Source: a virus. Taken from it: DNA of 64,000 nt. Where the stretch lies: the IMG/VR virus record IMGVR_UViG_3300044846_000719, positions 1 through 64,000 of that record; one strand, 5' to 3'. The notes under the pieces are model-generated. The model was given only the letters and a program-made list of their open reading frames with translations, was not told the DNA's origin and did not search any database. Positions 1 through 64,000 of this stretch are shown piece by piece; position 1 is the stretch's first letter; the number at the start of each line of letters is the position of its first letter. Both the position numbers and the translations under genes were made by a program.

Positions 1-150
1 AAAATGGATGTTGCATATATGGTAGGATACTGCTTAGGTGTAATTAAAATCTGTAGAGATGCAGATCCCTCTAAAAGAGAGATTGCTAAATATTTTAAGG
101 AAGCAGAAAAGCTGTGGGAAAACTATAAAAACAAAGAAAATGACATTTAA
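1..150 (+). CDS. Hypothetical small protein, possibly truncated by the window edge
   Basis: A reading frame is open from base 1 and stops at 148-150. An ATG at 4-6 could be its true start, giving 48 residues, or the gene could begin before the window. The product is a charged, mainly helical sequence (KRE, KYF, KEAEKLWENYKNK) with no motif that I recognise. Its stop overlaps the next gene in the arrangement ATGACATTTAA, as in the rest of this tightly packed run of small genes. Confidence 0.5.
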   Translation, partial: KMDVAYMVGYCLGVIKICRDADPSKREIAKYFKEAEKLWENYKNKENDI

Positions 151-394
151 TGATTTAATTTTTGTACCATCTACATATGCTGATGGTGTACATGCTATGG
201 TAACCTTTGATAATGGTTATGGTGCTAGTATAGTAAAAACTGATAGAAGTTATGGGGGTAAAGAAGGATTATATGAACTGGCTGTATTATTTGACGGTTT
301 AATATCTTATGATACACCTATAACAAATGATGTAATAGGTTTTCTTACAGAAGATGAGGTAACAGAGCTATTACAAAAAATAGAAGCTTTATGA
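140..394 (+). CDS. Hypothetical protein, 84 aa
   Basis: The frame is open further upstream, but the start is placed at ATG 140 (MTFNDLIFVPS) because it overlaps the preceding stop by a few bases, which is the usual spacing here. The product is a small, soluble-looking acidic protein of mixed alpha/beta character ending in an acidic helix (TEDEVTELLQKIEAL). I recognise no family. It is likely one of the early small proteins found at the ends of crAss-like phage genomes. Confidence 0.6.
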   Translation: MTFNDLIFVPSTYADGVHAMVTFDNGYGASIVKTDRSYGGKEGLYELAVLFDGLISYDTPITNDVIGFLTEDEVTELLQKIEAL

Positions 395-456
395 AAATAT
401 TTAAATTCTTGTGGAATATAGATAAGTATATTTACATGACACAAGGTAAACTTTAA
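391..456 (+). CDS. Possible 21-aa mini-protein
   Basis: A frame of 21 codons (MKIFKFLWNIDKY...) begins in an ATGA overlap with the preceding stop and ends 3 bases before the next ATG at 460. It fills a gap that would otherwise be the only non-coding stretch in this run, and the first half is hydrophobic and basic. Nothing but its placement supports translation; it could equally be a short spacer. Confidence 0.3.
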   Translation: MKIFKFLWNIDKYIYMTQGKL

Positions 457-459
457 TTT

Positions 460-1074
460 ATGAGAAGCAAATTTGAAATAAAAGACAATAGACCATTTAG
501 TGTAAAAGCTAAATCATTTGGACATAGTATCTTGTTCTGGAAAGGACGATCTAAGGGTATGATCTACACTCGTAACATTACTTTAGATGATTTCCGCTAT
601 ATTTTCTTTCCTAAAGGATTTGAGAAGTATGGGTATTTAGGAACACATCTATGGAATGAAGAAGGTGATTATTTTAATGCTCTTTATCCTTTAGTATTAG
701 CTATGGACTATGAAGCTAAGCCTAAATTCTGCCCAAGATGGTTTTTACGCTTCTTACATGTGTTTGGTAGTGATAAATCAATTGTAAGAGTTCGTAACTG
801 GACTTTGCATAACTTACTACGTAAACTAACTAAAGGTCTTGCCTTTGTAGATTGGAAGACTAAGTGGGAATCTTATGACCTACGTATCTCTATTCATGGA
901 CCTAAGCACTTACAAAACTTAGCTGATGATATAGAAAGCGGGTTTTACTCTAGAGGTGCACAAGAAGAGTTAGTAGCTAAAATTCTAGCAATAGATCCTA
1001 ATGCGGGTATCATCTGGGGTAGTGTAGATAGATTAGTAAAACAATTAGAGAAATTAGAAAACAAACAACCTTAA
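460..1074 (+). CDS. Hypothetical protein, 204 aa
   Basis: This is the largest of the left-end small genes. The protein is rich in aromatic and basic residues (for example WKTKWESYDLR and PRWFLRFLHVFG) with a helical, lysine-rich C-terminus (DRLVKQLEKLENKQP). There is no signal peptide and no catalytic motif that I can identify. It is spaced 2 bases from the next gene, so it is probably co-transcribed with it. I do not recognise the family. Confidence 0.7.
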   Translation: MRSKFEIKDNRPFSVKAKSFGHSILFWKGRSKGMIYTRNITLDDFRYIFFPKGFEKYGYLGTHLWNEEGDYFNALYPLVLAMDYEAKPKFCPRWFLRFLHVFGSDKSIVRVRNWTLHNLLRKLTKGLAFVDWKTKWESYDLRISIHGPKHLQNLADDIESGFYSRGAQEELVAKILAIDPNAGIIWGSVDRLVKQLEKLENKQP

Positions 1075-1076
1075 CA

Positions 1077-1274
1077 ATGGCAAAACTAAAAAAAGAAGAT
1101 ACAAGTGAGCGTGAGTATACAGTTGGACAAACTGTAAAACACACTAAATTTGGTACAGGACAAGTAATCAACTCTGTTGATGGTGAATCTATAAAAGTAC
1201 AATTTGGTAAACGCCAGGTTATACTTTTATTAAAGTACAATAAAACAACATTACTAGAAGACAAACAATCATGA
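1077..1274 (+). CDS. Stand-alone UvrD/PcrA-type Tudor-like domain protein
   Basis: This is a 65-aa protein. Residues 14-60 follow the pattern of the C-terminal Tudor-like domain of UvrD/PcrA helicases: GQTVKHTKFGTGQVI, then a variable turn, then IKVQFGKRQVILLL, ending in a leucine-rich strand. In UvrD/PcrA that domain is an accessory segment known to contact RNA polymerase. Here it stands alone with no helicase attached, among small early-type genes. A role in binding host RNA polymerase is therefore an attractive inference, though many small SH3/Tudor-like folds would give a similar pattern. Confidence 0.55.
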   Translation: MAKLKKEDTSEREYTVGQTVKHTKFGTGQVINSVDGESIKVQFGKRQVILLLKYNKTTLLEDKQS

Positions 1275-1498
1275 CAAGAAGAAATTTATCAGGCATTTTC
1301 ATCTTTGAACAGTTTGAAGGTGAAGAAAAAAGAGAGCCCACTTGCTTTGAAGACTGCACAGAAGAAACACAGGACAAGTGGTTAGACACATTAGAAACAG
1401 AAGCATTAAAGAACCTCAGTAAACAGTTAGCAGAAACCTTAATTGGGGTTGCTGACTTTGCTGGTATAGCAAGAAATAATAATGAATCAGATGAATAA
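1271..1498 (+). CDS. Hypothetical acidic protein, 75 aa
   Basis: The start overlaps the previous stop (ATGA). The protein is strongly acidic, with two nearby cysteines in the segment TCFEDCTEE and a helical middle (DTLETEALKNLSKQLAETL). I see no known domain. It belongs to the same run of overlapping genes and is probably translated by coupling with its neighbours. Confidence 0.6.
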   Translation: MTRRNLSGIFIFEQFEGEEKREPTCFEDCTEETQDKWLDTLETEALKNLSKQLAETLIGVADFAGIARNNNESDE

Positions 1499-1715
1499 TA
1501 AAGAAATAAAAACGGTAAATATTACTAAAAATACATTAGATATTGTATTTGAAGATTTGGACATGTTGAATAGGTTACTAAATGATATGGTCTCAGATAT
1601 GCACAATGTTAAAGGTGGACAGCAAGTACGCCATGCATATATGCTATATAGAGACTATATATTTAAAATACAACAAGAACTAAAGAAAGGGATACAAGCA
1701 GATGACAAACAATAA
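1482..1715 (+). CDS. Hypothetical helical protein, about 77 aa
   Basis: Two ATGs compete as start: 1482 (MNQMNNKE) and 1491 (MNNKEIK). The second overlaps the previous gene less and is slightly preferred, but both are possible. The product is a small helical protein (FEDLDMLNRLLNDMVSDMH, then a helix ending KIQQELKKG). No family is recognised. The end overlaps the next gene by 14 bases. Confidence 0.6.
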   Translation: MNQMNNKEIKTVNITKNTLDIVFEDLDMLNRLLNDMVSDMHNVKGGQQVRHAYMLYRDYIFKIQQELKKGIQADDKQ

Positions 1716-1992
1716 ACAACAGACGGCAGTCAGACTATACACAGAAGAACAAGTAAGAAAAATGCTTGAAGTTTGTATAGATAGTGATTTATACGAACAC
1801 ATTTTGACATTTGAGGATATATTTAAAACTCAAACCCCCATTGAACTACCAAGTAATGAGGAGATAGAGAAAGAATCTTTTGATTTGTACGCGAATCACA
1901 ACACATACTTACTTAATGTTCGTCAGTACAAAGCATTTAAGAGAGGCGCAAAATGGATGCGTGACAAAATACAAGGAGGAGGTGAGCAATGA
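1702..1992 (+). CDS. Hypothetical protein, 96 aa, shares the MTNNKQ start with 2224-2472
   Basis: The protein begins MTNNKQQTAV, followed by a helical segment (YTEEQVRKMLEVCIDSDLY) and a C-terminal basic helix (QYKAFKRGAKWMRDKIQ). The gene at 2224 starts almost identically (MTNNKQKTAV) and then diverges, so the first 30 bases look duplicated or exchanged. Proteins of this general build occur in Bacteroidota phages, but I cannot assign a role. It ends in an ATGA overlap with a lipoprotein gene. Confidence 0.6.
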   Translation: MTNNKQQTAVRLYTEEQVRKMLEVCIDSDLYEHILTFEDIFKTQTPIELPSNEEIEKESFDLYANHNTYLLNVRQYKAFKRGAKWMRDKIQGGGEQ

Positions 1993-2114
1993 AAAAACTA
2001 TTTATAATATTCCTATTTTCAGGATGCTCTCAAAATAAAACAGAGCATAAGTTAAAAGTTACAGATACAACAATCTACTATGATAGTATGATTTTAATAA
2101 ATGAATCCCCTTAA
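1989..2114 (+). CDS. Very short lipoprotein, 41 aa
   Basis: Forty-one codons start in an ATGA overlap with the previous gene. The sequence MKKLFIIFLFSGC is a compact signal sequence with a lipobox; Cys13 would be the lipidated residue. About 28 polar residues follow (SQNKTEHKLKVTDTT...). A mature lipopeptide of this size could sit in the host inner or outer membrane, for example as an exclusion factor, but that is inference. The signal and the coupled start support a real gene. Confidence 0.5.
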   Translation: MKKLFIIFLFSGCSQNKTEHKLKVTDTTIYYDSMILINESP

Positions 2115-2123
2115 ACTAAAACT

Positions 2124-2222
2124 ATGCAAACATTAGCTACAATACTAATCCTAGTTCTCATTTGGTTATCAGTATTAGCCTATTCTAAGTACCGTAATGA
2201 TAATTTTAACCCATATAAATAA
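2124..2222 (+). CDS. Single-pass membrane mini-protein, 32 aa
   Basis: This is a 32-codon frame whose product is almost entirely one membrane helix (TLATILILVLIWLSVLAY) followed by a short polar tail (SKYRNDNFNPYK). It lies between the lipoprotein and the next hypothetical gene with 9- and 1-base gaps, so it fits the packed gene run. I cannot say what it does. Small membrane proteins like this are common among early phage genes. Confidence 0.45.
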   Translation: MQTLATILILVLIWLSVLAYSKYRNDNFNPYK

Positions 2223-2223
2223 T

Positions 2224-2472
2224 ATGACAAACAATAAACAAAAAACAGCAGTAGAATGGTTATGGGAAATTGCATATAATAGAGAATTAACCTCTGAAGC
2301 TTGGAAACAAGCTAAAGAAATGGAAGCGATTGGAAAGGAAATGAGTTATGACGATGGTTATAGGGAAGGTTACAAAAGGGCATATGAATTGATGGAATGG
2401 TGTATGAAAAACTACATTGGTGGAAAGGTACAAGACCATATTGGTGACACCAACAAAAAGGTAGATGAGTAA
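2224..2472 (+). CDS. Hypothetical protein, 82 aa
   Basis: The start is ATG 2224 (MTNNKQKTAV) because it matches the start of the gene at 1702; the frame is open a little further upstream. The product is helical and charged, with a GYREGYKRAYELMEWC segment resembling short helical proteins of Bacteroidota phages. The stop overlaps the next ATG by one base. No function can be assigned. Confidence 0.6.
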   Translation: MTNNKQKTAVEWLWEIAYNRELTSEAWKQAKEMEAIGKEMSYDDGYREGYKRAYELMEWCMKNYIGGKVQDHIGDTNKKVDE

Positions 2473-2762
2473 TGCTAGAAGATATTATTAACCCAACACC
2501 AGCTAGGCAGCTGATTAATGATTTTTATTATCAGTTGCCTAACAATGGTTCTTTAAAAGAAGGACTACTAAGCTGTGAGAGAAGATATAATGAAGCAATT
2601 ATTTGTGCTTTAATTTGCATAGACAAGATGATAATGATTGCTCCTTGGGGAGGTATTATTGATAATGAAGTTGAAGATGGGTCTAAGGAATATTACATGA
2701 AAGTAAAAGAAGAACTAATACAAATTAAAGATGATCAAATGGAAATACAAACCGGCAGGTAA
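2472..2762 (+). CDS. Hypothetical protein, 96 aa
   Basis: The start overlaps the preceding stop by one base (TAATG). The protein has three predicted helices, the last rich in charged residues (KVKEELIQIKDDQMEIQ), and a hydrophobic middle (ICALICIDKMIMIAPWGG). It is probably soluble. It overlaps the next gene by 32 bases in another frame. No family is recognised. Confidence 0.55.
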   Translation: MLEDIINPTPARQLINDFYYQLPNNGSLKEGLLSCERRYNEAIICALICIDKMIMIAPWGGIIDNEVEDGSKEYYMKVKEELIQIKDDQMEIQTGR

Positions 2763-3012
2763 CTGTCCAGTACAAGCAGAAGGCTGGTTCTTAGGACATT
2801 ATTTTTACTTTAGAGCTAGAGGTGAATGGGCTATTATTGAATTTGCTAAGACTGAAGAAGATCAGGAAGCAGATATACTTAGTGCTTTTTATGTCTTAAC
2901 TAAGACAGAAGAGTATATGGCCGGTTGGCTACCTAAATGGAAATCTAGATTGCTAATTTACAAAGGATGTATTAAATTTATACTTAAACATAAACATAAA
3001 TCATATGAGTAA
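2731..3012 (+). CDS. Hypothetical protein, 93 aa
   Basis: The start is ATG 2731 (MIKWKYKPAG), 32 bases inside the previous gene; no closer start gives a plausible N-terminus. The sequence is rich in aromatic residues (GWFLGHYFYFRARGEWAIIEF) and ends in a very basic tail (KFILKHKHKSYE). No known domain is visible. It overlaps the next gene by 8 bases. Confidence 0.55.
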   Translation: MIKWKYKPAGNCPVQAEGWFLGHYFYFRARGEWAIIEFAKTEEDQEADILSAFYVLTKTEEYMAGWLPKWKSRLLIYKGCIKFILKHKHKSYE

Positions 3013-3361
3013 AATAAAACAAACTAAAATACCAATGCTAATGACTACAGATAATGTACTTAAGGTTGCTGTTCAGCAAGGAGTAATTGAGGATGATTAT
3101 AACTGGAAGTTAGTTAGAGAACGTGATGGCTTAGTTAATCAGTCTAAAGAAATTCTTTGGTTAGAGTTTGATGAGAAAGGTAATTTTAAAGAGAAACATG
3201 ATGAGCCTGCTGTAGGACGTGGATTACTTATGTCTCCTTTTAATCCTTACTTTACTTGGCAGACAACTTCTATCACAGAGATCTATGAACAGAAAGAAAA
3301 CTATCTTAAATTTAAAACAGGTAATAGCATTTATGAACTATGGAAACTAAAAAACGATTAA
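3005..3361 (+). CDS. Hypothetical protein, 118 aa
   Basis: This appears to be a soluble protein of mixed secondary structure. It has a helical N-terminal part (TTDNVLKVAVQQGVI) and a beta-rich C-terminal half (EILWLEFDEKGNF, RGLLMSPFNPYFTWQT). It overlaps both neighbours slightly. No catalytic motif or membrane segment is visible and I do not recognise the family. Confidence 0.6.
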   Translation: MSKIKQTKIPMLMTTDNVLKVAVQQGVIEDDYNWKLVRERDGLVNQSKEILWLEFDEKGNFKEKHDEPAVGRGLLMSPFNPYFTWQTTSITEIYEQKENYLKFKTGNSIYELWKLKND

Positions 3362-3648
3362 CAAGAGAACAAAAGAAAGAACAAGCATTAATTGACTTAG
3401 TCAATCAAATGTTTATTATTGCTGGTCATAATGTAACCTATGATGATATTTTAGATAAAGAGAATTGGTTTCAAGAATATACAATGACCGTTGAACAGGC
3501 AGAAGAATTAAAAGAATGGGGTATTGCTTATTTACGCAAAAACTTAAAATTAAATAAAGTAATGGCAGAGCGTCAAATGACTTGGTTTAATTTTCAATGG
3601 GGTTTAAGGTACAGTAACTGGGAAGAATATAATAAAGATAAAATATGA
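3340..3648 (+). CDS. Hypothetical helical protein, 102 aa
   Basis: The N-terminus is basic (METKKRLTREQKKEQ). It is followed by helices ending in an aromatic-rich C-terminus (MTWFNFQWGLRYSNWEEY). The sequence looks soluble. The gene overlaps the preceding one by 22 bases and the following one by 4 (ATGA), consistent with coupled translation. No family is recognised. Confidence 0.6.
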   Translation: METKKRLTREQKKEQALIDLVNQMFIIAGHNVTYDDILDKENWFQEYTMTVEQAEELKEWGIAYLRKNLKLNKVMAERQMTWFNFQWGLRYSNWEEYNKDKI

Positions 3649-3884
3649 AAGAACAAGATATAATTAATTTAGGATTTGAGACGGAGTTTGGTGAGAACAA
3701 TAGTTTTTATTACTATACATTAAATATTGGTGATGATTATACACCACTATGTTTAATATCTAATGCAAATGATGATACTGTAGATGAAAACTGGTGGTAT
3801 GTTAGCATACTTAACCATGAGTCTATCAAGTTTAAAGAGCGGGATAAGCTAAGAGATTTTATATATCTTTTACAAAATCTTTAA
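3645..3884 (+). CDS. Hypothetical protein, 79 aa
   Basis: The protein is acidic, aromatic-rich and probably beta-rich (NSFYYYTLNIGDDYTPLCLI, then DENWWYVSIL), with a C-terminal helix (ERDKLRDFIYLLQNL). Short proteins with this strand-then-helix layout recur in Bacteroidota phages and are generally unassigned. It starts in an ATGA overlap. Confidence 0.6.
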   Translation: MKEQDIINLGFETEFGENNSFYYYTLNIGDDYTPLCLISNANDDTVDENWWYVSILNHESIKFKERDKLRDFIYLLQNL

Positions 3885-3886
3885 CT

Positions 3887-4045
3887 ATGAAAATCTTTGT
3901 ATTTAAATTAGTTTTAATAGTTACCCTATTCTTTCTTGGATTTGTTGGCCTGATTGTAAATATCATGTACCTCTTTACGGAAGCATTTGATAATATTATA
4001 AATAAGTTATGTACTAAAATAGAAGATAAAGTAGATAGCTTATGA
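3887..4045 (+). CDS. Single-pass membrane protein, 52 aa
   Basis: The N-terminal half is one long membrane helix (FKLVLIVTLFFLGFVGLIVNI), followed by an amphipathic tail with alternating charges (NKLCTKIEDKVDSL). The start lies 2 bases after the previous stop and the end overlaps the next gene (ATGA), so translation is likely. Its role is unknown. Confidence 0.5.
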   Translation: MKIFVFKLVLIVTLFFLGFVGLIVNIMYLFTEAFDNIINKLCTKIEDKVDSL

Positions 4046-4242
4046 CTGAATTAAAACTAAATCTGCAGGGTTGTACGCCCAGGCAGTATGCTGCACTTAT
4101 TTTAAGGGATGATTTAGGATATACTCACGGTAAAGGTGGTGTAAGAATGGAGATTGATAGATCTGCGTTTGCTAGTTTATATCAGAGAGCAAGAATTAAA
4201 ATTGAGAAGTATGAAAGACCTTTACAAGAAGAACAGATGTAA
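4042..4242 (+). CDS. DUF134-like helix-turn-helix protein, 66 aa
   Basis: The segment from TPRQYAALILRDDLGY through RMEIDRSAFASLYQRARIKI parallels the helix-turn-helix core of the DUF134/sigma-region-4 type (L-x-P...EAL-x-L-x-D...G...M-x-I-x-R-x-x-F...L...AR-x-KI). The second half (IDRSAFASLYQRARIKIEKY) would be the recognition helix. It is probably a small DNA-binding regulator of early phage genes. This is by-eye similarity; the insertion GYTHGKGG between helices is unusual for the family. Confidence 0.5.
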   Translation: MTELKLNLQGCTPRQYAALILRDDLGYTHGKGGVRMEIDRSAFASLYQRARIKIEKYERPLQEEQM

Positions 4243-4393
4243 TGTGTGTAGGGTAAGTATACCCGATAAGGATTTATTTTGTGAGAAATGTAACAAATTA
4301 CCTTATTACCCTGATAAATACGTATCATCAGAAGAAAGACTACTTGGTATCACAGAAGATAACAGTGAGTTTTATACTATGGATGATGACTAA
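4211..4393 (+). CDS. Zinc-ribbon mini-protein, 60 aa
   Basis: The start is placed at ATG 4211 (MKDLYKKNRC), which overlaps the previous gene by 32 bases. The first half contains two cysteine pairs, CNVC and CEKC, about 15 residues apart. This is a typical treble-clef or zinc-ribbon spacing, likely binding one zinc ion. The acidic C-terminus (EDNSEFYTMDDD) resembles tails of nucleic-acid-associated regulators. Partner and target are unknown. Confidence 0.55.
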   Translation: MKDLYKKNRCNVCRVSIPDKDLFCEKCNKLPYYPDKYVSSEERLLGITEDNSEFYTMDDD

Positions 4394-4404
4394 AACAACT
4401 AACT

Positions 4405-4779
4405 ATGAAGACAAGAATTATTTTTATTATTTTATCACCCCTAATGTTGTTAGGATTAACACAACTATCTATTAAAGCGTGTAAATTTCAAAGACTGCGT
4501 AAGTTATACGTAAAGAAATACACTCATTACAGAGATAAAGGTTTAGTTAAAGACTCATACTGTGAGTACTATATACAAGCCTTTAGTGAATTTAGAATTT
4601 GGATGTTTAAAGAGTTTATGTTTAAAGGACACTATACTATTAAGCATTTCTTTGAAGATACCTATGTATATAAGAATATGTCTGCTTATTACATAAAAGA
4701 GTCCGGGGATGTGCCATTTATACCAGAATTAAATGATATAATGACCTACTGGAAAACACACAGACAATCAAAAGCTTAG
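4405..4779 (+). CDS. Membrane-anchored hypothetical protein, 124 aa
   Basis: The N-terminus is a signal or anchor helix (RIIFIILSPLMLLGLTQL). A basic region and a long aromatic-rich soluble part follow (YCEYYIQAFSEFRIWMFKEF). There is no clean cleavage site, so I read it as inner-membrane anchored. It is the last gene of the left run: a GC-rich hairpin and T-tract begin exactly at its stop. No family is recognised. Confidence 0.6.
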   Translation: MKTRIIFIILSPLMLLGLTQLSIKACKFQRLRKLYVKKYTHYRDKGLVKDSYCEYYIQAFSEFRIWMFKEFMFKGHYTIKHFFEDTYVYKNMSAYYIKESGDVPFIPELNDIMTYWKTHRQSKA

Positions 4780-4806
4780 GGGGTAGAAATATCCCCTTTA
4801 TTTTTT
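4779..4806 (+). terminator. Rho-independent terminator of the left gene run
   Basis: A stem of GGGG and GTA pairs with TATCCCC around a GAAA tetraloop, followed by TTTATTTTTT. It starts right at the stop of the 4405-4779 gene. Its T-tract runs into the -7 promoter element of the next gene. The same G5/C5 stem design is used at 13689, 20906 and 35258. Confidence 0.8.
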
Positions 4807-4813
4807 ATATTTG
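4806..4813 (+). promoter_or_regulatory. Bacteroidota-type -7 promoter element, leaderless arrangement
   Basis: TATATTTG matches the Bacteroidota -7 consensus TAnnTTTG. It is followed by exactly 6 bases and then the ATG at 4820. Because transcription in Bacteroidota starts about 7 bases after this element, the mRNA would begin at or next to the A of the start codon. The same 6-base spacing is seen on the other strand at 7834. Confidence 0.65.
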
Positions 4814-4819
4814 AAGACT

Positions 4820-5086
4820 ATGACAAATACACAATTACTGATTGCAGAAGTATGTGATGAGATTAAAGAGTTGCTAATAGATAAGAATAGAAAGTATGGC
4901 GATTCAGCTATAAATCCTATTAGAATACTATCTAAAAGTAGTAATACAGAACAGATACTTGTTAGGATTGATGACAAACTTAACAGGATTAAAAATATGC
5001 AATCTGATGAAGATGAAGATGTCATTACTGATCTAATTGGATATTTGGTGTTATATAAAGTTGCAAAAAAACTTATTAATAATTAA
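4820..5086 (+). CDS. DUF1599 / nucleotide-modification-associated domain 1 protein
   Basis: This is an 89-aa protein. The pattern LLIDKNRKYGDSAINP, then a variable stretch, then QILVRIDDKLNRIKNMQ and DEDVITDLIGYLVL matches the phage DUF1599 family, also called nucleotide modification associated domain 1. Family members are all-helical proteins linked by genome context to modified nucleotides. The start is ATG 4820; the TTG at 4811 in the same frame is rejected because it is part of the promoter. It is the first gene after a terminator and appears to be leaderless. Confidence 0.7.
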   Translation: MTNTQLLIAEVCDEIKELLIDKNRKYGDSAINPIRILSKSSNTEQILVRIDDKLNRIKNMQSDEDEDVITDLIGYLVLYKVAKKLINN

Positions 5087-5132
5087 TTTTAAAATATTCT
5101 AGGTAGATTATATATCAATAACTTACAAAGAC

Positions 5133-5165
5133 ATGAAGAAAAAAACAAATACATTAATCTTATGA
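5133..5165 (+). CDS. Possible 10-codon leader peptide
   Basis: The frame MKKKTNTLIL ends in a TGA that overlaps the ATG of the metallophosphoesterase gene (ATGA at 5162). The arrangement would allow translational coupling. It may be chance: the region is AT-rich and short frames are common. Confidence 0.2.
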   Translation: MKKKTNTLIL

Positions 5166-5824
5166 AAATAGTTTGTATATCTGACACACATACCATGCAT
5201 GAAGATGTTAATCTTCCTAATGGTGACATTTTAATACATGCCGGTGACTTTAGTAATAAAGGAGGAAAAAGTGATGTAGAAGATTTCTTTGGATGGTTAA
5301 TGAGGATGAAACCTAAGTATAGGTATATAATATTCATTGCCGGTAACCATGATAAATCTTTTGATGAGAAATACGGTACTATGTCGGATTGGTTAGCAGA
5401 GGGTATAGCAGAGTTAGAACAGAATTATATCTATTACTTAAAAGATGATCTTATTGAGTTAGAAGGTATTAGGTTTTATGGTATGCCTTGGACACCATGG
5501 TTTTATGGAGATACTTGGGCCTTTAATAAAAAATTAGGACCTGATATGCAAGAAGTTATAGATATGATTGAACCATGTGATGTATTAATTACACACGGGC
5601 CGCCATTGTATACCGGAGACTTAGCAGCAAATAATGGACAATTTGTAGGCTGTCCTCACTTAAAAGAGAAGATAGAAGAGATACAACCAAGATTACACAT
5701 TTGTGGACATATACATGAGGGTAGTGGAGTACAGTTAGTAGATAGATGTATACATGTTAATGCCTCACAACTTAATGAGCACTACGAAGTAGTTAATGAA
5801 CCATACATAATTGATTTACCATAA
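5162..5824 (+). CDS. Calcineurin-like metallophosphoesterase
   Basis: This is a 220-aa enzyme with the full set of calcineurin-family metal motifs in order: SDTH near residue 7, HAGDF near 27-31, GNHD near 60, THGPP near 145 and CGHIHEG near 180. These residues bind two metal ions and cleave phosphate esters or diesters. The substrate cannot be read from sequence; phage homologues may act on cyclic nucleotides or on nucleic acid ends. It is followed without a gap by a small protein and a helicase. Confidence 0.85.
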   Translation: MKIVCISDTHTMHEDVNLPNGDILIHAGDFSNKGGKSDVEDFFGWLMRMKPKYRYIIFIAGNHDKSFDEKYGTMSDWLAEGIAELEQNYIYYLKDDLIELEGIRFYGMPWTPWFYGDTWAFNKKLGPDMQEVIDMIEPCDVLITHGPPLYTGDLAANNGQFVGCPHLKEKIEEIQPRLHICGHIHEGSGVQLVDRCIHVNASQLNEHYEVVNEPYIIDLP

Positions 5825-6000
5825 TGAAAATTGAACACACTTATTACAACTTCTTTAGAAAGAAGGTAGGACAAAGAAATTATCCTTACGTATTTTTTTA
5901 TCCATTTCCATTTATTGCAATATCTAGAACTGGTGTAACATACAAGTTTAGTATAACGCTAGGATGGTTATTCTGGACAGCTTATTTAAAATTTAAATGA
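5824..6000 (+). CDS. Hypothetical protein, 58 aa
   Basis: The frame lies exactly between the metallophosphoesterase stop and the helicase start, overlapping both by a few bases (TAATGA and ATGA). The product is basic and strongly aromatic (YPYVFFYPFPFIAI, then ITLGWLFWTAYLKFK). The last segment could be a short membrane helix. Only the placement and the absence of a gap argue for it; no family is recognised. Confidence 0.5.
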   Translation: MKIEHTYYNFFRKKVGQRNYPYVFFYPFPFIAISRTGVTYKFSITLGWLFWTAYLKFK

Positions 6001-7100
6001 CAAAAAGAGACCAAGTACAACAAAATGCTTTAATAGAAGTAATTAAATACAAAAGAAGTAGCGCTGTAATGAGCATGGGTTCCGGTAAAACTAAACTGGG
6101 CCTAATGCACATGCAGTACTATTTACATGACCAAAGTAGGTATTTAGTAGTAGCACCAAAGAGATCTATCTTCCAATCTTGGATAGATGATTGTAAGAAA
6201 TTTGAGTGTGAAGAGTTACTAGAACACATTACTTTCACAACATACTTATCTTTAGGTAAGAACAAGATAGATTATGACTGTGTATATCTTGATGAGATGC
6301 ATAGTTTATTAGATAGTCACTTAGAGTGGCTTGATACTTACCGTGGTAGAATACTAGGCTTAACCGGCACACCTCCTAAAAGAGGAGCTAAAGCTGATAT
6401 AGTATACAAGTATTGCCCGGTTAAGTTTACATACACTGTAGATACCGCAATTGATGATAAAATTCTTAATGACTATGAGATACATGTGCATACAATGCCT
6501 TTGGATACTAGAAATACAATTAAGAAAGAATCTAAAAAGACCGGTACATGGTATACATCAGAGTATAAACAGTATAGTTTCTGGAATAATAAGTTACAAA
6601 ATGCTACCAGTGATAAAGAACTACGGTTCTTAAGAATCATGCGCATGAAAACACTTATGAGCTTACCAAGCAAAGAAGCATATACTACTAAACTCATGAA
6701 TAATACTGACAATAAATGTATAGTGTTTGCTAATACAAAAGAACAGGCCGATAAACTTTGCAGGTATAGCTATTATTCCGGGAATAAAAAATCTGAGGAG
6801 AATCTTCAGAAATTTAAAGATGGTACTATAAATAGTCTAAGCTGTGTACTACAACTTAATGAAGGTATTAATATCCCTAATCTTAAAGAAGGTATTATCC
6901 TACATAGTTATAGTAATGAACGCAAGTCTAATCAGCGTATAGGTAGATTATTAAGACTGAATCCGGATGATACATCTATTATCCATGTACTATGCTATAG
7001 TAATACTATAGATGAGACATGGGTGAAAGAAGCACTCTCTGATTTAGATCAAAGTAAAATTACCTGGAAGAACATTAATCAGTTAGAGTTAGAGTTATGA
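5997..7100 (+). CDS. Superfamily 2 DNA/RNA helicase
   Basis: This is a 367-aa two-domain SF2 helicase. Domain 1 has the Walker A motif SMGSGKTKL (residues 26-34), the Walker B DEMH (99-102) and motif III LTGTP (122-126). Domain 2 has a CIVFANTKEQADKL strand-helix and motif VI QRIGRLLR, which carries the arginine finger. The layout resembles compact phage UvsW/SSL2-type helicases, which remodel branched DNA during replication and repair. It is compact for the family, with few inserts. Confidence 0.85.
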   Translation: MTKRDQVQQNALIEVIKYKRSSAVMSMGSGKTKLGLMHMQYYLHDQSRYLVVAPKRSIFQSWIDDCKKFECEELLEHITFTTYLSLGKNKIDYDCVYLDEMHSLLDSHLEWLDTYRGRILGLTGTPPKRGAKADIVYKYCPVKFTYTVDTAIDDKILNDYEIHVHTMPLDTRNTIKKESKKTGTWYTSEYKQYSFWNNKLQNATSDKELRFLRIMRMKTLMSLPSKEAYTTKLMNNTDNKCIVFANTKEQADKLCRYSYYSGNKKSEENLQKFKDGTINSLSCVLQLNEGINIPNLKEGIILHSYSNERKSNQRIGRLLRLNPDDTSIIHVLCYSNTIDETWVKEALSDLDQSKITWKNINQLELEL

Positions 7101-7486
7101 AAGTATTTACAACAACATTAGTTAAGAAAGATGGCAAGTTAGATTTTAATAATGATGCCGTCAAAAAAGTGTATAACAGTTTTGTTGGAGTAGTACCGGA
7201 TGGTTTTACTGTTAATGTAATCTTTGAATTAAATGGCCCCAAAGCTACACTTGCTCAAATCTCTAAAGTGCATGCTGCATGTAGAGAGATAGCAGTATTT
7301 ACGGGACATAACTTTGAGGATATAAAGTTATTAGTGAAAGAAAAAGCAGGACTTATTATAAAAAATAATAGTGATGGGGACACCACCACTATTATAAAGT
7401 CCTTTGGAGATTGCTCTAAGGAAGAAATGAGCCAGGCAATACAGGTTACCGAAGAATTGTGTGCAGATATGGGTATTGGATGTTAG
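7097..7486 (+). CDS. Hypothetical protein, 129 aa, faint NinB-like pattern
   Basis: The start overlaps the helicase stop (ATGA). The segment PDGFTVNVIFELNGPKATLAQ followed by a helical region faintly recalls phage NinB recombination proteins, but the match is weak. The C-terminus has a SKEEMSQAIQVTEELCADM helix. The stop overlaps the stop of the opposing gene by 4 bases, so the two genes converge with no terminator between them. Confidence 0.55.
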   Translation: MKVFTTTLVKKDGKLDFNNDAVKKVYNSFVGVVPDGFTVNVIFELNGPKATLAQISKVHAACREIAVFTGHNFEDIKLLVKEKAGLIIKNNSDGDTTTIIKSFGDCSKEEMSQAIQVTEELCADMGIGC

Positions 7487-7827
7487 TCCAAAATATCTGT
7501 AGACTCTAAAGTTTCTCCTTCTTGTGTAGGATTAACCATTTCTTCCGCATCTTTCTGCATTTCTTCAACACTCTTCATTTCGGTAAGGTTGTTTTCTTTA
7601 GCAGTTCTTTCAATATCATTGATAAGAATTGCTAAAGTTTCATAATGAAACTCCCATGCCTCTGAATGAGTTTGGCTTTTAATTTTCTCACTAGCAGCTT
7701 GAATCTCTTCTTTAGAGATGTCTTTCAACATGTGTACTAATAAAGATTGTACACGGGTTAAGAAAGCGCCATTAACTTTGATTTCTACAATGGTAGACAA
7801 CGGTAGTACTTCAACTAATTCTGACAT
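7483..7827 (-). CDS. Hypothetical acidic helical protein, 114 aa
   Basis: The frame is open upstream, but the start is set at 7827 (MSELVEVLPLS) because a perfect -7 promoter lies 6 bases before that ATG. The product is helical and acidic (EIQAASEKIKSQTHSEAWEFHYETLAILINDIERTA in sections) and ends in a polar acidic tail (NPTQEGETLESTDILD). It is a lone leftward gene inside a rightward block, with its own leaderless-type promoter. That suggests independent regulation. No family is recognised. Confidence 0.6.
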   Translation of the reverse strand: MSELVEVLPLSTIVEIKVNGAFLTRVQSLLVHMLKDISKEEIQAASEKIKSQTHSEAWEFHYETLAILINDIERTAKENNLTEMKSVEEMQKDAEEMVNPTQEGETLESTDILD

Positions 7828-7833
7828 AACATG

Positions 7834-7841
7834 CAAATATA
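7834..7841 (-). promoter_or_regulatory. Bacteroidota-type promoter, leaderless arrangement
   Basis: On the minus strand this reads TATATTTG, followed by 6 bases (CATGTT) and the ATG at 7827. A TTTG about 20 bases further upstream fits the -33 element. The -7 element sits only a few bases from the UDG start on the plus strand, so the two divergent genes share a 19-base intergenic region. Confidence 0.65.
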
Positions 7842-7846
7842 AGATT

Positions 7847-8569
7847 ATGAACAATGTACAACAAATAAATATACAAGAAATACAAAAAAAATTAGTAGAT
7901 AGTATCAATCATACAGATTGGTATGGTTTGTTAAACCATTTTATTACTAAGAGTGAGTTTCAGGAAATACTTGAAGAGTTATTATTTCAGGTAGAAGAGG
8001 GTAAAAGATTTGTACCAAAGATTAAAAACACACTTAATGCTTTTAAAGAATGTAGTTTTAAAGACTTAAAGGTTGTAGTTATTGGTCAAGATCCTTATCC
8101 ATGGTTATATAAAAATCATCCTGACGGTACTGTAGCAGATGGACTAGCATTTAGTTGTGGTCATAGTATGAAAGTACAACCATCATTGCAGTATATGTTT
8201 GATGCTTTAGGTAAAGCTGAAGAAGATAGAAATCCGGATTTAAAGTATTTAGCACACCAAGGTGTATTGTTATTAAACAGCGCATTTACTGTAGAAGTAA
8301 ATAAGCCGGGCACTCATTATCACATATGGAAACCATTCATGAATATTATTCTTGATGCTATATGTTATAATACATCAGGAATTGTATTTATATTGCTAGG
8401 GAAAGTAGCACAGCAGTTTGAAGATATGATCACTGAAGACAATTTAATACTAAAAGCTAGCCATCCAGCAAGTGCAGGATATAGTAAAGGTGTTTGGGAT
8501 TGCAGTGATGTCTTTAATAAAACTAATGAGTATCTTTTAGAAAGAGGTAAAACTATAATACAATGGTAA
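7847..8569 (+). CDS. ung: Uracil-DNA glycosylase, family 1
   Basis: This is a 240-aa enzyme that removes uracil from DNA. The start is ATG 7847 (MNNVQQINIQ), not the upstream in-frame codons, which lie inside the divergent gene. Motifs are VVVIGQDPYPW (water-activating Asp), LLLNSAFTVEV (uracil-binding Asn region) and SHPASAGYSKGVWDC (the HPS-type DNA-intercalation loop). The phage also encodes a dCTP deaminase (25480), so control of dUTP and uracil may matter to it. Uracil-DNA glycosylases are common in crAss-like phages. Confidence 0.9.
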   Translation: MNNVQQINIQEIQKKLVDSINHTDWYGLLNHFITKSEFQEILEELLFQVEEGKRFVPKIKNTLNAFKECSFKDLKVVVIGQDPYPWLYKNHPDGTVADGLAFSCGHSMKVQPSLQYMFDALGKAEEDRNPDLKYLAHQGVLLLNSAFTVEVNKPGTHYHIWKPFMNIILDAICYNTSGIVFILLGKVAQQFEDMITEDNLILKASHPASAGYSKGVWDCSDVFNKTNEYLLERGKTIIQW

Positions 8570-8757
8570 GAGATTTTATTGACCTGGTAATCTGTACTTA
8601 TATACATAAGAAGTACAAAGAAAAAAACCCGGCTGTTGTGGCCAGGTTTCTTAAGTTAAAGTATGGTGTATCTTGTTCTATTGATGTAATCAATAATAGA
8701 TACAATTTAGAAAAATGCTTTCTTGAGTCTGAATCCAACGTAAAGAACAATAGCTAA
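8563..8757 (+). CDS. Hypothetical helical protein, 64 aa
   Basis: The start overlaps the UDG stop (ATGGTAA). The sequence contains NPAVVARFLKLKYG followed by CSIDVINNRYNL, an arrangement that could be a helix-turn-helix. The last 51 bases overlap the end of the opposing spanin-like gene on the other strand, so one of the two 3' ends may be shorter in practice. No family is recognised. Confidence 0.45.
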   Translation: MVRDFIDLVICTYIHKKYKEKNPAVVARFLKLKYGVSCSIDVINNRYNLEKCFLESESNVKNNS

Positions 8758-9234
8758 TAAAAGACCGTAGAGCTCTGCTTTTAACTTTTTAACATCAGAG
8801 CTCTTATCTTTTATAATAAACTCTTGTTCTTTAATAGTGCTATCCTTAAGACGGATATCATTCTCTAATACAGACTCATAAGATTTATCTCTTAGTTTCT
8901 GTGTAATAGTATTATTTTTTACAATAGTCTGAGTTTTTTCAGGACAAAATGCTGAAACAGCACCATTGTGTATTGTAATTCTTACATCACCAACTGTAGT
9001 ATCTAGATTAACACCTTTTAAACCATCATGAATAACTGTAGTTTGTTTTACGGTATCAATAGTTGTAAGAGTATCAATATTAGTAACAGTGTCAATAATG
9101 GTATCAACAACACATAGCTTTCTTCTGAAGAACTCTTCCTTGGTGTTGCTGATATGTTTTTCCTTAAAGGCAAGTTTAACCGGATTACATGCTAATAATG
9201 TAATTGCTAATAAGATTGATAATTTGTATTTCAT
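8707..9234 (-). CDS. Candidate unimolecular spanin (lipoprotein with C-terminal membrane helix)
   Basis: This is a 175-aa protein. It has a signal peptide and lipobox (ILLAITLLAC, lipidated Cys16), then a long threonine/aspartate-rich and coiled-coil periplasmic part (TVTNIDTLTTIDTV; later KDSTIKEQEFIIKDKSSDV). It ends in a membrane helix (YGLLLAIVLYVGFRLKKAFF). A lipoprotein N-terminus plus a C-terminal inner-membrane helix is the defining layout of u-spanins such as T1 gp11, which join the two membranes and fuse them in the last step of lysis. The sequence itself is not recognisably homologous. Confidence 0.6.
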   Translation of the reverse strand: MKYKLSILLAITLLACNPVKLAFKEKHISNTKEEFFRRKLCVVDTIIDTVTNIDTLTTIDTVKQTTVIHDGLKGVNLDTTVGDVRITIHNGAVSAFCPEKTQTIVKNNTITQKLRDKSYESVLENDIRLKDSTIKEQEFIIKDKSSDVKKLKAELYGLLLAIVLYVGFRLKKAFF

Positions 9235-9242
9235 AAATGGTT

Positions 9243-9557
9243 TTAAATGTTGACAGGACGAAGTTGTGATTTTAGATCACATATTTCTTCGTGTTTAGCA
9301 AAGGGTATAAAGAATGGTAATGTCTTATCCTCTTTGATTGGCTCATTAGAAGCTTTCTTAAAGTATGTACCTTTAATCAAAGCTATATCACGCTCTAATG
9401 ACTCTATTCTTGCTTGTTGTGAACTTGATACCTCTAAAAGGCGCTTAACATCACGCTTCATTTCTTGAAGATCAGTCCATATCATCATACCTAAAACTGA
9501 TAGGATTGCAGGGCTGGCCCAGATCTTAATTTTATCTATGATGTTAATTGTAGGCAT
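9243..9557 (-). CDS. Membrane protein with coiled coil, lysis-associated candidate
   Basis: This is a 104-aa protein. A short basic N-terminus leads into one membrane helix (WASPAILSVLGMMIWTDL). A coiled coil follows (MKRDVKRLLEVSSSQQARIESLERDIALI) and then a polar tail. It lies 8 bases upstream of the u-spanin-like gene and is probably co-transcribed, so I read it as part of a small lysis unit (holin- or i-spanin-like). Coiled-coil membrane proteins have many other roles, so the call is cautious. Confidence 0.5.
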   Translation of the reverse strand: MPTINIIDKIKIWASPAILSVLGMMIWTDLQEMKRDVKRLLEVSSSQQARIESLERDIALIKGTYFKKASNEPIKEDKTLPFFIPFAKHEEICDLKSQLRPVNI

Positions 9558-9574
9558 AACTTAAAAAAGGTTAG

Positions 9575-9622
9575 CCTCTCCCTGAAGAACCTTATCTACA
9601 TTGATCTGCAGACAGGGAGAGG
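9575..9622 (-). promoter_or_regulatory. Perfect 10-bp hairpin in the leader of the lysis-like pair
   Basis: CCTCTCCCTG at 9575-9584 is exactly complementary to CAGGGAGAGG at 9613-9622, with a 28-base loop. It lies 18 bases upstream of the leftward gene's ATG, in the divergent region 9558-9763, so it would be in the 5' leader of that transcript. There is no T-tract on either side, so it is not a simple terminator. The rest of this intergenic region holds the rightward promoter; I see no iterons. Confidence 0.6.
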
Positions 9623-9701
9623 TATCACCCAAAAAACTTAAACAGTTAACACTATGATAGATAGAAACTTTCAAAATATACGCAGATTTATAGATAAGAT
9701 A

Positions 9702-9734
9702 TTGTTTATATTCCGGTAGTATGCTTTATATTTG
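9702..9734 (+). promoter_or_regulatory. Promoter of the replication block
   Basis: TTG at 9702-9704 and TATATTTG at 9727-9734 are separated by 22 bases, fitting Bacteroidota -33 and -7 elements. The first gene of the replication block starts at 9764, leaving a leader of about 20 bases. Confidence 0.6.
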
Positions 9735-9763
9735 TACCCCTATTATTAATATACACACCATAC

Positions 9764-10273
9764 ATGAAAGAAACAACAAAAAATAAAGATGTAGAAGAAC
9801 TTATTTCTAAGTTTAAAAAGAAGATTTTTGCTAGTCATGGTATTAAACTAACTATACTAACACCAGCTGATGATATTTATAGATTAACTATACCGGAAAC
9901 AGCTAGCATTGTAAACAAACATTTACTTAAGTACAATTTCAACAACAAGAAGAAGTCTGTTGACTTACAAAATAAAAGCAGGAGAGATGATAGAGTATTA
10001 CATCACCAAGTATTCTGTAAAATTTGTAAGGACATGAACTATACTCTTACAGAGATTGGTAGATACTTAGATAAAGATCACAGTACAATTATTTACTCAA
10101 TAAGACGGGCCACAGATATGATATACATTAATGACAATAGGTTCTTAACTGTATACAATTCTGTAAAAAAACAAGTAATTAATGAACTAGAAAATGGAAG
10201 AGATATTCAATATACTACTGAAGAGGGGAATGACTCCAAATCAGCATTACATGTTACACTGTCTGAAGCATAG
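9764..10273 (+). CDS. DnaA domain IV-like DNA-binding protein
   Basis: This is a 169-aa protein. Residues 72-120 resemble the DNA-binding domain IV of DnaA: SRRDDRVLHHQVFCKICKD, then LTEIGRYL, then DKDHSTIIYSIRRA, including the DHS/T signature at 105-108. No AAA+ ATPase domain is present, so it cannot be a full initiator. It opens the replication block and may recognise the phage origin or DnaA-box-like sites. A second, divergent member is encoded at 23163. Confidence 0.65.
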   Translation: MKETTKNKDVEELISKFKKKIFASHGIKLTILTPADDIYRLTIPETASIVNKHLLKYNFNNKKKSVDLQNKSRRDDRVLHHQVFCKICKDMNYTLTEIGRYLDKDHSTIIYSIRRATDMIYINDNRFLTVYNSVKKQVINELENGRDIQYTTEEGNDSKSALHVTLSEA

Positions 10274-10781
10274 TGTAAAAACAACGGGTATTAATCCGTA
10301 TGCTGAAGCAAGAGAGTTAAAGTTCAAAGGCCTAGTTAATGATAAATATGAATTATCTGATACAGCTAATGAAATTCTAGAGGAGATAGAAGAATTCTTT
10401 TCTATACAGAAAGAAAAAGTATTAATTACAGTAGCCGGCAATGATTTTAAAGAGAATATTGTAAAGTATTTAGAATTATTCCCAAAACGTAAATTACCTA
10501 GTGGGAAACTTGCTAGGTCAGACAAGAAAAACATAGAAAGTAATTTTAAATGGTTCTTTAAGACCTTTGAATACACTTGGGAAACTGTTCTTACAGCTAC
10601 TGCACACTATGTGGATGAGTATGAAAAGAAAAATTATCTCTACATGCAAACATCACAGTACTTTATTAGCAAAACACAACCGGATAAATCCAAAATGTCT
10701 GAGTTAGCTAATTATTGTTCTATGATTATTGAAGGTACAGATATGAATGATGATAACCATTTTAAAGAAAGAGTAGTATGA
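10194..10781 (+). CDS. Hypothetical replication-associated protein, 195 aa
   Basis: The start at ATG 10194 (MEEIFNILLKRGMTPNQ) overlaps the previous gene by 80 bases but gives a well-formed first helix; ATG 10230 is the alternative. The protein is helical, with a C-terminal region (KWFFKTFEYTWETVLTATA, YLYMQTSQYFISK) seen in phage proteins encoded just before replicative helicases. A helicase-loader or replisome role is inferred from position only. It overlaps the helicase gene by 4 bases. Confidence 0.55.
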   Translation: MEEIFNILLKRGMTPNQHYMLHCLKHSVKTTGINPYAEARELKFKGLVNDKYELSDTANEILEEIEEFFSIQKEKVLITVAGNDFKENIVKYLELFPKRKLPSGKLARSDKKNIESNFKWFFKTFEYTWETVLTATAHYVDEYEKKNYLYMQTSQYFISKTQPDKSKMSELANYCSMIIEGTDMNDDNHFKERVV

Positions 10782-11740
10782 CAAAAGAGTTATGGATTCC
10801 TAGAAAAGAAGGCTTTAAGAAAGCTTTAGAGTACATGCAGGGTAGATCTGATGGGATTATTAAATCCATACAGACACCGTGGGCTAAATTTAATGACGCT
10901 ACTACTAACGGTATAGAGTGGAACACATTAAATGTGATTGGTGGAAGACCTGGTGCTGGTAAAACTTTAATTAAAGATCAGATTATCAGGGAAGCCTTTG
11001 CTCTTAACCCGGATACTCAGTTTAGAGTGTTAGAGTTTAGTTTTGAGATGATCATGCAAACCTCTTGTTTAAGAGATTTCAGTGCAAGCTTAGGTAAGAG
11101 TTATAAGTATCTATGTAGTGCTGAAGGTAACAAGTTAACAAGGGAAGAGATTGTACAGTGTTATGACCTGGCCAAAACTAAAGTTAATTACCCAATAGAT
11201 ACAGTAGAGCAGCCCTGTACTGTAAATGAAATGCGGGATATTATTGATAAGTATATCAATGAGTATCAGACAAAAACAATTATTACATTGGACCACAGTA
11301 TTCTATTAAAGAAAGCACCTTATCACAGAGACAAGTATGAAATGCTCTATGAGTTTGGTGAGATGCTTACTGAGATAAAAAGGATTTACCCAATTACTAT
11401 GATTGTACTAAGTCAGTTAAATAGAAGTGTAGAGTCTCCTGAGAGGAATGAAGATGGTAAGTATGGTAATTACATACTTGACTCTGATATCTTTGGTGGT
11501 GATGCATTGCTACAACATGCTGATTTAGTAGTAGGATTAAACAGACCCGCAAAGCAGAAGATTAAATTTTATGGACCTGATAGATATATCATTGAAGATG
11601 ATAAGACTCTAGTTATGCATTTTCTTAAAGCAAGAAATGGTGATAACCGGATGTCTTTCTTTAAGGCCCAGTTTGAAAAAATGAGTGTGATAGAAATGGA
11701 AACACCCGCAACACAAGAAAGAAGAATAAAAACAACATGA
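10778..11740 (+). CDS. DnaB-like replicative helicase
   Basis: This is a 320-aa RecA-fold ATPase. Walker A is GGRPGAGKT (residues 54-62), Walker B is TIITLDHS and the sensor segment is MIVLSQLNRSVE. It also has the FSFEM segment typical of DnaB-family helicases. The N-terminal DnaB domain is missing, so this is the short phage form that contains only the ring-forming motor domain. It would unwind DNA at the phage replication fork. The TGA stop overlaps the next ATG. Confidence 0.8.
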   Translation: MTKELWIPRKEGFKKALEYMQGRSDGIIKSIQTPWAKFNDATTNGIEWNTLNVIGGRPGAGKTLIKDQIIREAFALNPDTQFRVLEFSFEMIMQTSCLRDFSASLGKSYKYLCSAEGNKLTREEIVQCYDLAKTKVNYPIDTVEQPCTVNEMRDIIDKYINEYQTKTIITLDHSILLKKAPYHRDKYEMLYEFGEMLTEIKRIYPITMIVLSQLNRSVESPERNEDGKYGNYILDSDIFGGDALLQHADLVVGLNRPAKQKIKFYGPDRYIIEDDKTLVMHFLKARNGDNRMSFFKAQFEKMSVIEMETPATQERRIKTT

Positions 11741-12285
11741 TAAGCACTAAATCAACACAAAAACTTACATCAGAGGAAAGAAAGAAAAGGATCCAAGACT
11801 TGTATGAATTCCAAATGGAAAAATTCATGCAGGAAGGTGTATCTGAACCTTTATTTATTCCTAAAATGGCCTATAAACCGGCTACAAAAGATGAGAAACA
11901 CATTACATTCTTTGCATCTGAGTTAGAGAGAGCAGAGTATTATGATGTCCCTAAAAATGTATACACTGAATTTATCAGTAGTGAGTACATTCCTGAAGAT
12001 GCTAAACGCACATTATACAAATGGATATTTAATCCACACTGGAGAACAGAGTATGATGTAATTGAGGCCACAGAAAGTATTCAAGAGAGATACATGATTC
12101 CTGTATCAGAACTTAGAATTGTGCAACAGGCTGCTACAGTAAAAGAAATTAAATTGCCAAGTCTAGACTTAGGTCCTACAGATGAGCCCTTTAATATGCT
12201 TACAATTAGGGATCTTGCTGCTATTATGCTTAAGAAACCTGTTAGTAACAAGCAATGGTTAAATGAAATTATAAAACTAAAATAA
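11737..12285 (+). CDS. Hypothetical protein, 182 aa, MISTK start
   Basis: The protein begins MISTKSTQK, a start nearly shared with the SSB-like protein at 12988 and the primase at 13730. The rest is helical and charged with no catalytic motif seen (ELERAEYYDVPKNVYTEFI; IPVSELRIVQQAATV). It is sandwiched between the helicase and the Sak4-like ATPase, so a replication or recombination accessory role is likely. Confidence 0.6.
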   Translation: MISTKSTQKLTSEERKKRIQDLYEFQMEKFMQEGVSEPLFIPKMAYKPATKDEKHITFFASELERAEYYDVPKNVYTEFISSEYIPEDAKRTLYKWIFNPHWRTEYDVIEATESIQERYMIPVSELRIVQQAATVKEIKLPSLDLGPTDEPFNMLTIRDLAAIMLKKPVSNKQWLNEIIKLK

Positions 12286-12292
12286 AAATAAC

Positions 12293-12982
12293 GTGGCACA
12301 AAGCATCTTAGTAATCGCAGAAAGCGGTGCAGGTAAAAGCACAAGTATTGCAAACCTGGACCCAGCAGAAACATTTATTGTAAATGTAGCAAACAAACCC
12401 CTTCCCTTTAAAGGATGGAAGAACAAGTACAAAATTTGGAGTAGAGAAGATCAGTCTGGTAACATGTACACTAGAGCCGGTGCTAAAGAAATTGAGGCCT
12501 GTCTTAAGTATGTAAGTGAGAAAAGACCTGAGATTAAGAATATCATCATTGATGATTTTCAGTACATGTCAGCATTTGAGTATTTTGATAGAGCAGAAGA
12601 AAAGGGTTTTGAGAAATTCACTAGTATTGCTAAGAGCATTGCAACTATTGCAAAGCTTCCAACTACACTACGTGAAGACTTATATGTATTCTTTTTAACA
12701 CATGCAGAAGAGTCTCAAGACTTAGAAGGCAGAAGAAAGTTTAAGGCCAAGACAATTGGTAAATTGGTAGATAACAGTTTAACTTTGGAGGGATTATACT
12801 CTATAGTTTTATTTGGTAAAGTAAAGAAAGACAAAGACAAAGACGGTGCTATGAAGTATGTATTTGAAACACAGAATAACGGTGAAAATACATGTAAGTC
12901 ACCAGCCGGTATGTTTGAGTCCTTTGAGATTCCTAATGATTTAGAATTTGTAAAACAAGCAATAATTAACTACGAAAATTAA
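12293..12982 (+). CDS. Sak4-like RecA-fold ATPase
   Basis: This is a 229-aa P-loop ATPase that appears to start with GTG (12293). Walker A is AESGAGKST at residues 9-17 and Walker B is IIIDDFQYM. A polar strand before the end (DLYVFFLTHAEE) is typical of the AAA_24/Sak4 type. Phage Sak4 proteins act in single-strand annealing or recombination. The very next gene encodes an SSB-like protein, a pairing often seen for Sak4. Confidence 0.7.
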   Translation: MAQSILVIAESGAGKSTSIANLDPAETFIVNVANKPLPFKGWKNKYKIWSREDQSGNMYTRAGAKEIEACLKYVSEKRPEIKNIIIDDFQYMSAFEYFDRAEEKGFEKFTSIAKSIATIAKLPTTLREDLYVFFLTHAEESQDLEGRRKFKAKTIGKLVDNSLTLEGLYSIVLFGKVKKDKDKDGAMKYVFETQNNGENTCKSPAGMFESFEIPNDLEFVKQAIINYEN

Positions 12983-12987
12983 TAACC

Positions 12988-13668
12988 ATGATTAGCACAA
13001 AAGACGTGCAAGCTACGAGTAGCTCGCCAAAGAAAACCCTGAGCCCCGGTGAACACACCGTGAAGATTAACTCTATTTCATTAGAGAGTGTAAGTTACAA
13101 AGCAGGTGCTTATCACCTGATTTTGAATGTAGAAGGACCTGATATGGGTGCTTCATTTGAAGGATTCTTAGTAGACAAAGACAAGCCAAGTGGTGCCCGT
13201 TACAAAGGTCAGATTGGTAAAGTTAAGTTTGGCTTTTATCCTTTCTCTGATGGTGAAACAAAAACAGGTATCAAGATTAGCCGTGACTTGAGTATTTTAC
13301 GTGCAATACAGCAGTTATGTATTGCTGGAAGTAAACTTGAGTGGTTTGAAGAAGCAGATGGTAAGTTTGCAACAATTGAGGATTTTGTTAAAGCAGCTAA
13401 CGTTGTTATTGCAGATGACTCATTGTTTAACATGTGTATCAATGGTAAAGAGTATGAAAAGAATGGTTACATCAACTATGATTTGTTCTTGCCAAAGTCT
13501 AGCAAAGAGGCGTATGCATTGGAATCAGCTACTGCAACTTCAAGCAGATTAATCTCTTACAACCCTGAGTTACATATCAAGAAAGTTAAGGTGGAAAATG
13601 TAGAATCATTTGGTGATTCTAATCCATTCAAGACTGAAACTGATACATCTACAGGATTTGAGTTTTAA
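12988..13668 (+). CDS. Single-stranded-DNA-binding-like protein
   Basis: This is a 226-aa protein rich in beta strands, with OB-fold-like alternation (GEHTVKINSISLESVSYKAG, YHLILNVEGPD, ASFEGFLVDK) and a flexible tail with acidic residues ending TGFEF. Bacterial SSBs end in a short acidic hydrophobic tail that recruits partners, and this tail has the same look. Position after the Sak4-like ATPase and before the primase supports the call. The fold assignment is inferred, not proven. Confidence 0.6.
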   Translation: MISTKDVQATSSSPKKTLSPGEHTVKINSISLESVSYKAGAYHLILNVEGPDMGASFEGFLVDKDKPSGARYKGQIGKVKFGFYPFSDGETKTGIKISRDLSILRAIQQLCIAGSKLEWFEEADGKFATIEDFVKAANVVIADDSLFNMCINGKEYEKNGYINYDLFLPKSSKEAYALESATATSSRLISYNPELHIKKVKVENVESFGDSNPFKTETDTSTGFEF

Positions 13669-13688
13669 GTTTTAAAGTTTATTATACT

Positions 13689-13717
13689 AAAGGGGGATTA
13701 TATGGTCCCCCTTTTTT
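13689..13717 (+). terminator. Rho-independent terminator after the SSB-like gene
   Basis: AAAGGGGGA and TCCCCCTTT form a stem around an 8-base loop, followed by a T-tract. It separates the helicase/Sak4/SSB unit from the primase unit. Confidence 0.8.
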
Positions 13718-13729
13718 ATTATTGCAGTT

Positions 13730-14719
13730 ATGATTAGTACAAAGATTCTAATTCCGGATATAAAGTCAGTACCTGTAACATGGGTATTTGAGCATTATTG
13801 TAGATTAGATCAGAAGTTAACTGGTCAAGATATTAAAATAAAGTCCGTGTTTAATCCTAGTGAAAGAACTCCTAGTATGTGTATCTACTTTAAACAAGAG
13901 AAGAATAGATATCAGTACAAAGATTTCTCAACAGATAATGGCGGTGATTGTATTGACTTAGTACAAAAGATGCTTGGTATAGATACCCGGTTAAATACTA
14001 TGCACAAACTTGTAAGAGATTACAATGAGTTTGTATTGCATAATAACGGGGGATATGATCTACAGGTGTTTAAACAGTACAATAAATACAAAATTGATAG
14101 ATATGAGGTTAGGCAATGGAATACACTAGATAAAAGCTATTGGGGTAAATATGGTATAGGTTCTAGAATGCTAGAGCACTATAATATAAAACCTCTAAGT
14201 AGTTACACTATGTTTAAAGAAGAGGATGGTATATATAAAGTCTTAAATATTGAGGGCTCTAATATATATGGTTACTTCAAGAAAGATGGTACACTAGTTA
14301 AAATCTATCAGCCTAAAGTTCAGAAAAAGAAATTCTTAAAAGTAAAAGATTACATACAGGGTAGTGAGCAACTATCCGGCAATAACTCATTAGTGATTGT
14401 ATCCTCCCTTAAAGATGGTATGTGTTTAAAGAAGATGTACCCAAATATAGATTTTCTGGCACCAGATTCTGAGAATACAATGATTAAGAAAGAATATCTA
14501 GATAGTATTAGTGGTAACTATAAAAACTGCTTTATACTATTTGATAATGATGATGCCGGTAATAGAGCTGCAGTAAAATATTGTAGTCAATTTAATTATT
14601 TAAAATCTTTATATTTGCCTTTCTCTAAAGACATCTCTGATTCTGTAAAGGATCATGGGTATCAAAAGATAAAAGAATATTTAGATAATAATTATGACAA
14701 CATTTATTATTTCTGGTAA
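13730..14719 (+). CDS. DnaG-type DNA primase
   Basis: This is a 329-aa protein. The N-terminal part has FNPSERTPSM (41-50) and YKDFSTDNGGDCIDLVQ (62-78), which correspond to the core of the primase N-terminal zinc-binding domain, although the usual cysteine/histidine zinc ligands are not obvious. The C-terminal part has a TOPRIM core with the metal-binding signature FDNDDAGNRAA. It makes RNA primers for the phage replisome and pairs with the DnaB-like helicase upstream. It also starts MISTK. Confidence 0.8.
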   Translation: MISTKILIPDIKSVPVTWVFEHYCRLDQKLTGQDIKIKSVFNPSERTPSMCIYFKQEKNRYQYKDFSTDNGGDCIDLVQKMLGIDTRLNTMHKLVRDYNEFVLHNNGGYDLQVFKQYNKYKIDRYEVRQWNTLDKSYWGKYGIGSRMLEHYNIKPLSSYTMFKEEDGIYKVLNIEGSNIYGYFKKDGTLVKIYQPKVQKKKFLKVKDYIQGSEQLSGNNSLVIVSSLKDGMCLKKMYPNIDFLAPDSENTMIKKEYLDSISGNYKNCFILFDNDDAGNRAAVKYCSQFNYLKSLYLPFSKDISDSVKDHGYQKIKEYLDNNYDNIYYFW

Positions 14720-15071
14720 CACACCTTCTAGTAAGAATGGCCGAGTATGGACAGGAAAATACAGTATTGCAAGTGCCGCTACAAGAAAGTGGAAACTTGC
14801 TACTGATGAAGAGTGGAAAGCACAAGCCAAACAGTTTAGAAAAGAATCCAAAGATCTTGGTAAACCATTGTATATAGAGCTTAAGTTCTATAGAAAGAGC
14901 AAACATAAGTTTGACTTGATTAATATAGCACAGGCTGTACAAGATGCAATGGTACATCATGGTTGGATAGATGATGATAATGCTGATGAACTAGTACCGG
15001 TGTTTGGTACCTATGTGTATGATAATAAAAATCCAAGAGTTGAAATTAAAATCCTAAAGAAATGGAAGTAA
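14694..15071 (+). CDS. RusA-family Holliday junction resolvase
   Basis: This is a 125-aa protein. GNTPSSKNGR near the start and FDLINIAQAVQDAMVHHGWI followed by DDDNADELVPVF match the RusA family (D-x-x-N-x-x-K/Q...D-A-L...G-x-x-x-D-D). The acidic residues in that segment coordinate the catalytic metal. It resolves four-way junctions made during replication and recombination. The start lies 26 bases inside the primase gene. Confidence 0.85.
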   Translation: MTTFIISGNTPSSKNGRVWTGKYSIASAATRKWKLATDEEWKAQAKQFRKESKDLGKPLYIELKFYRKSKHKFDLINIAQAVQDAMVHHGWIDDDNADELVPVFGTYVYDNKNPRVEIKILKKWK

Positions 15072-15289
15072 AAAAGAAAGTTAAGGTTATGTATGCCTTT
15101 AGTCAAGCAGCTGCTATTTATGTAGATATCAATGGTTGGGAAGCCTTAATCAAAGATAAACATGAGTCTTTACAAGAAGGTTATGATTATGGTGTTAAAG
15201 AGTTTGATACCAAGAGAGAAGCAGAGGCTTACGTAAGTGGTGTAAACGATGCTAACGGTTGGACTGACCCAATTGCAAATGTTGTGTGA
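15062..15289 (+). CDS. Hypothetical protein, 75 aa
   Basis: This is a small alpha/beta protein. Its C-terminal helix, FDTKREAEAYVSGVNDANGW, has the look of a repeat or accessory domain found in many phage genomes. No specific family is identified. It overlaps RusA by 10 bases and the next gene by 4. Confidence 0.55.
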   Translation: MEVKKKVKVMYAFSQAAAIYVDINGWEALIKDKHESLQEGYDYGVKEFDTKREAEAYVSGVNDANGWTDPIANVV

Positions 15290-15546
15290 AAGAATCAGAT
15301 TTAAAAGAGATTAGAAAGGCTTATATATTAGCCAAAGCACTTAATGTGCAGTATCAGTTTATTAGAGAACTTGTAAATCCAGAACTTAAAAAATCTGTAA
15401 ACGAGGCAAGAGCTAAGAACTCCCATTTTGTAAAGATTGTAAATGAGTACTTTTCTAAAAGAAGAGTAACAGGATCATTTGTAGATGATGAGGAAGAATT
15501 AGCATTTCAGTTTTTAGAGGAACTGGATAAGATTACAAAACTTTAA
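15286..15546 (+). CDS. Hypothetical helical protein, 86 aa (GTG start)
   Basis: It starts with GTG (15286) in a GTGA overlap with the previous stop. The protein is almost wholly helical (DLKEIRKAYILAKALNVQYQ) and ends in an acidic coiled coil (DDEEELAFQFLEELDKITKL). It precedes the VWA/MoxR pair. Its role is unknown. Confidence 0.55.
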   Translation: MKESDLKEIRKAYILAKALNVQYQFIRELVNPELKKSVNEARAKNSHFVKIVNEYFSKRRVTGSFVDDEEELAFQFLEELDKITKL

Positions 15547-15557
15547 AACCAAAAACT

Positions 15558-16697
15558 ATGAGAAAAGATGAAGAACTGGCATTAGCCGGGAAAGAACTTA
15601 TGCTTGAACAACCCTTCTATGGCTTGTTCTTGATAGGTCTTAACAAAGAATGGAATAATGCTATTCCAACTGCAGGTGTAAGTAAACACAATATCAATTA
15701 TAAGCTTGTGATTAACTCAGAGTTCTGGGATAATCTACCACATGACCACAAGAAAGGTTTGTTGTGGCATGAGCTTTTACATATCGTATTTGATCACCTG
15801 AATTTAAGAGATGAGTTTGCTGACAAGAAGTTATTTAATATAGCTGCTGACTGTGAACTTAACCAATACATTACTGAAAGCTATCTTCCAAATGGTGCTA
15901 TCTTACCAAAGTCATTCCCTAATCTAAATCTAGATTATAGAGCCGGTACTAACTATTATTATAATATGCTGATGGATAATCAAGATGATCCTGATGTACA
16001 AAATATGATGGGTGAGGCTGGTGATATGCATGGTACATGGGAAGAGTTTGATAACTTAAGTGAATCTGAAAAGAAACTACTTAAGGCTCAAGCTGAGTAT
16101 CAACTTAAAGATGCTGCAGAAGAATGTCTTAAATCACGGGGTACTTTACCTGGTGAAATTTCACAGATTTATCAGCGCATCACTGAGGTTACTCCTAGTA
16201 AGTTTAACTGGCGGGCCTATCTTAGGAGATTTGCCGGTAACTCTTATATTGTTGAAACTAGATTATCTAGAAAGAAGATTAACAAAAGATATCCGGATGC
16301 TCCCGGAATGAAATTTAAACCCAAGAAACATATCTTGGTTGCAATAGATACTTCTGGTAGTGTAAGTAATGATGAGCTCGTAGAGTTCTTTAATGAAATC
16401 AGACACATACACAAAACCGGAACAGAGATTACAGTATTACAGTGTGATACACAGATTAACAGTATTGAAAAGTATAACCCTAAAAAGGATGTAAAAGTCC
16501 AAGGTAGAGGTGGTACAGAATTTAATCCTGTATTAGAATATTATAATAAAAACACCAAAAAGTTTACATGTTTGGTTTATTTAACAGATGGTGAATGTTT
16601 TACTGACATTACACCAAGAGGTAAAATGCTTTGGGTTATTTCTTCAAAAGCCCGCATTAATGAGCAACTACCCGGTCCACAAATCCAATTAAACTAA
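15558..16697 (+). CDS. VWA domain protein with N-terminal metallopeptidase-like domain
   Basis: This is a 379-aa protein. The N-terminal half has LLWHELLHIVFDHL, an HExxH zinc site at residues 71-75. The C-terminal half is a von Willebrand A domain with an intact metal-adhesion motif DTSGS (264-268), followed by the expected T/D positions (GGTEFNP; LTDGECF). This is the DUF2201-type arrangement. The next gene is a MoxR-type AAA+ ATPase. MoxR/VWA pairs act as chaperone-like machines that remodel or insert cofactors into other proteins; the phage target is unknown. Confidence 0.75.
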   Translation: MRKDEELALAGKELMLEQPFYGLFLIGLNKEWNNAIPTAGVSKHNINYKLVINSEFWDNLPHDHKKGLLWHELLHIVFDHLNLRDEFADKKLFNIAADCELNQYITESYLPNGAILPKSFPNLNLDYRAGTNYYYNMLMDNQDDPDVQNMMGEAGDMHGTWEEFDNLSESEKKLLKAQAEYQLKDAAEECLKSRGTLPGEISQIYQRITEVTPSKFNWRAYLRRFAGNSYIVETRLSRKKINKRYPDAPGMKFKPKKHILVAIDTSGSVSNDELVEFFNEIRHIHKTGTEITVLQCDTQINSIEKYNPKKDVKVQGRGGTEFNPVLEYYNKNTKKFTCLVYLTDGECFTDITPRGKMLWVISSKARINEQLPGPQIQLN

Positions 16698-16717
16698 TTT
16701 AAAAACCCTAAAAAACT

Positions 16718-17899
16718 ATGGCACAAGTAAAATTAAACAGCTGCGAATTAAAAGATTTCATTAAGCACGTAATCAACAACAACAGATTCATTCAAGCACA
16801 AGGTAAAGTACCAACTGCTTTGAATGTAGTAGGTAATGCAGGTCTTGGTAAGACTACTGTAGTCTCTAATCTTGCAAAAGAAGAGGGAATGCAGTTTGTT
16901 AAGATCAACTTAGCAATGATAGAAGAGTTATCAGATCTAATTGGTTTTCCTGTTAAAGAATTCCAGATTGGTAAAGATACTCCTGATGGTCTTAAGACTA
17001 AATGGGTAACTGAGATGGAAGCTGAGTTGGCAGTTAAGGCCGGCTTTAAATTGACCGGTGCAAGACGTACTGCATATTGCGCACCTGAGTGGATTTCTGG
17101 TAAAGGTGAGTCTGGTATCTTATTGTTAGATGACTATACTCGTGCGGATCCAAGAATGATTCAGGCATGTATGGATTTGATTAACACTCAGGAATATATC
17201 TCTTGGAAGTTACCTAAAGACTGGACTATTATCTTAACTACTAATCCAGACGGTGGTGACTATCATGTAAACAGCATGGATATAGCACAAACAACTCGCT
17301 TTATTTCCTGTGAGTTGAAGTTTGATGTAGATTGTTGGGCACAGTGGGCAGAAGAAACACACATGGATGGCAGATGTATTAACTTCATCTTAAAGCATCC
17401 AGAAATTGTAACTGAAGCTACTAACCCACGTGCAATCACTACATTCTTTAATGCTATCTCTAGCTTTGAGAAGTTTGAAGAGCAATTACCTATGATCCAA
17501 ATGATTGGTGAAGGTTCTGTTGGTCCTGATATGACTAGTCTATTTACTTTGTTTATTAATAACAAGTTAGATCAGTTGATGTCTCCAAAAGATATTATTC
17601 TTCATGACAATGAGGATTATATTGTGGGTGCACTTAAGACTACAGTGGGCAGAGGTGATGATTACCGGGCAGATATTGCTAGTATTATGAGTACTAGAAT
17701 TATAAACTTTGCCTTGGCGCACTTTAAATCTAATCCTATGAAAGCTGAAGTAATCAAGCGTCTTGAGAAATTAGTGGTGGATGAAATATTTGCTATTGAC
17801 CTGAAGTATATGATTGTAAGAAATCTTATTAATGGTAACAAGCAAAAGTTTCAGAAACTTATGTTAAACGATAAAGTTATGGAGTACACAATCCGATGA
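16718..17899 (+). CDS. MoxR-type AAA+ ATPase
   Basis: This is a 393-aa AAA+ ATPase. Walker A is GNAGLGKTT at residues 39-47. Walker B is GILLLDDYTRADPRM, with the tyrosine/arginine-containing segment typical of MoxR proteins. The sensor region includes TIILTTNPDGGD and TTRFIS. It forms an operon with the VWA protein and the following hypothetical gene. MoxR rings work with VWA partners, so the two are probably a functional pair. Confidence 0.75.
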   Translation: MAQVKLNSCELKDFIKHVINNNRFIQAQGKVPTALNVVGNAGLGKTTVVSNLAKEEGMQFVKINLAMIEELSDLIGFPVKEFQIGKDTPDGLKTKWVTEMEAELAVKAGFKLTGARRTAYCAPEWISGKGESGILLLDDYTRADPRMIQACMDLINTQEYISWKLPKDWTIILTTNPDGGDYHVNSMDIAQTTRFISCELKFDVDCWAQWAEETHMDGRCINFILKHPEIVTEATNPRAITTFFNAISSFEKFEEQLPMIQMIGEGSVGPDMTSLFTLFINNKLDQLMSPKDIILHDNEDYIVGALKTTVGRGDDYRADIASIMSTRIINFALAHFKSNPMKAEVIKRLEKLVVDEIFAIDLKYMIVRNLINGNKQKFQKLMLNDKVMEYTIR

Positions 17900-18948
17900 A
17901 ATATTTAGAATTATTTTTTGACAGAGGCAATTATGCCAAAATTACTGGTGAGGATTATAGAAGTTATCATAGACATGCCACTGATAATAAAGCTGTACTT
18001 GATTCATTAACTGTTATTGAAAGAGATGTAGTAGATCCAACTATTTTTAATACTATATCTACTACAACATCTAGTTTAGTTACAAAAGACAAAGTATTTA
18101 TAATGCCGGGGGTAACCATCCCTCGGTATAAAATACGGGAGACAGGTAAAGAGATTGGTTTTGATATAGTAAGAAGTTTATCTAAAGCAACAAAAGTTAT
18201 TTACTGTCATAAACAAGTAACAGATGAGATGATTAAAAAGCAAAGTTGTATAGGTATAGAAATTAAACATGTAAAACTATTGTTTGATCAATATAATATG
18301 GATACAACTGAATTAGAGAATAGTACTAATGAAAATATTATCGTTGATTATGAAATATATTATGCTCTTAAAAAATTATATACTAATATATTTGCTTCAG
18401 ATGATATAGATTCAAGTCATTTTTATACATATCTATATACTGATAGTGTCTATGAAACATTGATTAATGAGCTACTAAGTGGTACTAAAGTAATTATCTC
18501 TGATAAAGATGTGATGAAGCAATGTAATGGCTCTAAGCCCTTAGATGCTGAATCATATAAAAGATTGGTATCCATGTTTAAAACTAATCAGAATCAAGAG
18601 ATTGCTATGGAGTTACTCTGTAATTGTGATTATGACCAGTCAATGGTTTACATCTTAAAATTATTATCTCAGTTTAACTTTCGTGCTATGCCCGGTACAA
18701 ATCATATAAATTACAAGTCCTTTAGACAGTATATGACTACGCACTGGGGTATTGATCCTAGTTACTATAGTGGTAATATTATAGATATTATTGGTAAATT
18801 AGCCGATAATGGTAAACTTAAAAGAGAGTATCTAACAGAATTTAAAGATGAGATTTTAGATCATGTACAACGTTATGGTAACAATCATATCTTTACAGTT
18901 GGTTCTATTCAGATGAATGAGACTTATAAAACAAAAATAGTAGAATGA
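17896..18948 (+). CDS. Hypothetical protein, 350 aa, linked to the MoxR/VWA pair
   Basis: It starts in an overlap with the MoxR stop (ATGA) and overlaps the next gene the same way. The protein is mixed alpha/beta with no motif I recognise. Its gene order after MoxR and VWA suggests it is either the third component of that machine or its client, which would be a useful lead. I see no membrane or signal segments. Confidence 0.55.
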   Translation: MKYLELFFDRGNYAKITGEDYRSYHRHATDNKAVLDSLTVIERDVVDPTIFNTISTTTSSLVTKDKVFIMPGVTIPRYKIRETGKEIGFDIVRSLSKATKVIYCHKQVTDEMIKKQSCIGIEIKHVKLLFDQYNMDTTELENSTNENIIVDYEIYYALKKLYTNIFASDDIDSSHFYTYLYTDSVYETLINELLSGTKVIISDKDVMKQCNGSKPLDAESYKRLVSMFKTNQNQEIAMELLCNCDYDQSMVYILKLLSQFNFRAMPGTNHINYKSFRQYMTTHWGIDPSYYSGNIIDIIGKLADNGKLKREYLTEFKDEILDHVQRYGNNHIFTVGSIQMNETYKTKIVE

Positions 18949-19916
18949 TAGAACAAGAGTTAATAGAACAGTTTTATAAAACTAAGTATTACATTAGTTA
19001 CTCAGCACTAAGCAAATTAAAGTTTAGTCCAAAGTTGTTCTTCACTCATTATATTCTTCAGCAAAAAGAAGAATCGGTTGGTGCACATTTAGTAGAGGGC
19101 AGATTAATTCACTGCCTTCTACTCCAACCGGAGTTATATGGGGACCAATTTTATGTAGCTAAGAGTAAACTTCCTTCAGATAATCTTAAAGATATAGTAG
19201 ACAAGATATTTAAAGAACATAACTGTGATGATTTGTCTAACTATCAGGATGAAATCTTAAACATTCTAGTAGAAAAGAATCTTTATCAGACTCTAAAAAC
19301 AGATGAACAGAGATTAACTAAAGTAATTACACCAATTACAATAGACTATCTAAGTGATTTAAATAACAGTGTTGGTAAATCTGTAATTGATCAGAGCACA
19401 TTTGACAAGTGTACTAGGATTGTTGCTAAGTTTAAAGCACACCCAGATGTTATACAACACTTAGGTTTAGAACTTACTGAGTTTGATAGCTGTAAAGTAC
19501 ATAGAGAGTTAGAAACATCCTGTGATCTTGCTGATTATAAATTTGGTATCAAGGGTATCTTAGATAGTGTCATTGTAGATGATGCTAATAAAGTAATCCG
19601 GATAGCAGATGTTAAGACTACTAGTAAAACTATACCTGAATTCAAAGAGAGTGTAGAATATTACAATTACTGGATGCAAGCAGCTATGTATGTACTACTA
19701 GCTAAGTGTTACTTTATGAAATTGAATTACACATGTGAGTTCTCATTTGTGGTTGTAGATAAATATGAGCAGATATATTGTTTTCCTGTTTCCCCATTAT
19801 CTTTGGATGATTGGAATAATAGATTCAAGCAAGCATTAACTGAAGCTCATTATCATTATGAAAATCGGGATTATAGTCTCCCTTATGACTTTATAGTAAA
19901 TAAAATTATGTTATGA
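18945..19916 (+). CDS. PD-(D/E)XK nuclease, RecB/Cas4-like
   Basis: This is a 323-aa protein. YISYSALSKLKFSPKLF and EGRLIHCLLL near the N-terminus are typical of the DUF3799/RecB-like exonuclease family. The catalytic pair is in GIKGILDSVIVDDANK and IADVKTTSK (D...D-x-K), followed by YYNYWMQAAMYVLL, the usual downstream QxxxY helix. It probably degrades or trims DNA ends during recombination. It sits between two hypothetical genes in the replication block. Confidence 0.75.
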   Translation: MIEQELIEQFYKTKYYISYSALSKLKFSPKLFFTHYILQQKEESVGAHLVEGRLIHCLLLQPELYGDQFYVAKSKLPSDNLKDIVDKIFKEHNCDDLSNYQDEILNILVEKNLYQTLKTDEQRLTKVITPITIDYLSDLNNSVGKSVIDQSTFDKCTRIVAKFKAHPDVIQHLGLELTEFDSCKVHRELETSCDLADYKFGIKGILDSVIVDDANKVIRIADVKTTSKTIPEFKESVEYYNYWMQAAMYVLLAKCYFMKLNYTCEFSFVVVDKYEQIYCFPVSPLSLDDWNNRFKQALTEAHYHYENRDYSLPYDFIVNKIML

Positions 19917-20473
19917 AGAAATTACACGATAAGTACACGCAGAAGTCCAGGATATTTTTATATCCGGCATTGAATATTAGGAGAGGGAGTAAGATAAAAC
20001 CCATACAAACTTATATAGCATGGGAAGAAATTATTACTCCAAATGATAAAAAACTTATCTGTGTATATGACATACTAGATACTGAAGATTTTCAGATATT
20101 TGAGAGAGTTAAATTACTGGGTAATAAACTGTTCTGTGAATTCAGACAGACTAAAAACAATAAGGGTATTTATATTTTTACATTTGATGACCGTGCAAAA
20201 GACTGGGATAAATTTGTTAAAGGTAAATACTCACAACTCTCTGATTTCGCTAAAGGTGAGATAGAAAACTTCTATGGTACAGACTCAAGTACATTTGAAT
20301 ATGTTATGAGTTATTTGCATCCTGAAGACTATTTTGATCTGTATGCAGACTTACTAGGTGTTGACATAAATATATTAAAAGCGGTGGGAGAGTTATGTGC
20401 TCCTTACAGTAAAGAGAAGGAAACTCTTAAAATTCCTGTAGAAGATTTGGAAATGAAAGATTTAATCATTTGA
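19913..20473 (+). CDS. Hypothetical protein, 186 aa
   Basis: The gene starts in an ATGA overlap with the nuclease gene. The protein shows a beta-rich N-terminal part (RIFLYPALNI, KLICVYDILD, IYIFTFDD) and a helical C-terminal part. A DNA-associated role is likely from context only. No recognised motif is visible. Confidence 0.55.
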   Translation: MKKLHDKYTQKSRIFLYPALNIRRGSKIKPIQTYIAWEEIITPNDKKLICVYDILDTEDFQIFERVKLLGNKLFCEFRQTKNNKGIYIFTFDDRAKDWDKFVKGKYSQLSDFAKGEIENFYGTDSSTFEYVMSYLHPEDYFDLYADLLGVDINILKAVGELCAPYSKEKETLKIPVEDLEMKDLII

Positions 20474-20482
20474 TTTGTGCAT

Positions 20483-20875
20483 ATGAAAGATAGTATGATA
20501 TGCATTACGTCTGTTTGGAACGGAAAAGAAAGTTTTAAAGTTATTCCTTTAGTGGAAGAATGCCCTTATGTAGAAATGATATATGATCCTGAAGCAAGTA
20601 TGCTTGTGATTATATCTAAAATTATTAAAGACGCTTACCATATGATTCCTAAAATGGATGATAAAGGTGATGTAGTTCCTGCTAAAAACAGGAAGAGTCC
20701 AGACAAAACATATGCGGAAGAGAGAAGGTTGGTGGAGTCATTTCAAGAATACTACCTTTATAAAAAGGAAGAAATTACAGATATTATTAGCAGATTTGCT
20801 ATTAATAGTGATAATTTTGATTTTAGTATCTTAGACAAAGCATCAACAGTAACAATGGGTCCCGCTCAAGTATAG
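20483..20875 (+). CDS. Hypothetical protein, about 130 aa
   Basis: The GTG at 20477 and the ATG at 20483 are both possible starts; the ATG is preferred (MKDSMICITSVWNG). The protein has beta strands followed by a helical charged segment (KTYAEERRLVESFQEYYLYKKEE). It is the last gene before a hairpin terminator. No family is identified. Confidence 0.55.
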   Translation: MKDSMICITSVWNGKESFKVIPLVEECPYVEMIYDPEASMLVIISKIIKDAYHMIPKMDDKGDVVPAKNRKSPDKTYAEERRLVESFQEYYLYKKEEITDIISRFAINSDNFDFSILDKASTVTMGPAQV

Positions 20876-20905
20876 GGTCTTGAGTATTGCCATAAACCAA
20901 CAATC

Positions 20906-20933
20906 AAGGGGGATGTAATAGTCCCCCTTTTTT
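20906..20933 (+). terminator. Rho-independent terminator before the DNA polymerase gene
   Basis: The stem is GGGGGA/TCCCCC with AA/TT flanks, then a T-tract. It closes the transcription unit running from the primase to 20875 and isolates the polymerase gene. Confidence 0.8.
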
Positions 20934-20945
20934 ATCTTAAAAATT

Positions 20946-22928
20946 ATGAAAAGACATTGGGTAATGGATATAGAAACCATAACAGATTTCTTCTGTGCTG
21001 TATTTGAGCACTATAAAGAAGAGGAGGTCACAGAGTTTATTATATCCTTTAATCAGAATGAAATTACAGGCTTAGTAGATTTTATTAATGAGAACATCAA
21101 GAGTGATGAATGGCACATTAGTTTTAATGGTTTAGATTTTGATGCTCAGGTTGTACAGTATATTCTAGATCATTCTAGTGAGTTACTTGCTATGACTGCT
21201 GCAGAAATTACGGCTAAACTATACAAAGTAGCGCAGGATATTATCTACAGAAAGAACAATGGCGAGTTTGCGTTGTATAGTCACAAGCAGTTAAAGATCA
21301 AACAAATAGATTTATTTAAACTTAATCACTGGGATAACCCGGCCAAGAGTTCTAGTCTTAAGTGGTTAGAGTATACTCTAGATTGGCACAATGTAGAAGA
21401 GATGCCTATACATCATAGTGATATAATAGATACCATTGAGAAACAAGAGATGGTAGTAAGCTATTGTAGGAATGATGTTAAGTTCACCAAGAAGATTATG
21501 GATTATAGTAAATCCCAAATTGCTTTACGTGGTGCACTTACTAAAGAGTATGGTATTAACTTGTACAGTGCTAGTGAGCCAAGGATATCTAAAGAATTGT
21601 TTAAGTATTTCTTATCTAAAGCAACCGGTATTAGTAGTTATGAGCTAAATGGTTTACGTACTAACAGAACATCTATTAAGATTAATGATATCATACTAGA
21701 CTATGTAAAGTTTAAAACACCGGAACTACAAGCACTACTAGATAAGTTTAGAACAATTGAGTTAGATCCTAAAGAAACAAAAGGTGGCTTTGCTCATAGT
21801 GTAACTTATAAGGGTATGCAGACTGACTTTGGTCTAGGTGGTTTACATGGCGCACGCTCTGGTATATTTGAGGCTAAGAATGGTATGATTATTATGTCAT
21901 CTGACGTAGTTAGTTATTATCCTAATCTAGCTATCAAAAATAAATGGGCCCCGGCACATCTTCCTAAAGAAGAGTTCTGTGAACAGTATGAGTGGTTCTT
22001 TATAGAGCGTAAGAAGATCCCTAAGAAAGATCCAAAGAACTATGTATACAAGATCATCTTGAACAGTACTTATGGCCTTAGCAACGATAAGAATAGCTTC
22101 CTGTATGATCCTGAGTTTACTATGCGCATTACAGTTAATGGTCAACTGAGTCTATGTATGTTGTATGAGATGATAGCAGAGGGTATTCCCGGTGCTATTC
22201 CTATCATGCAGAATACAGATGGTCTAGAGATGATGATACCTGAAGAACATAAAGGACTGTATCTTAAGATATGTTCTGAATGGGAACAGATTACACAGTT
22301 ATCATTGGAACATGATCAGTATCAAAAGATGATTATAGGTGATGTAAACAACTACATTGGTATAAATACACATAGAGAAACTGATCAAGAGACTTTAGAA
22401 GAACTAAAGAAAGATGAGCCATACTATATTTATACCAACACTGGTTATTCTCCTGTAAAATGTAAAGGTAGATTTGAGTTTCACAACTTAGCATTACATA
22501 AAAATAAATCTTTCCTAATCATCAGGAAAGCTCTTTATAATTACTTTGTATTCAACCAGCCGGTAGATAAAACTATACTAGAGTCTAAGCATATTGTAGA
22601 CTTCTGTGGTGGTATTAAAGCTAAAGGTGAATGGAAACTTACAAGTAACTGTATGATAAAAGGGGTGCTCATAACTGATCCACTACAAAAGATTGTCCGG
22701 TATTATATTTCTAACAAGGGGTGCAAGATATTAAAGCGCCATAAAGATGGAAGAATAATACAGGTGGAATCTGGTAGATGGTTACAAACAACATTAAACA
22801 AACTAGATAAAAAAGATTGGGATGCATATGATATTAACTATGATTATTATATTAATAATGCCATACGTGAAATCATGAATGTATGCCCTGAAAAAATAGC
22901 ATATCAACAATTAGAGTTAAGCTTATGA
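20946..22928 (+). CDS. Family B DNA polymerase with proofreading exonuclease
   Basis: This is a 660-aa protein. The exonuclease domain has DIET (8-11), FNGLDFD (60-66) and YCRND (173-177), the Exo I-III metal residues. The polymerase domain has SDVVSYYPN (319-327, motif A), KIILNSTYG (369-377, motif B) and NTDG (423-426, motif C). Motif C usually reads DTD; here the first aspartate is asparagine, as in several compact phage PolBs. It is the main replicative polymerase of this phage, and crAss-like phages encode either a PolA or a PolB in this role. Confidence 0.9.
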   Translation: MKRHWVMDIETITDFFCAVFEHYKEEEVTEFIISFNQNEITGLVDFINENIKSDEWHISFNGLDFDAQVVQYILDHSSELLAMTAAEITAKLYKVAQDIIYRKNNGEFALYSHKQLKIKQIDLFKLNHWDNPAKSSSLKWLEYTLDWHNVEEMPIHHSDIIDTIEKQEMVVSYCRNDVKFTKKIMDYSKSQIALRGALTKEYGINLYSASEPRISKELFKYFLSKATGISSYELNGLRTNRTSIKINDIILDYVKFKTPELQALLDKFRTIELDPKETKGGFAHSVTYKGMQTDFGLGGLHGARSGIFEAKNGMIIMSSDVVSYYPNLAIKNKWAPAHLPKEEFCEQYEWFFIERKKIPKKDPKNYVYKIILNSTYGLSNDKNSFLYDPEFTMRITVNGQLSLCMLYEMIAEGIPGAIPIMQNTDGLEMMIPEEHKGLYLKICSEWEQITQLSLEHDQYQKMIIGDVNNYIGINTHRETDQETLEELKKDEPYYIYTNTGYSPVKCKGRFEFHNLALHKNKSFLIIRKALYNYFVFNQPVDKTILESKHIVDFCGGIKAKGEWKLTSNCMIKGVLITDPLQKIVRYYISNKGCKILKRHKDGRIIQVESGRWLQTTLNKLDKKDWDAYDINYDYYINNAIREIMNVCPEKIAYQQLELSL

Positions 22929-23170
22929 TAAACATAGAAAAACAACCCGTACACAACACCTCGTTATATATACATAACGGAACATACATTACTAAATATC
23001 AGTGGGAGGATGAGCTGGAATTAACAGCTTATCCTTTTACCGCTACACTTAGAATAGATAAAGTCTTACAAAGCTTAACAGTGACCACGGTATGGTCTAA
23101 ACTAACACCCGTTAGTAGTGCTGAACTAGAGAAAGAGATTGAACATAAAATGATATACATGTATGCTTAA
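22925..23170 (+). CDS. Hypothetical protein, 81 aa
   Basis: It overlaps the polymerase stop (ATGA) and the next start. The protein appears beta-rich (FTATLRIDKVLQSLTVTTVW) with a C-terminal helix (AELEKEIEHKMIYMYA). No family is identified. The tight coupling suggests co-expression with the polymerase and the following DnaA domain IV-like protein. Confidence 0.55.
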   Translation: MINIEKQPVHNTSLYIHNGTYITKYQWEDELELTAYPFTATLRIDKVLQSLTVTTVWSKLTPVSSAELEKEIEHKMIYMYA

Positions 23171-23654
23171 TGTAATAGAAGATACCGAAATATTAAAAAT
23201 GCAGGTACACAATCTAAGCCTTAATTTAAAGAAAAAAGATCAGGAGCTTAGAAGATTAAGAGAGTCCCATAAGATCAACATATCAAATCTAAAAGCTCAC
23301 TATGCCAAACAACTATTAACACTACGTATGAAAAAAAGTAGTGCTAAAGGTTTACAGGAAATTGATGTGTTATATGATGTGATTGTTGGAGTTACTGGAG
23401 TAACTAAAGAAGAGATCCTTGGTCAATCTAGGAAACGTGATATAATGATCAGCAGGCAGATCTTATGTCATATCTTAAGGGAGTCAGGTAAATCACTTAA
23501 AGCAGTGGCAAAGTTAGTAAGAGATTCACATCACAGTACTATTATGCACTCTGTAGAGAAAGTAGAGGACTGGATTACTAATCCAAGTTATTTTAAAAAA
23601 GAATATAGAATATATAATCTTATTAAAAATAATTTTGATGCTATAGAATTATAA
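23163..23654 (+). CDS. Second DnaA domain IV-like protein, with N-terminal coiled coil
   Basis: This is a 163-aa protein. Residues 14-60 form a basic coiled coil (KKKDQELRRLRESHKINISN). Residues 78-136 resemble DnaA domain IV: TGVTKEEILGQSRKRDIMI, SRQILCHILRE, SLKAVAKLV, then HHSTIMHS (123-130), where the usual DHT/DHS aspartate is a histidine. There is no ATPase domain. With the protein at 9764 it brackets the replication block, so the two may bind different sites or act as a pair. Confidence 0.65.
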   Translation: MLNVIEDTEILKMQVHNLSLNLKKKDQELRRLRESHKINISNLKAHYAKQLLTLRMKKSSAKGLQEIDVLYDVIVGVTGVTKEEILGQSRKRDIMISRQILCHILRESGKSLKAVAKLVRDSHHSTIMHSVEKVEDWITNPSYFKKEYRIYNLIKNNFDAIEL

Positions 23655-23663
23655 TTATATTTG
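23633..23663 (+). promoter_or_regulatory. Promoter of the GroES-like gene
   Basis: TTTTG at 23633-23637 and TATATTTG at 23656-23663 with 18 bases between them match Bacteroidota -33 and -7 elements. The start would lie near 23670, giving an unusually long leader of about 85 bases before ATG 23756. Confidence 0.65.
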
Positions 23664-23686
23664 CAAGTCTTCTAATTTTCATAGTT

Positions 23687-23739
23687 CTACTCAGATAGTG
23701 TATTAGGATCGGCCTGTTTTCTTAATACACGCTGAGTAG
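23687..23739 (+). ncRNA. Structured leader hairpin upstream of the GroES-like gene
   Basis: CTACTCAG (23687-23694) pairs perfectly with CTGAGTAG (23732-23739). Inside it GTGTATTA (23698-23705) pairs perfectly with TAATACAC (23723-23730). The loop is 17 bases and a 3-by-1 internal loop separates the two stems. It lies between the promoter and the start codon and is not followed by a T-tract, so it is a leader RNA structure. It could be a thermosensor-like, protein-bound or processing element. Confidence 0.65.
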
Positions 23740-23755
23740 TTTAATTAAAACCAAC

Positions 23756-24043
23756 ATGAGCAACTTTAAAATAAGGGGTAAGAGAATCCTTCTCAGCAAA
23801 CCCCACAAGGAAAAAAGCAGTATTGAACTTACTGCACCACAACAAGCGGAAATTGACGCTGAATTAATGAAAAAATGGACTACTCTTGAGGTATTTGCTA
23901 TCGGTGAAGAAGTTACCGCTGTAAAACCTGGAGACAAAGTTTACATTCCTACATTTATCTTACAAAGTGCAGAAATCATTGAATTAGATGGTGATGGCAT
24001 TAAGATTATGGTAGGAGAACAAGATGTTGCCATTATCTGGTAA
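23756..24043 (+). CDS. GroES-like co-chaperonin
   Basis: This is a 95-aa protein with the Cpn10 beta-barrel signature: IRGKRILLSKP at the start, VTAVKPGDKVYIP (57-69) and an end strand GIKIMVGEQDVAIIW. Phage GroES analogues such as T4 gp31 replace the host lid on GroEL so that large capsid proteins can fold. This phage encodes several exceptionally large proteins, which could explain the need. It is the last rightward gene, followed by a terminator, and has its own promoter and leader. Confidence 0.75.
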   Translation: MSNFKIRGKRILLSKPHKEKSSIELTAPQQAEIDAELMKKWTTLEVFAIGEEVTAVKPGDKVYIPTFILQSAEIIELDGDGIKIMVGEQDVAIIW

Positions 24044-24090
24044 TAACAATAAAGAACTTGAACCCCTCTTGGGATAGTATCCCTTGACTG

Positions 24091-24119
24091 ACCCTCCCCT
24101 AAAAAGGAGGGTTTCTTTA
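24091..24119 (+). terminator. Terminator at the end of the rightward block
   Basis: ACCCTCC (24091-24097) pairs with GGAGGGT (24106-24112), followed by TTTCTTTATT. A second short hairpin (GGGATAGTATCCC, near 24071) lies just before it. It ends the rightward transcript where the leftward homing endonuclease gene ends from the other side. Confidence 0.8.
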
Positions 24120-24788
24120 TTAATCTATGTAATATCTACTTATTTTATAATAAGATAATCCAGTAGATTCAGATGCTTCTTTCAAGCTTTTGTAAGTAAT
24201 ATTATTAATTGATATTTGTCTAGCATTAGAATTATTTGAACCTGTTCTTTTTTCAGACATTTTTAATTTTGTTTCTTGAGAGTGCTTACTTCCTTTTCTA
24301 TTAAAAGCTTTTTTATGTTCCTCAGACATATAATTTGATAATCCTTTATTCCATGCTTTATTTCCTAAGTTTTTTTCACTAATTATTTTTTTGATTTCGT
24401 TTGTATGAGTTTTTCCAAACATGGGATTTTTCTCTTTGGGATGACTTATTTTCTTTAAGTATTCTTGATATTCAGCAGTATCTTTTCTACCTATCCAAAC
24501 ATCTCCTCCAATTGATGTGTTTTTTAAGTTATAACTTAAAGAATCATTAGCAGCATCTGTTTCTATTAATATTGTTTCTTCATATTTTTTAAAATCAGGA
24601 CCTTGGTATAAAATTTCTCTTATAAATAAATTTAAACCATACTTTTTTAAAGCTTTTTTAATAAGAACCCCACTTGCAATATATCCATCGTCTATATCAC
24701 CAGCATGAGAACCTATATACCATTTATTATTTTGAGTATTTATCCATTTATAAACAAAACCAAGCTTATCTATTTCTATATTCATCAT
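24120..24788 (-). CDS. GIY-YIG homing endonuclease with NUMOD motifs
   Basis: This is a 222-aa protein. The GIY-YIG core is FVYKW followed by KWYIGSH, with the catalytic segment in YEETILIETD. A NUMOD3 DNA-binding stretch (NPMFGKTHTNEIKKII) follows, and a C-terminal NUMOD1-like segment (ITYKSLKEASESTGLSYYKI). It is a free-standing selfish nuclease. Its start overlaps the end of phoH by 23 bases. It differs clearly from the two other GIY-YIG genes in this window and is probably an independent acquisition. Confidence 0.85.
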   Translation of the reverse strand: MMNIEIDKLGFVYKWINTQNNKWYIGSHAGDIDDGYIASGVLIKKALKKYGLNLFIREILYQGPDFKKYEETILIETDAANDSLSYNLKNTSIGGDVWIGRKDTAEYQEYLKKISHPKEKNPMFGKTHTNEIKKIISEKNLGNKAWNKGLSNYMSEEHKKAFNRKGSKHSQETKLKMSEKRTGSNNSNARQISINNITYKSLKEASESTGLSYYKISRYYID

Positions 24789-25449
24789 ACTTTTTTAATA
24801 TAAGTTCTACAATAGAATGTCTATGATTTTGTTTTAGAGTTACTTTAGATAATCCCTCAACAGTTATCTCTGTTATAAATTTTAAACCAGATTGTTTCTT
24901 TTTAGGTAAATCTACTTGTGCAAGATCTCCGCACAAGACCATTTTAGAATTCTGTCCTAAACGACCTAGTAAAGCTTCCATTTGAGTATGAGTTAAATTT
25001 TGAACCTCATCTGCTATTACAAAAGTATTAACAAAAGTAATACCTCTAATATAACTCATAGGAAAAATTTCTATATTGCCTTCAGAGATTTCTTTATCTA
25101 TCTTCTCTTTACCGTAAAGAGCATAAAAGTTTTGATAGATGGGTTGAAGCCAAGGATCCATTTTTTGACTTATGTCTCCAGGAAGAAAACCTAAATCTTC
25201 TTCAGTTACTGTAGGTCTAGTTATTACTATTTTATCTACTTCTCTGTTAAAAAATAAATCTAAAGCAATTTGTGTAGCAGTAAGCGTTTTACCTGATCCT
25301 GCACTACCTAAAAGAATAGTAATAGGACTCTTTAAAATTATTCTCTTAGCTTCTTTTTGTTCTTCATTTAAATTAAGTTTAAAAGAGATAGGATTTTTAG
25401 GTTTTCTTTTTGCTTTGAAAACATCATCGTCATGTGAGTTTGCTATCAT
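24766..25449 (-). CDS. phoH: PhoH-like P-loop ATPase
   Basis: This is a 227-aa protein with Walker A GSAGSGKTLTA (48-58), Walker B FVIADEVQN (143-151) and the GDLAQVD sensor (174-180), as in the PhoH family of RNA-linked ATPases that many phages carry. The exact role in phages is not established. It lies just downstream of dcd in the same leftward unit, and the next gene overlaps its end with a homing endonuclease. Confidence 0.85.
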   Translation of the reverse strand: MIANSHDDDVFKAKRKPKNPISFKLNLNEEQKEAKRIILKSPITILLGSAGSGKTLTATQIALDLFFNREVDKIVITRPTVTEEDLGFLPGDISQKMDPWLQPIYQNFYALYGKEKIDKEISEGNIEIFPMSYIRGITFVNTFVIADEVQNLTHTQMEALLGRLGQNSKMVLCGDLAQVDLPKKKQSGLKFITEITVEGLSKVTLKQNHRHSIVELILKKYDEYRNR

Positions 25450-25479
25450 AATAGGTATTACTTACAAAATACACAAAAA

Positions 25480-26013
25480 TCAGAAGTTTTTATGCATAAG
25501 GGATTCTTGGACTCCTGATTGTCCATGATATTTACTTCCTGTTTTTTTATCATAAGTCTCAAGAATTTTACCAGCAACACGCTGAAATTTAATCTGACAG
25601 ATTTTCATATTAGGATAAATACGTAATGGTTTAACCACACGCATCTCTAATACTAATGAGCCTACAAATCCGGAATCAATAAATCCTGCACAGATATGTA
25701 TATCTAATCCTAGTCTACCTAAACTAGACTTACCCATAACTGTAGCACAGATATCTTCCTTTACACCAATTGTTTCATTACAGGAGTAAAGATATAACTC
25801 ACCCGGTTGAAGAACATAACCATCTTCAGGAATCTCAAATTCCTCTACAGGGTTAGGTTTTCTACAATCAAGTGTATCCCCAATGTATACTTTACATGTA
25901 GGGTTTAATGTTAAATCCACAGAGTTTGGATTTAAATACTCACGTTTAAAAGGAGAGATAATGATCATACCTCTCTCGTGTTCTAATAAGATTTCAGAGT
26001 CTGCTAATACCAT
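25480..26013 (-). CDS. dcd: dCTP deaminase (dUTP-producing)
   Basis: This is a 177-aa protein of the dCTP deaminase/dUTPase family. The motif GKSSLGRLG (94-102) is followed by AGFIDSGFVGSLVLEM (109-124). The glutamate in that last segment is the catalytic residue of dCTP deaminases, and the end KYHGQSGVQES matches the family C-terminus. The enzyme converts dCTP to dUTP and so feeds thymidylate synthesis. It has its own promoter 5 bases before the ATG. Confidence 0.85.
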   Translation of the reverse strand: MVLADSEILLEHERGMIIISPFKREYLNPNSVDLTLNPTCKVYIGDTLDCRKPNPVEEFEIPEDGYVLQPGELYLYSCNETIGVKEDICATVMGKSSLGRLGLDIHICAGFIDSGFVGSLVLEMRVVKPLRIYPNMKICQIKFQRVAGKILETYDKKTGSKYHGQSGVQESLMHKNF

Positions 26014-26018
26014 AATGA

Positions 26019-26026
26019 CAAAGATA
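26019..26026 (-). promoter_or_regulatory. -7 promoter element of dcd, near-leaderless
   Basis: On the minus strand this reads TATCTTTG, fitting TAnnTTTG, and the ATG of dcd follows after 5 bases. This is the third case in the window where a promoter is placed to give an almost leaderless transcript. Confidence 0.55.
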
Positions 26027-26033
26027 AGAATTA

Positions 26034-26180
26034 TTATCTACCTTGTCCACGATATTTTGATTCAGGAGTAGCTTTTGGTCCAACGGACTTATGTGCTTTA
26101 CCCTTCTTTTTACTTTTACTAGGAGCTAAAGTTTTTGCTGAAACTGAACTACCTTTCTTTGGTTTTGCTGCTGGTGCCAT
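26034..26180 (-). CDS. Small, highly basic lysine-rich protein, 48 aa
   Basis: Forty-eight codons give a protein that is about a quarter lysine, with alanine, proline and serine (MAPAAKPKKGSSVSAK, SKSKKKGKAHKS) and no hydrophobic core. It resembles histone-like or nucleic-acid-neutralising tails. The sequence is short and lies between dcd and the secreted gene at 26149, overlapping the latter by 32 bases. It may bind DNA or RNA or be packaged in the virion; this is inference. Confidence 0.6.
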   Translation of the reverse strand: MAPAAKPKKGSSVSAKTLAPSKSKKKGKAHKSVGPKATPESKYRGQGR

Positions 26181-26622
26181 ATATATAATATACTGCATTT
26201 TTTAAAGAATGCTGCATAGTCTTATAGAAAAGCTTTTTGTTATGTGGTATTAGTCCTACTTCTAAGAACATAGCATTTAAATACATAGTCTTAGAATTTT
26301 CACCAGTGTAAGTTTTTCCATCAATAGTAACTTTAGTAACTATAATATATTTACGTTGTAAGAACTGCATACCTACAATATTTAATACTTGTTCAGGTAT
26401 TGCAATTGATACAATTTCACCGGTAATAATACTACCTGAATCACAGAGAGAGTACTTATCGGCAATAAGTTCCTCTAAAGTTGCTTTAGCTCCAAACTCC
26501 ACAGCTCTATCAGCTATGTATTTTATTGAAGATGAGTTAGTTACAGTGTCAACCTTGTAACATTGAGCGCTTAAATTGGCCATAATAGTAACGCCAAAGA
26601 TTAGTATAAATAGTTTTTTCAT
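26149..26622 (-). CDS. Exported hypothetical protein, 157 aa
   Basis: It has a clear signal peptide (MKKLFILIFGVTIMANLSAQ, with cleavage likely after the AQ). A beta-rich mature part follows (SGSIITGEIVSIAIPEQV, KYIIVTKVTIDGKTYTGE). No catalytic motif is visible. It lies 2 bases after the C-type lectin gene on the minus strand, and the two probably share a transcript. It is likely part of the surface cassette, perhaps a periplasmic partner. Confidence 0.65.
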   Translation of the reverse strand: MKKLFILIFGVTIMANLSAQCYKVDTVTNSSSIKYIADRAVEFGAKATLEELIADKYSLCDSGSIITGEIVSIAIPEQVLNIVGMQFLQRKYIIVTKVTIDGKTYTGENSKTMYLNAMFLEVGLIPHNKKLFYKTMQHSLKNAVYYIYGTSSKTKER

Positions 26623-26624
26623 GA

Positions 26625-27608
26625 TTAATAAGTTACTGCTCCAGCATAACCAGGAGCTATTATATATAGATTTAAAGTTTGTCCGGTAGTTAAGGTACCT
26701 GTTGTGTACGTACTAACACCTGGATAAGTTATACGTACATTAGTGGTTGCTGCTTTGATAGCATTGTATTCTGTTAAAGTAAAGATACGTACATCAGGAG
26801 CTATTCTCCACTTAGAAAACCTTCCGGCTTTTCTTGCAGCTACATAATACTTATCTGCCACAGATATTATTTTGTCATCATTGACATCAAACATATGGAA
26901 AGATAAACCATTTCTATTAGTCTTATTTAAAACTACATTACTTACTGCTTGAATATCTGTATTAGTGTAGGCTTGAATTCTAGTAGGGGCATTTACTTCT
27001 ATATAATATTCTTTAGAAGGATCATAAGCTTCTGATATAGAATAATATCCTGCTGAGTTAGTATAGATTGTTTTGTAGAGAGCCCAAGAAGAAGTTGTAA
27101 CTAAATACTCAAACTCTAGTACGTAAGCTAGATTATTATTATTGTTTAGGTCATTCCATCTACCATTAGATACAAACTGTACATAGTCTTCATTACCTGA
27201 GTTGTTAGGTTCCCCAGAGTTCCAGTTCTTATAAGAATAAGTCTCTCCTGTCACCCATCTCCAAGTTCCTTCTGTTACCTCATCAGTTAAACCAATCCAA
27301 CCAGAAGGCCATAAAGCGTATAGGAAATTTTGTTCACCTGAACTTGTAATGGTTACTAAGTGACCACCCATATTAGAACAGTTAGTTCTAGCTGTAGTCC
27401 AAGTAGCACTACCTGTAGAACGGTAATAAGAGTGTCCTCCATAGTTCTGTTGATTAGTGAATCCTGTAATGGTTTGGTTTGTTCTTCTGTAGAGCTTTAT
27501 AGCAACGTTAGAAGCACCGGAACCATTTGCATTATACATGTATCCAGAATAAGTAAACTGTGCACTTAGACTATTAGTAATAAATAATATAAGGATAAGC
27601 CATCTCAT
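26625..27608 (-). CDS. Secreted C-type lectin with dockerin-like module
   Basis: This is a 327-aa protein. Residues 1-17 are a signal peptide. A short beta domain precedes a C-type lectin domain (about 57-168) with WIGLTDE (104-110), TWRWVTGE (115-122), GEPNN (132-136, EPN being the calcium/mannose-type motif) and WND (151-153). There is only one cysteine, so the usual disulfides are missing. Residues 211-268 are a two-part dockerin-like module (MFDVNDDKIISVADKYYVAA, ending AGRFSKW). The same module with the same AGRFS-W end occurs in the 631-aa protein at 31075. Confidence 0.75.
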   Translation of the reverse strand: MRWLILILFITNSLSAQFTYSGYMYNANGSGASNVAIKLYRRTNQTITGFTNQQNYGGHSYYRSTGSATWTTARTNCSNMGGHLVTITSSGEQNFLYALWPSGWIGLTDEVTEGTWRWVTGETYSYKNWNSGEPNNSGNEDYVQFVSNGRWNDLNNNNNLAYVLEFEYLVTTSSWALYKTIYTNSAGYYSISEAYDPSKEYYIEVNAPTRIQAYTNTDIQAVSNVVLNKTNRNGLSFHMFDVNDDKIISVADKYYVAARKAGRFSKWRIAPDVRIFTLTEYNAIKAATTNVRITYPGVSTYTTGTLTTGQTLNLYIIAPGYAGAVTY

Positions 27609-29053
27609 AGTAATAACTTAGCTCCCATCAATATTTGGAAGTTTAATATATCCTGATTAGCAACATAAGTACCACCACCTGTAATTCCTATACCAAATGT
27701 CTTTGTCATTTTGTATGTAAAGTTAAAGAAAGGAATTATAATTGGTTTAGCTTTGAATAAAGATTCTGTATAATATTTAGAATAGGGAGAATAAATACCA
27801 GCTGCAATTATTGTAGCATCTATATGCTTAGTGAGTTTTCCCTTATACATAAAACCACCTATAGCAATTGTAGAGATCATAGTCTCTCCATATAGTTTAC
27901 CATAAGTACCGGCACCCCCATAAAGTGCTGTAAAATTTTTAACTGAGTTTACTCTAACAAATAAAGCTGTGTTAGAGATTGCATTAGGCATCAGACTAAG
28001 ACCATCTGATATAACATTAATATGCTTCACTCCTTTTGAGTTAGTACCAATCCATGACTTTACACAAGATACATTTCCTATCTTAGCATTAATCATATAA
28101 TCTGCTGAAAAACCAATAGATGCGGTACCATCACCCTTTACCCTTGTAAAAGATGCAGTACCTCTAGCATCTTGAGAACCATCTGCTTTTGTTTGAATAC
28201 CAACTATATCCCCTGTAACCAGGATAGCGGGTTTGGCAACCTCAGCTTTTGCTTTGCCGGCTGCCTTTGCAGTACTAGAAGACTGAGTCTTTTGTGTCTC
28301 AGTCTTGGTCTCCTCTACTTGTTTGTCTGAGGGTTTTTCGGTTTGTACTTCCGTTTTTTCTTCGGTTTTACTACCGGAGGAACCACTACTTCCTGAGCCA
28401 CTACTACCACTGGAGCTTCCACTGCTATTGCTTCCTGAACTACTTCCGGAACTTGAGCCACTGGAGCTTCCGCCATCACTTCCTGGGCTGCTCGGATTAT
28501 TTTCTGAGCTTCCTGTTCCCTGAGTTGGTTCTCCTCCTTCCGGAGTTTTAGAATCTGGATTACTATTATTGCTACTAGTGCTACCAGGCCGATTACTACT
28601 ACTTGATCCATTATTTTCTTTATTAGTTGTTCCTACATTAGTACCTGACGAAGTGCTAGATCCAACATTTACTCCAACACTACTTATACTACCAACGTTT
28701 GAGATGGCCCCTAAATTCATAACACTACTTATGATATTTAGAGTTGTATTTGTAGTAGTTGTCGTAGTAGTAGTTGTAACTATACCTTGACAGGGTGATG
28801 TACTTTTGTATTTCAAATATACACTATTTATCCAATTATCAAAAGTTCCATCTTGTAATTCTGTATATGAAAATGTTTTGACTTGACCATAGTAAGCAAT
28901 TACTATAGGACTAGACATATTTGCGTTAATAAATTTTAACTCTTGCGTGCAAGGGTCTTGGTATTGGTATATAAACTGTTGTGCTGCAAGAGATTTGCAA
29001 ACTAAAAAAATTAAAATAAAAATAACTTTTAATGTTTTTGTCCAAGTTTCCAT
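27605..29053 (-). CDS. Exported protein with Ser/Gly-rich linker and predicted outer-membrane barrel
   Basis: This is a 482-aa protein. A signal peptide (VIFILIFLVCKSLAAQ) is followed by a globular part and a nine-threonine run. A long Ser/Gly/Asn-rich linker comes next (about residues 145-240) and then a Lys/Glu/Ala-rich hinge. The C-terminal 200 residues alternate polar and hydrophobic strands with glycine turns (TIAIGGFMYKGKLTKHIDATI; TFGIGITGGGTYV; ending ILMGAKLLL), like an outer-membrane beta-barrel. The start lies 25 bases inside the homing endonuclease gene. It overlaps the lectin gene by 4 bases. Confidence 0.6.
   Translation of the reverse strand: METWTKTLKVIFILIFLVCKSLAAQQFIYQYQDPCTQELKFINANMSSPIVIAYYGQVKTFSYTELQDGTFDNWINSVYLKYKSTSPCQGIVTTTTTTTTTNTTLNIISSVMNLGAISNVGSISSVGVNVGSSTSSGTNVGTTNKENNGSSSSNRPGSTSSNNSNPDSKTPEGGEPTQGTGSSENNPSSPGSDGGSSSGSSSGSSSGSNSSGSSSGSSGSGSSGSSGSKTEEKTEVQTEKPSDKQVEETKTETQKTQSSSTAKAAGKAKAEVAKPAILVTGDIVGIQTKADGSQDARGTASFTRVKGDGTASIGFSADYMINAKIGNVSCVKSWIGTNSKGVKHINVISDGLSLMPNAISNTALFVRVNSVKNFTALYGGAGTYGKLYGETMISTIAIGGFMYKGKLTKHIDATIIAAGIYSPYSKYYTESLFKAKPIIIPFFNFTYKMTKTFGIGITGGGTYVANQDILNFQILMGAKLLL
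28315..28611 (-). other. Possible overprinted ORF in the Ser/Gly linker (membrane helix plus coiled coil)
   Basis: In the +1 frame of the linker-coding region a 98-codon frame starts with ATG at 28611. Its product has a membrane helix (VVVIGLVALVAIIVIQIL), then a charged coiled coil (KLRKEENQLREQEAQKII), an Ala/Val/Pro/Glu-rich stretch and a lysine-rich end (VKPKKKRKYKPKN). That is the layout of an inner-membrane spanin. The repetitive Ser/Gly codons necessarily give open Val/Ala/Glu frames, so it may be a by-product. Confidence 0.25.
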
Positions 29054-29670
29054 CCCTCTTTTAAATATTTTTCTATTTCTTCAGGTATGACTTTCTTTTT
29101 AATACCATCTTTACTTATATACTTTCTACCTAAACATACTGTTCTATTCCTAGTAGCATGTTCTATAGACACAGATTTTCCTTTTAATTTATTTTTTATT
29201 TTATCTTTTACTTCTTCTGATCTTTTTTTCCCATATATTGGATTATTGGAACCTTCCATCTTTTTTTTTAATTCTTCTTTTCTAGCTTTAACTTCTGTTT
29301 CAGAATACCAATTTTCATACTTCTTACCTTTTCTACCACTAGTTCTACCTTTACAAGACATAGATATTTTTTTCTTAGTCTCTTCTGTACGAGTAGAAGT
29401 ATTTCCATCTCCACCTAAAGTTAAATTTACTAATATTCCTCCATCTATCTTTCTTTTATATTGATTGATTAATTCTATTTCTTTCTTACATGCTTCTTCC
29501 CAAGTTAAATCCATATACAATATTTTTACTTGATATTCAGTTTTACTAACAATATGATTCCAATATCTATTCCTAGCATGTTTAGAATATGCTCTTCTTT
29601 CTGTTTTACCTATACCTATGTAAAACAATTCTTCTGTATCAAGTCTAGTATGTGAGTATACAATTGCCAT
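29029..29670 (-). CDS. GIY-YIG homing endonuclease with NUMOD3 motifs
   Basis: This is a 213-aa protein. The start MAIVYSHTRLD, then LFYIGIGKTERRAYSKHAR, gives the GIY-YIG core; the conserved glutamate lies in EEACKKEIELI. Two NUMOD3-type stretches follow (ISMSCKGRTSGRKGKKY, NPIYGKKRSEEVKDKI). It is clearly related to the protein at 34015, with the same VYxHxRLD start and FYIGxG core. It is inserted directly upstream of the 482-aa gene and overlaps its start. Confidence 0.85.
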   Translation of the reverse strand: MAIVYSHTRLDTEELFYIGIGKTERRAYSKHARNRYWNHIVSKTEYQVKILYMDLTWEEACKKEIELINQYKRKIDGGILVNLTLGGDGNTSTRTEETKKKISMSCKGRTSGRKGKKYENWYSETEVKARKEELKKKMEGSNNPIYGKKRSEEVKDKIKNKLKGKSVSIEHATRNRTVCLGRKYISKDGIKKKVIPEEIEKYLKEGWKLGQKH

Positions 29671-29687
29671 AAATTTTTAACAGATAA

Positions 29688-29713
29688 AGCTCTGACCTTT
29701 TATGGACAGAGCT
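29688..29713 (-). terminator. Hairpin between the CsgG-like gene and the homing endonuclease
   Basis: AGCTCTG and CAGAGCT (7 bp) flank an inner CC/GG pair and a short T-rich loop. On the minus strand it follows the stop of the CsgG-like gene and is trailed by TTTATC. It can act as a terminator for the upstream transcript or as a leader structure for the endonuclease; the T-tract is weak. Confidence 0.5.
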
Positions 29714-29721
29714 AGTATGCA

Positions 29722-29729
29722 CAAAGCTA
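29722..29729 (-). promoter_or_regulatory. Possible -7 promoter element upstream of the homing endonuclease
   Basis: The minus strand reads TAGCTTTG, fitting TAnnTTTG, about 50 bases before ATG 29670. The hairpin at 29688-29713 would lie in the resulting leader. No clear -33 element is seen, so the call is weak. Confidence 0.35.
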
Positions 29730-29740
29730 ATAAAAATATT

Positions 29741-30430
29741 TTAATTTTTAAACACACTTGCTTTAATGAGATTTTGAATCACATTAGTACAAGCAGTTTC
29801 AAGAGACTTACGGGTAGCTTTTCCAACAGTACTCTGGGAAAATTTCATGTCATCTAAAGATTTTAAGAAGGATTCACCGGTCTTGGTTGACTCACCCTCA
29901 CCAGAACCAATATAAATTTGGCCTGTTTTAGCGTCAACAAACCTAACTTGTAGACGTATGAAAGTAGTGACAACAACTTTTGCTTTAGCACCAGCAACTT
30001 GCTCGTCTTCATCAACAGCAAAATCAGCCACAGTAACATAAACAAAGTAGTGAGCAGGTTTAATCTTACCTTTTCCATCAATGGGTTCATCAAATACACC
30101 TTTTTTAGAGGCTTTAAATTGAGTAACCATTCTCTCTTTAATCTCTGATTTTTCCTCCGTGAATATAAATCTATTAGTTTCATCTAAATAATCCAGTACT
30201 GATTCAGCAAATCCAAGACCTACGTTCTTCTCCTGTAAAGCAGGATACAAACTTAAGACTTTTGTCATGTCTACACTAACTACTTGCACTGTCTTTTTAA
30301 TAGAATCAGTGTAGCCGGAAACTGTGGAGATATCTTTTACCTCTACCGGTTCAGCATCTGTAGTAGTTTTCATACTACCACATGCAAATAATATTGTTGT
30401 CAATAAGAGACTACCAAGGATCTTCTTCAT
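29741..30430 (-). CDS. CsgG-like outer-membrane lipoprotein
   Basis: This is a 229-aa protein with a lipobox (LLTTILFAC, lipidated Cys17). The mature part follows the CsgG/LpoB plan: GLGFAESVLDYLDETNRFIF, then KSEIKERMVTQ, then VRFVDAKTGQIYIGSGEGES. CsgG forms a ring channel in the outer membrane that exports curli subunits, and LpoB activates cell-wall synthases. Here it sits among exported phage proteins, so an export or outer-membrane anchoring role is plausible. It overlaps the preceding gene by 20 bases. Confidence 0.6.
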   Translation of the reverse strand: MKKILGSLLLTTILFACGSMKTTTDAEPVEVKDISTVSGYTDSIKKTVQVVSVDMTKVLSLYPALQEKNVGLGFAESVLDYLDETNRFIFTEEKSEIKERMVTQFKASKKGVFDEPIDGKGKIKPAHYFVYVTVADFAVDEDEQVAGAKAKVVVTTFIRLQVRFVDAKTGQIYIGSGEGESTKTGESFLKSLDDMKFSQSTVGKATRKSLETACTNVIQNLIKASVFKN

Positions 30431-30725
30431 CTACTTTAGGTTTAGTTGCTGGAGCAGGAGCAGGTGCGGGAGCAGCCTTTTCTTTGATGATAATGGTTTT
30501 ACCCCCACCACCAGTGTTTGCTTGTTGCTTTTGTTCGTTGTTCGTAGTAATGTTAATCACAGGTGCAGGGGCTGCTACAGCAGTTGGAGTTTCTGGCTTT
30601 TCATCTTCACCACCACCTAAGTGAGTAGCAAACCAAGCACCACCGGCTGTAACAGCAGTGGTGATTGCTCCAATAATGGTTTTTTTGATAGCGGACATAC
30701 CGCTCTCTTCTTTTTCTTCTGACAT
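30411..30725 (-). CDS. Small membrane protein with Pro/Ala-rich tail
   Basis: This is a 104-aa protein. A charged start (MSEEKEESGMSAIKK) leads to one membrane helix (TIIGAITTAVTAGGAWFATHL). A linker and an Ala/Pro repeat (KAAPAPAPAPATKPK) follow, and the end is acidic. The layout suggests a single-pass inner-membrane protein with a periplasmic linker, of holin, spanin or TonB-like type. It overlaps the CsgG-like gene start, so the two may be coupled. Confidence 0.55.
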   Translation of the reverse strand: MSEEKEESGMSAIKKTIIGAITTAVTAGGAWFATHLGGGEDEKPETPTAVAAPAPVINITTNNEQKQQANTGGGGKTIIIKEKAAPAPAPAPATKPKVDEEDPW

Positions 30726-30736
30726 GATATTATATA

Positions 30737-31078
30737 TTAGTTTTCTTCTTGTTTACTATATTTAGCAGCTATAATTTCTGGAGTATCGTCTTCCTCATCG
30801 GTTTTTTTAATTAGCATCTTGTCACGGTCTTCAGAGTTAAACCAATAATCAATAACTTTATTTAAGTTACCAACGAAGGCACCCAATAGAATAAGTAACA
30901 TTTCTTTCCAGTCATCCTCTATTTTTACTCCAACAAATACTGCTGAATTGATTCCTACTATGATTAAAGTAAATAACCCTAAAATTACTAACGTGATTCT
31001 CCACCTATTACTCTGCATTTCCTGCAGCATGTTATAGAATCTATTAGTATCAGGTTTTGTTGTTTCTATATTGCTCAT
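30737..31078 (-). CDS. Holin-like protein with two membrane helices
   Basis: This is a 113-aa protein. Two hydrophobic helices (WRITLVILGLFTLIIVGINS and EMLLILLGAFVGNLNKVIDY) are followed by a strongly charged tail (NSEDRDKMLIKKTDEEDD). That is the class II/III holin layout. The cell-wall-acting candidate at 33421 in the same operon supports a lysis function. The start overlaps the stop of the T9SS protein (ATGA). Confidence 0.55.
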   Translation of the reverse strand: MSNIETTKPDTNRFYNMLQEMQSNRWRITLVILGLFTLIIVGINSAVFVGVKIEDDWKEMLLILLGAFVGNLNKVIDYWFNSEDRDKMLIKKTDEEDDTPEIIAAKYSKQEEN

Positions 31079-32970
31079 TTGTTTACAATTATTTTAGAGT
31101 GTAATGATTCTGTTTCAGTAGTTACAGAAAGAATATAAATACCATCTGATAGACAATCTAGGTTTGCACTATACTTGTACTTGCCAGCTGGCATACGTTC
31201 TTTTAAAATAGTCTGTACACGTCTTCCTACTTCATCAGAGATAGACATATCTACATCAGATGCTTCTTTAATCTTAAACTGTATTTGTATATCTCCTTCT
31301 GTAGGATTAGGGAATACTATAATGGAGTTTAAGTCATTAAGAGAGATAGTTCCTTTGTTAATTCTACGTACCTCTACAATACCCATAGCCGGAATAATGT
31401 TCATATCTTTAGAGTTAGCGTCTCCTACATACTTAGCACCTGTCCAGAGAGCTGCAGTAGCCCAACTATCTTGTGGTTTTTTAGCAATAAACTGAAGTGT
31501 AAAAGCTTGCTCTCCATCATTAAGCATATTCTCATTAGTTAAATCAGCACCTCCCCAAGATACTAAACCATTAGAAGGATTAAAGAATGAAGTCCAGTTC
31601 ATTACTTTATCAGTGTTTTGTACTGCTTTAAATTCTAAGTAAGCAGTATCATACTTAAGATCTAATTGTAATGCACCTAACTTTTTACCATTAGTTAAAA
31701 CTTTAACCGGTACATTAACTAGGTTACCTTCTTCTACAGTTACTTTAGGCATATTTACCTCAATAGTTTCTGCAGGGAAATCATAACTTACAGTCTCATC
31801 AATGATGTAACGTTTAGCGTTAGCTGGATTAGTAATTTTAATAGGAGTTAAACGGGCCATTTTAAAGCCTGTAGAGTTTGCATCTCCTTTAACAGCCACG
31901 TAGTAAGTGATAGAATCATTACCATCTACACTGTAAGTAAAGTTATTTATAGTAGAGTAAGTAGAAGTCAAGTTAGAAGTAGCTCCATTAATTGCATTGT
32001 ACTCAGCAACTGTAAAGAACATTACATCTTTCTTAGAGTTAGGCCAAGCAGAGAATCTACCGGCTAATCTACCATATACAGAATATACATCAGCAATAGA
32101 AATATCACCGGCAGTTCCGTTTACATCCATTGTGTAGTAATCAAATCCGGTAGGAGTATATTGACCTAAGATAGATTGGTTAATCTTTTGTGCATCTGCA
32201 GTAGAGAATACATTACCTGGGATCATTGTGTCTCCCTTAACTACAATACGTACATCCCAATAAGTGGTATCTAAGAATTTCTTAAATACAGTAACACCCA
32301 ATGAGTTAGTCTTTTGTGAAGCAATCTGAGACCAAGTAGAAGAACCTTTAGCTCTTTTCTCTAAACTAACTGTTAAATTCTTAGCATCTGTACCGGTAAT
32401 GTTTTTAAACTTAGTAGCAAAGCGCAATACTTTCTGATTGAAGCGTCCACCATAAGAGTAAACTACCAAGGTAGTATCATTACCCCAGTTAGTGGCAGCT
32501 CTGTTAGAAAATGATTTAACACCAGCAACTTTCAAAGTCTTAATAGAATCTAAGTTGTTCCAAACTGTTTCACCTGCGTGAGTAAAAGTTAAATCAAATG
32601 TAGCTCCATTAGAATAGTTAAAAGTAGAACTAGATCCTGTGTAAGCCAAAGTAACTGTCAAGAATCCTTGTAGGTTACTATCTACATACTGAAGGTATTG
32701 ATCAGAAGCAGAAATCTTAAGAGAAGGTACAACTCCTGTAAAAGCAGTCTTATCATAGAATACACGGAATTGTATACCGGTAATCTTTTCTGATGTAGAT
32801 GTATTGTAAAAATGTAAAGGTGCAACAGTTTGTCCTACAGTAGTAGTAGCAACCTGATATCCTGAATCAATAACCACCCAATGACCTGTACCGGGTGATG
32901 TAGCAGAACTTTGTGCAAAGCTTAAAGAAGCTATTAAAGTTCCGAATAGTGTCGTAATCAATTTTTTCAT
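31075..32970 (-). CDS. Exported cohesin/dockerin-like protein with T9SS sorting domain
   Basis: This is a 631-aa protein. A signal peptide (1-20) precedes a first cohesin-like domain (about 32-175, ITGIQFRVFYDKTAFTG), a linker domain, a two-part dockerin-like module (252-310, MDVNGTAGDISIADVYSVYG, ending AGRFSAW) and a second cohesin-like domain (about 405-545, GALQLDLKYDTAYLEFKAV, then VSWGGADL). From about 550 there is a type IX secretion sorting domain (VFPNPTEGDIQIQF...GIYILSVTTE...SKIIVNK). It should be exported through the host T9SS and anchored on the cell surface. Confidence 0.75.
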   Translation of the reverse strand: MKKLITTLFGTLIASLSFAQSSATSPGTGHWVVIDSGYQVATTTVGQTVAPLHFYNTSTSEKITGIQFRVFYDKTAFTGVVPSLKISASDQYLQYVDSNLQGFLTVTLAYTGSSSTFNYSNGATFDLTFTHAGETVWNNLDSIKTLKVAGVKSFSNRAATNWGNDTTLVVYSYGGRFNQKVLRFATKFKNITGTDAKNLTVSLEKRAKGSSTWSQIASQKTNSLGVTVFKKFLDTTYWDVRIVVKGDTMIPGNVFSTADAQKINQSILGQYTPTGFDYYTMDVNGTAGDISIADVYSVYGRLAGRFSAWPNSKKDVMFFTVAEYNAINGATSNLTSTYSTINNFTYSVDGNDSITYYVAVKGDANSTGFKMARLTPIKITNPANAKRYIIDETVSYDFPAETIEVNMPKVTVEEGNLVNVPVKVLTNGKKLGALQLDLKYDTAYLEFKAVQNTDKVMNWTSFFNPSNGLVSWGGADLTNENMLNDGEQAFTLQFIAKKPQDSWATAALWTGAKYVGDANSKDMNIIPAMGIVEVRRINKGTISLNDLNSIIVFPNPTEGDIQIQFKIKEASDVDMSISDEVGRRVQTILKERMPAGKYKYSANLDCLSDGIYILSVTTETESLHSKIIVNK

Positions 32971-33419
32971 TTGTTTATATTATTTAAAGCGTGTTCTATC
33001 AACCAAGGTTCTGGGTTTGTTAATTTTTCTATGAAGTTTAACTCATACATATAACAAAATGTCTCTTCTTTTGCGGGAATAAGTTCTATCCCTTTTTTAG
33101 CTATGTACAAGTGAAGACTTTCATGTACTAGCACTACAGCAATATTATTTATAGAGTTTAATTTAATATCATCTACTGCTATGTAGATATGACCTAAACC
33201 ATCCTCTATTTGACATGAAGAGTAAGGACTAATCATAAAAGATATTTGATAACAATTTGTATCAAGCATCTTATACTTATCTATGTCTACTCTTTTTATT
33301 AGTTGAATTGCTGAATCAACTTTTAAATCCCAACCATCCCCGGCTTTGTCAATTTTTATTTGACTAAAACAAGGGACGGCTAAGATTATTAAGAGGCTAA
33401 ATAATAACCTCTTTAACAT
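32967..33419 (-). CDS. Exported HExxH metallopeptidase-like protein
   Basis: This is a 150-aa protein. The start is set at 33419 (MLKRLLFSLLIILAVPCFSQ), a proper signal peptide two bases after the preceding stop, although the frame is open further upstream. The mature part has VLVHESLHLYIAKKG, a zinc-binding HExxH at residues 99-103, and nearby glutamates (KEETF) that could be the third ligand. It is small for a peptidase. It may cut cell-wall cross-links or surface proteins. Confidence 0.6.
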   Translation of the reverse strand: MLKRLLFSLLIILAVPCFSQIKIDKAGDGWDLKVDSAIQLIKRVDIDKYKMLDTNCYQISFMISPYSSCQIEDGLGHIYIAVDDIKLNSINNIAVVLVHESLHLYIAKKGIELIPAKEETFCYMYELNFIEKLTNPEPWLIEHALNNINK

Positions 33420-33420
33420 A

Positions 33421-34008
33421 TTACTTAATGTCTTTAGACTCAATAAGAGTGTATGTAAAAGAATTACCACCCAATGCAGCAGCCTTCTTACAGATAGCCA
33501 AGAATGCATCAAAGTCAGCAGACTTCTTAAACACTTGACAACCTTCTGACCAGTTCTCAACATAAGTAGAGTCTGCACCAGCTTTATGAATGTTAATACC
33601 GAAGATCCCTTCTTGTATCTTGGACTCATCATAGTTCATGTCTTTATTAGCATCACGGTAAACTTTAACGTTAGCCTTTTGTTTAAGGGCCTCGTATTTG
33701 CCTTGGTGTAATGCAATGTGATGTGAACCTGAGTATTGACCAGGTACTAAACGTGCAACACCTGCAGCGTTATGGAATTCTTTAACTCCTTTAGTTCCTG
33801 GATCTGTAGTAGCAGGCCAGATTTTAAATTTCCACTCTCCACCTTCTTTGTAAGAAAGAGTCAAGTTGTCATCAAATACGTTAGTTACTTTAGTACCAGT
33901 GGCAGAGTTTCTAACACCAATAATGTTGATGTTAAAGTCTCCGTTTTCAAAGTACTTGTAACCTTTGGCTTTCATAGCCGCTTCAATTTGTTCTCTAGTA
34001 TAGCTCAT
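33421..34008 (-). CDS. L,D-transpeptidase-like (YkuD-type) putative peptidoglycan enzyme
   Basis: This is a 195-aa protein without a signal peptide. The segment GINIHKAG (His141) followed by NWSEGCQVF (Cys157) matches the H...S-x-G-C core of L,D-transpeptidase catalytic domains. The enzyme would use Cys157 to cut or exchange peptidoglycan cross-links. Without a signal it would need the holin to reach the wall, as classical endolysins do, so it is the best endolysin candidate in the window. It lies directly upstream of the HExxH protein gene. Confidence 0.6.
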   Translation of the reverse strand: MSYTREQIEAAMKAKGYKYFENGDFNINIIGVRNSATGTKVTNVFDDNLTLSYKEGGEWKFKIWPATTDPGTKGVKEFHNAAGVARLVPGQYSGSHHIALHQGKYEALKQKANVKVYRDANKDMNYDESKIQEGIFGINIHKAGADSTYVENWSEGCQVFKKSADFDAFLAICKKAAALGGNSFTYTLIESKDIK

Positions 34009-34011
34009 ATT

Positions 34012-34032
34012 AGTTTATAGTTTATAGTTTAT
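34012..34032. repeat. Tandem repeat, 3 copies of AGTTTAT
   Basis: Three exact copies of the 7-mer AGTTTAT plus a partial fourth lie at the junction between the homing endonuclease stop and the L,D-transpeptidase-like gene start. The repeat encodes the last codons of the endonuclease. It may mark the edge of the inserted element or be slippage-prone DNA. Confidence 0.75.
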
Positions 34033-34737
34033 AGTAAACAGTAAATAATTCCAGTTAGTCTTGCTTTTAACTTTTCCTTGGCAGTAAGATCTTAACTTGT
34101 TGTAACTTATTTCAGTAATCTCTGAAGCAATTCTGAGATTCTCATAAGTCTCTCCTGTTTCAGTATTGATTACTTGTTTAGACTTAGGATTATCTGCACC
34201 AAGTCTTACTGAATGTTTTCTATTCTTAAAAGCTTCAGAATTCTTTAAAGACTCTTTTATCTTAAGTTTAGTTTCTTCTGTAAGGGTGCTACCTAATCTA
34301 CTCTGTCTAAGTTTTTCTTTTGTTTCCTCAGAATGATTCTTTCCATAAAAGTGGTTCTTTTCGCCCACTCTTAATTTAGCTACTTCAGATAGATTCTTAC
34401 ACATAGATTCTGGTAAAGATTTTCCTGTCCAGTATCCAACTTCATGTCTCCAACCTAAAGTACCTTGACCTCCATCAGTCCAATTAACTAGACTACCTCC
34501 ACAAGTATCTACTCTGCCATACACACTTATCAGTTCTATTTCTTTTACACAAGCCTCCTCAAAAGATAAATCATCTAACATAATCTCTACTCTATACTCT
34601 GAGTTCTTTACAACATTATGCCAGTGTTGATTTCTACTTTTAGTTTGGTGTGCTCTAGAATAATTAGAATCTGTACCTAATCCAATATAGAAAGGTACAT
34701 TCTTATCTAACCTGATATGTCTGTAGACATAAGCCAT
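34015..34737 (-). CDS. GIY-YIG homing endonuclease, paralogue of 29029-29670
   Basis: This is a 240-aa protein. MAYVYRHIRLDKNVPFYIGLG gives the GIY-YIG core, followed by the conserved HWHNVV and FEEACVKEIELI segments, NUMOD3 stretches (NHFYGKNHSEETKEKL) and a NUMOD1-like end (ETYENLRIASEITEISYNKL). It is 27 residues longer than its paralogue, mostly at the C-terminus. It is inserted between two genes of the exported cassette with only 2 and 6 bases of spacer. Confidence 0.85.
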   Translation of the reverse strand: MAYVYRHIRLDKNVPFYIGLGTDSNYSRAHQTKSRNQHWHNVVKNSEYRVEIMLDDLSFEEACVKEIELISVYGRVDTCGGSLVNWTDGGQGTLGWRHEVGYWTGKSLPESMCKNLSEVAKLRVGEKNHFYGKNHSEETKEKLRQSRLGSTLTEETKLKIKESLKNSEAFKNRKHSVRLGADNPKSKQVINTETGETYENLRIASEITEISYNKLRSYCQGKVKSKTNWNYLLFTINYKL

Positions 34738-34739
34738 GT

Positions 34740-34988
34740 TTATTCAGCAGAGTCCCCTTCTTTCTTTTTCATTACCTTTTCGATGCTCGTGAGCCCAAGA
34801 GTGCCAAAAGCTAACAATGCAACTGCATCCACTAAAGGAACAGATGGAGCAAAGTGTGCTTCAGTAAATGAGTTAGCGTACAATGTAGCGCATAGTGTAA
34901 TTGTGCAGACCAAGCCACACAGACGTTTCATGGAAACAGAGCCTTTTTCATCCTTGAACAGGCCGCCAATAAAGTTTAATAGTTTCAT
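34740..34988 (-). CDS. Small membrane protein, holin-like, 82 aa
   Basis: This protein has an N-terminal amphipathic start (MKLLNFIGGLFKDEKGSVSM) and two hydrophobic stretches (LCGLVCTITLCATLYA and VDAVALLAFGTLGLTSIEKV) and ends in a basic and acidic tail. That is consistent with a small holin or phage membrane protein. It is the first gene of the leftward exported/lysis unit and has a hairpin directly before the ATG. Confidence 0.55.
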   Translation of the reverse strand: MKLLNFIGGLFKDEKGSVSMKRLCGLVCTITLCATLYANSFTEAHFAPSVPLVDAVALLAFGTLGLTSIEKVMKKKEGDSAE

Positions 34989-34989
34989 A

Positions 34990-35008
34990 CGGTATAATTT
35001 TTTTACCG
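34990..35008 (-). promoter_or_regulatory. Short hairpin just before the leftward gene start
   Basis: CGGTA (34990-34994) pairs with TACCG (35004-35008) two bases before the ATG of the 34740-34988 gene, on the strand that is transcribed leftward. A second small hairpin (CCCTA/TAGGG, 35028-35046) lies upstream. Either may control translation; their energy is low. Confidence 0.35.
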
Positions 35009-35076
35009 CAGTTAATTCAGGATGCAGCCCTAGATGGTTTTTAGGGTACTACATATATAATATAATGAAAATTAAT

Positions 35077-35084
35077 TAACTTTG
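35077..35084 (+). promoter_or_regulatory. -7 promoter element of the isolated rightward gene
   Basis: TAACTTTG fits TAnnTTTG. The ATG of the small rightward gene follows after 12 bases. No -33 element is obvious. This promoter lies between two leftward genes. Confidence 0.5.
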
Positions 35085-35096
35085 AACAACACACAT

Positions 35097-35252
35097 ATGA
35101 TAGGTATAACTTTTCTCCCAAAACAAGATGTACTCTTAGGAGTAAATGTAGATGTCCTCAATTATGAGGATAACGGTAAAATAATTGAAGCAACAAGAAT
35201 ATCCTTTGGGATAATTTTTATTACTCTCTCTATTTTATTAAAAAACAAGTAA
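35097..35252 (+). CDS. Isolated small membrane protein, 51 aa
   Basis: Fifty-one codons are read against the direction of all neighbouring genes. The product starts MIGITFLPKQDVLLG and ends in one membrane helix (ISFGIIFITLSILLKNK), so it is a tail-anchored type protein. It has its own promoter (35077) and its own terminator (35258), which strongly supports a real and separately regulated gene. A superinfection-exclusion or regulatory role is possible; no family is recognised. Confidence 0.6.
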   Translation: MIGITFLPKQDVLLGVNVDVLNYEDNGKIIEATRISFGIIFITLSILLKNK

Positions 35253-35257
35253 AATGT

Positions 35258-35280
35258 AGGGGGAGAAATCCCCCATTATT
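35258..35280 (+). terminator. Terminator of the isolated gene, shared with the leftward large gene
   Basis: GGGGGA and TCCCCC enclose a GAAA tetraloop, followed by ATTATTTT. It lies immediately after the 51-aa gene and overlaps the stop of the large leftward gene, so it can serve both directions. Confidence 0.7.
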
Positions 35281-38200
35281 TTACATAGAAATCTGTTACA
35301 TTATCATAAGACTGCCACCTGTTTATTGTATACAGTACCGGCAATGCATCTGACCATTGTTTATTAAGTTTTAACTCACCTTTTCTAGAACCTTGTTTAT
35401 AATACAAACTTTCTTCATCAAATGCATAGTTGTAAGGAAAAGCAAATGTATCACTAACAGCCTCTCCTAACTCACCAAGTAACTTAGATGAAGCAATAGG
35501 ACTCTTCATTAACATGTAAGCATTAGCAGGACTAATGAAACTTGTTAATTCTGATGTTTGTCTATCTGCTTGATAAGCCAATCCATTTAGTAATCTTTTA
35601 AGTTGTTTGTCATCATCATCTAAATCCATACCCGCAATTAATGAAGATATAATATGAGCAATAGCAAATGAAGATAATATAAATGTAAGTTCTATAGCTA
35701 CTCGGTTTAAGTTTTTAATTTGATCCTCTCTTAAACTTTCTTTAGCATCTCTTATCTTAGTAAAGATATCTCCTCTGGCAGATTTAATATGAGAGATAAA
35801 GCTTGCAAATGTCCGGTATCTACCCTCAATCCAACCAAGGTTTTCATCATAGTACTCTCTTTTAAATCTTGCTTTAAATGCTGGATATACCCACTTGTGA
35901 AACTGGAATACTAATTTACCAATACTATAATCTTGTAAAGCTGCTCTATCTTCAGGAGAATAGTTACCGTGTATTTGTTTGTTTACTTCACGGATATTAT
36001 TCCTAATATCATAACGTTCATTATCTGATAAATCAAATCCTGTTTTTAAAGATAACTCCCCGGTGTTAGGATCAAAGTCATAAGCATCATAAAGAGAGAG
36101 TGTCTCACCTTTATCATTTTCAATCTGCTTAGACATTAAGATTGCCATACCTACTTTACTCTGTACATTTGTTTCCGCAGCATCTTGTAAAACATAACCC
36201 CACTCCATTAAACCACCCTTCTCTTTTACCTCACGTTGAGCTACACTATCTACCATTCTATACTGATATAGTAAGGCCTCATACTTTGATTGTGGTTTTT
36301 TCTCACCATAGTATCCTTCACTAGTAGCTAATCCTTTAAATACACCAGGTAAATATTCACTGTTGTAAATACCTGTTGCTCTAAGCATAGCTTTTCTATC
36401 ATAGAATAACTGACCACCAGTCTCAATGCCGTTGTTGATTCTACCCATAGCATAGTTATTGATATTACCAAAGATGTTAAATCCTACATATGATAAAGAT
36501 GTGGCATTAAGTACTTTACTTATAACGTTATCTAATGTGCTTTTATCAAACTCGGACTCTTCATAGTAAACCATCTTTAACCATTTCTTCAAACGGGTAG
36601 CTGTTCTACTCTCTGAGCCAGGAATTGTTTTAGCTTTAGTTCCGCCAGTTGCTGTACGTACAAGTACATTTTGAGATTGTACATACTCTCTATTTTCAAC
36701 AACTCTTTTTAGTGCATAGATAGTATCTTCTGCATTAGTTAAGTGCTGATAGTTAGAAGCCATTGCTCTAAACTTAATTAAGCTATCTACTAGATCAGTA
36801 TTAAGTTCATCCTTAGTAAGCATAGATTCATTTCTCTTAAGTTGTTTTTCTAACTCCTTTAGCTGCTCTCTATACTTAACTGTAGATACTTTACCATCTC
36901 TAAAACTAGTTTGTAACTCTTCTATTTCAGATTTAATCTTATCAATACTAAACTGGCTTTTTAATTTGCCGGTAAAGAAGATTGGTGGTGTTTCAATAAT
37001 ATTACCCTCTTCATCTGTAAGAACTATCTTTTGATAACCCTCATCTGTAAAACTTTTAAACCAACTAGATACTGACTTACTTAGTAAGCTAGTCACACTA
37101 GATGGATTATCTTTTAACTTGTTTAAGAAGTTTTGTTTTTGTCTAGGTAACTTACCTGTCATATCTCTTTTAACAGAGGGAGGTAACATCTTAAGTGCAC
37201 CATTTTCAAACTCCTGGATCCAGAAATCATAGAACTCTTTCTGAGCTCTCTCTAATTCTGTAGTAGGATTCATGATCTTGACATACTTTTCATCAAGCAT
37301 ACTCATACCATTATCAGCTACATCTTTTACCTCTTTAAACTCAGGCTTTACAAACCAAGACTTTCTAACAGCTGTAGCACCTAAATAACTACCGTCTTTC
37401 TCTCTTTGTGCAGTTACGTATTCAGAGTAGTTATAGTATTTATTTCTATAAATAGCATACTCAGCATCTGATATGCCACGTTTCTTTTTCCATCCATAGT
37501 TACGATATTCTTCATACTTATCCCTGATCTTCTTAAAGTCATCAGTGTATTTATGAAACTCACCATCAGTTACTTCACCACCAATTACTCTTTCAGCTTT
37601 AGTAAAATCACTATAAGCTTGTCTATTAGCAAATAATTCTTGATTGAATTTAATATCCTCTACTTTAGCATCATCAAGATTAGGAATGTTGATGTACTCT
37701 AACCAGTTATTATTATTATCTACAAGCTTGTTTCTTAAATCATAAAACATCTTATAGTATTGGTAACCAATCTTTTGTACATACCTACCAGTAAAGTTGC
37801 CATCTTTATCATAAACTAACATATAATCATATGATGGCTTACCTCCTGATAAAGATGCTAATCTATTACCTATAGTAATTGCTTTTTCACTAAACTGTTG
37901 AACATCATCTGCAATCTTTTGCTTCTCCCTCTTAAATACTTTATCAACCAAGGCTAAGATTGTATCTGTACTAGTAGCCAAATCACCAAGTTGTGCATCT
38001 GCTACAGAGATATCATTAGTCTCTTTAATAATTGTCTTTAAATCATCTTCAGTAAAGTTTCTATTAGAGTTAGTTCTAATGAAGTTAATTGTAAAGTTCT
38101 CTATAGCCTGATCAATAGTAGAATCAGCAATATTTAATAGATCTGTTACTGCAATTGCAATATCTCTCTGACCTGGATTAATAACATTACTCAAACTAAG

Positions 38201-40567
38201 ATTACGAATACCTCTATAGGTTTCCATAAATTTACTAAACATAAGTACTACAGAAATATAATCTTCTTTAGCAACTGATTTTGGATTAGAGGCATACTTG
38301 ATAAAGTTCTCTAACTCTTCTTTAGAACTGTTTAAGAATCTACCTAAAGCTATATCAGCCTTACCGGAGTTTATCTCAGTACTAAGTACAGCAATCAAAC
38401 TATTAATTTTATCTATAGTCTGTTTCTTAGGTTTAACTTGTTTAGATGAATCAATAATACTTTGTAAGGCATCATTACGTTTTACTAACTGTGAAACCAC
38501 ATCCTTCATAAACAAAGAAATGTTTGTATATTGCTCATCTGTTAAACCGGCCTCTGGTTTCTCTTGCTCAGGAGTTAAAAAGTCAGGATTATTAGTAACG
38601 TTAAAACCATTTTTAATCTTAAGATCATTAACTACATTCTGAAAAGGAATAGTAGGAATTATTCTATCTACATAAGCTAGATTTTCTGTCTCATTATGTT
38701 GTACTACACCTTCTACTCTAAAACTTTTTACCTTCTGATCTTTACCTTGACCTTCTATATTTAAGTTATAATGATAGGTAGATACACCAGATACCGGGAA
38801 ACCATTGATATTAGCTAACTTGGCATAACCCATTACCTGAATACTTTGCTGTTGCTTAGTAGTTAATTTTTCACCCGGTAATAAAGTACCTTCATTTGTA
38901 GAATAAGGTACATCATAGTATCCAGGATCTTTTATACTTGTCTTAGATACTTTTAAATCTATAATGTACAATGACCCATCTGGCTTAATAATTAATACAT
39001 CTAATGAACCGGCAATTTTAGATTGATCATCAGCAAGAATAACTTGCGGTAAGATTATAGAACCATCTAACGTAAGAGTAGCTACATATGCACTAAGTGA
39101 ATCATATGCATCTTCAGCTAAAGCTGGATCTAATACAGTCACACTTTCTAGGGCCTCATCAAATGTTTTACCATCTATAATATCCTGAAGAATCTTATCA
39201 AAGTCTTTACCAAATAACCTATTCATTTCATATAGATCATTTGGATCATTAAGACCACCTTTAATAGCAGAAGTCATAGATTTATATTCCTCTCCCGTCT
39301 CTAAATTAGTATACGTGTGTGTATCTTCATCTAAGAACATTGGTGTATCATATAGAGTATCTACTATATCTCTCTGTAAATTATTTATAGCTCTATCTTT
39401 AGCTGCTTTCTTACTGGCCTGTTTTCTAATATACTCAGGATCATTCTTATCAATACTTAACTTAACTGAACTTTGTACTTCACTAGTAATAGGTCCTGTT
39501 GTAAAGCGTAACTCTTTAGTATTTAATAACTTAGCAATATCAGTAAGGGTAACATTTTCATTTAAATCTTCAGCAATAATATCTAAACTATTACCTGTAA
39601 TGCTTTTATAGATATCATTTATGATTTCTGCAAACCATTCTATCAACTCTCTAATTGCAGTTTTAAATGAATTACCTGGTTGATTCTCATACTCTTTTTT
39701 AAAGTATCTAGTCAATGCTTGAGTAACTAACTCAAGGTCTCTATACTTTTCAAAAAATCCTTTTTTATTAGCGTAACTATCTTTTATCTGTTGTTCTAAT
39801 ACTGGAAAACTTTTTCTTGCTTCAACAACTAACTTACCAAATATATCAGGCCTACTAACATATAATGCATCTACTACTGGGTGAAGCATTTCTTCAATTG
39901 CTGTCTCAGTAGTAATCCGGCTCTTAATTATATAAGCTTTGTTCTGATAATAAAAACTCTTAACGTTTTTAAAATTTACTATTGGCTTATATGGTAATGA
40001 CTCATATAATTTTTTAGCATCCTCTACAGATACTATCTCATATTCTACATCTGGTAAAATAGTAGATAGATACTCTAGTACATCAATAGCATTATTTGTA
40101 TTCTCTGATTCTCCAATTACATCAACCGGAGTAAACATATTTTCATTAATTGTAAACTCTATACTATTTTGTGTAGGTCTAAAATCATATGTTTCACTAG
40201 ATATCTTATTATAATTCAGATAGTTAATAATTCTATTTTTATTATTTACAAGAATAGCAGGATCTATTTCCTGCATACCTTCTATAGTACCTGTTACAAA
40301 GTATCTGATTTTATCACCAACTGTGACACTAGATATCATGCGCCTCCTTCTGAGATTACTAATTACAGCTTCAGCATATTGTTTCTTTTTAACACTAAAC
40401 TTTACTTTATTAGCCTGTACAATTTCTTGAGCTTCTGCAATACTTGGAAATGTATCTGAATCTCTTGAAGATTGATATTGATCAATGATACCATCTACAA
40501 TTAGATTGTTATTATATATACCCATTAGGGCCTTGTATTCCGGTAAATTTCTATTATGACAAGCCAT
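35276..40567 (-). CDS. Very large virion-type protein with PD-(D/E)XK nuclease domain
   Basis: This is a 1,763-aa protein. The N-terminal quarter has an EEMLHPVVDAL segment, a degenerate zincin-like helix in which HExxH is altered. The region around residues 515-545 has GSLDVLI (Asp523) and YIIDLKVSK (Asp537, Lys539), the D...D-x-K pattern of PD-(D/E)XK nucleases. The rest is helical with coiled coils (IKSEIEELQTSFRDGKVST). It is encoded 3 bases after the giant RNA polymerase gene, so it is probably a virion or ejected partner. Confidence 0.65.
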   Translation of the reverse strand: MACHNRNLPEYKALMGIYNNNLIVDGIIDQYQSSRDSDTFPSIAEAQEIVQANKVKFSVKKKQYAEAVISNLRRRRMISSVTVGDKIRYFVTGTIEGMQEIDPAILVNNKNRIINYLNYNKISSETYDFRPTQNSIEFTINENMFTPVDVIGESENTNNAIDVLEYLSTILPDVEYEIVSVEDAKKLYESLPYKPIVNFKNVKSFYYQNKAYIIKSRITTETAIEEMLHPVVDALYVSRPDIFGKLVVEARKSFPVLEQQIKDSYANKKGFFEKYRDLELVTQALTRYFKKEYENQPGNSFKTAIRELIEWFAEIINDIYKSITGNSLDIIAEDLNENVTLTDIAKLLNTKELRFTTGPITSEVQSSVKLSIDKNDPEYIRKQASKKAAKDRAINNLQRDIVDTLYDTPMFLDEDTHTYTNLETGEEYKSMTSAIKGGLNDPNDLYEMNRLFGKDFDKILQDIIDGKTFDEALESVTVLDPALAEDAYDSLSAYVATLTLDGSIILPQVILADDQSKIAGSLDVLIIKPDGSLYIIDLKVSKTSIKDPGYYDVPYSTNEGTLLPGEKLTTKQQQSIQVMGYAKLANINGFPVSGVSTYHYNLNIEGQGKDQKVKSFRVEGVVQHNETENLAYVDRIIPTIPFQNVVNDLKIKNGFNVTNNPDFLTPEQEKPEAGLTDEQYTNISLFMKDVVSQLVKRNDALQSIIDSSKQVKPKKQTIDKINSLIAVLSTEINSGKADIALGRFLNSSKEELENFIKYASNPKSVAKEDYISVVLMFSKFMETYRGIRNLSLSNVINPGQRDIAIAVTDLLNIADSTIDQAIENFTINFIRTNSNRNFTEDDLKTIIKETNDISVADAQLGDLATSTDTILALVDKVFKREKQKIADDVQQFSEKAITIGNRLASLSGGKPSYDYMLVYDKDGNFTGRYVQKIGYQYYKMFYDLRNKLVDNNNNWLEYINIPNLDDAKVEDIKFNQELFANRQAYSDFTKAERVIGGEVTDGEFHKYTDDFKKIRDKYEEYRNYGWKKKRGISDAEYAIYRNKYYNYSEYVTAQREKDGSYLGATAVRKSWFVKPEFKEVKDVADNGMSMLDEKYVKIMNPTTELERAQKEFYDFWIQEFENGALKMLPPSVKRDMTGKLPRQKQNFLNKLKDNPSSVTSLLSKSVSSWFKSFTDEGYQKIVLTDEEGNIIETPPIFFTGKLKSQFSIDKIKSEIEELQTSFRDGKVSTVKYREQLKELEKQLKRNESMLTKDELNTDLVDSLIKFRAMASNYQHLTNAEDTIYALKRVVENREYVQSQNVLVRTATGGTKAKTIPGSESRTATRLKKWLKMVYYEESEFDKSTLDNVISKVLNATSLSYVGFNIFGNINNYAMGRINNGIETGGQLFYDRKAMLRATGIYNSEYLPGVFKGLATSEGYYGEKKPQSKYEALLYQYRMVDSVAQREVKEKGGLMEWGYVLQDAAETNVQSKVGMAILMSKQIENDKGETLSLYDAYDFDPNTGELSLKTGFDLSDNERYDIRNNIREVNKQIHGNYSPEDRAALQDYSIGKLVFQFHKWVYPAFKARFKREYYDENLGWIEGRYRTFASFISHIKSARGDIFTKIRDAKESLREDQIKNLNRVAIELTFILSSFAIAHIISSLIAGMDLDDDDKQLKRLLNGLAYQADRQTSELTSFISPANAYMLMKSPIASSKLLGELGEAVSDTFAFPYNYAFDEESLYYKQGSRKGELKLNKQWSDALPVLYTINRWQSYDNVTDFYVK

Positions 40568-40570
40568 CTC

Positions 40571-43500
40571 TTATAAATAACATTTTTTTATTTGTTCTAC
40601 AAAACTATTTTGATCACCACCATTGGTCTTTACATAATCTTTGTACTGATCTACAAAGTTAACCAATGAAGTAATATTTAAATCTTGTTTTATTTTATCT
40701 TTTTGTTCATCTGTAAGTTCCATAAAGAACTCACTAAGAACAGGATAATCAGTCCTTGCTTTAAACATTGCACCTATAGCAGGATTAAATGCCGCAGCTG
40801 GCACATTTGCTAACATAGCTTCTACATCACCAATCTCTGGTTCTTGAGCTTTAGGTGTTAAAGTCTTAGCTAATTCTGCAGGTGATTTTGCATCTGTTTC
40901 ATATGGTTTACCATCTTTTTCATATACAATCTTTTTACCCACTGTTTTAGCTTGAATACCATTAGAAGCTAAAGTACTATTAATATTAGCTGGAGCATTA
41001 CTAAGATCTATATTGCCTAATTGTTTATCTATATTGGCTGCTTGATCATCAATTAATTTATCAATATTAGTATCAGGCATTGCTCCAGGATTATTAAAGA
41101 CATCTTTATTCTTTCTATTAGCAAATAGCTGTGTACTAGTTGGTAAATTACCGGGTATTACAAACCCTGAAGCAAATTGTTTTTTAGAACCAGTTGAAAT
41201 AAATTTTTCATACTCAGCAGACACACCAAAAGCATACACATCACCAGGTTGAATAAGATCAGCTAAATTTTCTTTATTATCTACCCTATCTCTTTTTACA
41301 GTAGTTAGTTTATAATAAGTAATAAGTTTACTCTTATCTGAAAATTCTACTATTTTAATAACTAATGGAAAACCAATCTGTGTTTTTTCATCCTTATTTG
41401 CTAAAATAAAACCTAAAGCCTTTAAATATTTTAAATTGTATCTATATAATTTCTTACCTTCCTCAGTTAATTTAGATGGACCAGGTAGAGAAATCATAGG
41501 TTGTACAATCTGATAATTACCTTTACTATCTACAATCATCTCATCACCTTTGTAATTAGAAACATCACCTAAAGGAATCATTTCTTTTTCAAATTCTGTA
41601 TTTTTAAATACATTAACTTCAAGTTTATCATTAGCAATTACCATTGGGGATTTTAATTCTACACCAGAAGCAATATTTAAATCTTTTTTAAGTTCATTAA
41701 GTTGATCATTCTTACTAATCTTTGACCTTATATTTTTTGTAAAGAATGTTACACTAGAAGACTGTAAGAATCCTCTAACAAATTCATTATACAATTCATT
41801 AAGATTTACACCAAATGTTTTTACTACTAATCTATCATCAGCCTGACCTTTTAATGCGGTAACAGCAGAAGCAGATGAATTAAGAATCATTTCAAACATA
41901 AAGTTTGGCATTATTCTAATAAAAGATCCTGACTTAAACTGACCACCATCTTTAACTAATAAGTAATGGAATAAGTCAATTGCATATGGTCTAGTTAACT
42001 CATTAGTATATAACTCCATAAAGCTATACTGTATCTTATTAACTTGTAATTTACTTAATTTAGTCCAGTTATTAAACTCTACTTTATTTATAGCATCTTT
42101 ATTAGCTCTATTACCTGCAGTGATAGCAAACAAAAACTTGTTTACAAAATAGTTATTAGGGCTTAACTCTCTTAATTTTTTAACAACATCAGTTACATTA
42201 TCCATATTTTCAGGTAATGTACTTGCTGTCTGGTCATAAATCATTCCATTATTTAGAGAAGCAAGTGCTCTATTATAACCACCTTTCTTTAATATATTAA
42301 CATATGCTTTAATTGCAAAGAAAGAAATTAAGTTTTTATCTAAAGTATTTTTAAAATTTTTACGGTCTCTAAAATTAACGTCCGTATTTGCTATTACAAT
42401 ATCACGTAATCTATTAACCACTGGAGTACGGTTAAGCATGACACTACCCATTAAAGATTTAATTTCTCTATACACGGTAAAATTAAATCCAAATGTATTA
42501 TCTGAATTACGTAATAATGCACGTACATCAAATGGTATTGAACTAACTTCAAACTCTTTGTCATTCATTTCTAAACCTAAATCAACAGCTTTATTATAAA
42601 TCTCATCAAACTCTGTTAAATCTTTATTAGGTAGACCTTTGTTAAGTTTTAATATTGAAGATAAACTCATCATAGCATCACTTTGTCCTATAAGTACCTT
42701 AAAGTTATTAAGAACCGCTATTTGTACAGCAGCAATATTTCTTCTAATACCTTCTTCAAGATCTGCTGTTGTAATATTAGAAGGAACTTCAGTTACTTTA
42801 TATTCATCCATTAACTCTTTGATAATAGCTGTTTTACCTTTAATTCTTTCGCTATCTTTTGCATAAGATGATTTATTAGTTCTTAAACGTTTATAAAACT
42901 CATGTATTATAGGTTGATTAATAAATAATATACTATCATCTAATGACACACCCTGAGCAATCATATTTGCTACAATACCAAGAGAATCTATATTCAAACC
43001 TAATTTAGCAGCAAGACGTTCTTTAGCGTTATCTGTCATGGCTGATACTAAAGCTGACAAGATAAACATTATACGTTCACCATCATATTGTCCAGTTTCT
43101 GGATTATATGCTTGAGTCTCACCATAAGTATCAAACTCTTTACCATTAAGTTTAAATCTTAAGTTAGTAAGATCTATTTTCTCACCAGTTTCATCAGTAT
43201 AACTATTTGTTTTTCTAATTTTTATTTTATAAGGATTTACTACTGTATATACCAACAATGCGTTAACTGCAGCCCCAATATTTCTAGAACCTTCCTTATT
43301 ATTTCTAAATCCATAATATTTACCTAATAAAGTATCTACATTATATCTACCTTCTTCTAATTGATCTCTAAGTTCAGGAAATCTTTCAGTAAAGCTTTTA
43401 ACAATATCTTTAAGAGGTTGTACAGTTGCTACCTGGAATGCTTTAGGAATTTTTCCTTCTTCGGCAGTAACCATATCCGTATTGTTTAATAAAGCAATAC

Positions 43501-46500
43501 GTGCATTTACAATTGTATTATTAAGGGCCCCTTGATAAGGTTCATAACCTAACTTCTCTACTTTAGTATTATACTCATCTACATCAGCCGGTAAGTTTAA
43601 AGCTTTTAAAGTTGCTTCAATAATTTCTTTCTTATCAAGATCTAAAGTAGTAGCATTCTCATCAATAATATCTAACTCATCTAGATAATCAACAGCATAG
43701 TCTTTAAACTCATTAGCTTCTTTTTGAAAAGCTTGATAGTAATCATTATAAGTTTTTCTAAACTCTTTGTTTTTACTAAACTGATATTTTACAAACTGAT
43801 TAAACTTCTCTGTCTTAGTAGTTCCACTACCATAAGCTTTAAATTCACCATTCTCTACTAACCATTCTTGAATGGCTATGTAAAGTTTATCAATATCAAA
43901 GTCAGCTCCAGATATCTCAATAAGTTCTTGTGGAAATATTGCAGTAGAACCATAGTATACCGGCATAAAGTCTACAAGTTTAAGAGCAACTGCAGAGTGT
44001 TTATCCTGTGAAGGAGTACGTACTCCAAACATTTTAGCTATAGCATCTGGTATTTTATCACCTGGTTTAATAAAGCTCAACAACTCTTTAAAGTGAGCCG
44101 GCATAATAAACTCAGTAAAATATCCGGTAATCTTACCATTCTCGTCATACTCAGGTACGTTATGTCTAAGATCATCTACATAATAATCACCTACTTGTAA
44201 ATCATTATAGGTTCTATTTTCTAGATCAGCCTGAGTTTTAGGTGTGCCATACTTAGAAGGATTAGTTTTAAATTCTTCAACTCTTACAATCTCCCATCTT
44301 TTTGGCTGACCATTTTCATCTAACTCTAATACCTTTTTAAGTTGCTTCATACCAAAATCTGACATCAAAGCCACGGAATGTCCAGGTATTTTTTCAGACA
44401 ATACTCCTTTAGAGAAATAAGATAAGAACAACTCAACAAACTTATCAATAGTAATAGGTGAGTTAAGATCATACTTAGGTTCTCCTTGCTCATCTAGTTC
44501 AAAGAACTCAATCATCTGAGCATCACCAGCTGAAGACTTTAATGTCTCAATTGCATATCTTTGGAATGCAGCAAGTTTAGGAGTAACAGATCCAGCAGCA
44601 ATAGATTTTCTAACTTCATCAAATCCTGTGTCAAGTGTAAAGATTGCATTTCTTTTTCCAATATAATTAACTTTAACCCTATTAATAGATGCTTTTTTGT
44701 AGATTTCTTTAAGATCACCAACAGTAATCTCAGTACCCATAAAGTCAACTGGTGTATCATCCTTTTGTTCAGTGGTAATAATTGTCTTAATCTGGGTTGT
44801 ATCTGTAATTATAATCTTATTAGAAGGATTCTCTAATTGTAATCTCCAGTATTTAGTATCAGTCTCAATAAAGTTTCTATCAGTAATACTATATACATCA
44901 TTAGCCACATTTACTTTTTTACCTTTAGATGCAGATACTGGAATAGCTAAACTTACAGTTTCTCTATCTTTCTCATAAGCTTCTAATGTATTACGTAAAC
45001 TATGTAACTCTTCTTTACCAGGTAATGCATATTGAAAGTTTTTACCATAAGATGTAAGTTCTTTAGTAAGAACTACACCCGATGTCTTAATATATGTCTG
45101 ACCATCAAAGTATACTAACTTAATAGAGTTAGTAACAGCATTAAATGATATAGCTCCTTTTGTCTTAGCATTGCCAAAAAAGAAATCACCGGTTACTGCC
45201 TCACCTTTTTCAATCTTATTTAATAATTCATTAAGTATAGGAGATAACTTACCAAGACCATGTGATGTATAACGTAAAGCTTTTACAGTCATCCACATCT
45301 GGGCATCCGCTTTATCTTTTTTACCACCAGCAAAGTTAGCTGTAAACTTAGGATCAGCTATAGTAACAACATGAGCAGTTTTGAATGCATGCATAATACC
45401 TAATTTTTCATCTTTAATAGCTGATGAAATATTAGAACCTGTAGCATTTGATCCTCTAGCTCTTTTAATCTCATCTACAGTATCTTTAAATGATAGAGCA
45501 TGATCACCATGCATTAATTGGTTAATAGCAGTTGTATTAATAAAATCATTTAGATAGATCTGAATAAGATTATATCTATAGTCATTATCTTTTATATTAT
45601 AAAGACTATTTTTAACATCATCCTTTACTTTCTTAAGAGTTTTAGATTTTTTTGAGTCCGCCTCTTTTTTAATTATTTTAAATCCTTTAGTCAAGAAACC
45701 AGATATTGCACTATCCGTTATTTTATTTTCGTCATTAACTTTTATAACGTTCTCTAATTTTAATAATTCTATAATAGCATCTACCTCCTTTAATAAAGTA
45801 TTAATAGCTTCTGCTTTAATTTGATTCTTCTGAGAATCTGTTAATGGTAAATTTTTCTTTGCTTGCTCTTCTAAATCATTCTTAAAATCTTCGGTTAATA
45901 ATTTATCAGTCTTAAACAAAGTAAGACCACGCATTTTTCCAGTATTATAATCATAGATTTCTTCATCAGTTTCTTCAGTTGCTACTCTTCTTATACGATT
46001 ATACTCCTGTTCTACAAAACTAAGTATTGCATTTTTAGCTTCATCAGTAATAATATTGTTATCATTAACTTTTTTAACAGCTTTAACTATTGGAAGATTA
46101 ACTATGTTACCAGTATTTGATGCTTCTAGAACACGAATTAAATGAAAACTATCTGCAAATTTCTTTTTATTTACTTCTCTAATTTCTCCAGCACTATACA
46201 AATCAATAAGAGTGGTAATAAATTCTTCAGGAGTATAACTACCATAGGTACTTCCTTCACGTCTATTAACTTCTAACTCTTTGTTTTCAATAATATCTCC
46301 TTCTCCAGTTTCTATAAGACTACTAACTTTTTGACCATCAATTCTTTTAACATTAATTAAATTTAAAATATCTTTAAAATTGGGATTATTTAATAAAAAG
46401 TTATCCCGTAAAAATTGATCCTCTAATAATTTATCAATAGCACCTGCTTTTTTAATCTCATTCATCTTAACTAAATGATAAGATGGTAATTGATGAACAT

Positions 46501-49500
46501 ATACTAGTTTATTTTCAGCATTCTTCCAGCTAGTAGCATATACAGATTCATCAAATACAGTATTAGCTTTTGCAATATTATAAAGACGAGTTGTAGCACC
46601 ACCAGAAAGAATCTCAGTTTCTTTAACTATATCACCAGTTTCAGTATCTACTTCTGTATCATACTCTAAATTAATAAATGGATTTTCTTCAGTCTCAATT
46701 AAGTTTTTAATCTTATCTATATCCTCTCTATCTATCGGTTTTACCCCAGAATAAAGATTAAATAAAGTAAGTTGTTGAGGTGTAAGTTTTGAAGTATCAA
46801 TCATATTTACAATTGAATATGATAAATACATACCACTCAATGAAATACCTAGAACTTCCATTAAATCAACTGATAATTTATTAGTAATATTTACTAACTT
46901 ATCATCAGTATATTTTTTAGTTGGCTCCATTGCATTTCTTAAATTTTTTAATACAGTTGTAGCTTTTTTCTTTAACTCAGGAGTTAATTTACTTTCATAA
47001 ACATTACTATATGCTTGAGACCACTGATCAAACTGTACTTTACCAGAATCTTTTCTATTTGCAGATATAATGTTAGTAATCTGTTTCTTAGTATCTTTAT
47101 TAATAAATAAATAGTCTACAGCATGTTGACCAAAACCTTTTATAAAAGATTGGAATAAATAACTATTTTTAACATTCTCTAAATTTACATTACCGTCTTC
47201 ATCAAATGTTACTCCTGTCTGAATAAAGAATTCCTCAATAACTTTACCAGACTCAAAGTTTCTATCTTTATATAAATTAAGTTTTAAAAGAATCTCTTCC
47301 GTATCCTCTGTTCCAGCAATTGCTTGTAAAATACCATTGTATACAGTAGATCCATCTACAGATTGGACATAAGGCGTACCATCTAAGAACTGTTTATTAC
47401 CAAACTCATCAGCTGCCTGATATGTAATAGTAGATATCCAAGATCTCAAAAACATAGATAAACTACCAAAACCACCTACAGAAGCAGCACCTTCAGTATA
47501 ATTAAAGGCAGCCTTATCTCCTAATAAAAGTTTACGTTCTTCATCTTCATTAGCCTCATTAGTTTCTTTAATACCTAAGATTGCTAAATGCTCTCTTACT
47601 GATTCTTTAAGAATGTTTCTATTTTCAATTTTGCTGAAGATTAATTTATACTCTTTTAATTTATTTAAAGTTGCAGTATCTAAATCAACATACTGATCTA
47701 AATTAGGATTATAAAGCTCCTCATAAATATCTAATACTGAATCTAGTAACTCATCTGTATTAGTTTCTTTAGTGGCGTCCTTAAGTTTGTTATTATAGAT
47801 AGCAGCTACAGTTGCAGATAATCTAGTACCCTCTTGTTCTGGTAAATACTTATCTACTTTTATATAGTTAACCTCGCCTTCAGCAGCAAATGTAGAATCT
47901 TCAATAATATCTGTACCAATCTTAATAGCTTTAAGTACCGGCTCACTTATATCAAATGGAGAGTCTGTAAATCTATTAGTAACTACTTTACTATTTCTAT
48001 ACTTACCGGCATCAATATTATCAAACAAAGAATTTAATTCATTCTTACCAAATCTGCTAAATACTTTCTTGATCCACTCAACTATTCTAGCAAACAAACC
48101 TTTATTTACATAGTTAGTCTCTGTCTTTTTATTAATCTTCCATTCTTCAAACTTATCAGCAAGGTATTCTTCATACATTCTTTCCTCTAATGCTGACTCA
48201 CTCATTGCTGCATAAAGAGGATTTAATAAACGCATCTCTTCTTTAGCTAAAGAAAAAGACTTACCTTCTTTACGCAACTGATCTCTTAACTCTTTTTTAG
48301 CAATTGTTAAGTATCTAGATATCTGAGCATCACTTAGTAACAAACGGAATACTGCGTGGAAAGCTTCATGGTATTTAAAAGGAGAACTAGCAGATGTATA
48401 GATAGTACCATTAACTTCTACATTACCGGCTACATTAGACAATGAAGATACAAATGCACCTACAGTCTTACCACCATTATATAAGTTAGTCTTAAGAGTA
48501 TTTAGATCTTCTACAGTAACAAAGTCAGGAAGATTGTTTTGGGCCCAAGTTAAGAACTCAGTTAAATTAGTTATATCAGATTCAGTGTAACCAGCAGCTA
48601 CTACTTTAAGACCCATGCCTTTAGACAAAACTTCTATTTGTCCTTTAATAGCTAGAACCTCTGGAGAATTTTCCGCTTGTATTCTAATTTCTTTTTTATC
48701 AGCAGTAGTTAACTCACCTTTCTCAGCAAGTTTTTCAGCTCGTAATCTGTCATTTACCTCGTCTGTTTTGGTATCAACTTGAGCTTGCAACTGCTTGATC
48801 TGCTGAGGAATAGATTGTTGAGCAGCTAATACTCTAGTTAAAGCATCTGCAGAACTTACTTGAATAGGTTTAGTAGATAATTGAGTAGTAGCAGCTAGTT
48901 CATTAAGTTTTTTAGTTGCGTTATTTAATCTTTCTATTCTTAAAGCAGCATCTTGATTATTGGCTTTTGCTGTTAACTCTACATTCTTTTCATTCGGGGG
49001 AGTAAATTTACCATCTTTACCAAATGCTTTTTCTGCTATATACTTACCATTTACTTCATAGTTCTTATCTACAACAGCAGCTATCTTATCATTATCAAAT
49101 ACTACAGCAAAAATATTATTTCCTAAATTATAGTATTTTGCATCTTCTCCTGCAATCTCAGATAATGGTCTACTTCCACTTATAGTTCCATATTCTGTTT
49201 TTTCTATATCAGCTCTAGCATCTGTAGGTTGAGCAGAAACAACTGAAGGATTAACTGGTGCAACACCTCTTAATAGATCTGGATTAAACGCAGAACCTGC
49301 TGGTGCATTACTTAAATCAAGATTATTTATATCAACATCAGTAGAACTACGATCTTCATTACTTACTTTTACTAATAGTGGATCTGCCTGGACATCAGAA
49401 GCTGATTCAAGCATAGTTACGTATACAGATACATTTTTAACCACATTGGGCCCAACACTAGCTTCCATATCTAATACTTGTAATGTATTAATAGTTTTTG

Positions 49501-52500
49501 GTAAAGCCGCTTTAAATGATCTACCAGTAAGCACTAGATTCATTTTAGTATTCTCTGCTTTTTGTTCAGCATCATATTCTTTAATACTAGAATTTATTAA
49601 TGTGAGTAACTCTGAAAAAGTATTAAATTCAGGATTATCAATAAACTTCTTTGTGTTAAAGCCATTGTTCTTGTTTATAAAATCTATAACTAAAGATCCA
49701 CTAGGACTAACATAGAGATTTAAAAATTTACCACGTTCTTTTAATGGTAATGCAATGAATAATTTATTATTTATATTTTCTTTATTCCAGATATCATTAT
49801 ATTCTTCTGCCTCTATCTTTTCTTCAGCATTTACATTTTCTTTTTTAGTTAACTCTATTCGGGCTTTAATATCTGAAACAAATGTATTAAGATCTTCATT
49901 AGATAAAACAGGTGTAGTTAATTCTACAAATCTAATTTTACCATTAGGAAGTTTAACTACAGCTACGTATCTACCATACTTTAATAAACCATCAACACCA
50001 GCATCATTATATCTAACCGCATCAATCTCTTTTTCTGTGGACTCTAAAATATCTATATCAATATCACTTATAGGAGAACCCGGAATAGTAATAATAGATC
50101 CTTTGTTGTATTTATTTTCTTTATTAATTACATAAATGGCACCATTAATAGTATTACTACTTAGTTCAGAAAACTTAGGTCTAGCTTCAGTATTATATAA
50201 TAAATCATATGATCCAAAACCAACATTAATCTTTGCTACCTTTTTAAGATCTTCATAAGGAATTTCCACTGAAGTATTTTTACCTAATTTAGATTTTAAA
50301 TAATTTAATAATGCAATTTTATTTCTATAATCACCTTTAATTTTCGTAACTGCTTGAGGGTATTTACCATCCTTTAAATAGAATGCTTGCTTAACTCTAT
50401 CAGCATTTATTCTATCAATAGAAATTGGATTACCCTGAGTATCTAAAAATTGAAAAGATGTAGGATTAGGTAAGTAACCAATTTCTTCACCATTAAGTAC
50501 TAATGCAATAGCATAAGAATCTGTAAAGAATCCAGCTGATTGATTTTCTTTTTGGTCAGGTAATCTAATATAATCATACCTTTGAGGTGATTTATTTAGA
50601 TTAGTAAATCTAATACTTAATCCCTCTTGTAATTGTTCTATAGGAGTATCTCTTAAAAGGTTGCTTAAGCGTGCTGTTGCATCTTTCTGAGACTCATCCC
50701 CTATTCTTTTACCCCAAGCTCTATTTAATGTATTTATGTCATCTAAACGTGAAGTATACTGTTTCTTTTCTATAGGAGCTCTCTCTAATTTAAATCCTGC
50801 AAAAGATGGAATAGGAAGAATAGCACCAGTTTTAACATTTTTAAGTTTAAGGTTAGAGCCAGCAGCAATTTCTGCAGGATAAGAAAGAACTATATACTCA
50901 TTATTTTTATTATCAGATATAATCTGACCATTAACCAATGGAGTATTATCAAATACAAACTGCTTTTTATTTTTAGCTAAATAATCACCAATAGCTTTCT
51001 GAGCTATTTGTGCATCCTCTAAATTAAAAAATGCATCTGCCTCTAATTTTGAAAATTCAATTGGCCTATCAGTATTGTTAATAGCTAACTCACCATCATT
51101 AGTTTTTACAAAGTATACTTCTGTTTTAACACCATTTACTATTCCATTTATTTTTGTGATAAATACACCATTATATCCAGCAGATACAATTGATTCACCC
51201 TCTTGTAGTACATCCTTGTTATATTGATTCTCATCTCTTTGTTGAATAAATATATCTGAGAATGTAACATTGTTTTTATTTAATGTATCATATACCAATG
51301 GAGTTCTAGCATTAGCTCTTAACCATTCTGTAAATTCAGGTTTAGCTTCATCAGTAATAGCATCATATGCTGCCTCTAATGTAGTAATAGCATTTATAAT
51401 ACCGGCACCTTTTTTAGTAACCACAAATTCTTCAAAAGAGATTGGTACTTCTACCTCTCTTAATGATTTTAAATAATCATCATATGCTCTACGTACAACA
51501 GTCTGAGTAAATTCACTTACATCTTCAATATCTTCTGAACCAGGGTCTTCTTCATCTTCTGTAGTATCAGTACCAAAGTCATTAGATTTAGCTGTCTTTT
51601 CAGTTTTAGCACGTTTTTCTTCAGCTTCTTTAATTTGTTTATAAGCTTCAAACACCACCATGATATCTCTATAGATTTCATCTGTTGGTTTAACTGCACC
51701 AATTACAGAATCATGATAGAAAGTTGTTGGAATTTTTCCAGTCTTAGCAAACTCAACACCCTGGTCTGGATCTACTAGTACACCCATGCCTTGTAAAGTT
51801 GCTAATACATTATTCTTCTCAAGCATTTCAATATGCTTTTCATATACATCACTTGATGTAACATCTTTCTTACGTTGCTCAAATGCTTCAGTAAGGACCT
51901 TAGAAGTTCTCTCAGTTAACTCTTTAAAACGTACAGGATCAAGTAAGTAATTAATAGATTGCTCTAATAACTGACTTCTTAAGTCAAGTACTTTATAATC
52001 AAATAACTGATCAAATGTATTCTCTAATACAGTGTCTTGAATATATGCAGGATTACCATCTTTTTCATTTGCAAACTTAATATAGTTTACATACTTCTTA
52101 TAAAGATTAGATACCTTACGTTTATCATAAGTACCATCTTTCTTTAAGTTAAGATCATATTGCTCTTTAAAAGATTTTAATAACTCACGCTTCTTAGCTT
52201 TGTTATCCATATCTTTCTTAAGAGCTAGATCAGTAATTTCTCCAACTTGAGATAATTCAATATCTAAAATATCTAACTCTCTATTTAAAGAGTTATCAGA
52301 GAATAAGATATCAAAATCAGAGGCTGCCATATTTTTTAATGCACCACTTGCTTTAGCAGTCTCTAATAATGTATTCCTTCTTTCTATAGCTCTTGTATTA
52401 GTAAACATATGATACATAACCATACGCTTACTATTTTCCCAAGCTCTAAAGTTTATCTCTTCATTTCTTCTCTCTGTACTTCCAGCTTTATATAACTCTG

Positions 52501-54634
52501 GTTTAAAAGGATTAGCACCATACTTATCATTTAGTATTTCATTACTTTCAGATAATAGATCTATTCTATCAAGAACTTCTTTTATTTTAACTGATTTGCT
52601 TTCTCCAGATAAATTAAAAGCTTGTTTAAATTCTTCATCAGATAACTGACCAAGTTTCTCAACATAATCTCTTACCTCACCAAGTTTACCAGTTTGGGCT
52701 AATGCAATTAGTTTATCACCAGTACTAATATCCTGAGTTACAGCTTCAAACAATGCCTCATCTTTGGCATCTTGATATTCTAACTTCTCACCTCTTTCAG
52801 CAGCTTCTTCCATCTTCTTCTGAATGTTTCTCTGAGATACCATATTGGCATCACTATTAGAGAAATCAGCAAATGGATTTGCTAAAGTTGCATTAAGAGT
52901 ATTTTTTGTTTTAGTAAGTAATTCTTTCTTTTGATTAGCGTATTCAGTATAAGCTGTTTTATCAGTTAAGTATTGGAAAGTCTTTGGTAATGTCTTATAC
53001 ATAAAGTTACCAAATGGACCGGCTACACCACCCATTAAGAAACCAGATAAGAAAGTCTCCATACCTTGAGCAGAGAATACTTGTCTATCCATTGCTTCTT
53101 TCATAGAAGCATTCATATAGTTCTTATGAATTAAAGAAGGATCTCTAAAGGTATCAATGTAATATTTCTTTAAACCATCAGATAATGTTTCCTGTGCTAA
53201 TTCCTGAAAACCTTCTGAGAAGTTTGCAGTAGTGTATCTGATACCTTTACCTAGTACATTCTTTGCAAATTCTTTAGGAGAAACAAATGGTTGAGCTAAT
53301 GTTTTACCAATTGTCTTCTCAGTATATTGCATGGCGCCTTTAAAGCCACCTTTTGCAGAAACTTTAATTAAGTCATCAGCAATTGTACCGGCACCCTCTT
53401 GCATGACATTCTGCAAAGGTTTGTAACCTTTAAAGATATTATCAAAAGTAATTTTGTTAGTAAAGTATAATAATGGTAAATTCTTAAACTCTGCTTCAAA
53501 TCCGGCTTTATTTCCCTGATCTAAAATATCCTGATGCTCTTTACCTTCAGGAAGCATAAAATTATTGTTCATTCTGTAATCATCAATGAGTGTATTATAC
53601 ACTTCATCTCTAACCATAGAACCTTCTAACTTACCCTCTGATAAAGCAGCATTAAGATTACGTACATCTCTATAGAATGCACCAAAGTACTTAGCTGTCT
53701 TAGCTGCATTATCTAATCTATAAATTGCATTAGCTCCAGTATTCAATCCTTTGATTGCAGTGTATGCTTCAAAAGTATTTTCTAATGGATTAATAAACTT
53801 ACCGGCAGAAGTAAAAAATGTTCTAGCTGAACCGGCTTGATCTAAACCTTTTAAAAAGTTTCTAGTAGCTGTAGCCATCTCACCAATTCTAGATACCTTA
53901 CCTAGATTCTGTGCAGTTCTACCAACAGCAAGAGCTGCCGCACCACCACCAGTACCAACTGTAAGAGCACCTAATGCTAATTCTTCTAAAGCAATTTCAG
54001 ATAATAAACCTACTGTATAACCAGAGTTAAGAATTAAGTTGTTTGCAAAACCTAAAGCACCACCCTTACTAGTCATACCAATCTCAGCAGCTTTACTATA
54101 CTCTTCACCAGCACTATCAAATAATTTAGTTGGATCACCACTAATTACATCACCAAGTGATTCAAATGTAGAGGTAAAACCTGTGGTAAATAACTTACCA
54201 AACTGACCAAACATCCTGCTGTATTCATCTCCCCATGAAGCATTTTGATTATACAATCCTTCATTATCTCTAAATGGAGAGAAACCTAAATCTTTAAACT
54301 TAGGGTGATTATAATATCTTTCGTAATTAGTTTGTGATTTACCAAATGCAATTGGATTTCTATAACCTGGAAGTTGTGATTCACTAGCTTTTTGACCAGC
54401 ATCAGTAAGCATACTATTAAAAGAATCCTGATCTGATATTGCTTTATTTACATGAACACCATTATAATAAGATGTTGATGGTCCTCCTATTGAGGATAAA
54501 TCAGCTGGTATTAAATTATTAATTACTGTTCCCGCCATTCCCCAATCTACTGGAGAGCTCATGGCGTCTAAAGGATTAGTTGCACCCATTAGAGAAGAAT
54601 CGTCTCTTCCTAAAAAATCTAAATTTTCAGACAT
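40571..54634 (-). CDS. Giant polyprotein containing crAss-like virion RNA polymerase
   Basis: This is a 4,687-aa protein of roughly half a megadalton. SGADFDIDKLYIA places the DFDID catalytic aspartates at 3578-3582, as in crAss-like virion RNA polymerases. ADAQMW (3109-3114) and ASKGKK (3235-3240) upstream may mark the other double-psi barrel. A zinc site HEAFH (2089-2093), with a later EEYLADKF, fits the metallopeptidase domain of polyvalent proteins. The N-terminus (RYYNHPKFKDLGFSPFRDNE) is a segment found in crAss-like large proteins. One frame covers 14 kb without a break. Confidence 0.85.
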   Translation of the reverse strand: MSENLDFLGRDDSSLMGATNPLDAMSSPVDWGMAGTVINNLIPADLSSIGGPSTSYYNGVHVNKAISDQDSFNSMLTDAGQKASESQLPGYRNPIAFGKSQTNYERYYNHPKFKDLGFSPFRDNEGLYNQNASWGDEYSRMFGQFGKLFTTGFTSTFESLGDVISGDPTKLFDSAGEEYSKAAEIGMTSKGGALGFANNLILNSGYTVGLLSEIALEELALGALTVGTGGGAAALAVGRTAQNLGKVSRIGEMATATRNFLKGLDQAGSARTFFTSAGKFINPLENTFEAYTAIKGLNTGANAIYRLDNAAKTAKYFGAFYRDVRNLNAALSEGKLEGSMVRDEVYNTLIDDYRMNNNFMLPEGKEHQDILDQGNKAGFEAEFKNLPLLYFTNKITFDNIFKGYKPLQNVMQEGAGTIADDLIKVSAKGGFKGAMQYTEKTIGKTLAQPFVSPKEFAKNVLGKGIRYTTANFSEGFQELAQETLSDGLKKYYIDTFRDPSLIHKNYMNASMKEAMDRQVFSAQGMETFLSGFLMGGVAGPFGNFMYKTLPKTFQYLTDKTAYTEYANQKKELLTKTKNTLNATLANPFADFSNSDANMVSQRNIQKKMEEAAERGEKLEYQDAKDEALFEAVTQDISTGDKLIALAQTGKLGEVRDYVEKLGQLSDEEFKQAFNLSGESKSVKIKEVLDRIDLLSESNEILNDKYGANPFKPELYKAGSTERRNEEINFRAWENSKRMVMYHMFTNTRAIERRNTLLETAKASGALKNMAASDFDILFSDNSLNRELDILDIELSQVGEITDLALKKDMDNKAKKRELLKSFKEQYDLNLKKDGTYDKRKVSNLYKKYVNYIKFANEKDGNPAYIQDTVLENTFDQLFDYKVLDLRSQLLEQSINYLLDPVRFKELTERTSKVLTEAFEQRKKDVTSSDVYEKHIEMLEKNNVLATLQGMGVLVDPDQGVEFAKTGKIPTTFYHDSVIGAVKPTDEIYRDIMVVFEAYKQIKEAEEKRAKTEKTAKSNDFGTDTTEDEEDPGSEDIEDVSEFTQTVVRRAYDDYLKSLREVEVPISFEEFVVTKKGAGIINAITTLEAAYDAITDEAKPEFTEWLRANARTPLVYDTLNKNNVTFSDIFIQQRDENQYNKDVLQEGESIVSAGYNGVFITKINGIVNGVKTEVYFVKTNDGELAINNTDRPIEFSKLEADAFFNLEDAQIAQKAIGDYLAKNKKQFVFDNTPLVNGQIISDNKNNEYIVLSYPAEIAAGSNLKLKNVKTGAILPIPSFAGFKLERAPIEKKQYTSRLDDINTLNRAWGKRIGDESQKDATARLSNLLRDTPIEQLQEGLSIRFTNLNKSPQRYDYIRLPDQKENQSAGFFTDSYAIALVLNGEEIGYLPNPTSFQFLDTQGNPISIDRINADRVKQAFYLKDGKYPQAVTKIKGDYRNKIALLNYLKSKLGKNTSVEIPYEDLKKVAKINVGFGSYDLLYNTEARPKFSELSSNTINGAIYVINKENKYNKGSIITIPGSPISDIDIDILESTEKEIDAVRYNDAGVDGLLKYGRYVAVVKLPNGKIRFVELTTPVLSNEDLNTFVSDIKARIELTKKENVNAEEKIEAEEYNDIWNKENINNKLFIALPLKERGKFLNLYVSPSGSLVIDFINKNNGFNTKKFIDNPEFNTFSELLTLINSSIKEYDAEQKAENTKMNLVLTGRSFKAALPKTINTLQVLDMEASVGPNVVKNVSVYVTMLESASDVQADPLLVKVSNEDRSSTDVDINNLDLSNAPAGSAFNPDLLRGVAPVNPSVVSAQPTDARADIEKTEYGTISGSRPLSEIAGEDAKYYNLGNNIFAVVFDNDKIAAVVDKNYEVNGKYIAEKAFGKDGKFTPPNEKNVELTAKANNQDAALRIERLNNATKKLNELAATTQLSTKPIQVSSADALTRVLAAQQSIPQQIKQLQAQVDTKTDEVNDRLRAEKLAEKGELTTADKKEIRIQAENSPEVLAIKGQIEVLSKGMGLKVVAAGYTESDITNLTEFLTWAQNNLPDFVTVEDLNTLKTNLYNGGKTVGAFVSSLSNVAGNVEVNGTIYTSASSPFKYHEAFHAVFRLLLSDAQISRYLTIAKKELRDQLRKEGKSFSLAKEEMRLLNPLYAAMSESALEERMYEEYLADKFEEWKINKKTETNYVNKGLFARIVEWIKKVFSRFGKNELNSLFDNIDAGKYRNSKVVTNRFTDSPFDISEPVLKAIKIGTDIIEDSTFAAEGEVNYIKVDKYLPEQEGTRLSATVAAIYNNKLKDATKETNTDELLDSVLDIYEELYNPNLDQYVDLDTATLNKLKEYKLIFSKIENRNILKESVREHLAILGIKETNEANEDEERKLLLGDKAAFNYTEGAASVGGFGSLSMFLRSWISTITYQAADEFGNKQFLDGTPYVQSVDGSTVYNGILQAIAGTEDTEEILLKLNLYKDRNFESGKVIEEFFIQTGVTFDEDGNVNLENVKNSYLFQSFIKGFGQHAVDYLFINKDTKKQITNIISANRKDSGKVQFDQWSQAYSNVYESKLTPELKKKATTVLKNLRNAMEPTKKYTDDKLVNITNKLSVDLMEVLGISLSGMYLSYSIVNMIDTSKLTPQQLTLFNLYSGVKPIDREDIDKIKNLIETEENPFINLEYDTEVDTETGDIVKETEILSGGATTRLYNIAKANTVFDESVYATSWKNAENKLVYVHQLPSYHLVKMNEIKKAGAIDKLLEDQFLRDNFLLNNPNFKDILNLINVKRIDGQKVSSLIETGEGDIIENKELEVNRREGSTYGSYTPEEFITTLIDLYSAGEIREVNKKKFADSFHLIRVLEASNTGNIVNLPIVKAVKKVNDNNIITDEAKNAILSFVEQEYNRIRRVATEETDEEIYDYNTGKMRGLTLFKTDKLLTEDFKNDLEEQAKKNLPLTDSQKNQIKAEAINTLLKEVDAIIELLKLENVIKVNDENKITDSAISGFLTKGFKIIKKEADSKKSKTLKKVKDDVKNSLYNIKDNDYRYNLIQIYLNDFINTTAINQLMHGDHALSFKDTVDEIKRARGSNATGSNISSAIKDEKLGIMHAFKTAHVVTIADPKFTANFAGGKKDKADAQMWMTVKALRYTSHGLGKLSPILNELLNKIEKGEAVTGDFFFGNAKTKGAISFNAVTNSIKLVYFDGQTYIKTSGVVLTKELTSYGKNFQYALPGKEELHSLRNTLEAYEKDRETVSLAIPVSASKGKKVNVANDVYSITDRNFIETDTKYWRLQLENPSNKIIITDTTQIKTIITTEQKDDTPVDFMGTEITVGDLKEIYKKASINRVKVNYIGKRNAIFTLDTGFDEVRKSIAAGSVTPKLAAFQRYAIETLKSSAGDAQMIEFFELDEQGEPKYDLNSPITIDKFVELFLSYFSKGVLSEKIPGHSVALMSDFGMKQLKKVLELDENGQPKRWEIVRVEEFKTNPSKYGTPKTQADLENRTYNDLQVGDYYVDDLRHNVPEYDENGKITGYFTEFIMPAHFKELLSFIKPGDKIPDAIAKMFGVRTPSQDKHSAVALKLVDFMPVYYGSTAIFPQELIEISGADFDIDKLYIAIQEWLVENGEFKAYGSGTTKTEKFNQFVKYQFSKNKEFRKTYNDYYQAFQKEANEFKDYAVDYLDELDIIDENATTLDLDKKEIIEATLKALNLPADVDEYNTKVEKLGYEPYQGALNNTIVNARIALLNNTDMVTAEEGKIPKAFQVATVQPLKDIVKSFTERFPELRDQLEEGRYNVDTLLGKYYGFRNNKEGSRNIGAAVNALLVYTVVNPYKIKIRKTNSYTDETGEKIDLTNLRFKLNGKEFDTYGETQAYNPETGQYDGERIMFILSALVSAMTDNAKERLAAKLGLNIDSLGIVANMIAQGVSLDDSILFINQPIIHEFYKRLRTNKSSYAKDSERIKGKTAIIKELMDEYKVTEVPSNITTADLEEGIRRNIAAVQIAVLNNFKVLIGQSDAMMSLSSILKLNKGLPNKDLTEFDEIYNKAVDLGLEMNDKEFEVSSIPFDVRALLRNSDNTFGFNFTVYREIKSLMGSVMLNRTPVVNRLRDIVIANTDVNFRDRKNFKNTLDKNLISFFAIKAYVNILKKGGYNRALASLNNGMIYDQTASTLPENMDNVTDVVKKLRELSPNNYFVNKFLFAITAGNRANKDAINKVEFNNWTKLSKLQVNKIQYSFMELYTNELTRPYAIDLFHYLLVKDGGQFKSGSFIRIMPNFMFEMILNSSASAVTALKGQADDRLVVKTFGVNLNELYNEFVRGFLQSSSVTFFTKNIRSKISKNDQLNELKKDLNIASGVELKSPMVIANDKLEVNVFKNTEFEKEMIPLGDVSNYKGDEMIVDSKGNYQIVQPMISLPGPSKLTEEGKKLYRYNLKYLKALGFILANKDEKTQIGFPLVIKIVEFSDKSKLITYYKLTTVKRDRVDNKENLADLIQPGDVYAFGVSAEYEKFISTGSKKQFASGFVIPGNLPTSTQLFANRKNKDVFNNPGAMPDTNIDKLIDDQAANIDKQLGNIDLSNAPANINSTLASNGIQAKTVGKKIVYEKDGKPYETDAKSPAELAKTLTPKAQEPEIGDVEAMLANVPAAAFNPAIGAMFKARTDYPVLSEFFMELTDEQKDKIKQDLNITSLVNFVDQYKDYVKTNGGDQNSFVEQIKKCYL

Positions 54635-54655
54635 TTGTTAAATAAGTTTTTAAAG

Positions 54656-57394
54656 TTAACGTAATATATTTGGATCTCTTATACCTTTTGCCGCAACAGT
54701 TGCTTTTTTCTGTCTAGCATTCTTCTCCGCATATCCATTTAATATTTTGTTCAAGTTGTTATAATATGTAGTGTATCCACCATCAGCTGCTGGCATAATA
54801 GGATCTTGGTTAACAGAGATACTCTCCGTTAAATTACCTAAATTATCTACACTATATGCAAATCCAGAAGATACTAATGCTCCACCAGGTAATTCAGTAA
54901 GTTTTATATTACCACCGTAAGGAACATTTAAATCAATAGATTTAGTAGGGCTGGCATTAATCCTTACTTTAATAGGATCAATTGATGTAGCCATACCACG
55001 TTGAATATTCATATCATTTTCTGTAGGAATTTGAATAGTAATCTTACCACCGGCAGCCTGAATATTTTTATATTCCTCGCTTTTTTCATCTAATCTCTCT
55101 AAAGCACTCTTAGGTACTGTAATAGTATATGAAGAAATATTAGGATTACCAGCAGTAGCTCTTTGATATTGTACATCAGTTACATAACGATTCTCACCTT
55201 TTCTATCAGTATTAGCACTTAAGAATGTATTTTCAATTAAACCTTTAATTTCTCCAGAAGGACTTTCTCCAATCTCTGTAGCACCTTTACCATAAGATAC
55301 TGTAATACCTGCAGGATTTCTATAATAACTATTAACCAATGATTGTAACTGACCAGTTGCTATTGGATTATTAACCGAAGGATCATATGTAATAGTAGTG
55401 GCTCCAACGTTCATTAATCCGGTACCCATACCAACTTGTCCAGAACCATATAAATCATTGTAGACACTATATACAGATCCTTTTTTGCTACCGTAATATT
55501 GACCTAATTCTTTTTTGATATTAGCATACTCACGTTTAGCATCATTCTCTAATATTTCATTAATGGGTTTAGCATAACTGTCATTATAGGTATTAGTACC
55601 CATACCAAATGAACTTCCACCATATACAATACCTCTATCACTACTATTTAAAGTGGCTTTTCTTTTAGCTACATAGTCAGCAACATATTGATCTTCAGTT
55701 GCAATCTTACCATCCTTAACAAAACCATCAAGATTAACAAAAGATCCTTTAGCACTCTTAAACTGATCAGTACCTTTCCAGTTATTAAATGTATTTAATA
55801 GATCTGAATTAAATTTACTTTCTACTTGATTAATAGCACCAACTGTTTGAGTAATATTCTGCCACTCATTCATAAATCTTGGATCTCTACTTAAAGCACC
55901 AGCTCTAATTTTTTCATCAAACTTGCCATACATGCTTGCAATCTTACTAGCATTTGCAGGATCCTGAGCTTTTGCAGCTAATTCAGCAGGACTAATTTGT
56001 TTACCATCCCACTCAATTGGCATATTACCAGATTTAGCAGAAGCTAACCCAATTAACTGAGCCATGTTTTGAGATACTTGTGTTTTAGCAGTAAGCAAAT
56101 CTTTTTGATTGACATCAATTGCTTCACCTAAATCAATATCACCACCAGCTGCTGTAGGTATAGTAATTAAACCTTCTTGTGACATTGGTGCTTGATCTAA
56201 CTCTTTTTTATATCTCTCTAATTCTTTAGCATGTTCATGTCTGATATTCTCCATAGCAATTGGATTAATTTCATAATCAACATCCATTTTAATTTGAGAA
56301 CCTGTAACTGCAGCATTTCTAAAATCCTTATCCATAAGAATTTTTGTCTTAAGCATTCTAGCTTTAGCTACATAATCACTCTCGGCATTTATTTGCTCAT
56401 TATCAAAATCAACATTTCTTTTTGCTGTATGTAATAATTCTTTCTCTCTAAGATTAGCAATATAACGTTTGTGATCATCAGAACCGGGTACAATACCCTC
56501 ATTCTTAATCATCTCTTCAGTAGACAAAACAACACCGCTTATAGTGCTATAGTCATCATTAAGTTTTTGATTATACTTCTGCCATTCTTTAGGCAATGTT
56601 TTCATTATCTCATCTGCATAAACTGCTGCAGCTTGTTCTTTAGTTCCATAAAGCGGAGTATTCTTTTCTATGAAATTATTATAATCTACATATGCCTCTG
56701 TGTTATATATTTCTTTTATCTGAGGATCATTGCCCATAATAGAAGATAAATACTGATACATAGGAGTTATTGCAGCTGCACCATTTTGATACTTAACTAT
56801 CCAGTTGCCTTCAAAAGAAGTTTTCTTGATATCAAATCCAGCGTCCTTTAAATACTTTTGAGCTACATCATGCACATTAACAAATGGTACATATCTAGCA
56901 GCACCCATATTTAATGCTTGTTCATCTGATGCTTCAGCAAAAGCTTTTCTTTGATACTCTAAAGCTTTAACACCGGTATCCCAATATTTACCACGTAGTT
57001 CTTTATCTTCTGAATCTCTATATGATTGAGCATTACCTAATTGATTATTAAACTGCTTTGTCCAAACCATATCTTTAACCATATTTTTATCTTCATAAAA
57101 TGGTTTAAATACAGCTGCAGCAATATCTACATTCTGTGGTAATGATAAATCTGTAGAGGATATTTTTTTAATATTGTTCTCTGCAGCTTTAAAAAATTCG
57201 GCACGTCTCTCTTCATTAGAACCTCTAGTTAATGGAGAATTCAGAACGCTACTATATATACTATTGATTTGATTAAACGCATTGTCATAAGCATTCTGCT
57301 TATACTGCAATGAGTTCATCAAAAAACTATAATCTGGTTGAAAAGGTGTAATCTCCGGAATCCTATCCGTAACACCTTGTATATAGGTTGCCAT
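54656..57394 (-). CDS. Large virion or cargo protein, 912 aa
   Basis: This is a long, mostly helical, polar protein (for example NNQLGNAQSYRDSEDKELRG) with no signal, membrane helix or catalytic motif that I see. Its place directly before the RNA polymerase gene and behind its own promoter (57416) suggests that it is packaged with the polymerase. In crAss-like phages, large helical cargo proteins are held in the capsid and ejected with the genome. No direct family match by eye. Confidence 0.6.
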   Translation of the reverse strand: MATYIQGVTDRIPEITPFQPDYSFLMNSLQYKQNAYDNAFNQINSIYSSVLNSPLTRGSNEERRAEFFKAAENNIKKISSTDLSLPQNVDIAAAVFKPFYEDKNMVKDMVWTKQFNNQLGNAQSYRDSEDKELRGKYWDTGVKALEYQRKAFAEASDEQALNMGAARYVPFVNVHDVAQKYLKDAGFDIKKTSFEGNWIVKYQNGAAAITPMYQYLSSIMGNDPQIKEIYNTEAYVDYNNFIEKNTPLYGTKEQAAAVYADEIMKTLPKEWQKYNQKLNDDYSTISGVVLSTEEMIKNEGIVPGSDDHKRYIANLREKELLHTAKRNVDFDNEQINAESDYVAKARMLKTKILMDKDFRNAAVTGSQIKMDVDYEINPIAMENIRHEHAKELERYKKELDQAPMSQEGLITIPTAAGGDIDLGEAIDVNQKDLLTAKTQVSQNMAQLIGLASAKSGNMPIEWDGKQISPAELAAKAQDPANASKIASMYGKFDEKIRAGALSRDPRFMNEWQNITQTVGAINQVESKFNSDLLNTFNNWKGTDQFKSAKGSFVNLDGFVKDGKIATEDQYVADYVAKRKATLNSSDRGIVYGGSSFGMGTNTYNDSYAKPINEILENDAKREYANIKKELGQYYGSKKGSVYSVYNDLYGSGQVGMGTGLMNVGATTITYDPSVNNPIATGQLQSLVNSYYRNPAGITVSYGKGATEIGESPSGEIKGLIENTFLSANTDRKGENRYVTDVQYQRATAGNPNISSYTITVPKSALERLDEKSEEYKNIQAAGGKITIQIPTENDMNIQRGMATSIDPIKVRINASPTKSIDLNVPYGGNIKLTELPGGALVSSGFAYSVDNLGNLTESISVNQDPIMPAADGGYTTYYNNLNKILNGYAEKNARQKKATVAAKGIRDPNILR

Positions 57395-57415
57395 ACTTTA
57401 CATTACAATATACTA

Positions 57416-57423
57416 CAAATTTA
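57416..57423 (-). promoter_or_regulatory. -7 promoter element for the RNA polymerase unit
   Basis: The minus strand reads TAAATTTG, fitting TAnnTTTG, 21 bases before the ATG of the 912-aa gene. No clear -33 TTTG is seen. It would let the 912-aa, 4,687-aa and 1,763-aa genes be expressed as a separate transcript of about 22 kb. Confidence 0.45.
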
Positions 57424-57451
57424 CAGGGTTTATTAAACTTATAAAAGTTAA

Positions 57452-60400
57452 TTAGTTATCATTTAAACCAAAGAATTTAGCTAGTCTATCAGCATCAACC
57501 TCTTTTTTAGATTTGTTACGATTGTTAGCTAATTTCATAGCTACCTCATATTTATCTTTAGGAGATAATGCTTTAAAGTATGGATCTTCTTTTTCTAAGT
57601 CAGAAATAAAACTAGATAATCCAGCTTTACCAGATTGTGTAGATGAACCAGAAAACTGTCTTCCGGCAGGATTAAAGTTTAACATACCACCAGTTCTAGG
57701 ATCAATCATATAATCAGAGACAAGACTATTCATAACTTGTGTTTTAGCTCTATTAGTAAATGCAGGAACTAAACCACTCTGTACAAGATTAGTGTTGGCT
57801 TGATTTACAGAGTTATCATATTGTTGACTAGCAATAGCAAGTCCAGCTAAATAATCCTGAGTACTTTTTTGATTAGCTAATTTACCCTGATTGGTTATTT
57901 GCTTATTAGCTTGTTCAAATTGATTAGCTACACCAACGTTTAAGTTATTATATCTAGCTTCAATGTTAGCAGCATTAGCTAAACCCCTACCTTGTAGATC
58001 TGAGAATCTTGCATTAAATGCTTGTGGTCCAGTAAACTGTGCTAAATTCTGAGCAGCAATGTTAACCATCTCAGCATTATTAGCTAACTCTCTGTTAGGA
58101 TCATAATAAGTAGGCTTCATAAGTTCTGGCTCATACTGACTCATTGTAGGATTGTACTGATTAATATTTAATCTATTAGCTAATCCTAATCCAGTATTCA
58201 TAACATCCTGAATATAAAAATCATTACGTTTATATTTTGGAGTAGTATCTATATCTTCTTGATAATAATTATATCCTCCTTCTTCTGGTTTTGGTTCTGG
58301 TTCTTTTCTTAATTTAGCAATCTGTCTATTAGAAGTATTACCAAAAACAGCATCTTCCTCACTAACATTTAATTTTCCTAAATATGATTTCTCATCTGTA
58401 ACTCCTTCAGGTGTCCATCTAAATCGTTTTAATTTTGTAGAAATTACAGGATCATTACTTATAGAAAGTTTACCAAGAATTTGATATCCTGATTGCCATT
58501 TGGCAATTTCTGGTTTATCTAAAGGATTAAGACCTAACTTTTTAATAGCTGCCTCATATACAACATTTTCTTTACCAAACTTTTTAACTCTATCCCAGTC
58601 TTCACTATTTAAAATATCTTCAGGATAATTTGCTGTAAGAGCATATGCATGACGTTGGTTTTCAAGATAATTTTTAACAAATTCATCAGAGCTTCCTGTA
58701 AATTTATCTTTAGGATGCGCATTGTTATAATCAGTTAGCAATCTTTCTTTAATTACTGGATCTTCTAATGTTGTTTTAAGTTGATCATAGTCAGCTGTAT
58801 AATCACCATATTGTCCTATAAGAAGATCAGCACCAAGAACTGGGTTATAATTTTCAATCTCAGATAGAACAGAATATTCTGTTGCACCTGGTGCAGCAAC
58901 TGGTGCTCTTTGTGCAGGACGAGGTTGATTTATAACAGGAGTTTGTATTCTTTGTTGAACTGGAGGCATAAACTGATTAAATGCTCCTGACACATTACCT
59001 AAGTTAAAACCAGTTTGAGCTTTAGGCATACCACCATACATTGCAGTTTGCATACCTTCTGATGGATTAACCGGCATCATATCTTGAGGATTAACTCCAA
59101 TCTTCTGTAAGTAAGGATGTGCAATACTAGGAATACCTTGTGGGAATCCTTTCATCTCTTCTTGTATAAGAGCTAATTGACCTAACTTAGTTGTATAGTT
59201 ATCAAGCATTCTTTGAGCAGTTACTTTTTCAATAGTATCAGAGTTAGGATCTGCTAATATTTTTCTATATGTAGGATCATTTAAATTAAACTTCTTAGAG
59301 ACATCAGCAATTACATAACCTTTCTTACTAGGATTTAATCCAAGCATGTCTTGATAATCACTATTTTTTATTTTCATGCTCTTTTGTTTTGTAAAAATAA
59401 AAGATCCTTCAGGAGCTTGATTACCATCTAATGGTACACCACCTTCAGCATTTGGATCTTTACTATGATTAGGTCCATTAATTGTATATAATTGTGGAAT
59501 ACCATCATCACCAGGTCTTACAATTGTTTCACCACCTTCAGCCTCTAATACAGCTGTAGATCTAGGTGCAGCAGTCATACTTTGATTTACAACAGTTTCT
59601 GGTTCACCTTTAGTAGCACCACTAAATATGTTCATCATATATGCTGAGTTACCATACAACTGATTAACAGCTTTAGCATTTTGAGTACCACCATATTGAG
59701 CTTGTGGCATACTTGTGATTCTTATTTTTCTTTTCATTTCTCCACCCATTTGGGCCTCTTTAAATTTACTACCAGATACATATTCATTAGGTCTAAAATA
59801 TGGACCTATACCAGGTGTGTTAATTAAATAATCTCCTTTGTTACCAGAATAGTCCTCCGGTCTTGGATTGAATAAGTTATCTGCTAGTAATTGATCTGTA
59901 AGATTTGCTTGAGCATTTCTATCTTGAATCTTTCTAGCAACAGAACTAAATACATCTGTAGTAGCTAGTAAAGCAGGACCAATATAAGGATTACCTTTTT
60001 GTTGTTGAGGTTTTGTTTTATTACCTGGTATCTGATAATCCCAAGATTGTTGTGCTGATTTTTTAAAATCACTTGGCATTTCTAATGGTGTACCCATTGG
60101 TAATCCTGGAGTTAAATTAGCTTGTCCTTGATAAACATCAGCTGGTAAAAAATTAGCAAATGATGTACCTCTTATATTAGAAACATTCTCATTTATTTTA
60201 GTTCCTGTATTAAAAGATCCTGTAGTATTTGGATCACCCTGATATACATCAGCATAAAAAGAAGGATTTGTATTTGTTTCAAAACTTGGCATTCCTACAT
60301 TGAAATTACCAGTAGTGTTTGGATTACCAGCATATACATCTGCAGCAATTGTAGGAGAAAAATATGGAAGGTCTTGAAGTGGATTACCAAACATACCTTG

Positions 60401-60502
60401 ATTCTTATACCATATGGCTTTTTGCTCTGGTGTTAAAACGATAGGAGCTTCTTTACCCGTTTGAGCTTTTGGTAAACTCTTAACCCTTACTTTTCTTTTC
60501 AT
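57452..60502 (-). CDS. Large structural/cargo protein with internal repeats, 1,016 aa
   Basis: The N-terminal part has three copies of a short repeat (ADVYAGNPNTTGNF, ADVYQGDPNTTGSF, ADVYQGQANLTPGL) within residues 53-140. The start MKRKVRVKSLPKAQTG reappears about residue 250 as MKRKIRITSMPQAQYGG. It has the segment EAEGGETIVRPGDDG, followed by NGPNHSKDPNAEGGVPL, common in virion proteins of large phages. Glutamine-rich stretches follow. It has no signal or membrane segment. A capsid-internal or ejected role is likely. Confidence 0.6.
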   Translation of the reverse strand: MKRKVRVKSLPKAQTGKEAPIVLTPEQKAIWYKNQGMFGNPLQDLPYFSPTIAADVYAGNPNTTGNFNVGMPSFETNTNPSFYADVYQGDPNTTGSFNTGTKINENVSNIRGTSFANFLPADVYQGQANLTPGLPMGTPLEMPSDFKKSAQQSWDYQIPGNKTKPQQQKGNPYIGPALLATTDVFSSVARKIQDRNAQANLTDQLLADNLFNPRPEDYSGNKGDYLINTPGIGPYFRPNEYVSGSKFKEAQMGGEMKRKIRITSMPQAQYGGTQNAKAVNQLYGNSAYMMNIFSGATKGEPETVVNQSMTAAPRSTAVLEAEGGETIVRPGDDGIPQLYTINGPNHSKDPNAEGGVPLDGNQAPEGSFIFTKQKSMKIKNSDYQDMLGLNPSKKGYVIADVSKKFNLNDPTYRKILADPNSDTIEKVTAQRMLDNYTTKLGQLALIQEEMKGFPQGIPSIAHPYLQKIGVNPQDMMPVNPSEGMQTAMYGGMPKAQTGFNLGNVSGAFNQFMPPVQQRIQTPVINQPRPAQRAPVAAPGATEYSVLSEIENYNPVLGADLLIGQYGDYTADYDQLKTTLEDPVIKERLLTDYNNAHPKDKFTGSSDEFVKNYLENQRHAYALTANYPEDILNSEDWDRVKKFGKENVVYEAAIKKLGLNPLDKPEIAKWQSGYQILGKLSISNDPVISTKLKRFRWTPEGVTDEKSYLGKLNVSEEDAVFGNTSNRQIAKLRKEPEPKPEEGGYNYYQEDIDTTPKYKRNDFYIQDVMNTGLGLANRLNINQYNPTMSQYEPELMKPTYYDPNRELANNAEMVNIAAQNLAQFTGPQAFNARFSDLQGRGLANAANIEARYNNLNVGVANQFEQANKQITNQGKLANQKSTQDYLAGLAIASQQYDNSVNQANTNLVQSGLVPAFTNRAKTQVMNSLVSDYMIDPRTGGMLNFNPAGRQFSGSSTQSGKAGLSSFISDLEKEDPYFKALSPKDKYEVAMKLANNRNKSKKEVDADRLAKFFGLNDN

Positions 60503-60507
60503 GTCAA

Positions 60508-62844
60508 TTAATCTAAATACTCAATACCATAACCCTGACTAATAAGATTCTGAATCTCATTGTCATCTAATTCTAACATTTGTCCTTCAGTCATACCACC
60601 CATTTGTTTTTTCCAACCAGCAGCATTTCTAGCAAAGTTAGCTCTTTTTACTTGTGTAGAACTATAGTCTTCTTTATTTGCAAGTACTTTACTAGCAAAC
60701 TCTTGTACACCCATACCAGCTCTATTAGCTGAAGCAGTAAACTTTCCTTTGTTTGCAGGATTAATATTTATACCACCATAAGCCATTTGAGGAGATTGTC
60801 CTTGTTGAATAGCCTGCATAATTTGCTGAATAGCTTGTTGCTGTTCTTCTGGAGACATTGCCTGAAGTTGCTTAATGATTTGTTGAGGATCTGTCTGTGT
60901 CATTTGAGCATACATCTGTATAGCCTGCATAATCTGATCTTCTACCTGACCTTGACCACCTTGCTGATACATGTTACCACCTTTCATCATGTTGTACATA
61001 GCATCCATATCCATTTGACCACCATACATATCAGTACTACCACCATAATTAAATCTTCCAACTTGTTGATCAAATGCAGTCTTCTCTAAGTTAGTACCTT
61101 GATTTAATACCATACCTGTGTTAGGATCTACGGCTTGACTAAATGTAGTACCTGAAGAAATATTTCCTTTAGGATTACTAAATATCATGCGTCCTGTTTG
61201 ATCAGTGACTGATTGAGGATTAGAAGATTGATAATAAGAATAAATATCGTTACGTGATGGCATATCTTTTACACCTGTTACACCAGAACTCTTAAGATCT
61301 TGAAGTTGTCGATTATAATACTGTTCAAATCTAGGATCACTGCCTACACCTGGAGACATAAATGTATTAATAGGTGCACTACCAATATCACCACCTTCTG
61401 CCATGTTAGATAAAATTTTAGCCTGTACATATTCTGGTAGTGCCTGAAACCCAGGATTATTAGTACCACCATATGCACGTTTACCCATATCCCATTTCTG
61501 CCTCGTTGTCGGATCAGGGGTGTTGTGTTGTGGGTTTTCACTGTAATACCTATTCTTTCCACGGGCTAATCTAGCGTCAGCTGCAATCATACCAATAGTC
61601 CCTGCGATACTAGCAGCAATTTCACCAATGTCTAAAGCTTTTTTATTTCTAGCTTTTTTATCTTCAGCATCAGTAATAGCCTTAAATGGAACTTCTTTTA
61701 CTGGACCACCTTCTTCTGGTTGTCCACCTTGTGCCCATGTACCAAATCTTTTGTGCCAATATAGAGGAGAGAAAGGATCTGTAGCTTTAGCTGAATTCTT
61801 ACCACCCATTCTATTCCAAAAATTATCTTTACGCTTATTTGAACCATGCTGGCTAAAATCTTTCATACCAACATAACCACCGTGTACAATTTTATATTTG
61901 TCACCTTTCTTAGCTAGCACCATCCACTTCTTACCGGCTCTATCTGATTTTCTTTTAGCACCTACTTTAGTAAAACCTCTACTCTTATAGCGCTGAGGAA
62001 TGCCGCCCATTTTCATTTGTTCCATTTCCCCCATATTCATATCAGCATCTTCCTCTTCTTCGATACCTCCTGATTCTTCATTGTACTGCATATAATCAGA
62101 AACACTATTTAAGTAGTCATCTGCCAATGTAATCTTACTAGCTACCCAAGGCTCAATTTCACTATCAGCATTTACAAATTTTTGTAAGTTAGATAGTCTA
62201 TCATGCATTGCCATGATCTGACCAATAGCCATTTCACCACCTTCATCATAATAGTTATCACGCATCATCATCCCGGTACCACCCATTTGCATAGCAGGCA
62301 TACCCACAAGATTCATAGCTAACTTAGCCATTTGCATTTTATCACCACCACCATTATCTGAGCCACCACCCATATTTTGAGCAGCATTATCTACATTTTT
62401 ACCAATAGCCATAGCACCATTATAAAGCATATCACCAATAGCACCCATAGGATTGTTTTGTTCATCCTGTTGAGCTTTCTGCATATATGCCATCATATTC
62501 TGATCATAGTTAGGATATTGGAATATCTGCTGGTCTTGTAAACCACCACCGGTCTGTGCTTTTCTATATCCACCACCACGACTCTTATATGTCTTAACTA
62601 ACCATGCTGAACCATAAGCTGAAGGCCACGTATCAAATTTAGATTTAGCCTCTGATTTAACACGAGAATATAACCCAGGATTAGTTGGAACATTACCACC
62701 GCTTTTCATTTCTACAGCTTGTGGATAGGCTTTAAAAAATGCTTCTTCTGTAGGGAACATATTATAGAATTCCTTCTCAGATTTAACACCAGCCATTTTT
62801 AAAAATTTATCTTTCATTTTAGTTATTTGTATTTGTTTAGCCAA
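60508..62844 (-). CDS. Large virion-associated protein, Gln/Met-rich, 778 aa
   Basis: The start is placed at 62844 because MAKQIQITKMK has the same pattern as the start of the neighbouring gene (MKRKIRITSM); 62817 is the alternative. Residues 70-95 include TWPSAYGSAWLVKTYKSRGG, and 315-360 include YKIVHGGYVGMKDFSQHGS and DPFSPLYWHKRFGTW, motifs seen in structural proteins of large phages. Long Gln/Met-rich parts (QMAQ and QQ runs) follow. It overlaps the next gene by 22 bases. Confidence 0.6.
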   Translation of the reverse strand: MAKQIQITKMKDKFLKMAGVKSEKEFYNMFPTEEAFFKAYPQAVEMKSGGNVPTNPGLYSRVKSEAKSKFDTWPSAYGSAWLVKTYKSRGGGYRKAQTGGGLQDQQIFQYPNYDQNMMAYMQKAQQDEQNNPMGAIGDMLYNGAMAIGKNVDNAAQNMGGGSDNGGGDKMQMAKLAMNLVGMPAMQMGGTGMMMRDNYYDEGGEMAIGQIMAMHDRLSNLQKFVNADSEIEPWVASKITLADDYLNSVSDYMQYNEESGGIEEEEDADMNMGEMEQMKMGGIPQRYKSRGFTKVGAKRKSDRAGKKWMVLAKKGDKYKIVHGGYVGMKDFSQHGSNKRKDNFWNRMGGKNSAKATDPFSPLYWHKRFGTWAQGGQPEEGGPVKEVPFKAITDAEDKKARNKKALDIGEIAASIAGTIGMIAADARLARGKNRYYSENPQHNTPDPTTRQKWDMGKRAYGGTNNPGFQALPEYVQAKILSNMAEGGDIGSAPINTFMSPGVGSDPRFEQYYNRQLQDLKSSGVTGVKDMPSRNDIYSYYQSSNPQSVTDQTGRMIFSNPKGNISSGTTFSQAVDPNTGMVLNQGTNLEKTAFDQQVGRFNYGGSTDMYGGQMDMDAMYNMMKGGNMYQQGGQGQVEDQIMQAIQMYAQMTQTDPQQIIKQLQAMSPEEQQQAIQQIMQAIQQGQSPQMAYGGININPANKGKFTASANRAGMGVQEFASKVLANKEDYSSTQVKRANFARNAAGWKKQMGGMTEGQMLELDDNEIQNLISQGYGIEYLD

Positions 62845-64000
62845 CTAGTTTGACCACCTTTTTTTTGTTCTTGTAATTGAGATGCTGCAGCTGCTCCTAC
62901 TGCTAATGGAGCTACTGCCGGAAGTCTATTTAAAACATCTGTAAGTAATTTACTATTTGCTTTAGTAGGCTCCATAAAATCAAAAATTCTAGTATTACTT
63001 GAAAAGTTACCAGTATTTTTATTATAGACACCCATAGGATTCTTTTTAAAGTATTTATAAGCATTCTGTATTTGTTGTTGATTTATAGGAGTATAATAAT
63101 CAGGAATAAATCCTTTTTGAAACATACTCTCTCTTAATTCATTTGCAAATGCTGTAGGCTCACTACCTGAACTTCCTTTCATAAAATATTTATAACCCCT
63201 TTGATCACTAGGTTTTAATTGTTTTTTAGGAACAATATTTTTTAAACCTGTATCTAAAGATAATTTTCTTCCTCTTTGTAAAACATGTCCAATTTCATGC
63301 ATTTCTGTTGGTACGTCACCTACAAAATTATAACCCATACCTATTTCACCAGGAATAGATTTACTATAATTTGGTGTAGGTTTTTTTAAATTAAGAGTTC
63401 CAGAACTTTTTACAAATTGATCATACAAAGAGGCTGGTCGATGATAAGCATTATTATATAAATAACTATCTTCTACAAAAGGATTTGTTAAACCAGTACC
63501 TAAAAAATTAGTATTTGCGTATTCTGTAGCTTCTTTATTTACGTTCTTAACATTTTTTAATTCTTCAATTCTTGCTTTTGCATTAATTTTAGCCACTCTA
63601 TCTATAACACTTAAATCAGTATCTGTATTATCAAATAGATATGCTTTTTCTTGTTCAACAAGTCTTCTAAATCCTTCTTCAGATTCTAAATCAGCAACTC
63701 TTTTACCTACTGAATTATCTAAACTTCCAACTCCTTTTTCTAATTGTCTAAAAAAAGCATGTTCTGATATAGTATTAGGTTTGAGTTTATTAACATTAGC
63801 AACCGAAGATACATCTCCATACTGTATTCCAGAAACTGTATTAACATTATCTAAACTAACTGGTCTACCTTTTTGTAAACTTAAAGCTAATCTAGGATTT
63901 TTCTTTATTTGAGATTCTAATAAGTTACCTGCTTGTTGAGATAAACCTTTTATAAATTTCTGCCCCGTTCTTGTTAAACCGGCACCAACGTATGATAAAG
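62823..64000 (-). CDS. Zinc metallopeptidase-like virion protein, 5' end outside the window
   Basis: The frame is open from the stop at 62823 to the right edge, so the 5' end is missing. A GTG at 63594-63596 is an internal codon rather than a proven start, because the upstream sequence reads as protein (KRVADLESEEGF, QEKAYLFDNTD). EMHEIGHVLQRG at 63274-63302 is an HExxH zinc site. The C-terminal half has a PTKANSKLLTDVL segment and ends in a basic tail. It may be a tail- or ejection-associated peptidase. Confidence 0.65.
   Translation of the reverse strand, partial: LSYVGAGLTRTGQKFIKGLSQQAGNLLESQIKKNPRLALSLQKGRPVSLDNVNTVSGIQYGDVSSVANVNKLKPNTISEHAFFRQLEKGVGSLDNSVGKRVADLESEEGFRRLVEQEKAYLFDNTDTDLSVIDRVAKINAKARIEELKNVKNVNKEATEYANTNFLGTGLTNPFVEDSYLYNNAYHRPASLYDQFVKSSGTLNLKKPTPNYSKSIPGEIGMGYNFVGDVPTEMHEIGHVLQRGRKLSLDTGLKNIVPKKQLKPSDQRGYKYFMKGSSGSEPTAFANELRESMFQKGFIPDYYTPINQQQIQNAYKYFKKNPMGVYNKNTGNFSSNTRIFDFMEPTKANSKLLTDVLNRLPAVAPLAVGAAAASQLQEQKKGGQTSWLNKYK

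Follow-up and report, generated by a model that had tools for sequence, protein, structure and literature searches.

Curli operons carried by phages are the nearest analogue of the locus described here, and of their components only CsgG is possibly related to it. These operons, found in pelagiphages and in phage Melnitz, encode CsgG, CsgF, and curlin repeats, have moved between unrelated phages, and serve a purpose that is unsettled (PMC7029224, PMC9599517, PMC9004378). For the CsgG pore of Melnitz, a role in lysis has been proposed (PMC9004378). Cellulosome scaffoldins are a second point of comparison, where an anchor, an adaptor, and a cargo bear cohesin and dockerin domains. Phage genes that end in T9SS sorting domains are also on record, in Cryophage (PMC7468147) and as the BACON/T9SS ORFs of crAss-like clusters (PMC6949934), with use of the host system presumed. 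In the accessible portions of these two reports, such cargo consists of single proteins, and a cohesin-dockerin scaffold, a CsgG-like pore, and a constant six-gene set go unreported (PMC7468147, PMC6949934).

The window analyzed here is a stretch of 64,000 nucleotides (positions 1 to 64,000 of IMG/VR virus record IMGVR_UViG_3300044846_000719), and the features located below all lie on its minus strand. A preliminary description of this DNA had proposed that two exported proteins, a lectin and a 631-aa protein, could form a phage-made surface assembly of a kind not known to have been described for a phage. By synteny, these two belong to a constant set of six co-travelling genes that encode the 631-aa scaffold, a 104-aa protein, a 229-aa lipoprotein, a 482-aa protein, the product of the lectin slot, and a 157-aa protein; the CsgG-like partner, which is the 229-aa lipoprotein, and the three other constant genes were not part of that description, nor was the swapping of the lectin head treated below. 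A search of the literature, mostly outside subscription journals and preprints, for phage cohesin/dockerin combined with lectin and T9SS found no description of the set. The proposed assembly of phage proteins at the cell surface gains support at the level of sequence.

Like the curli (type VIII) operons of phages, the set joins a probable CsgG-family protein to membrane proteins of small size and to adhesive proteins for the surface, and it too appears to have been transferred between unrelated phages. The curli operon of HTVC008M includes a PA14 domain (record 10884-11174), and PA14 is also one of the heads found here. Where those operons have amyloid, however, the set has T9SS and cohesin/dockerin-like modules. 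The set resembles a scaffoldin system in placing cohesin and dockerin-like domains on a putative anchor, adaptor, and cargo, and it differs from a cellulosome in that the cargo would be a binding domain, such as a lectin, rather than an enzyme, its anchor is a T9SS sorting domain, and it is encoded by a phage.

The scaffold gene (31075..32970) encodes, in order, a signal peptide, cohesin 1, a transthyretin-like module, a dockerin-like module, cohesin 2, and a T9SS type A sorting domain. As had been claimed, the ORFs of both this protein and the lectin lie at the coordinates given for them, and both proteins begin with signal-peptide-like N-termini and would be exported. The two cohesin-like domains attributed to the scaffold are borne out by Pfam Cohesin (PF00963), which matches the 631-aa ORF over two stretches (E 2.3e-10, 41.3 bits, cut-off 24.1). 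Cohesin 2 (31399..31764) is over the Pfam cut-off in the genome search, and cohesin 1 (32512..32847) is weaker, scoring 18.9 bits, below the cut-off, and exceeding it in some relatives. The cohesin fold had been set beforehand as a check on this claim, and the 631-aa protein as modelled by AlphaFold (mean pLDDT 67) resembles solved bacterial cohesins, including those of cohesin-dockerin complexes (6kgc_A, TM 0.83 by target length, rmsd 2.1, by Foldseek); as judged from this model, the cohesin beta-sandwich fold is present in the protein. The transthyretin-like domain and the two-repeat dockerin-like module that follows it, with DVNGTAGDISIAD as second loop, lie at 32053..32439. The sorting domain (31084..31317) that the preliminary description had recognized covers Por_Secre_tail (PF18962) over all 75 profile positions (1-75/75; E 2.1e-11, 44.4 against 27 bits) and is also above the cut-off of NCBIfam TIGR04183 (37.6 against 23 bits); a T9SS sorting domain is over the cut-off in 24/24 relatives of the protein. 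Among PDB structures, the profile of the 631-aa family finds T9SS sorting domains (8glk) and, over residues 177-243, proteins of the transthyretin-like kind (2igl). Scanning IMG/VR gave relatives of the scaffold on 192 contigs. Purifying selection acts on the scaffold gene and the CsgG-like gene, with a dN/dS of 0.01-0.26 in eight pairs. BFVD holds a 636-aa homologue of the scaffold from an uncultured phage, named for its sorting domain only.

The lectin slot, which would supply the display head, encodes in the window a 327-aa exported C-type lectin with a C-terminal dockerin-like module (26625..27608). The lectin call made previously is confirmed by Lectin_C (PF00059), which matches this ORF with E 4.5e-18 (66.4 against 22.6 bits). 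The C-type lectin domain, a swappable head, lies at 27120..27407 and contains EPN and WND motifs, the mark of calcium-dependent binding of mannose-type sugars; among C-type lectin heads, EPN occurs in 81/81 and WND in 80/81. The dockerin-like module (26739..26978) has the loop DVNDDKIISVAD. Relatives of the lectin were found by scanning on 64 contigs of IMG/VR. Across phages, the slot holds a C-type lectin, with or without a laminin-G domain inserted in it, a PA14 or GEVED head, or, in proteins of about 400 aa, a head that matches no assigned domain. Different heads can occur among phages with 95-98% identical scaffolds. For example, loci L035 and L045 share 97.2% identity over 5.2 kb on one flank and 97.8% over 6.4 kb on the other, and the middle of the lectin gene is not alignable, and within head-swapped pairs the C-terminal module is 64-83% identical. 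These alignments show that one head can give way to another domain with the dockerin-like end retained. We asked whether a diversity-generating retroelement underlies the variation of the lectin and rejected this: the variation consists of whole-domain replacement, not point changes, and no reverse transcriptase (RVT_1) was found in the 96,656-b record, which may be incomplete. With no reverse transcriptase in the record, the variation looks like recombination of whole domains rather than retroelement mutagenesis. Constant anchoring together with fast exchange of heads is consistent with a glycan target that varies.

The preliminary description had further claimed that the lectin and the scaffold share one dockerin-like module. 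The sharing holds, with 34% identity over 136 aa between the 631-aa and 327-aa proteins (E 1e-14) and module profiles of the two families that align at an hhalign E of 3e-30. The dockerin profile itself does not follow, and neither window protein matches Pfam Dockerin_1 (PF00404). Among relatives, that profile matches 4/24 in the 631-aa family, where the best E is 3.9e-4, and 8/27 in the lectin family, where it is 0.0068, the matches spanning E 3.9e-4 to 0.1, with the relative L014 scoring 17.0 against 22.9 bits. We call the module dockerin-like because Dockerin_1 matches some relatives only and because the best PDB match of the module profile, a ScaB dockerin, has an E value of 0.018, with several other dockerins lower in the list. 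As a sequence-based assignment it is supported but weaker than the cohesin, T9SS, and lectin calls.

The module contains two EF-hand-like repeats with a D-x-N-x-D...D calcium loop, the pattern of a type I dockerin. Most lectin-slot members have a canonical second loop such as DVNDDGIISVADKY (pattern DVNDDGxISxAD). In the scaffold, the second loop often has one extra residue, seen as an insertion in the window protein, and it is degenerate in the phage immuto described below; the first calcium loop is degenerate apart from its last Asp. Across 25 aligned modules from both proteins, the only invariant residues are D24, D47, N49, and D59. All four fall on the calcium positions of a dockerin: D24 corresponds to the final Asp of loop one, and D47, N49, and D59 to positions 1, 3, and 12 of loop two. 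A transthyretin-like or Ig-like stretch lies N-terminal to the module, and the X-dockerin pairs of cellulosomes have a transthyretin/Ig-like module in the equivalent place. The head of the lectin appears to have been inserted within this stretch.

The whole set is also found in an isolated phage, Flavobacterium phage vB_FspM_immuto (NC_055915), as gp013-gp019, which are annotated merely as lectin, cohesin, and hypothetical proteins. Immuto was isolated on the cultured host Flavobacterium sp. LMO8. It differs from the window in its 160-kb genome, in its different backbone, in lacking a 113-aa gene, and in a scaffold divided between two genes, both of which encode a signal peptide. The gp014 protein comprises a cohesin-like region with transthyretin-like and dockerin-like parts, and gp015 comprises a cohesin and a T9SS tail that are both over the cut-off; the first cohesin is weak, at 13.9 bits. 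The same split is repeated in Immutovirus-type contigs, and it would make sense if anchor and adaptor rejoin by cohesin-dockerin binding.

In 20/20 phage records, there is one T9SS tail per genome and there are two dockerin-like modules, all inside the set. Sixteen of these records have two cohesins, two have one, and two have two plus a weak third elsewhere; no cohesin over the Pfam cut-off was found outside the scaffold in the 20 records. These counts bear on whether the proteins might instead be separate exported surface proteins with no cohesin-dockerin bond, in which the modules are structural calcium-stabilized units, as in many Bacteroidota surface proteins, and the lectin acts alone. 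We regard this as unlikely, since the two dockerin-like modules, with no other copy in the genome, accompany a cohesin-bearing scaffold every time, the calcium ligands are the sole invariant residues of the module, the module is kept while the head is swapped, and anchor and adaptor are split in immuto, even if the dockerin score is sub-threshold in the window proteins and cohesin folds also occur outside cellulosomes (2xdh). A cellulosome proper was considered and rejected as well, given that the two modules per genome are on the scaffold and a non-enzymatic binding protein and that there are no dockerin-bearing carbohydrate-active enzymes.

The 229-aa lipoprotein (29741..30430), with the lipobox LFAC, is a candidate outer-membrane pore of the CsgG superfamily. 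The window protein has no Pfam match, and Pfam CsgG (PF03783) matches 6/34 members of its family, of which only L118 is above the gathering score (22.4 against 20.8 bits, residues 69-223 on profile 30-197/210). The predicted model of the 229-aa protein is of low confidence (pLDDT 44); its eleven best Foldseek matches are all CsgG 4uv2 (E 8.5e-4), and the next are other small lipoproteins, a result we take as supporting evidence only because of the poor model. Membership in the CsgG superfamily, which rests on distant relatives, is likely, and from it we infer a pore function. Curli proper was rejected, as no relatives of CsgE, CsgF, or curlin repeats were found and the profile of the 229-aa family, set against just the CsgG of E. 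coli, gave no significant match; for the remaining five core families, no relation to phage curli operons could be detected.

The 104-aa core protein (30411..30725) has one predicted membrane helix, a Pro/Ala-rich tail, and a C-terminal Trp that is present in 132/132 distinct sequences. The exported 482-aa core protein (27605..29053) has a conserved N-terminal domain, a Ser/Gly/Asn-rich spacer, and, by eye, a possible beta-barrel C-terminus, with no relative found in the PDB, and the exported 157-aa core protein (26149..26622) belongs to no known family. PDB profile searches with the CsgG-like, 157-aa, and 482-aa families gave no usable match, and PHROGs gave no useful match for any of the six core genes. 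Co-inheritance and location signals suggest that the 482-, 157-, and 104-aa proteins have roles in the display system. A 113-aa membrane protein (30737..31078) is accessory and is absent from the Immutovirus clade.

Scanning IMG/VR with a csgG profile gave at least 534 confirmed relatives. All six genes are on one strand, with a median span of 6.4 kb, in 85/85 distinct csgG loci that have the 229-aa gene well inside the contig, and also on one strand in 45/45 distinct loci found by CsgG-only queries, which were used to avoid selection by other genes of the set. Three gene orders were seen. The PhoH and dUTPase neighbors of the window are shared by 7/80 close loci and its 1763-aa gene by 3/80, many of these contigs being short, and none of the flanking genes tested is shared by any Immutovirus-type locus. 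Judged from this synteny, the set sits on different phage backbones and thus appears to be mobile between phages. A close-pattern scan of 84,980 species genomes gave a single contig, phage-like and 16.5 kb long, from a MAG labelled Sphingomonadaceae, and the plasmid search gave a shared T9SS tail only. The host of the window phage is probably a member of the Bacteroidota because of the T9SS tail and the host of immuto, and many viruses from aquatic sources, with bacteria of the Bacteroidota type as hosts, carry the set.

In most lineages, endolysin or holin genes lie close to the set, which would also suit a role in lysis. The CsgG-like lipoprotein and the 104-aa protein would then be an outer-membrane pore or a spanin-like pair timed with endolysin to breach the envelope, and the surface proteins would be helpers. 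Such a role has been proposed in print for the CsgG pore of Melnitz (PMC9004378), the inner-membrane-protein gene overlaps the lipoprotein gene, and endolysin and holin-like genes are nearby in the window and in 46/80 close loci. However, 29 Immutovirus-type loci have no window-type holin- or endolysin-like gene beside the set, the endolysin of immuto being about 6 kb off, and a lipobox, present in 85/123 distinct CsgG-like proteins, is missing from the other 38. Lysis also leaves the lectin, the cohesins, and the T9SS tail unexplained, though they are as constant as the pore gene, and we consider it improbable as the function of the set.

The reading we favor, with reasonable though not high confidence, is that the phage encodes a surface-display system for the Bacteroidota cell it infects, which would work via the host T9SS and a phage CsgG-family pore. 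The exported proteins, with signal peptides seen in their sequences, would cross the inner membrane by Sec, and the host T9SS would then carry the cohesin scaffold over the outer membrane and attach it via the C-terminal sorting domain. The lectin has no T9SS tail; it may leave the periplasm through the CsgG-family pore, assembled with the 104-aa inner-membrane, 157-aa, and 482-aa proteins, or be carried out by the scaffold to which it is bound. Its dockerin-like module would dock on a scaffold cohesin in a calcium-dependent manner, and the dockerin-like module of the scaffold itself may bind the second cohesin of a neighbor to give chains or a coat. In immuto-type phages, an anchor (cohesin and T9SS tail) and an adaptor (cohesin-like and dockerin-like regions) would reconnect non-covalently. 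Glycans would be bound by the exposed head, which is either a C-type lectin whose EPN/WND motifs are of the mannose type or, after a swap, a PA14, laminin-G, or GEVED domain.

In principle, virions set free at lysis could be coated by these same proteins, or carry them attached, and so adhere better to the glycans of particles or mucus. Virions that display Ig or lectin domains for glycan binding have been described, with lectin-tipped tail fibres as one case (PMC12386605); Sec signal peptides and a T9SS tail speak against such a location, and no virion docking site of the cohesin/dockerin kind was seen in 20 phage records, which makes this reading very improbable. For surface display on the infected cell, the gain is likely that neighboring cells or particles are held close or that receptors are masked against rival phages, and the data separate neither from the other.

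More tentatively, and as a possibility we would not yet call probable, the set may be a widespread, horizontally moving, envelope-spanning phage machine, with a cohesin-dockerin coat on infected Bacteroidota cells, interchangeable glycan-binding heads, and a CsgG-family exporter working alongside the host T9SS, and so the first viral cellulosome-like assembly. It is rare for a surface program of six genes and 6 kb to be preserved whole in phages with unrelated genomes, and that this one is kept so probably reflects a strong advantage during infection. The module pair could serve as a compact Gram-negative surface-display tool, and immuto and the cultured LMO8 make the role of phage-encoded surface adhesins directly testable. 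The set parallels the curli operons of pelagiphages, and would be a second, largely unrelated solution to what is maybe one need, that of changing the stickiness of the infected cell.

Among the six co-inherited genes of the set, the 104-aa core protein (window 30411-30725, minus strand, and its relatives) has tryptophan as its last residue in all 132 distinct sequences compared, with endings such as EDPW, EESW and similar, while the rest of the tail is variable. This invariant terminal tryptophan may serve as a constant docking signal at the C-terminus.

There is a hint that the 482-aa protein of the set may co-adapt with the head, the swappable binding domain of the lectin-slot protein: in two of the head-swapped pairs (L053/L080 and L077/L087, loci with near-identical neighbours but different heads) it matches at 79-87%, whereas the other neighbours match at 98-100%. 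This extra divergence is distributed along its whole length, and it is not found in the third pair, L035/L045. The PA14 heads of the set have a parallel in the curli operon of pelagiphage HTVC008M (L228, KC465899), where a PA14 domain lies within a protein annotated as hypothetical (record 10884-11174).

In many loci, the set is adjoined, in either orientation, by an exported protein with an HESLH motif (window 32967-33632, minus strand), which is possibly a zinc metallopeptidase. In the window, visual inspection of the sequence points to three putative GIY-YIG/HNH-like homing endonuclease ORFs that break up the set or border it (29029-29670, 34015-34737 and 24120-24788, all minus strand), and in other loci such ORFs occupy different positions within the set.

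A MAG that carries the label Sphingomonadaceae includes one phage contig with the set, L143 (RFPL01000028). Such a host is unlikely because of the type IX secretion sorting domain at the C-terminus of the scaffold, and thus the label is probably a binning error. As for phage affinity, a 4687-aa ORF (window 40571-54634, minus strand) between the structural genes and the lysis-side genes, together with a family B DNA polymerase, is reminiscent of crAss-like phages.
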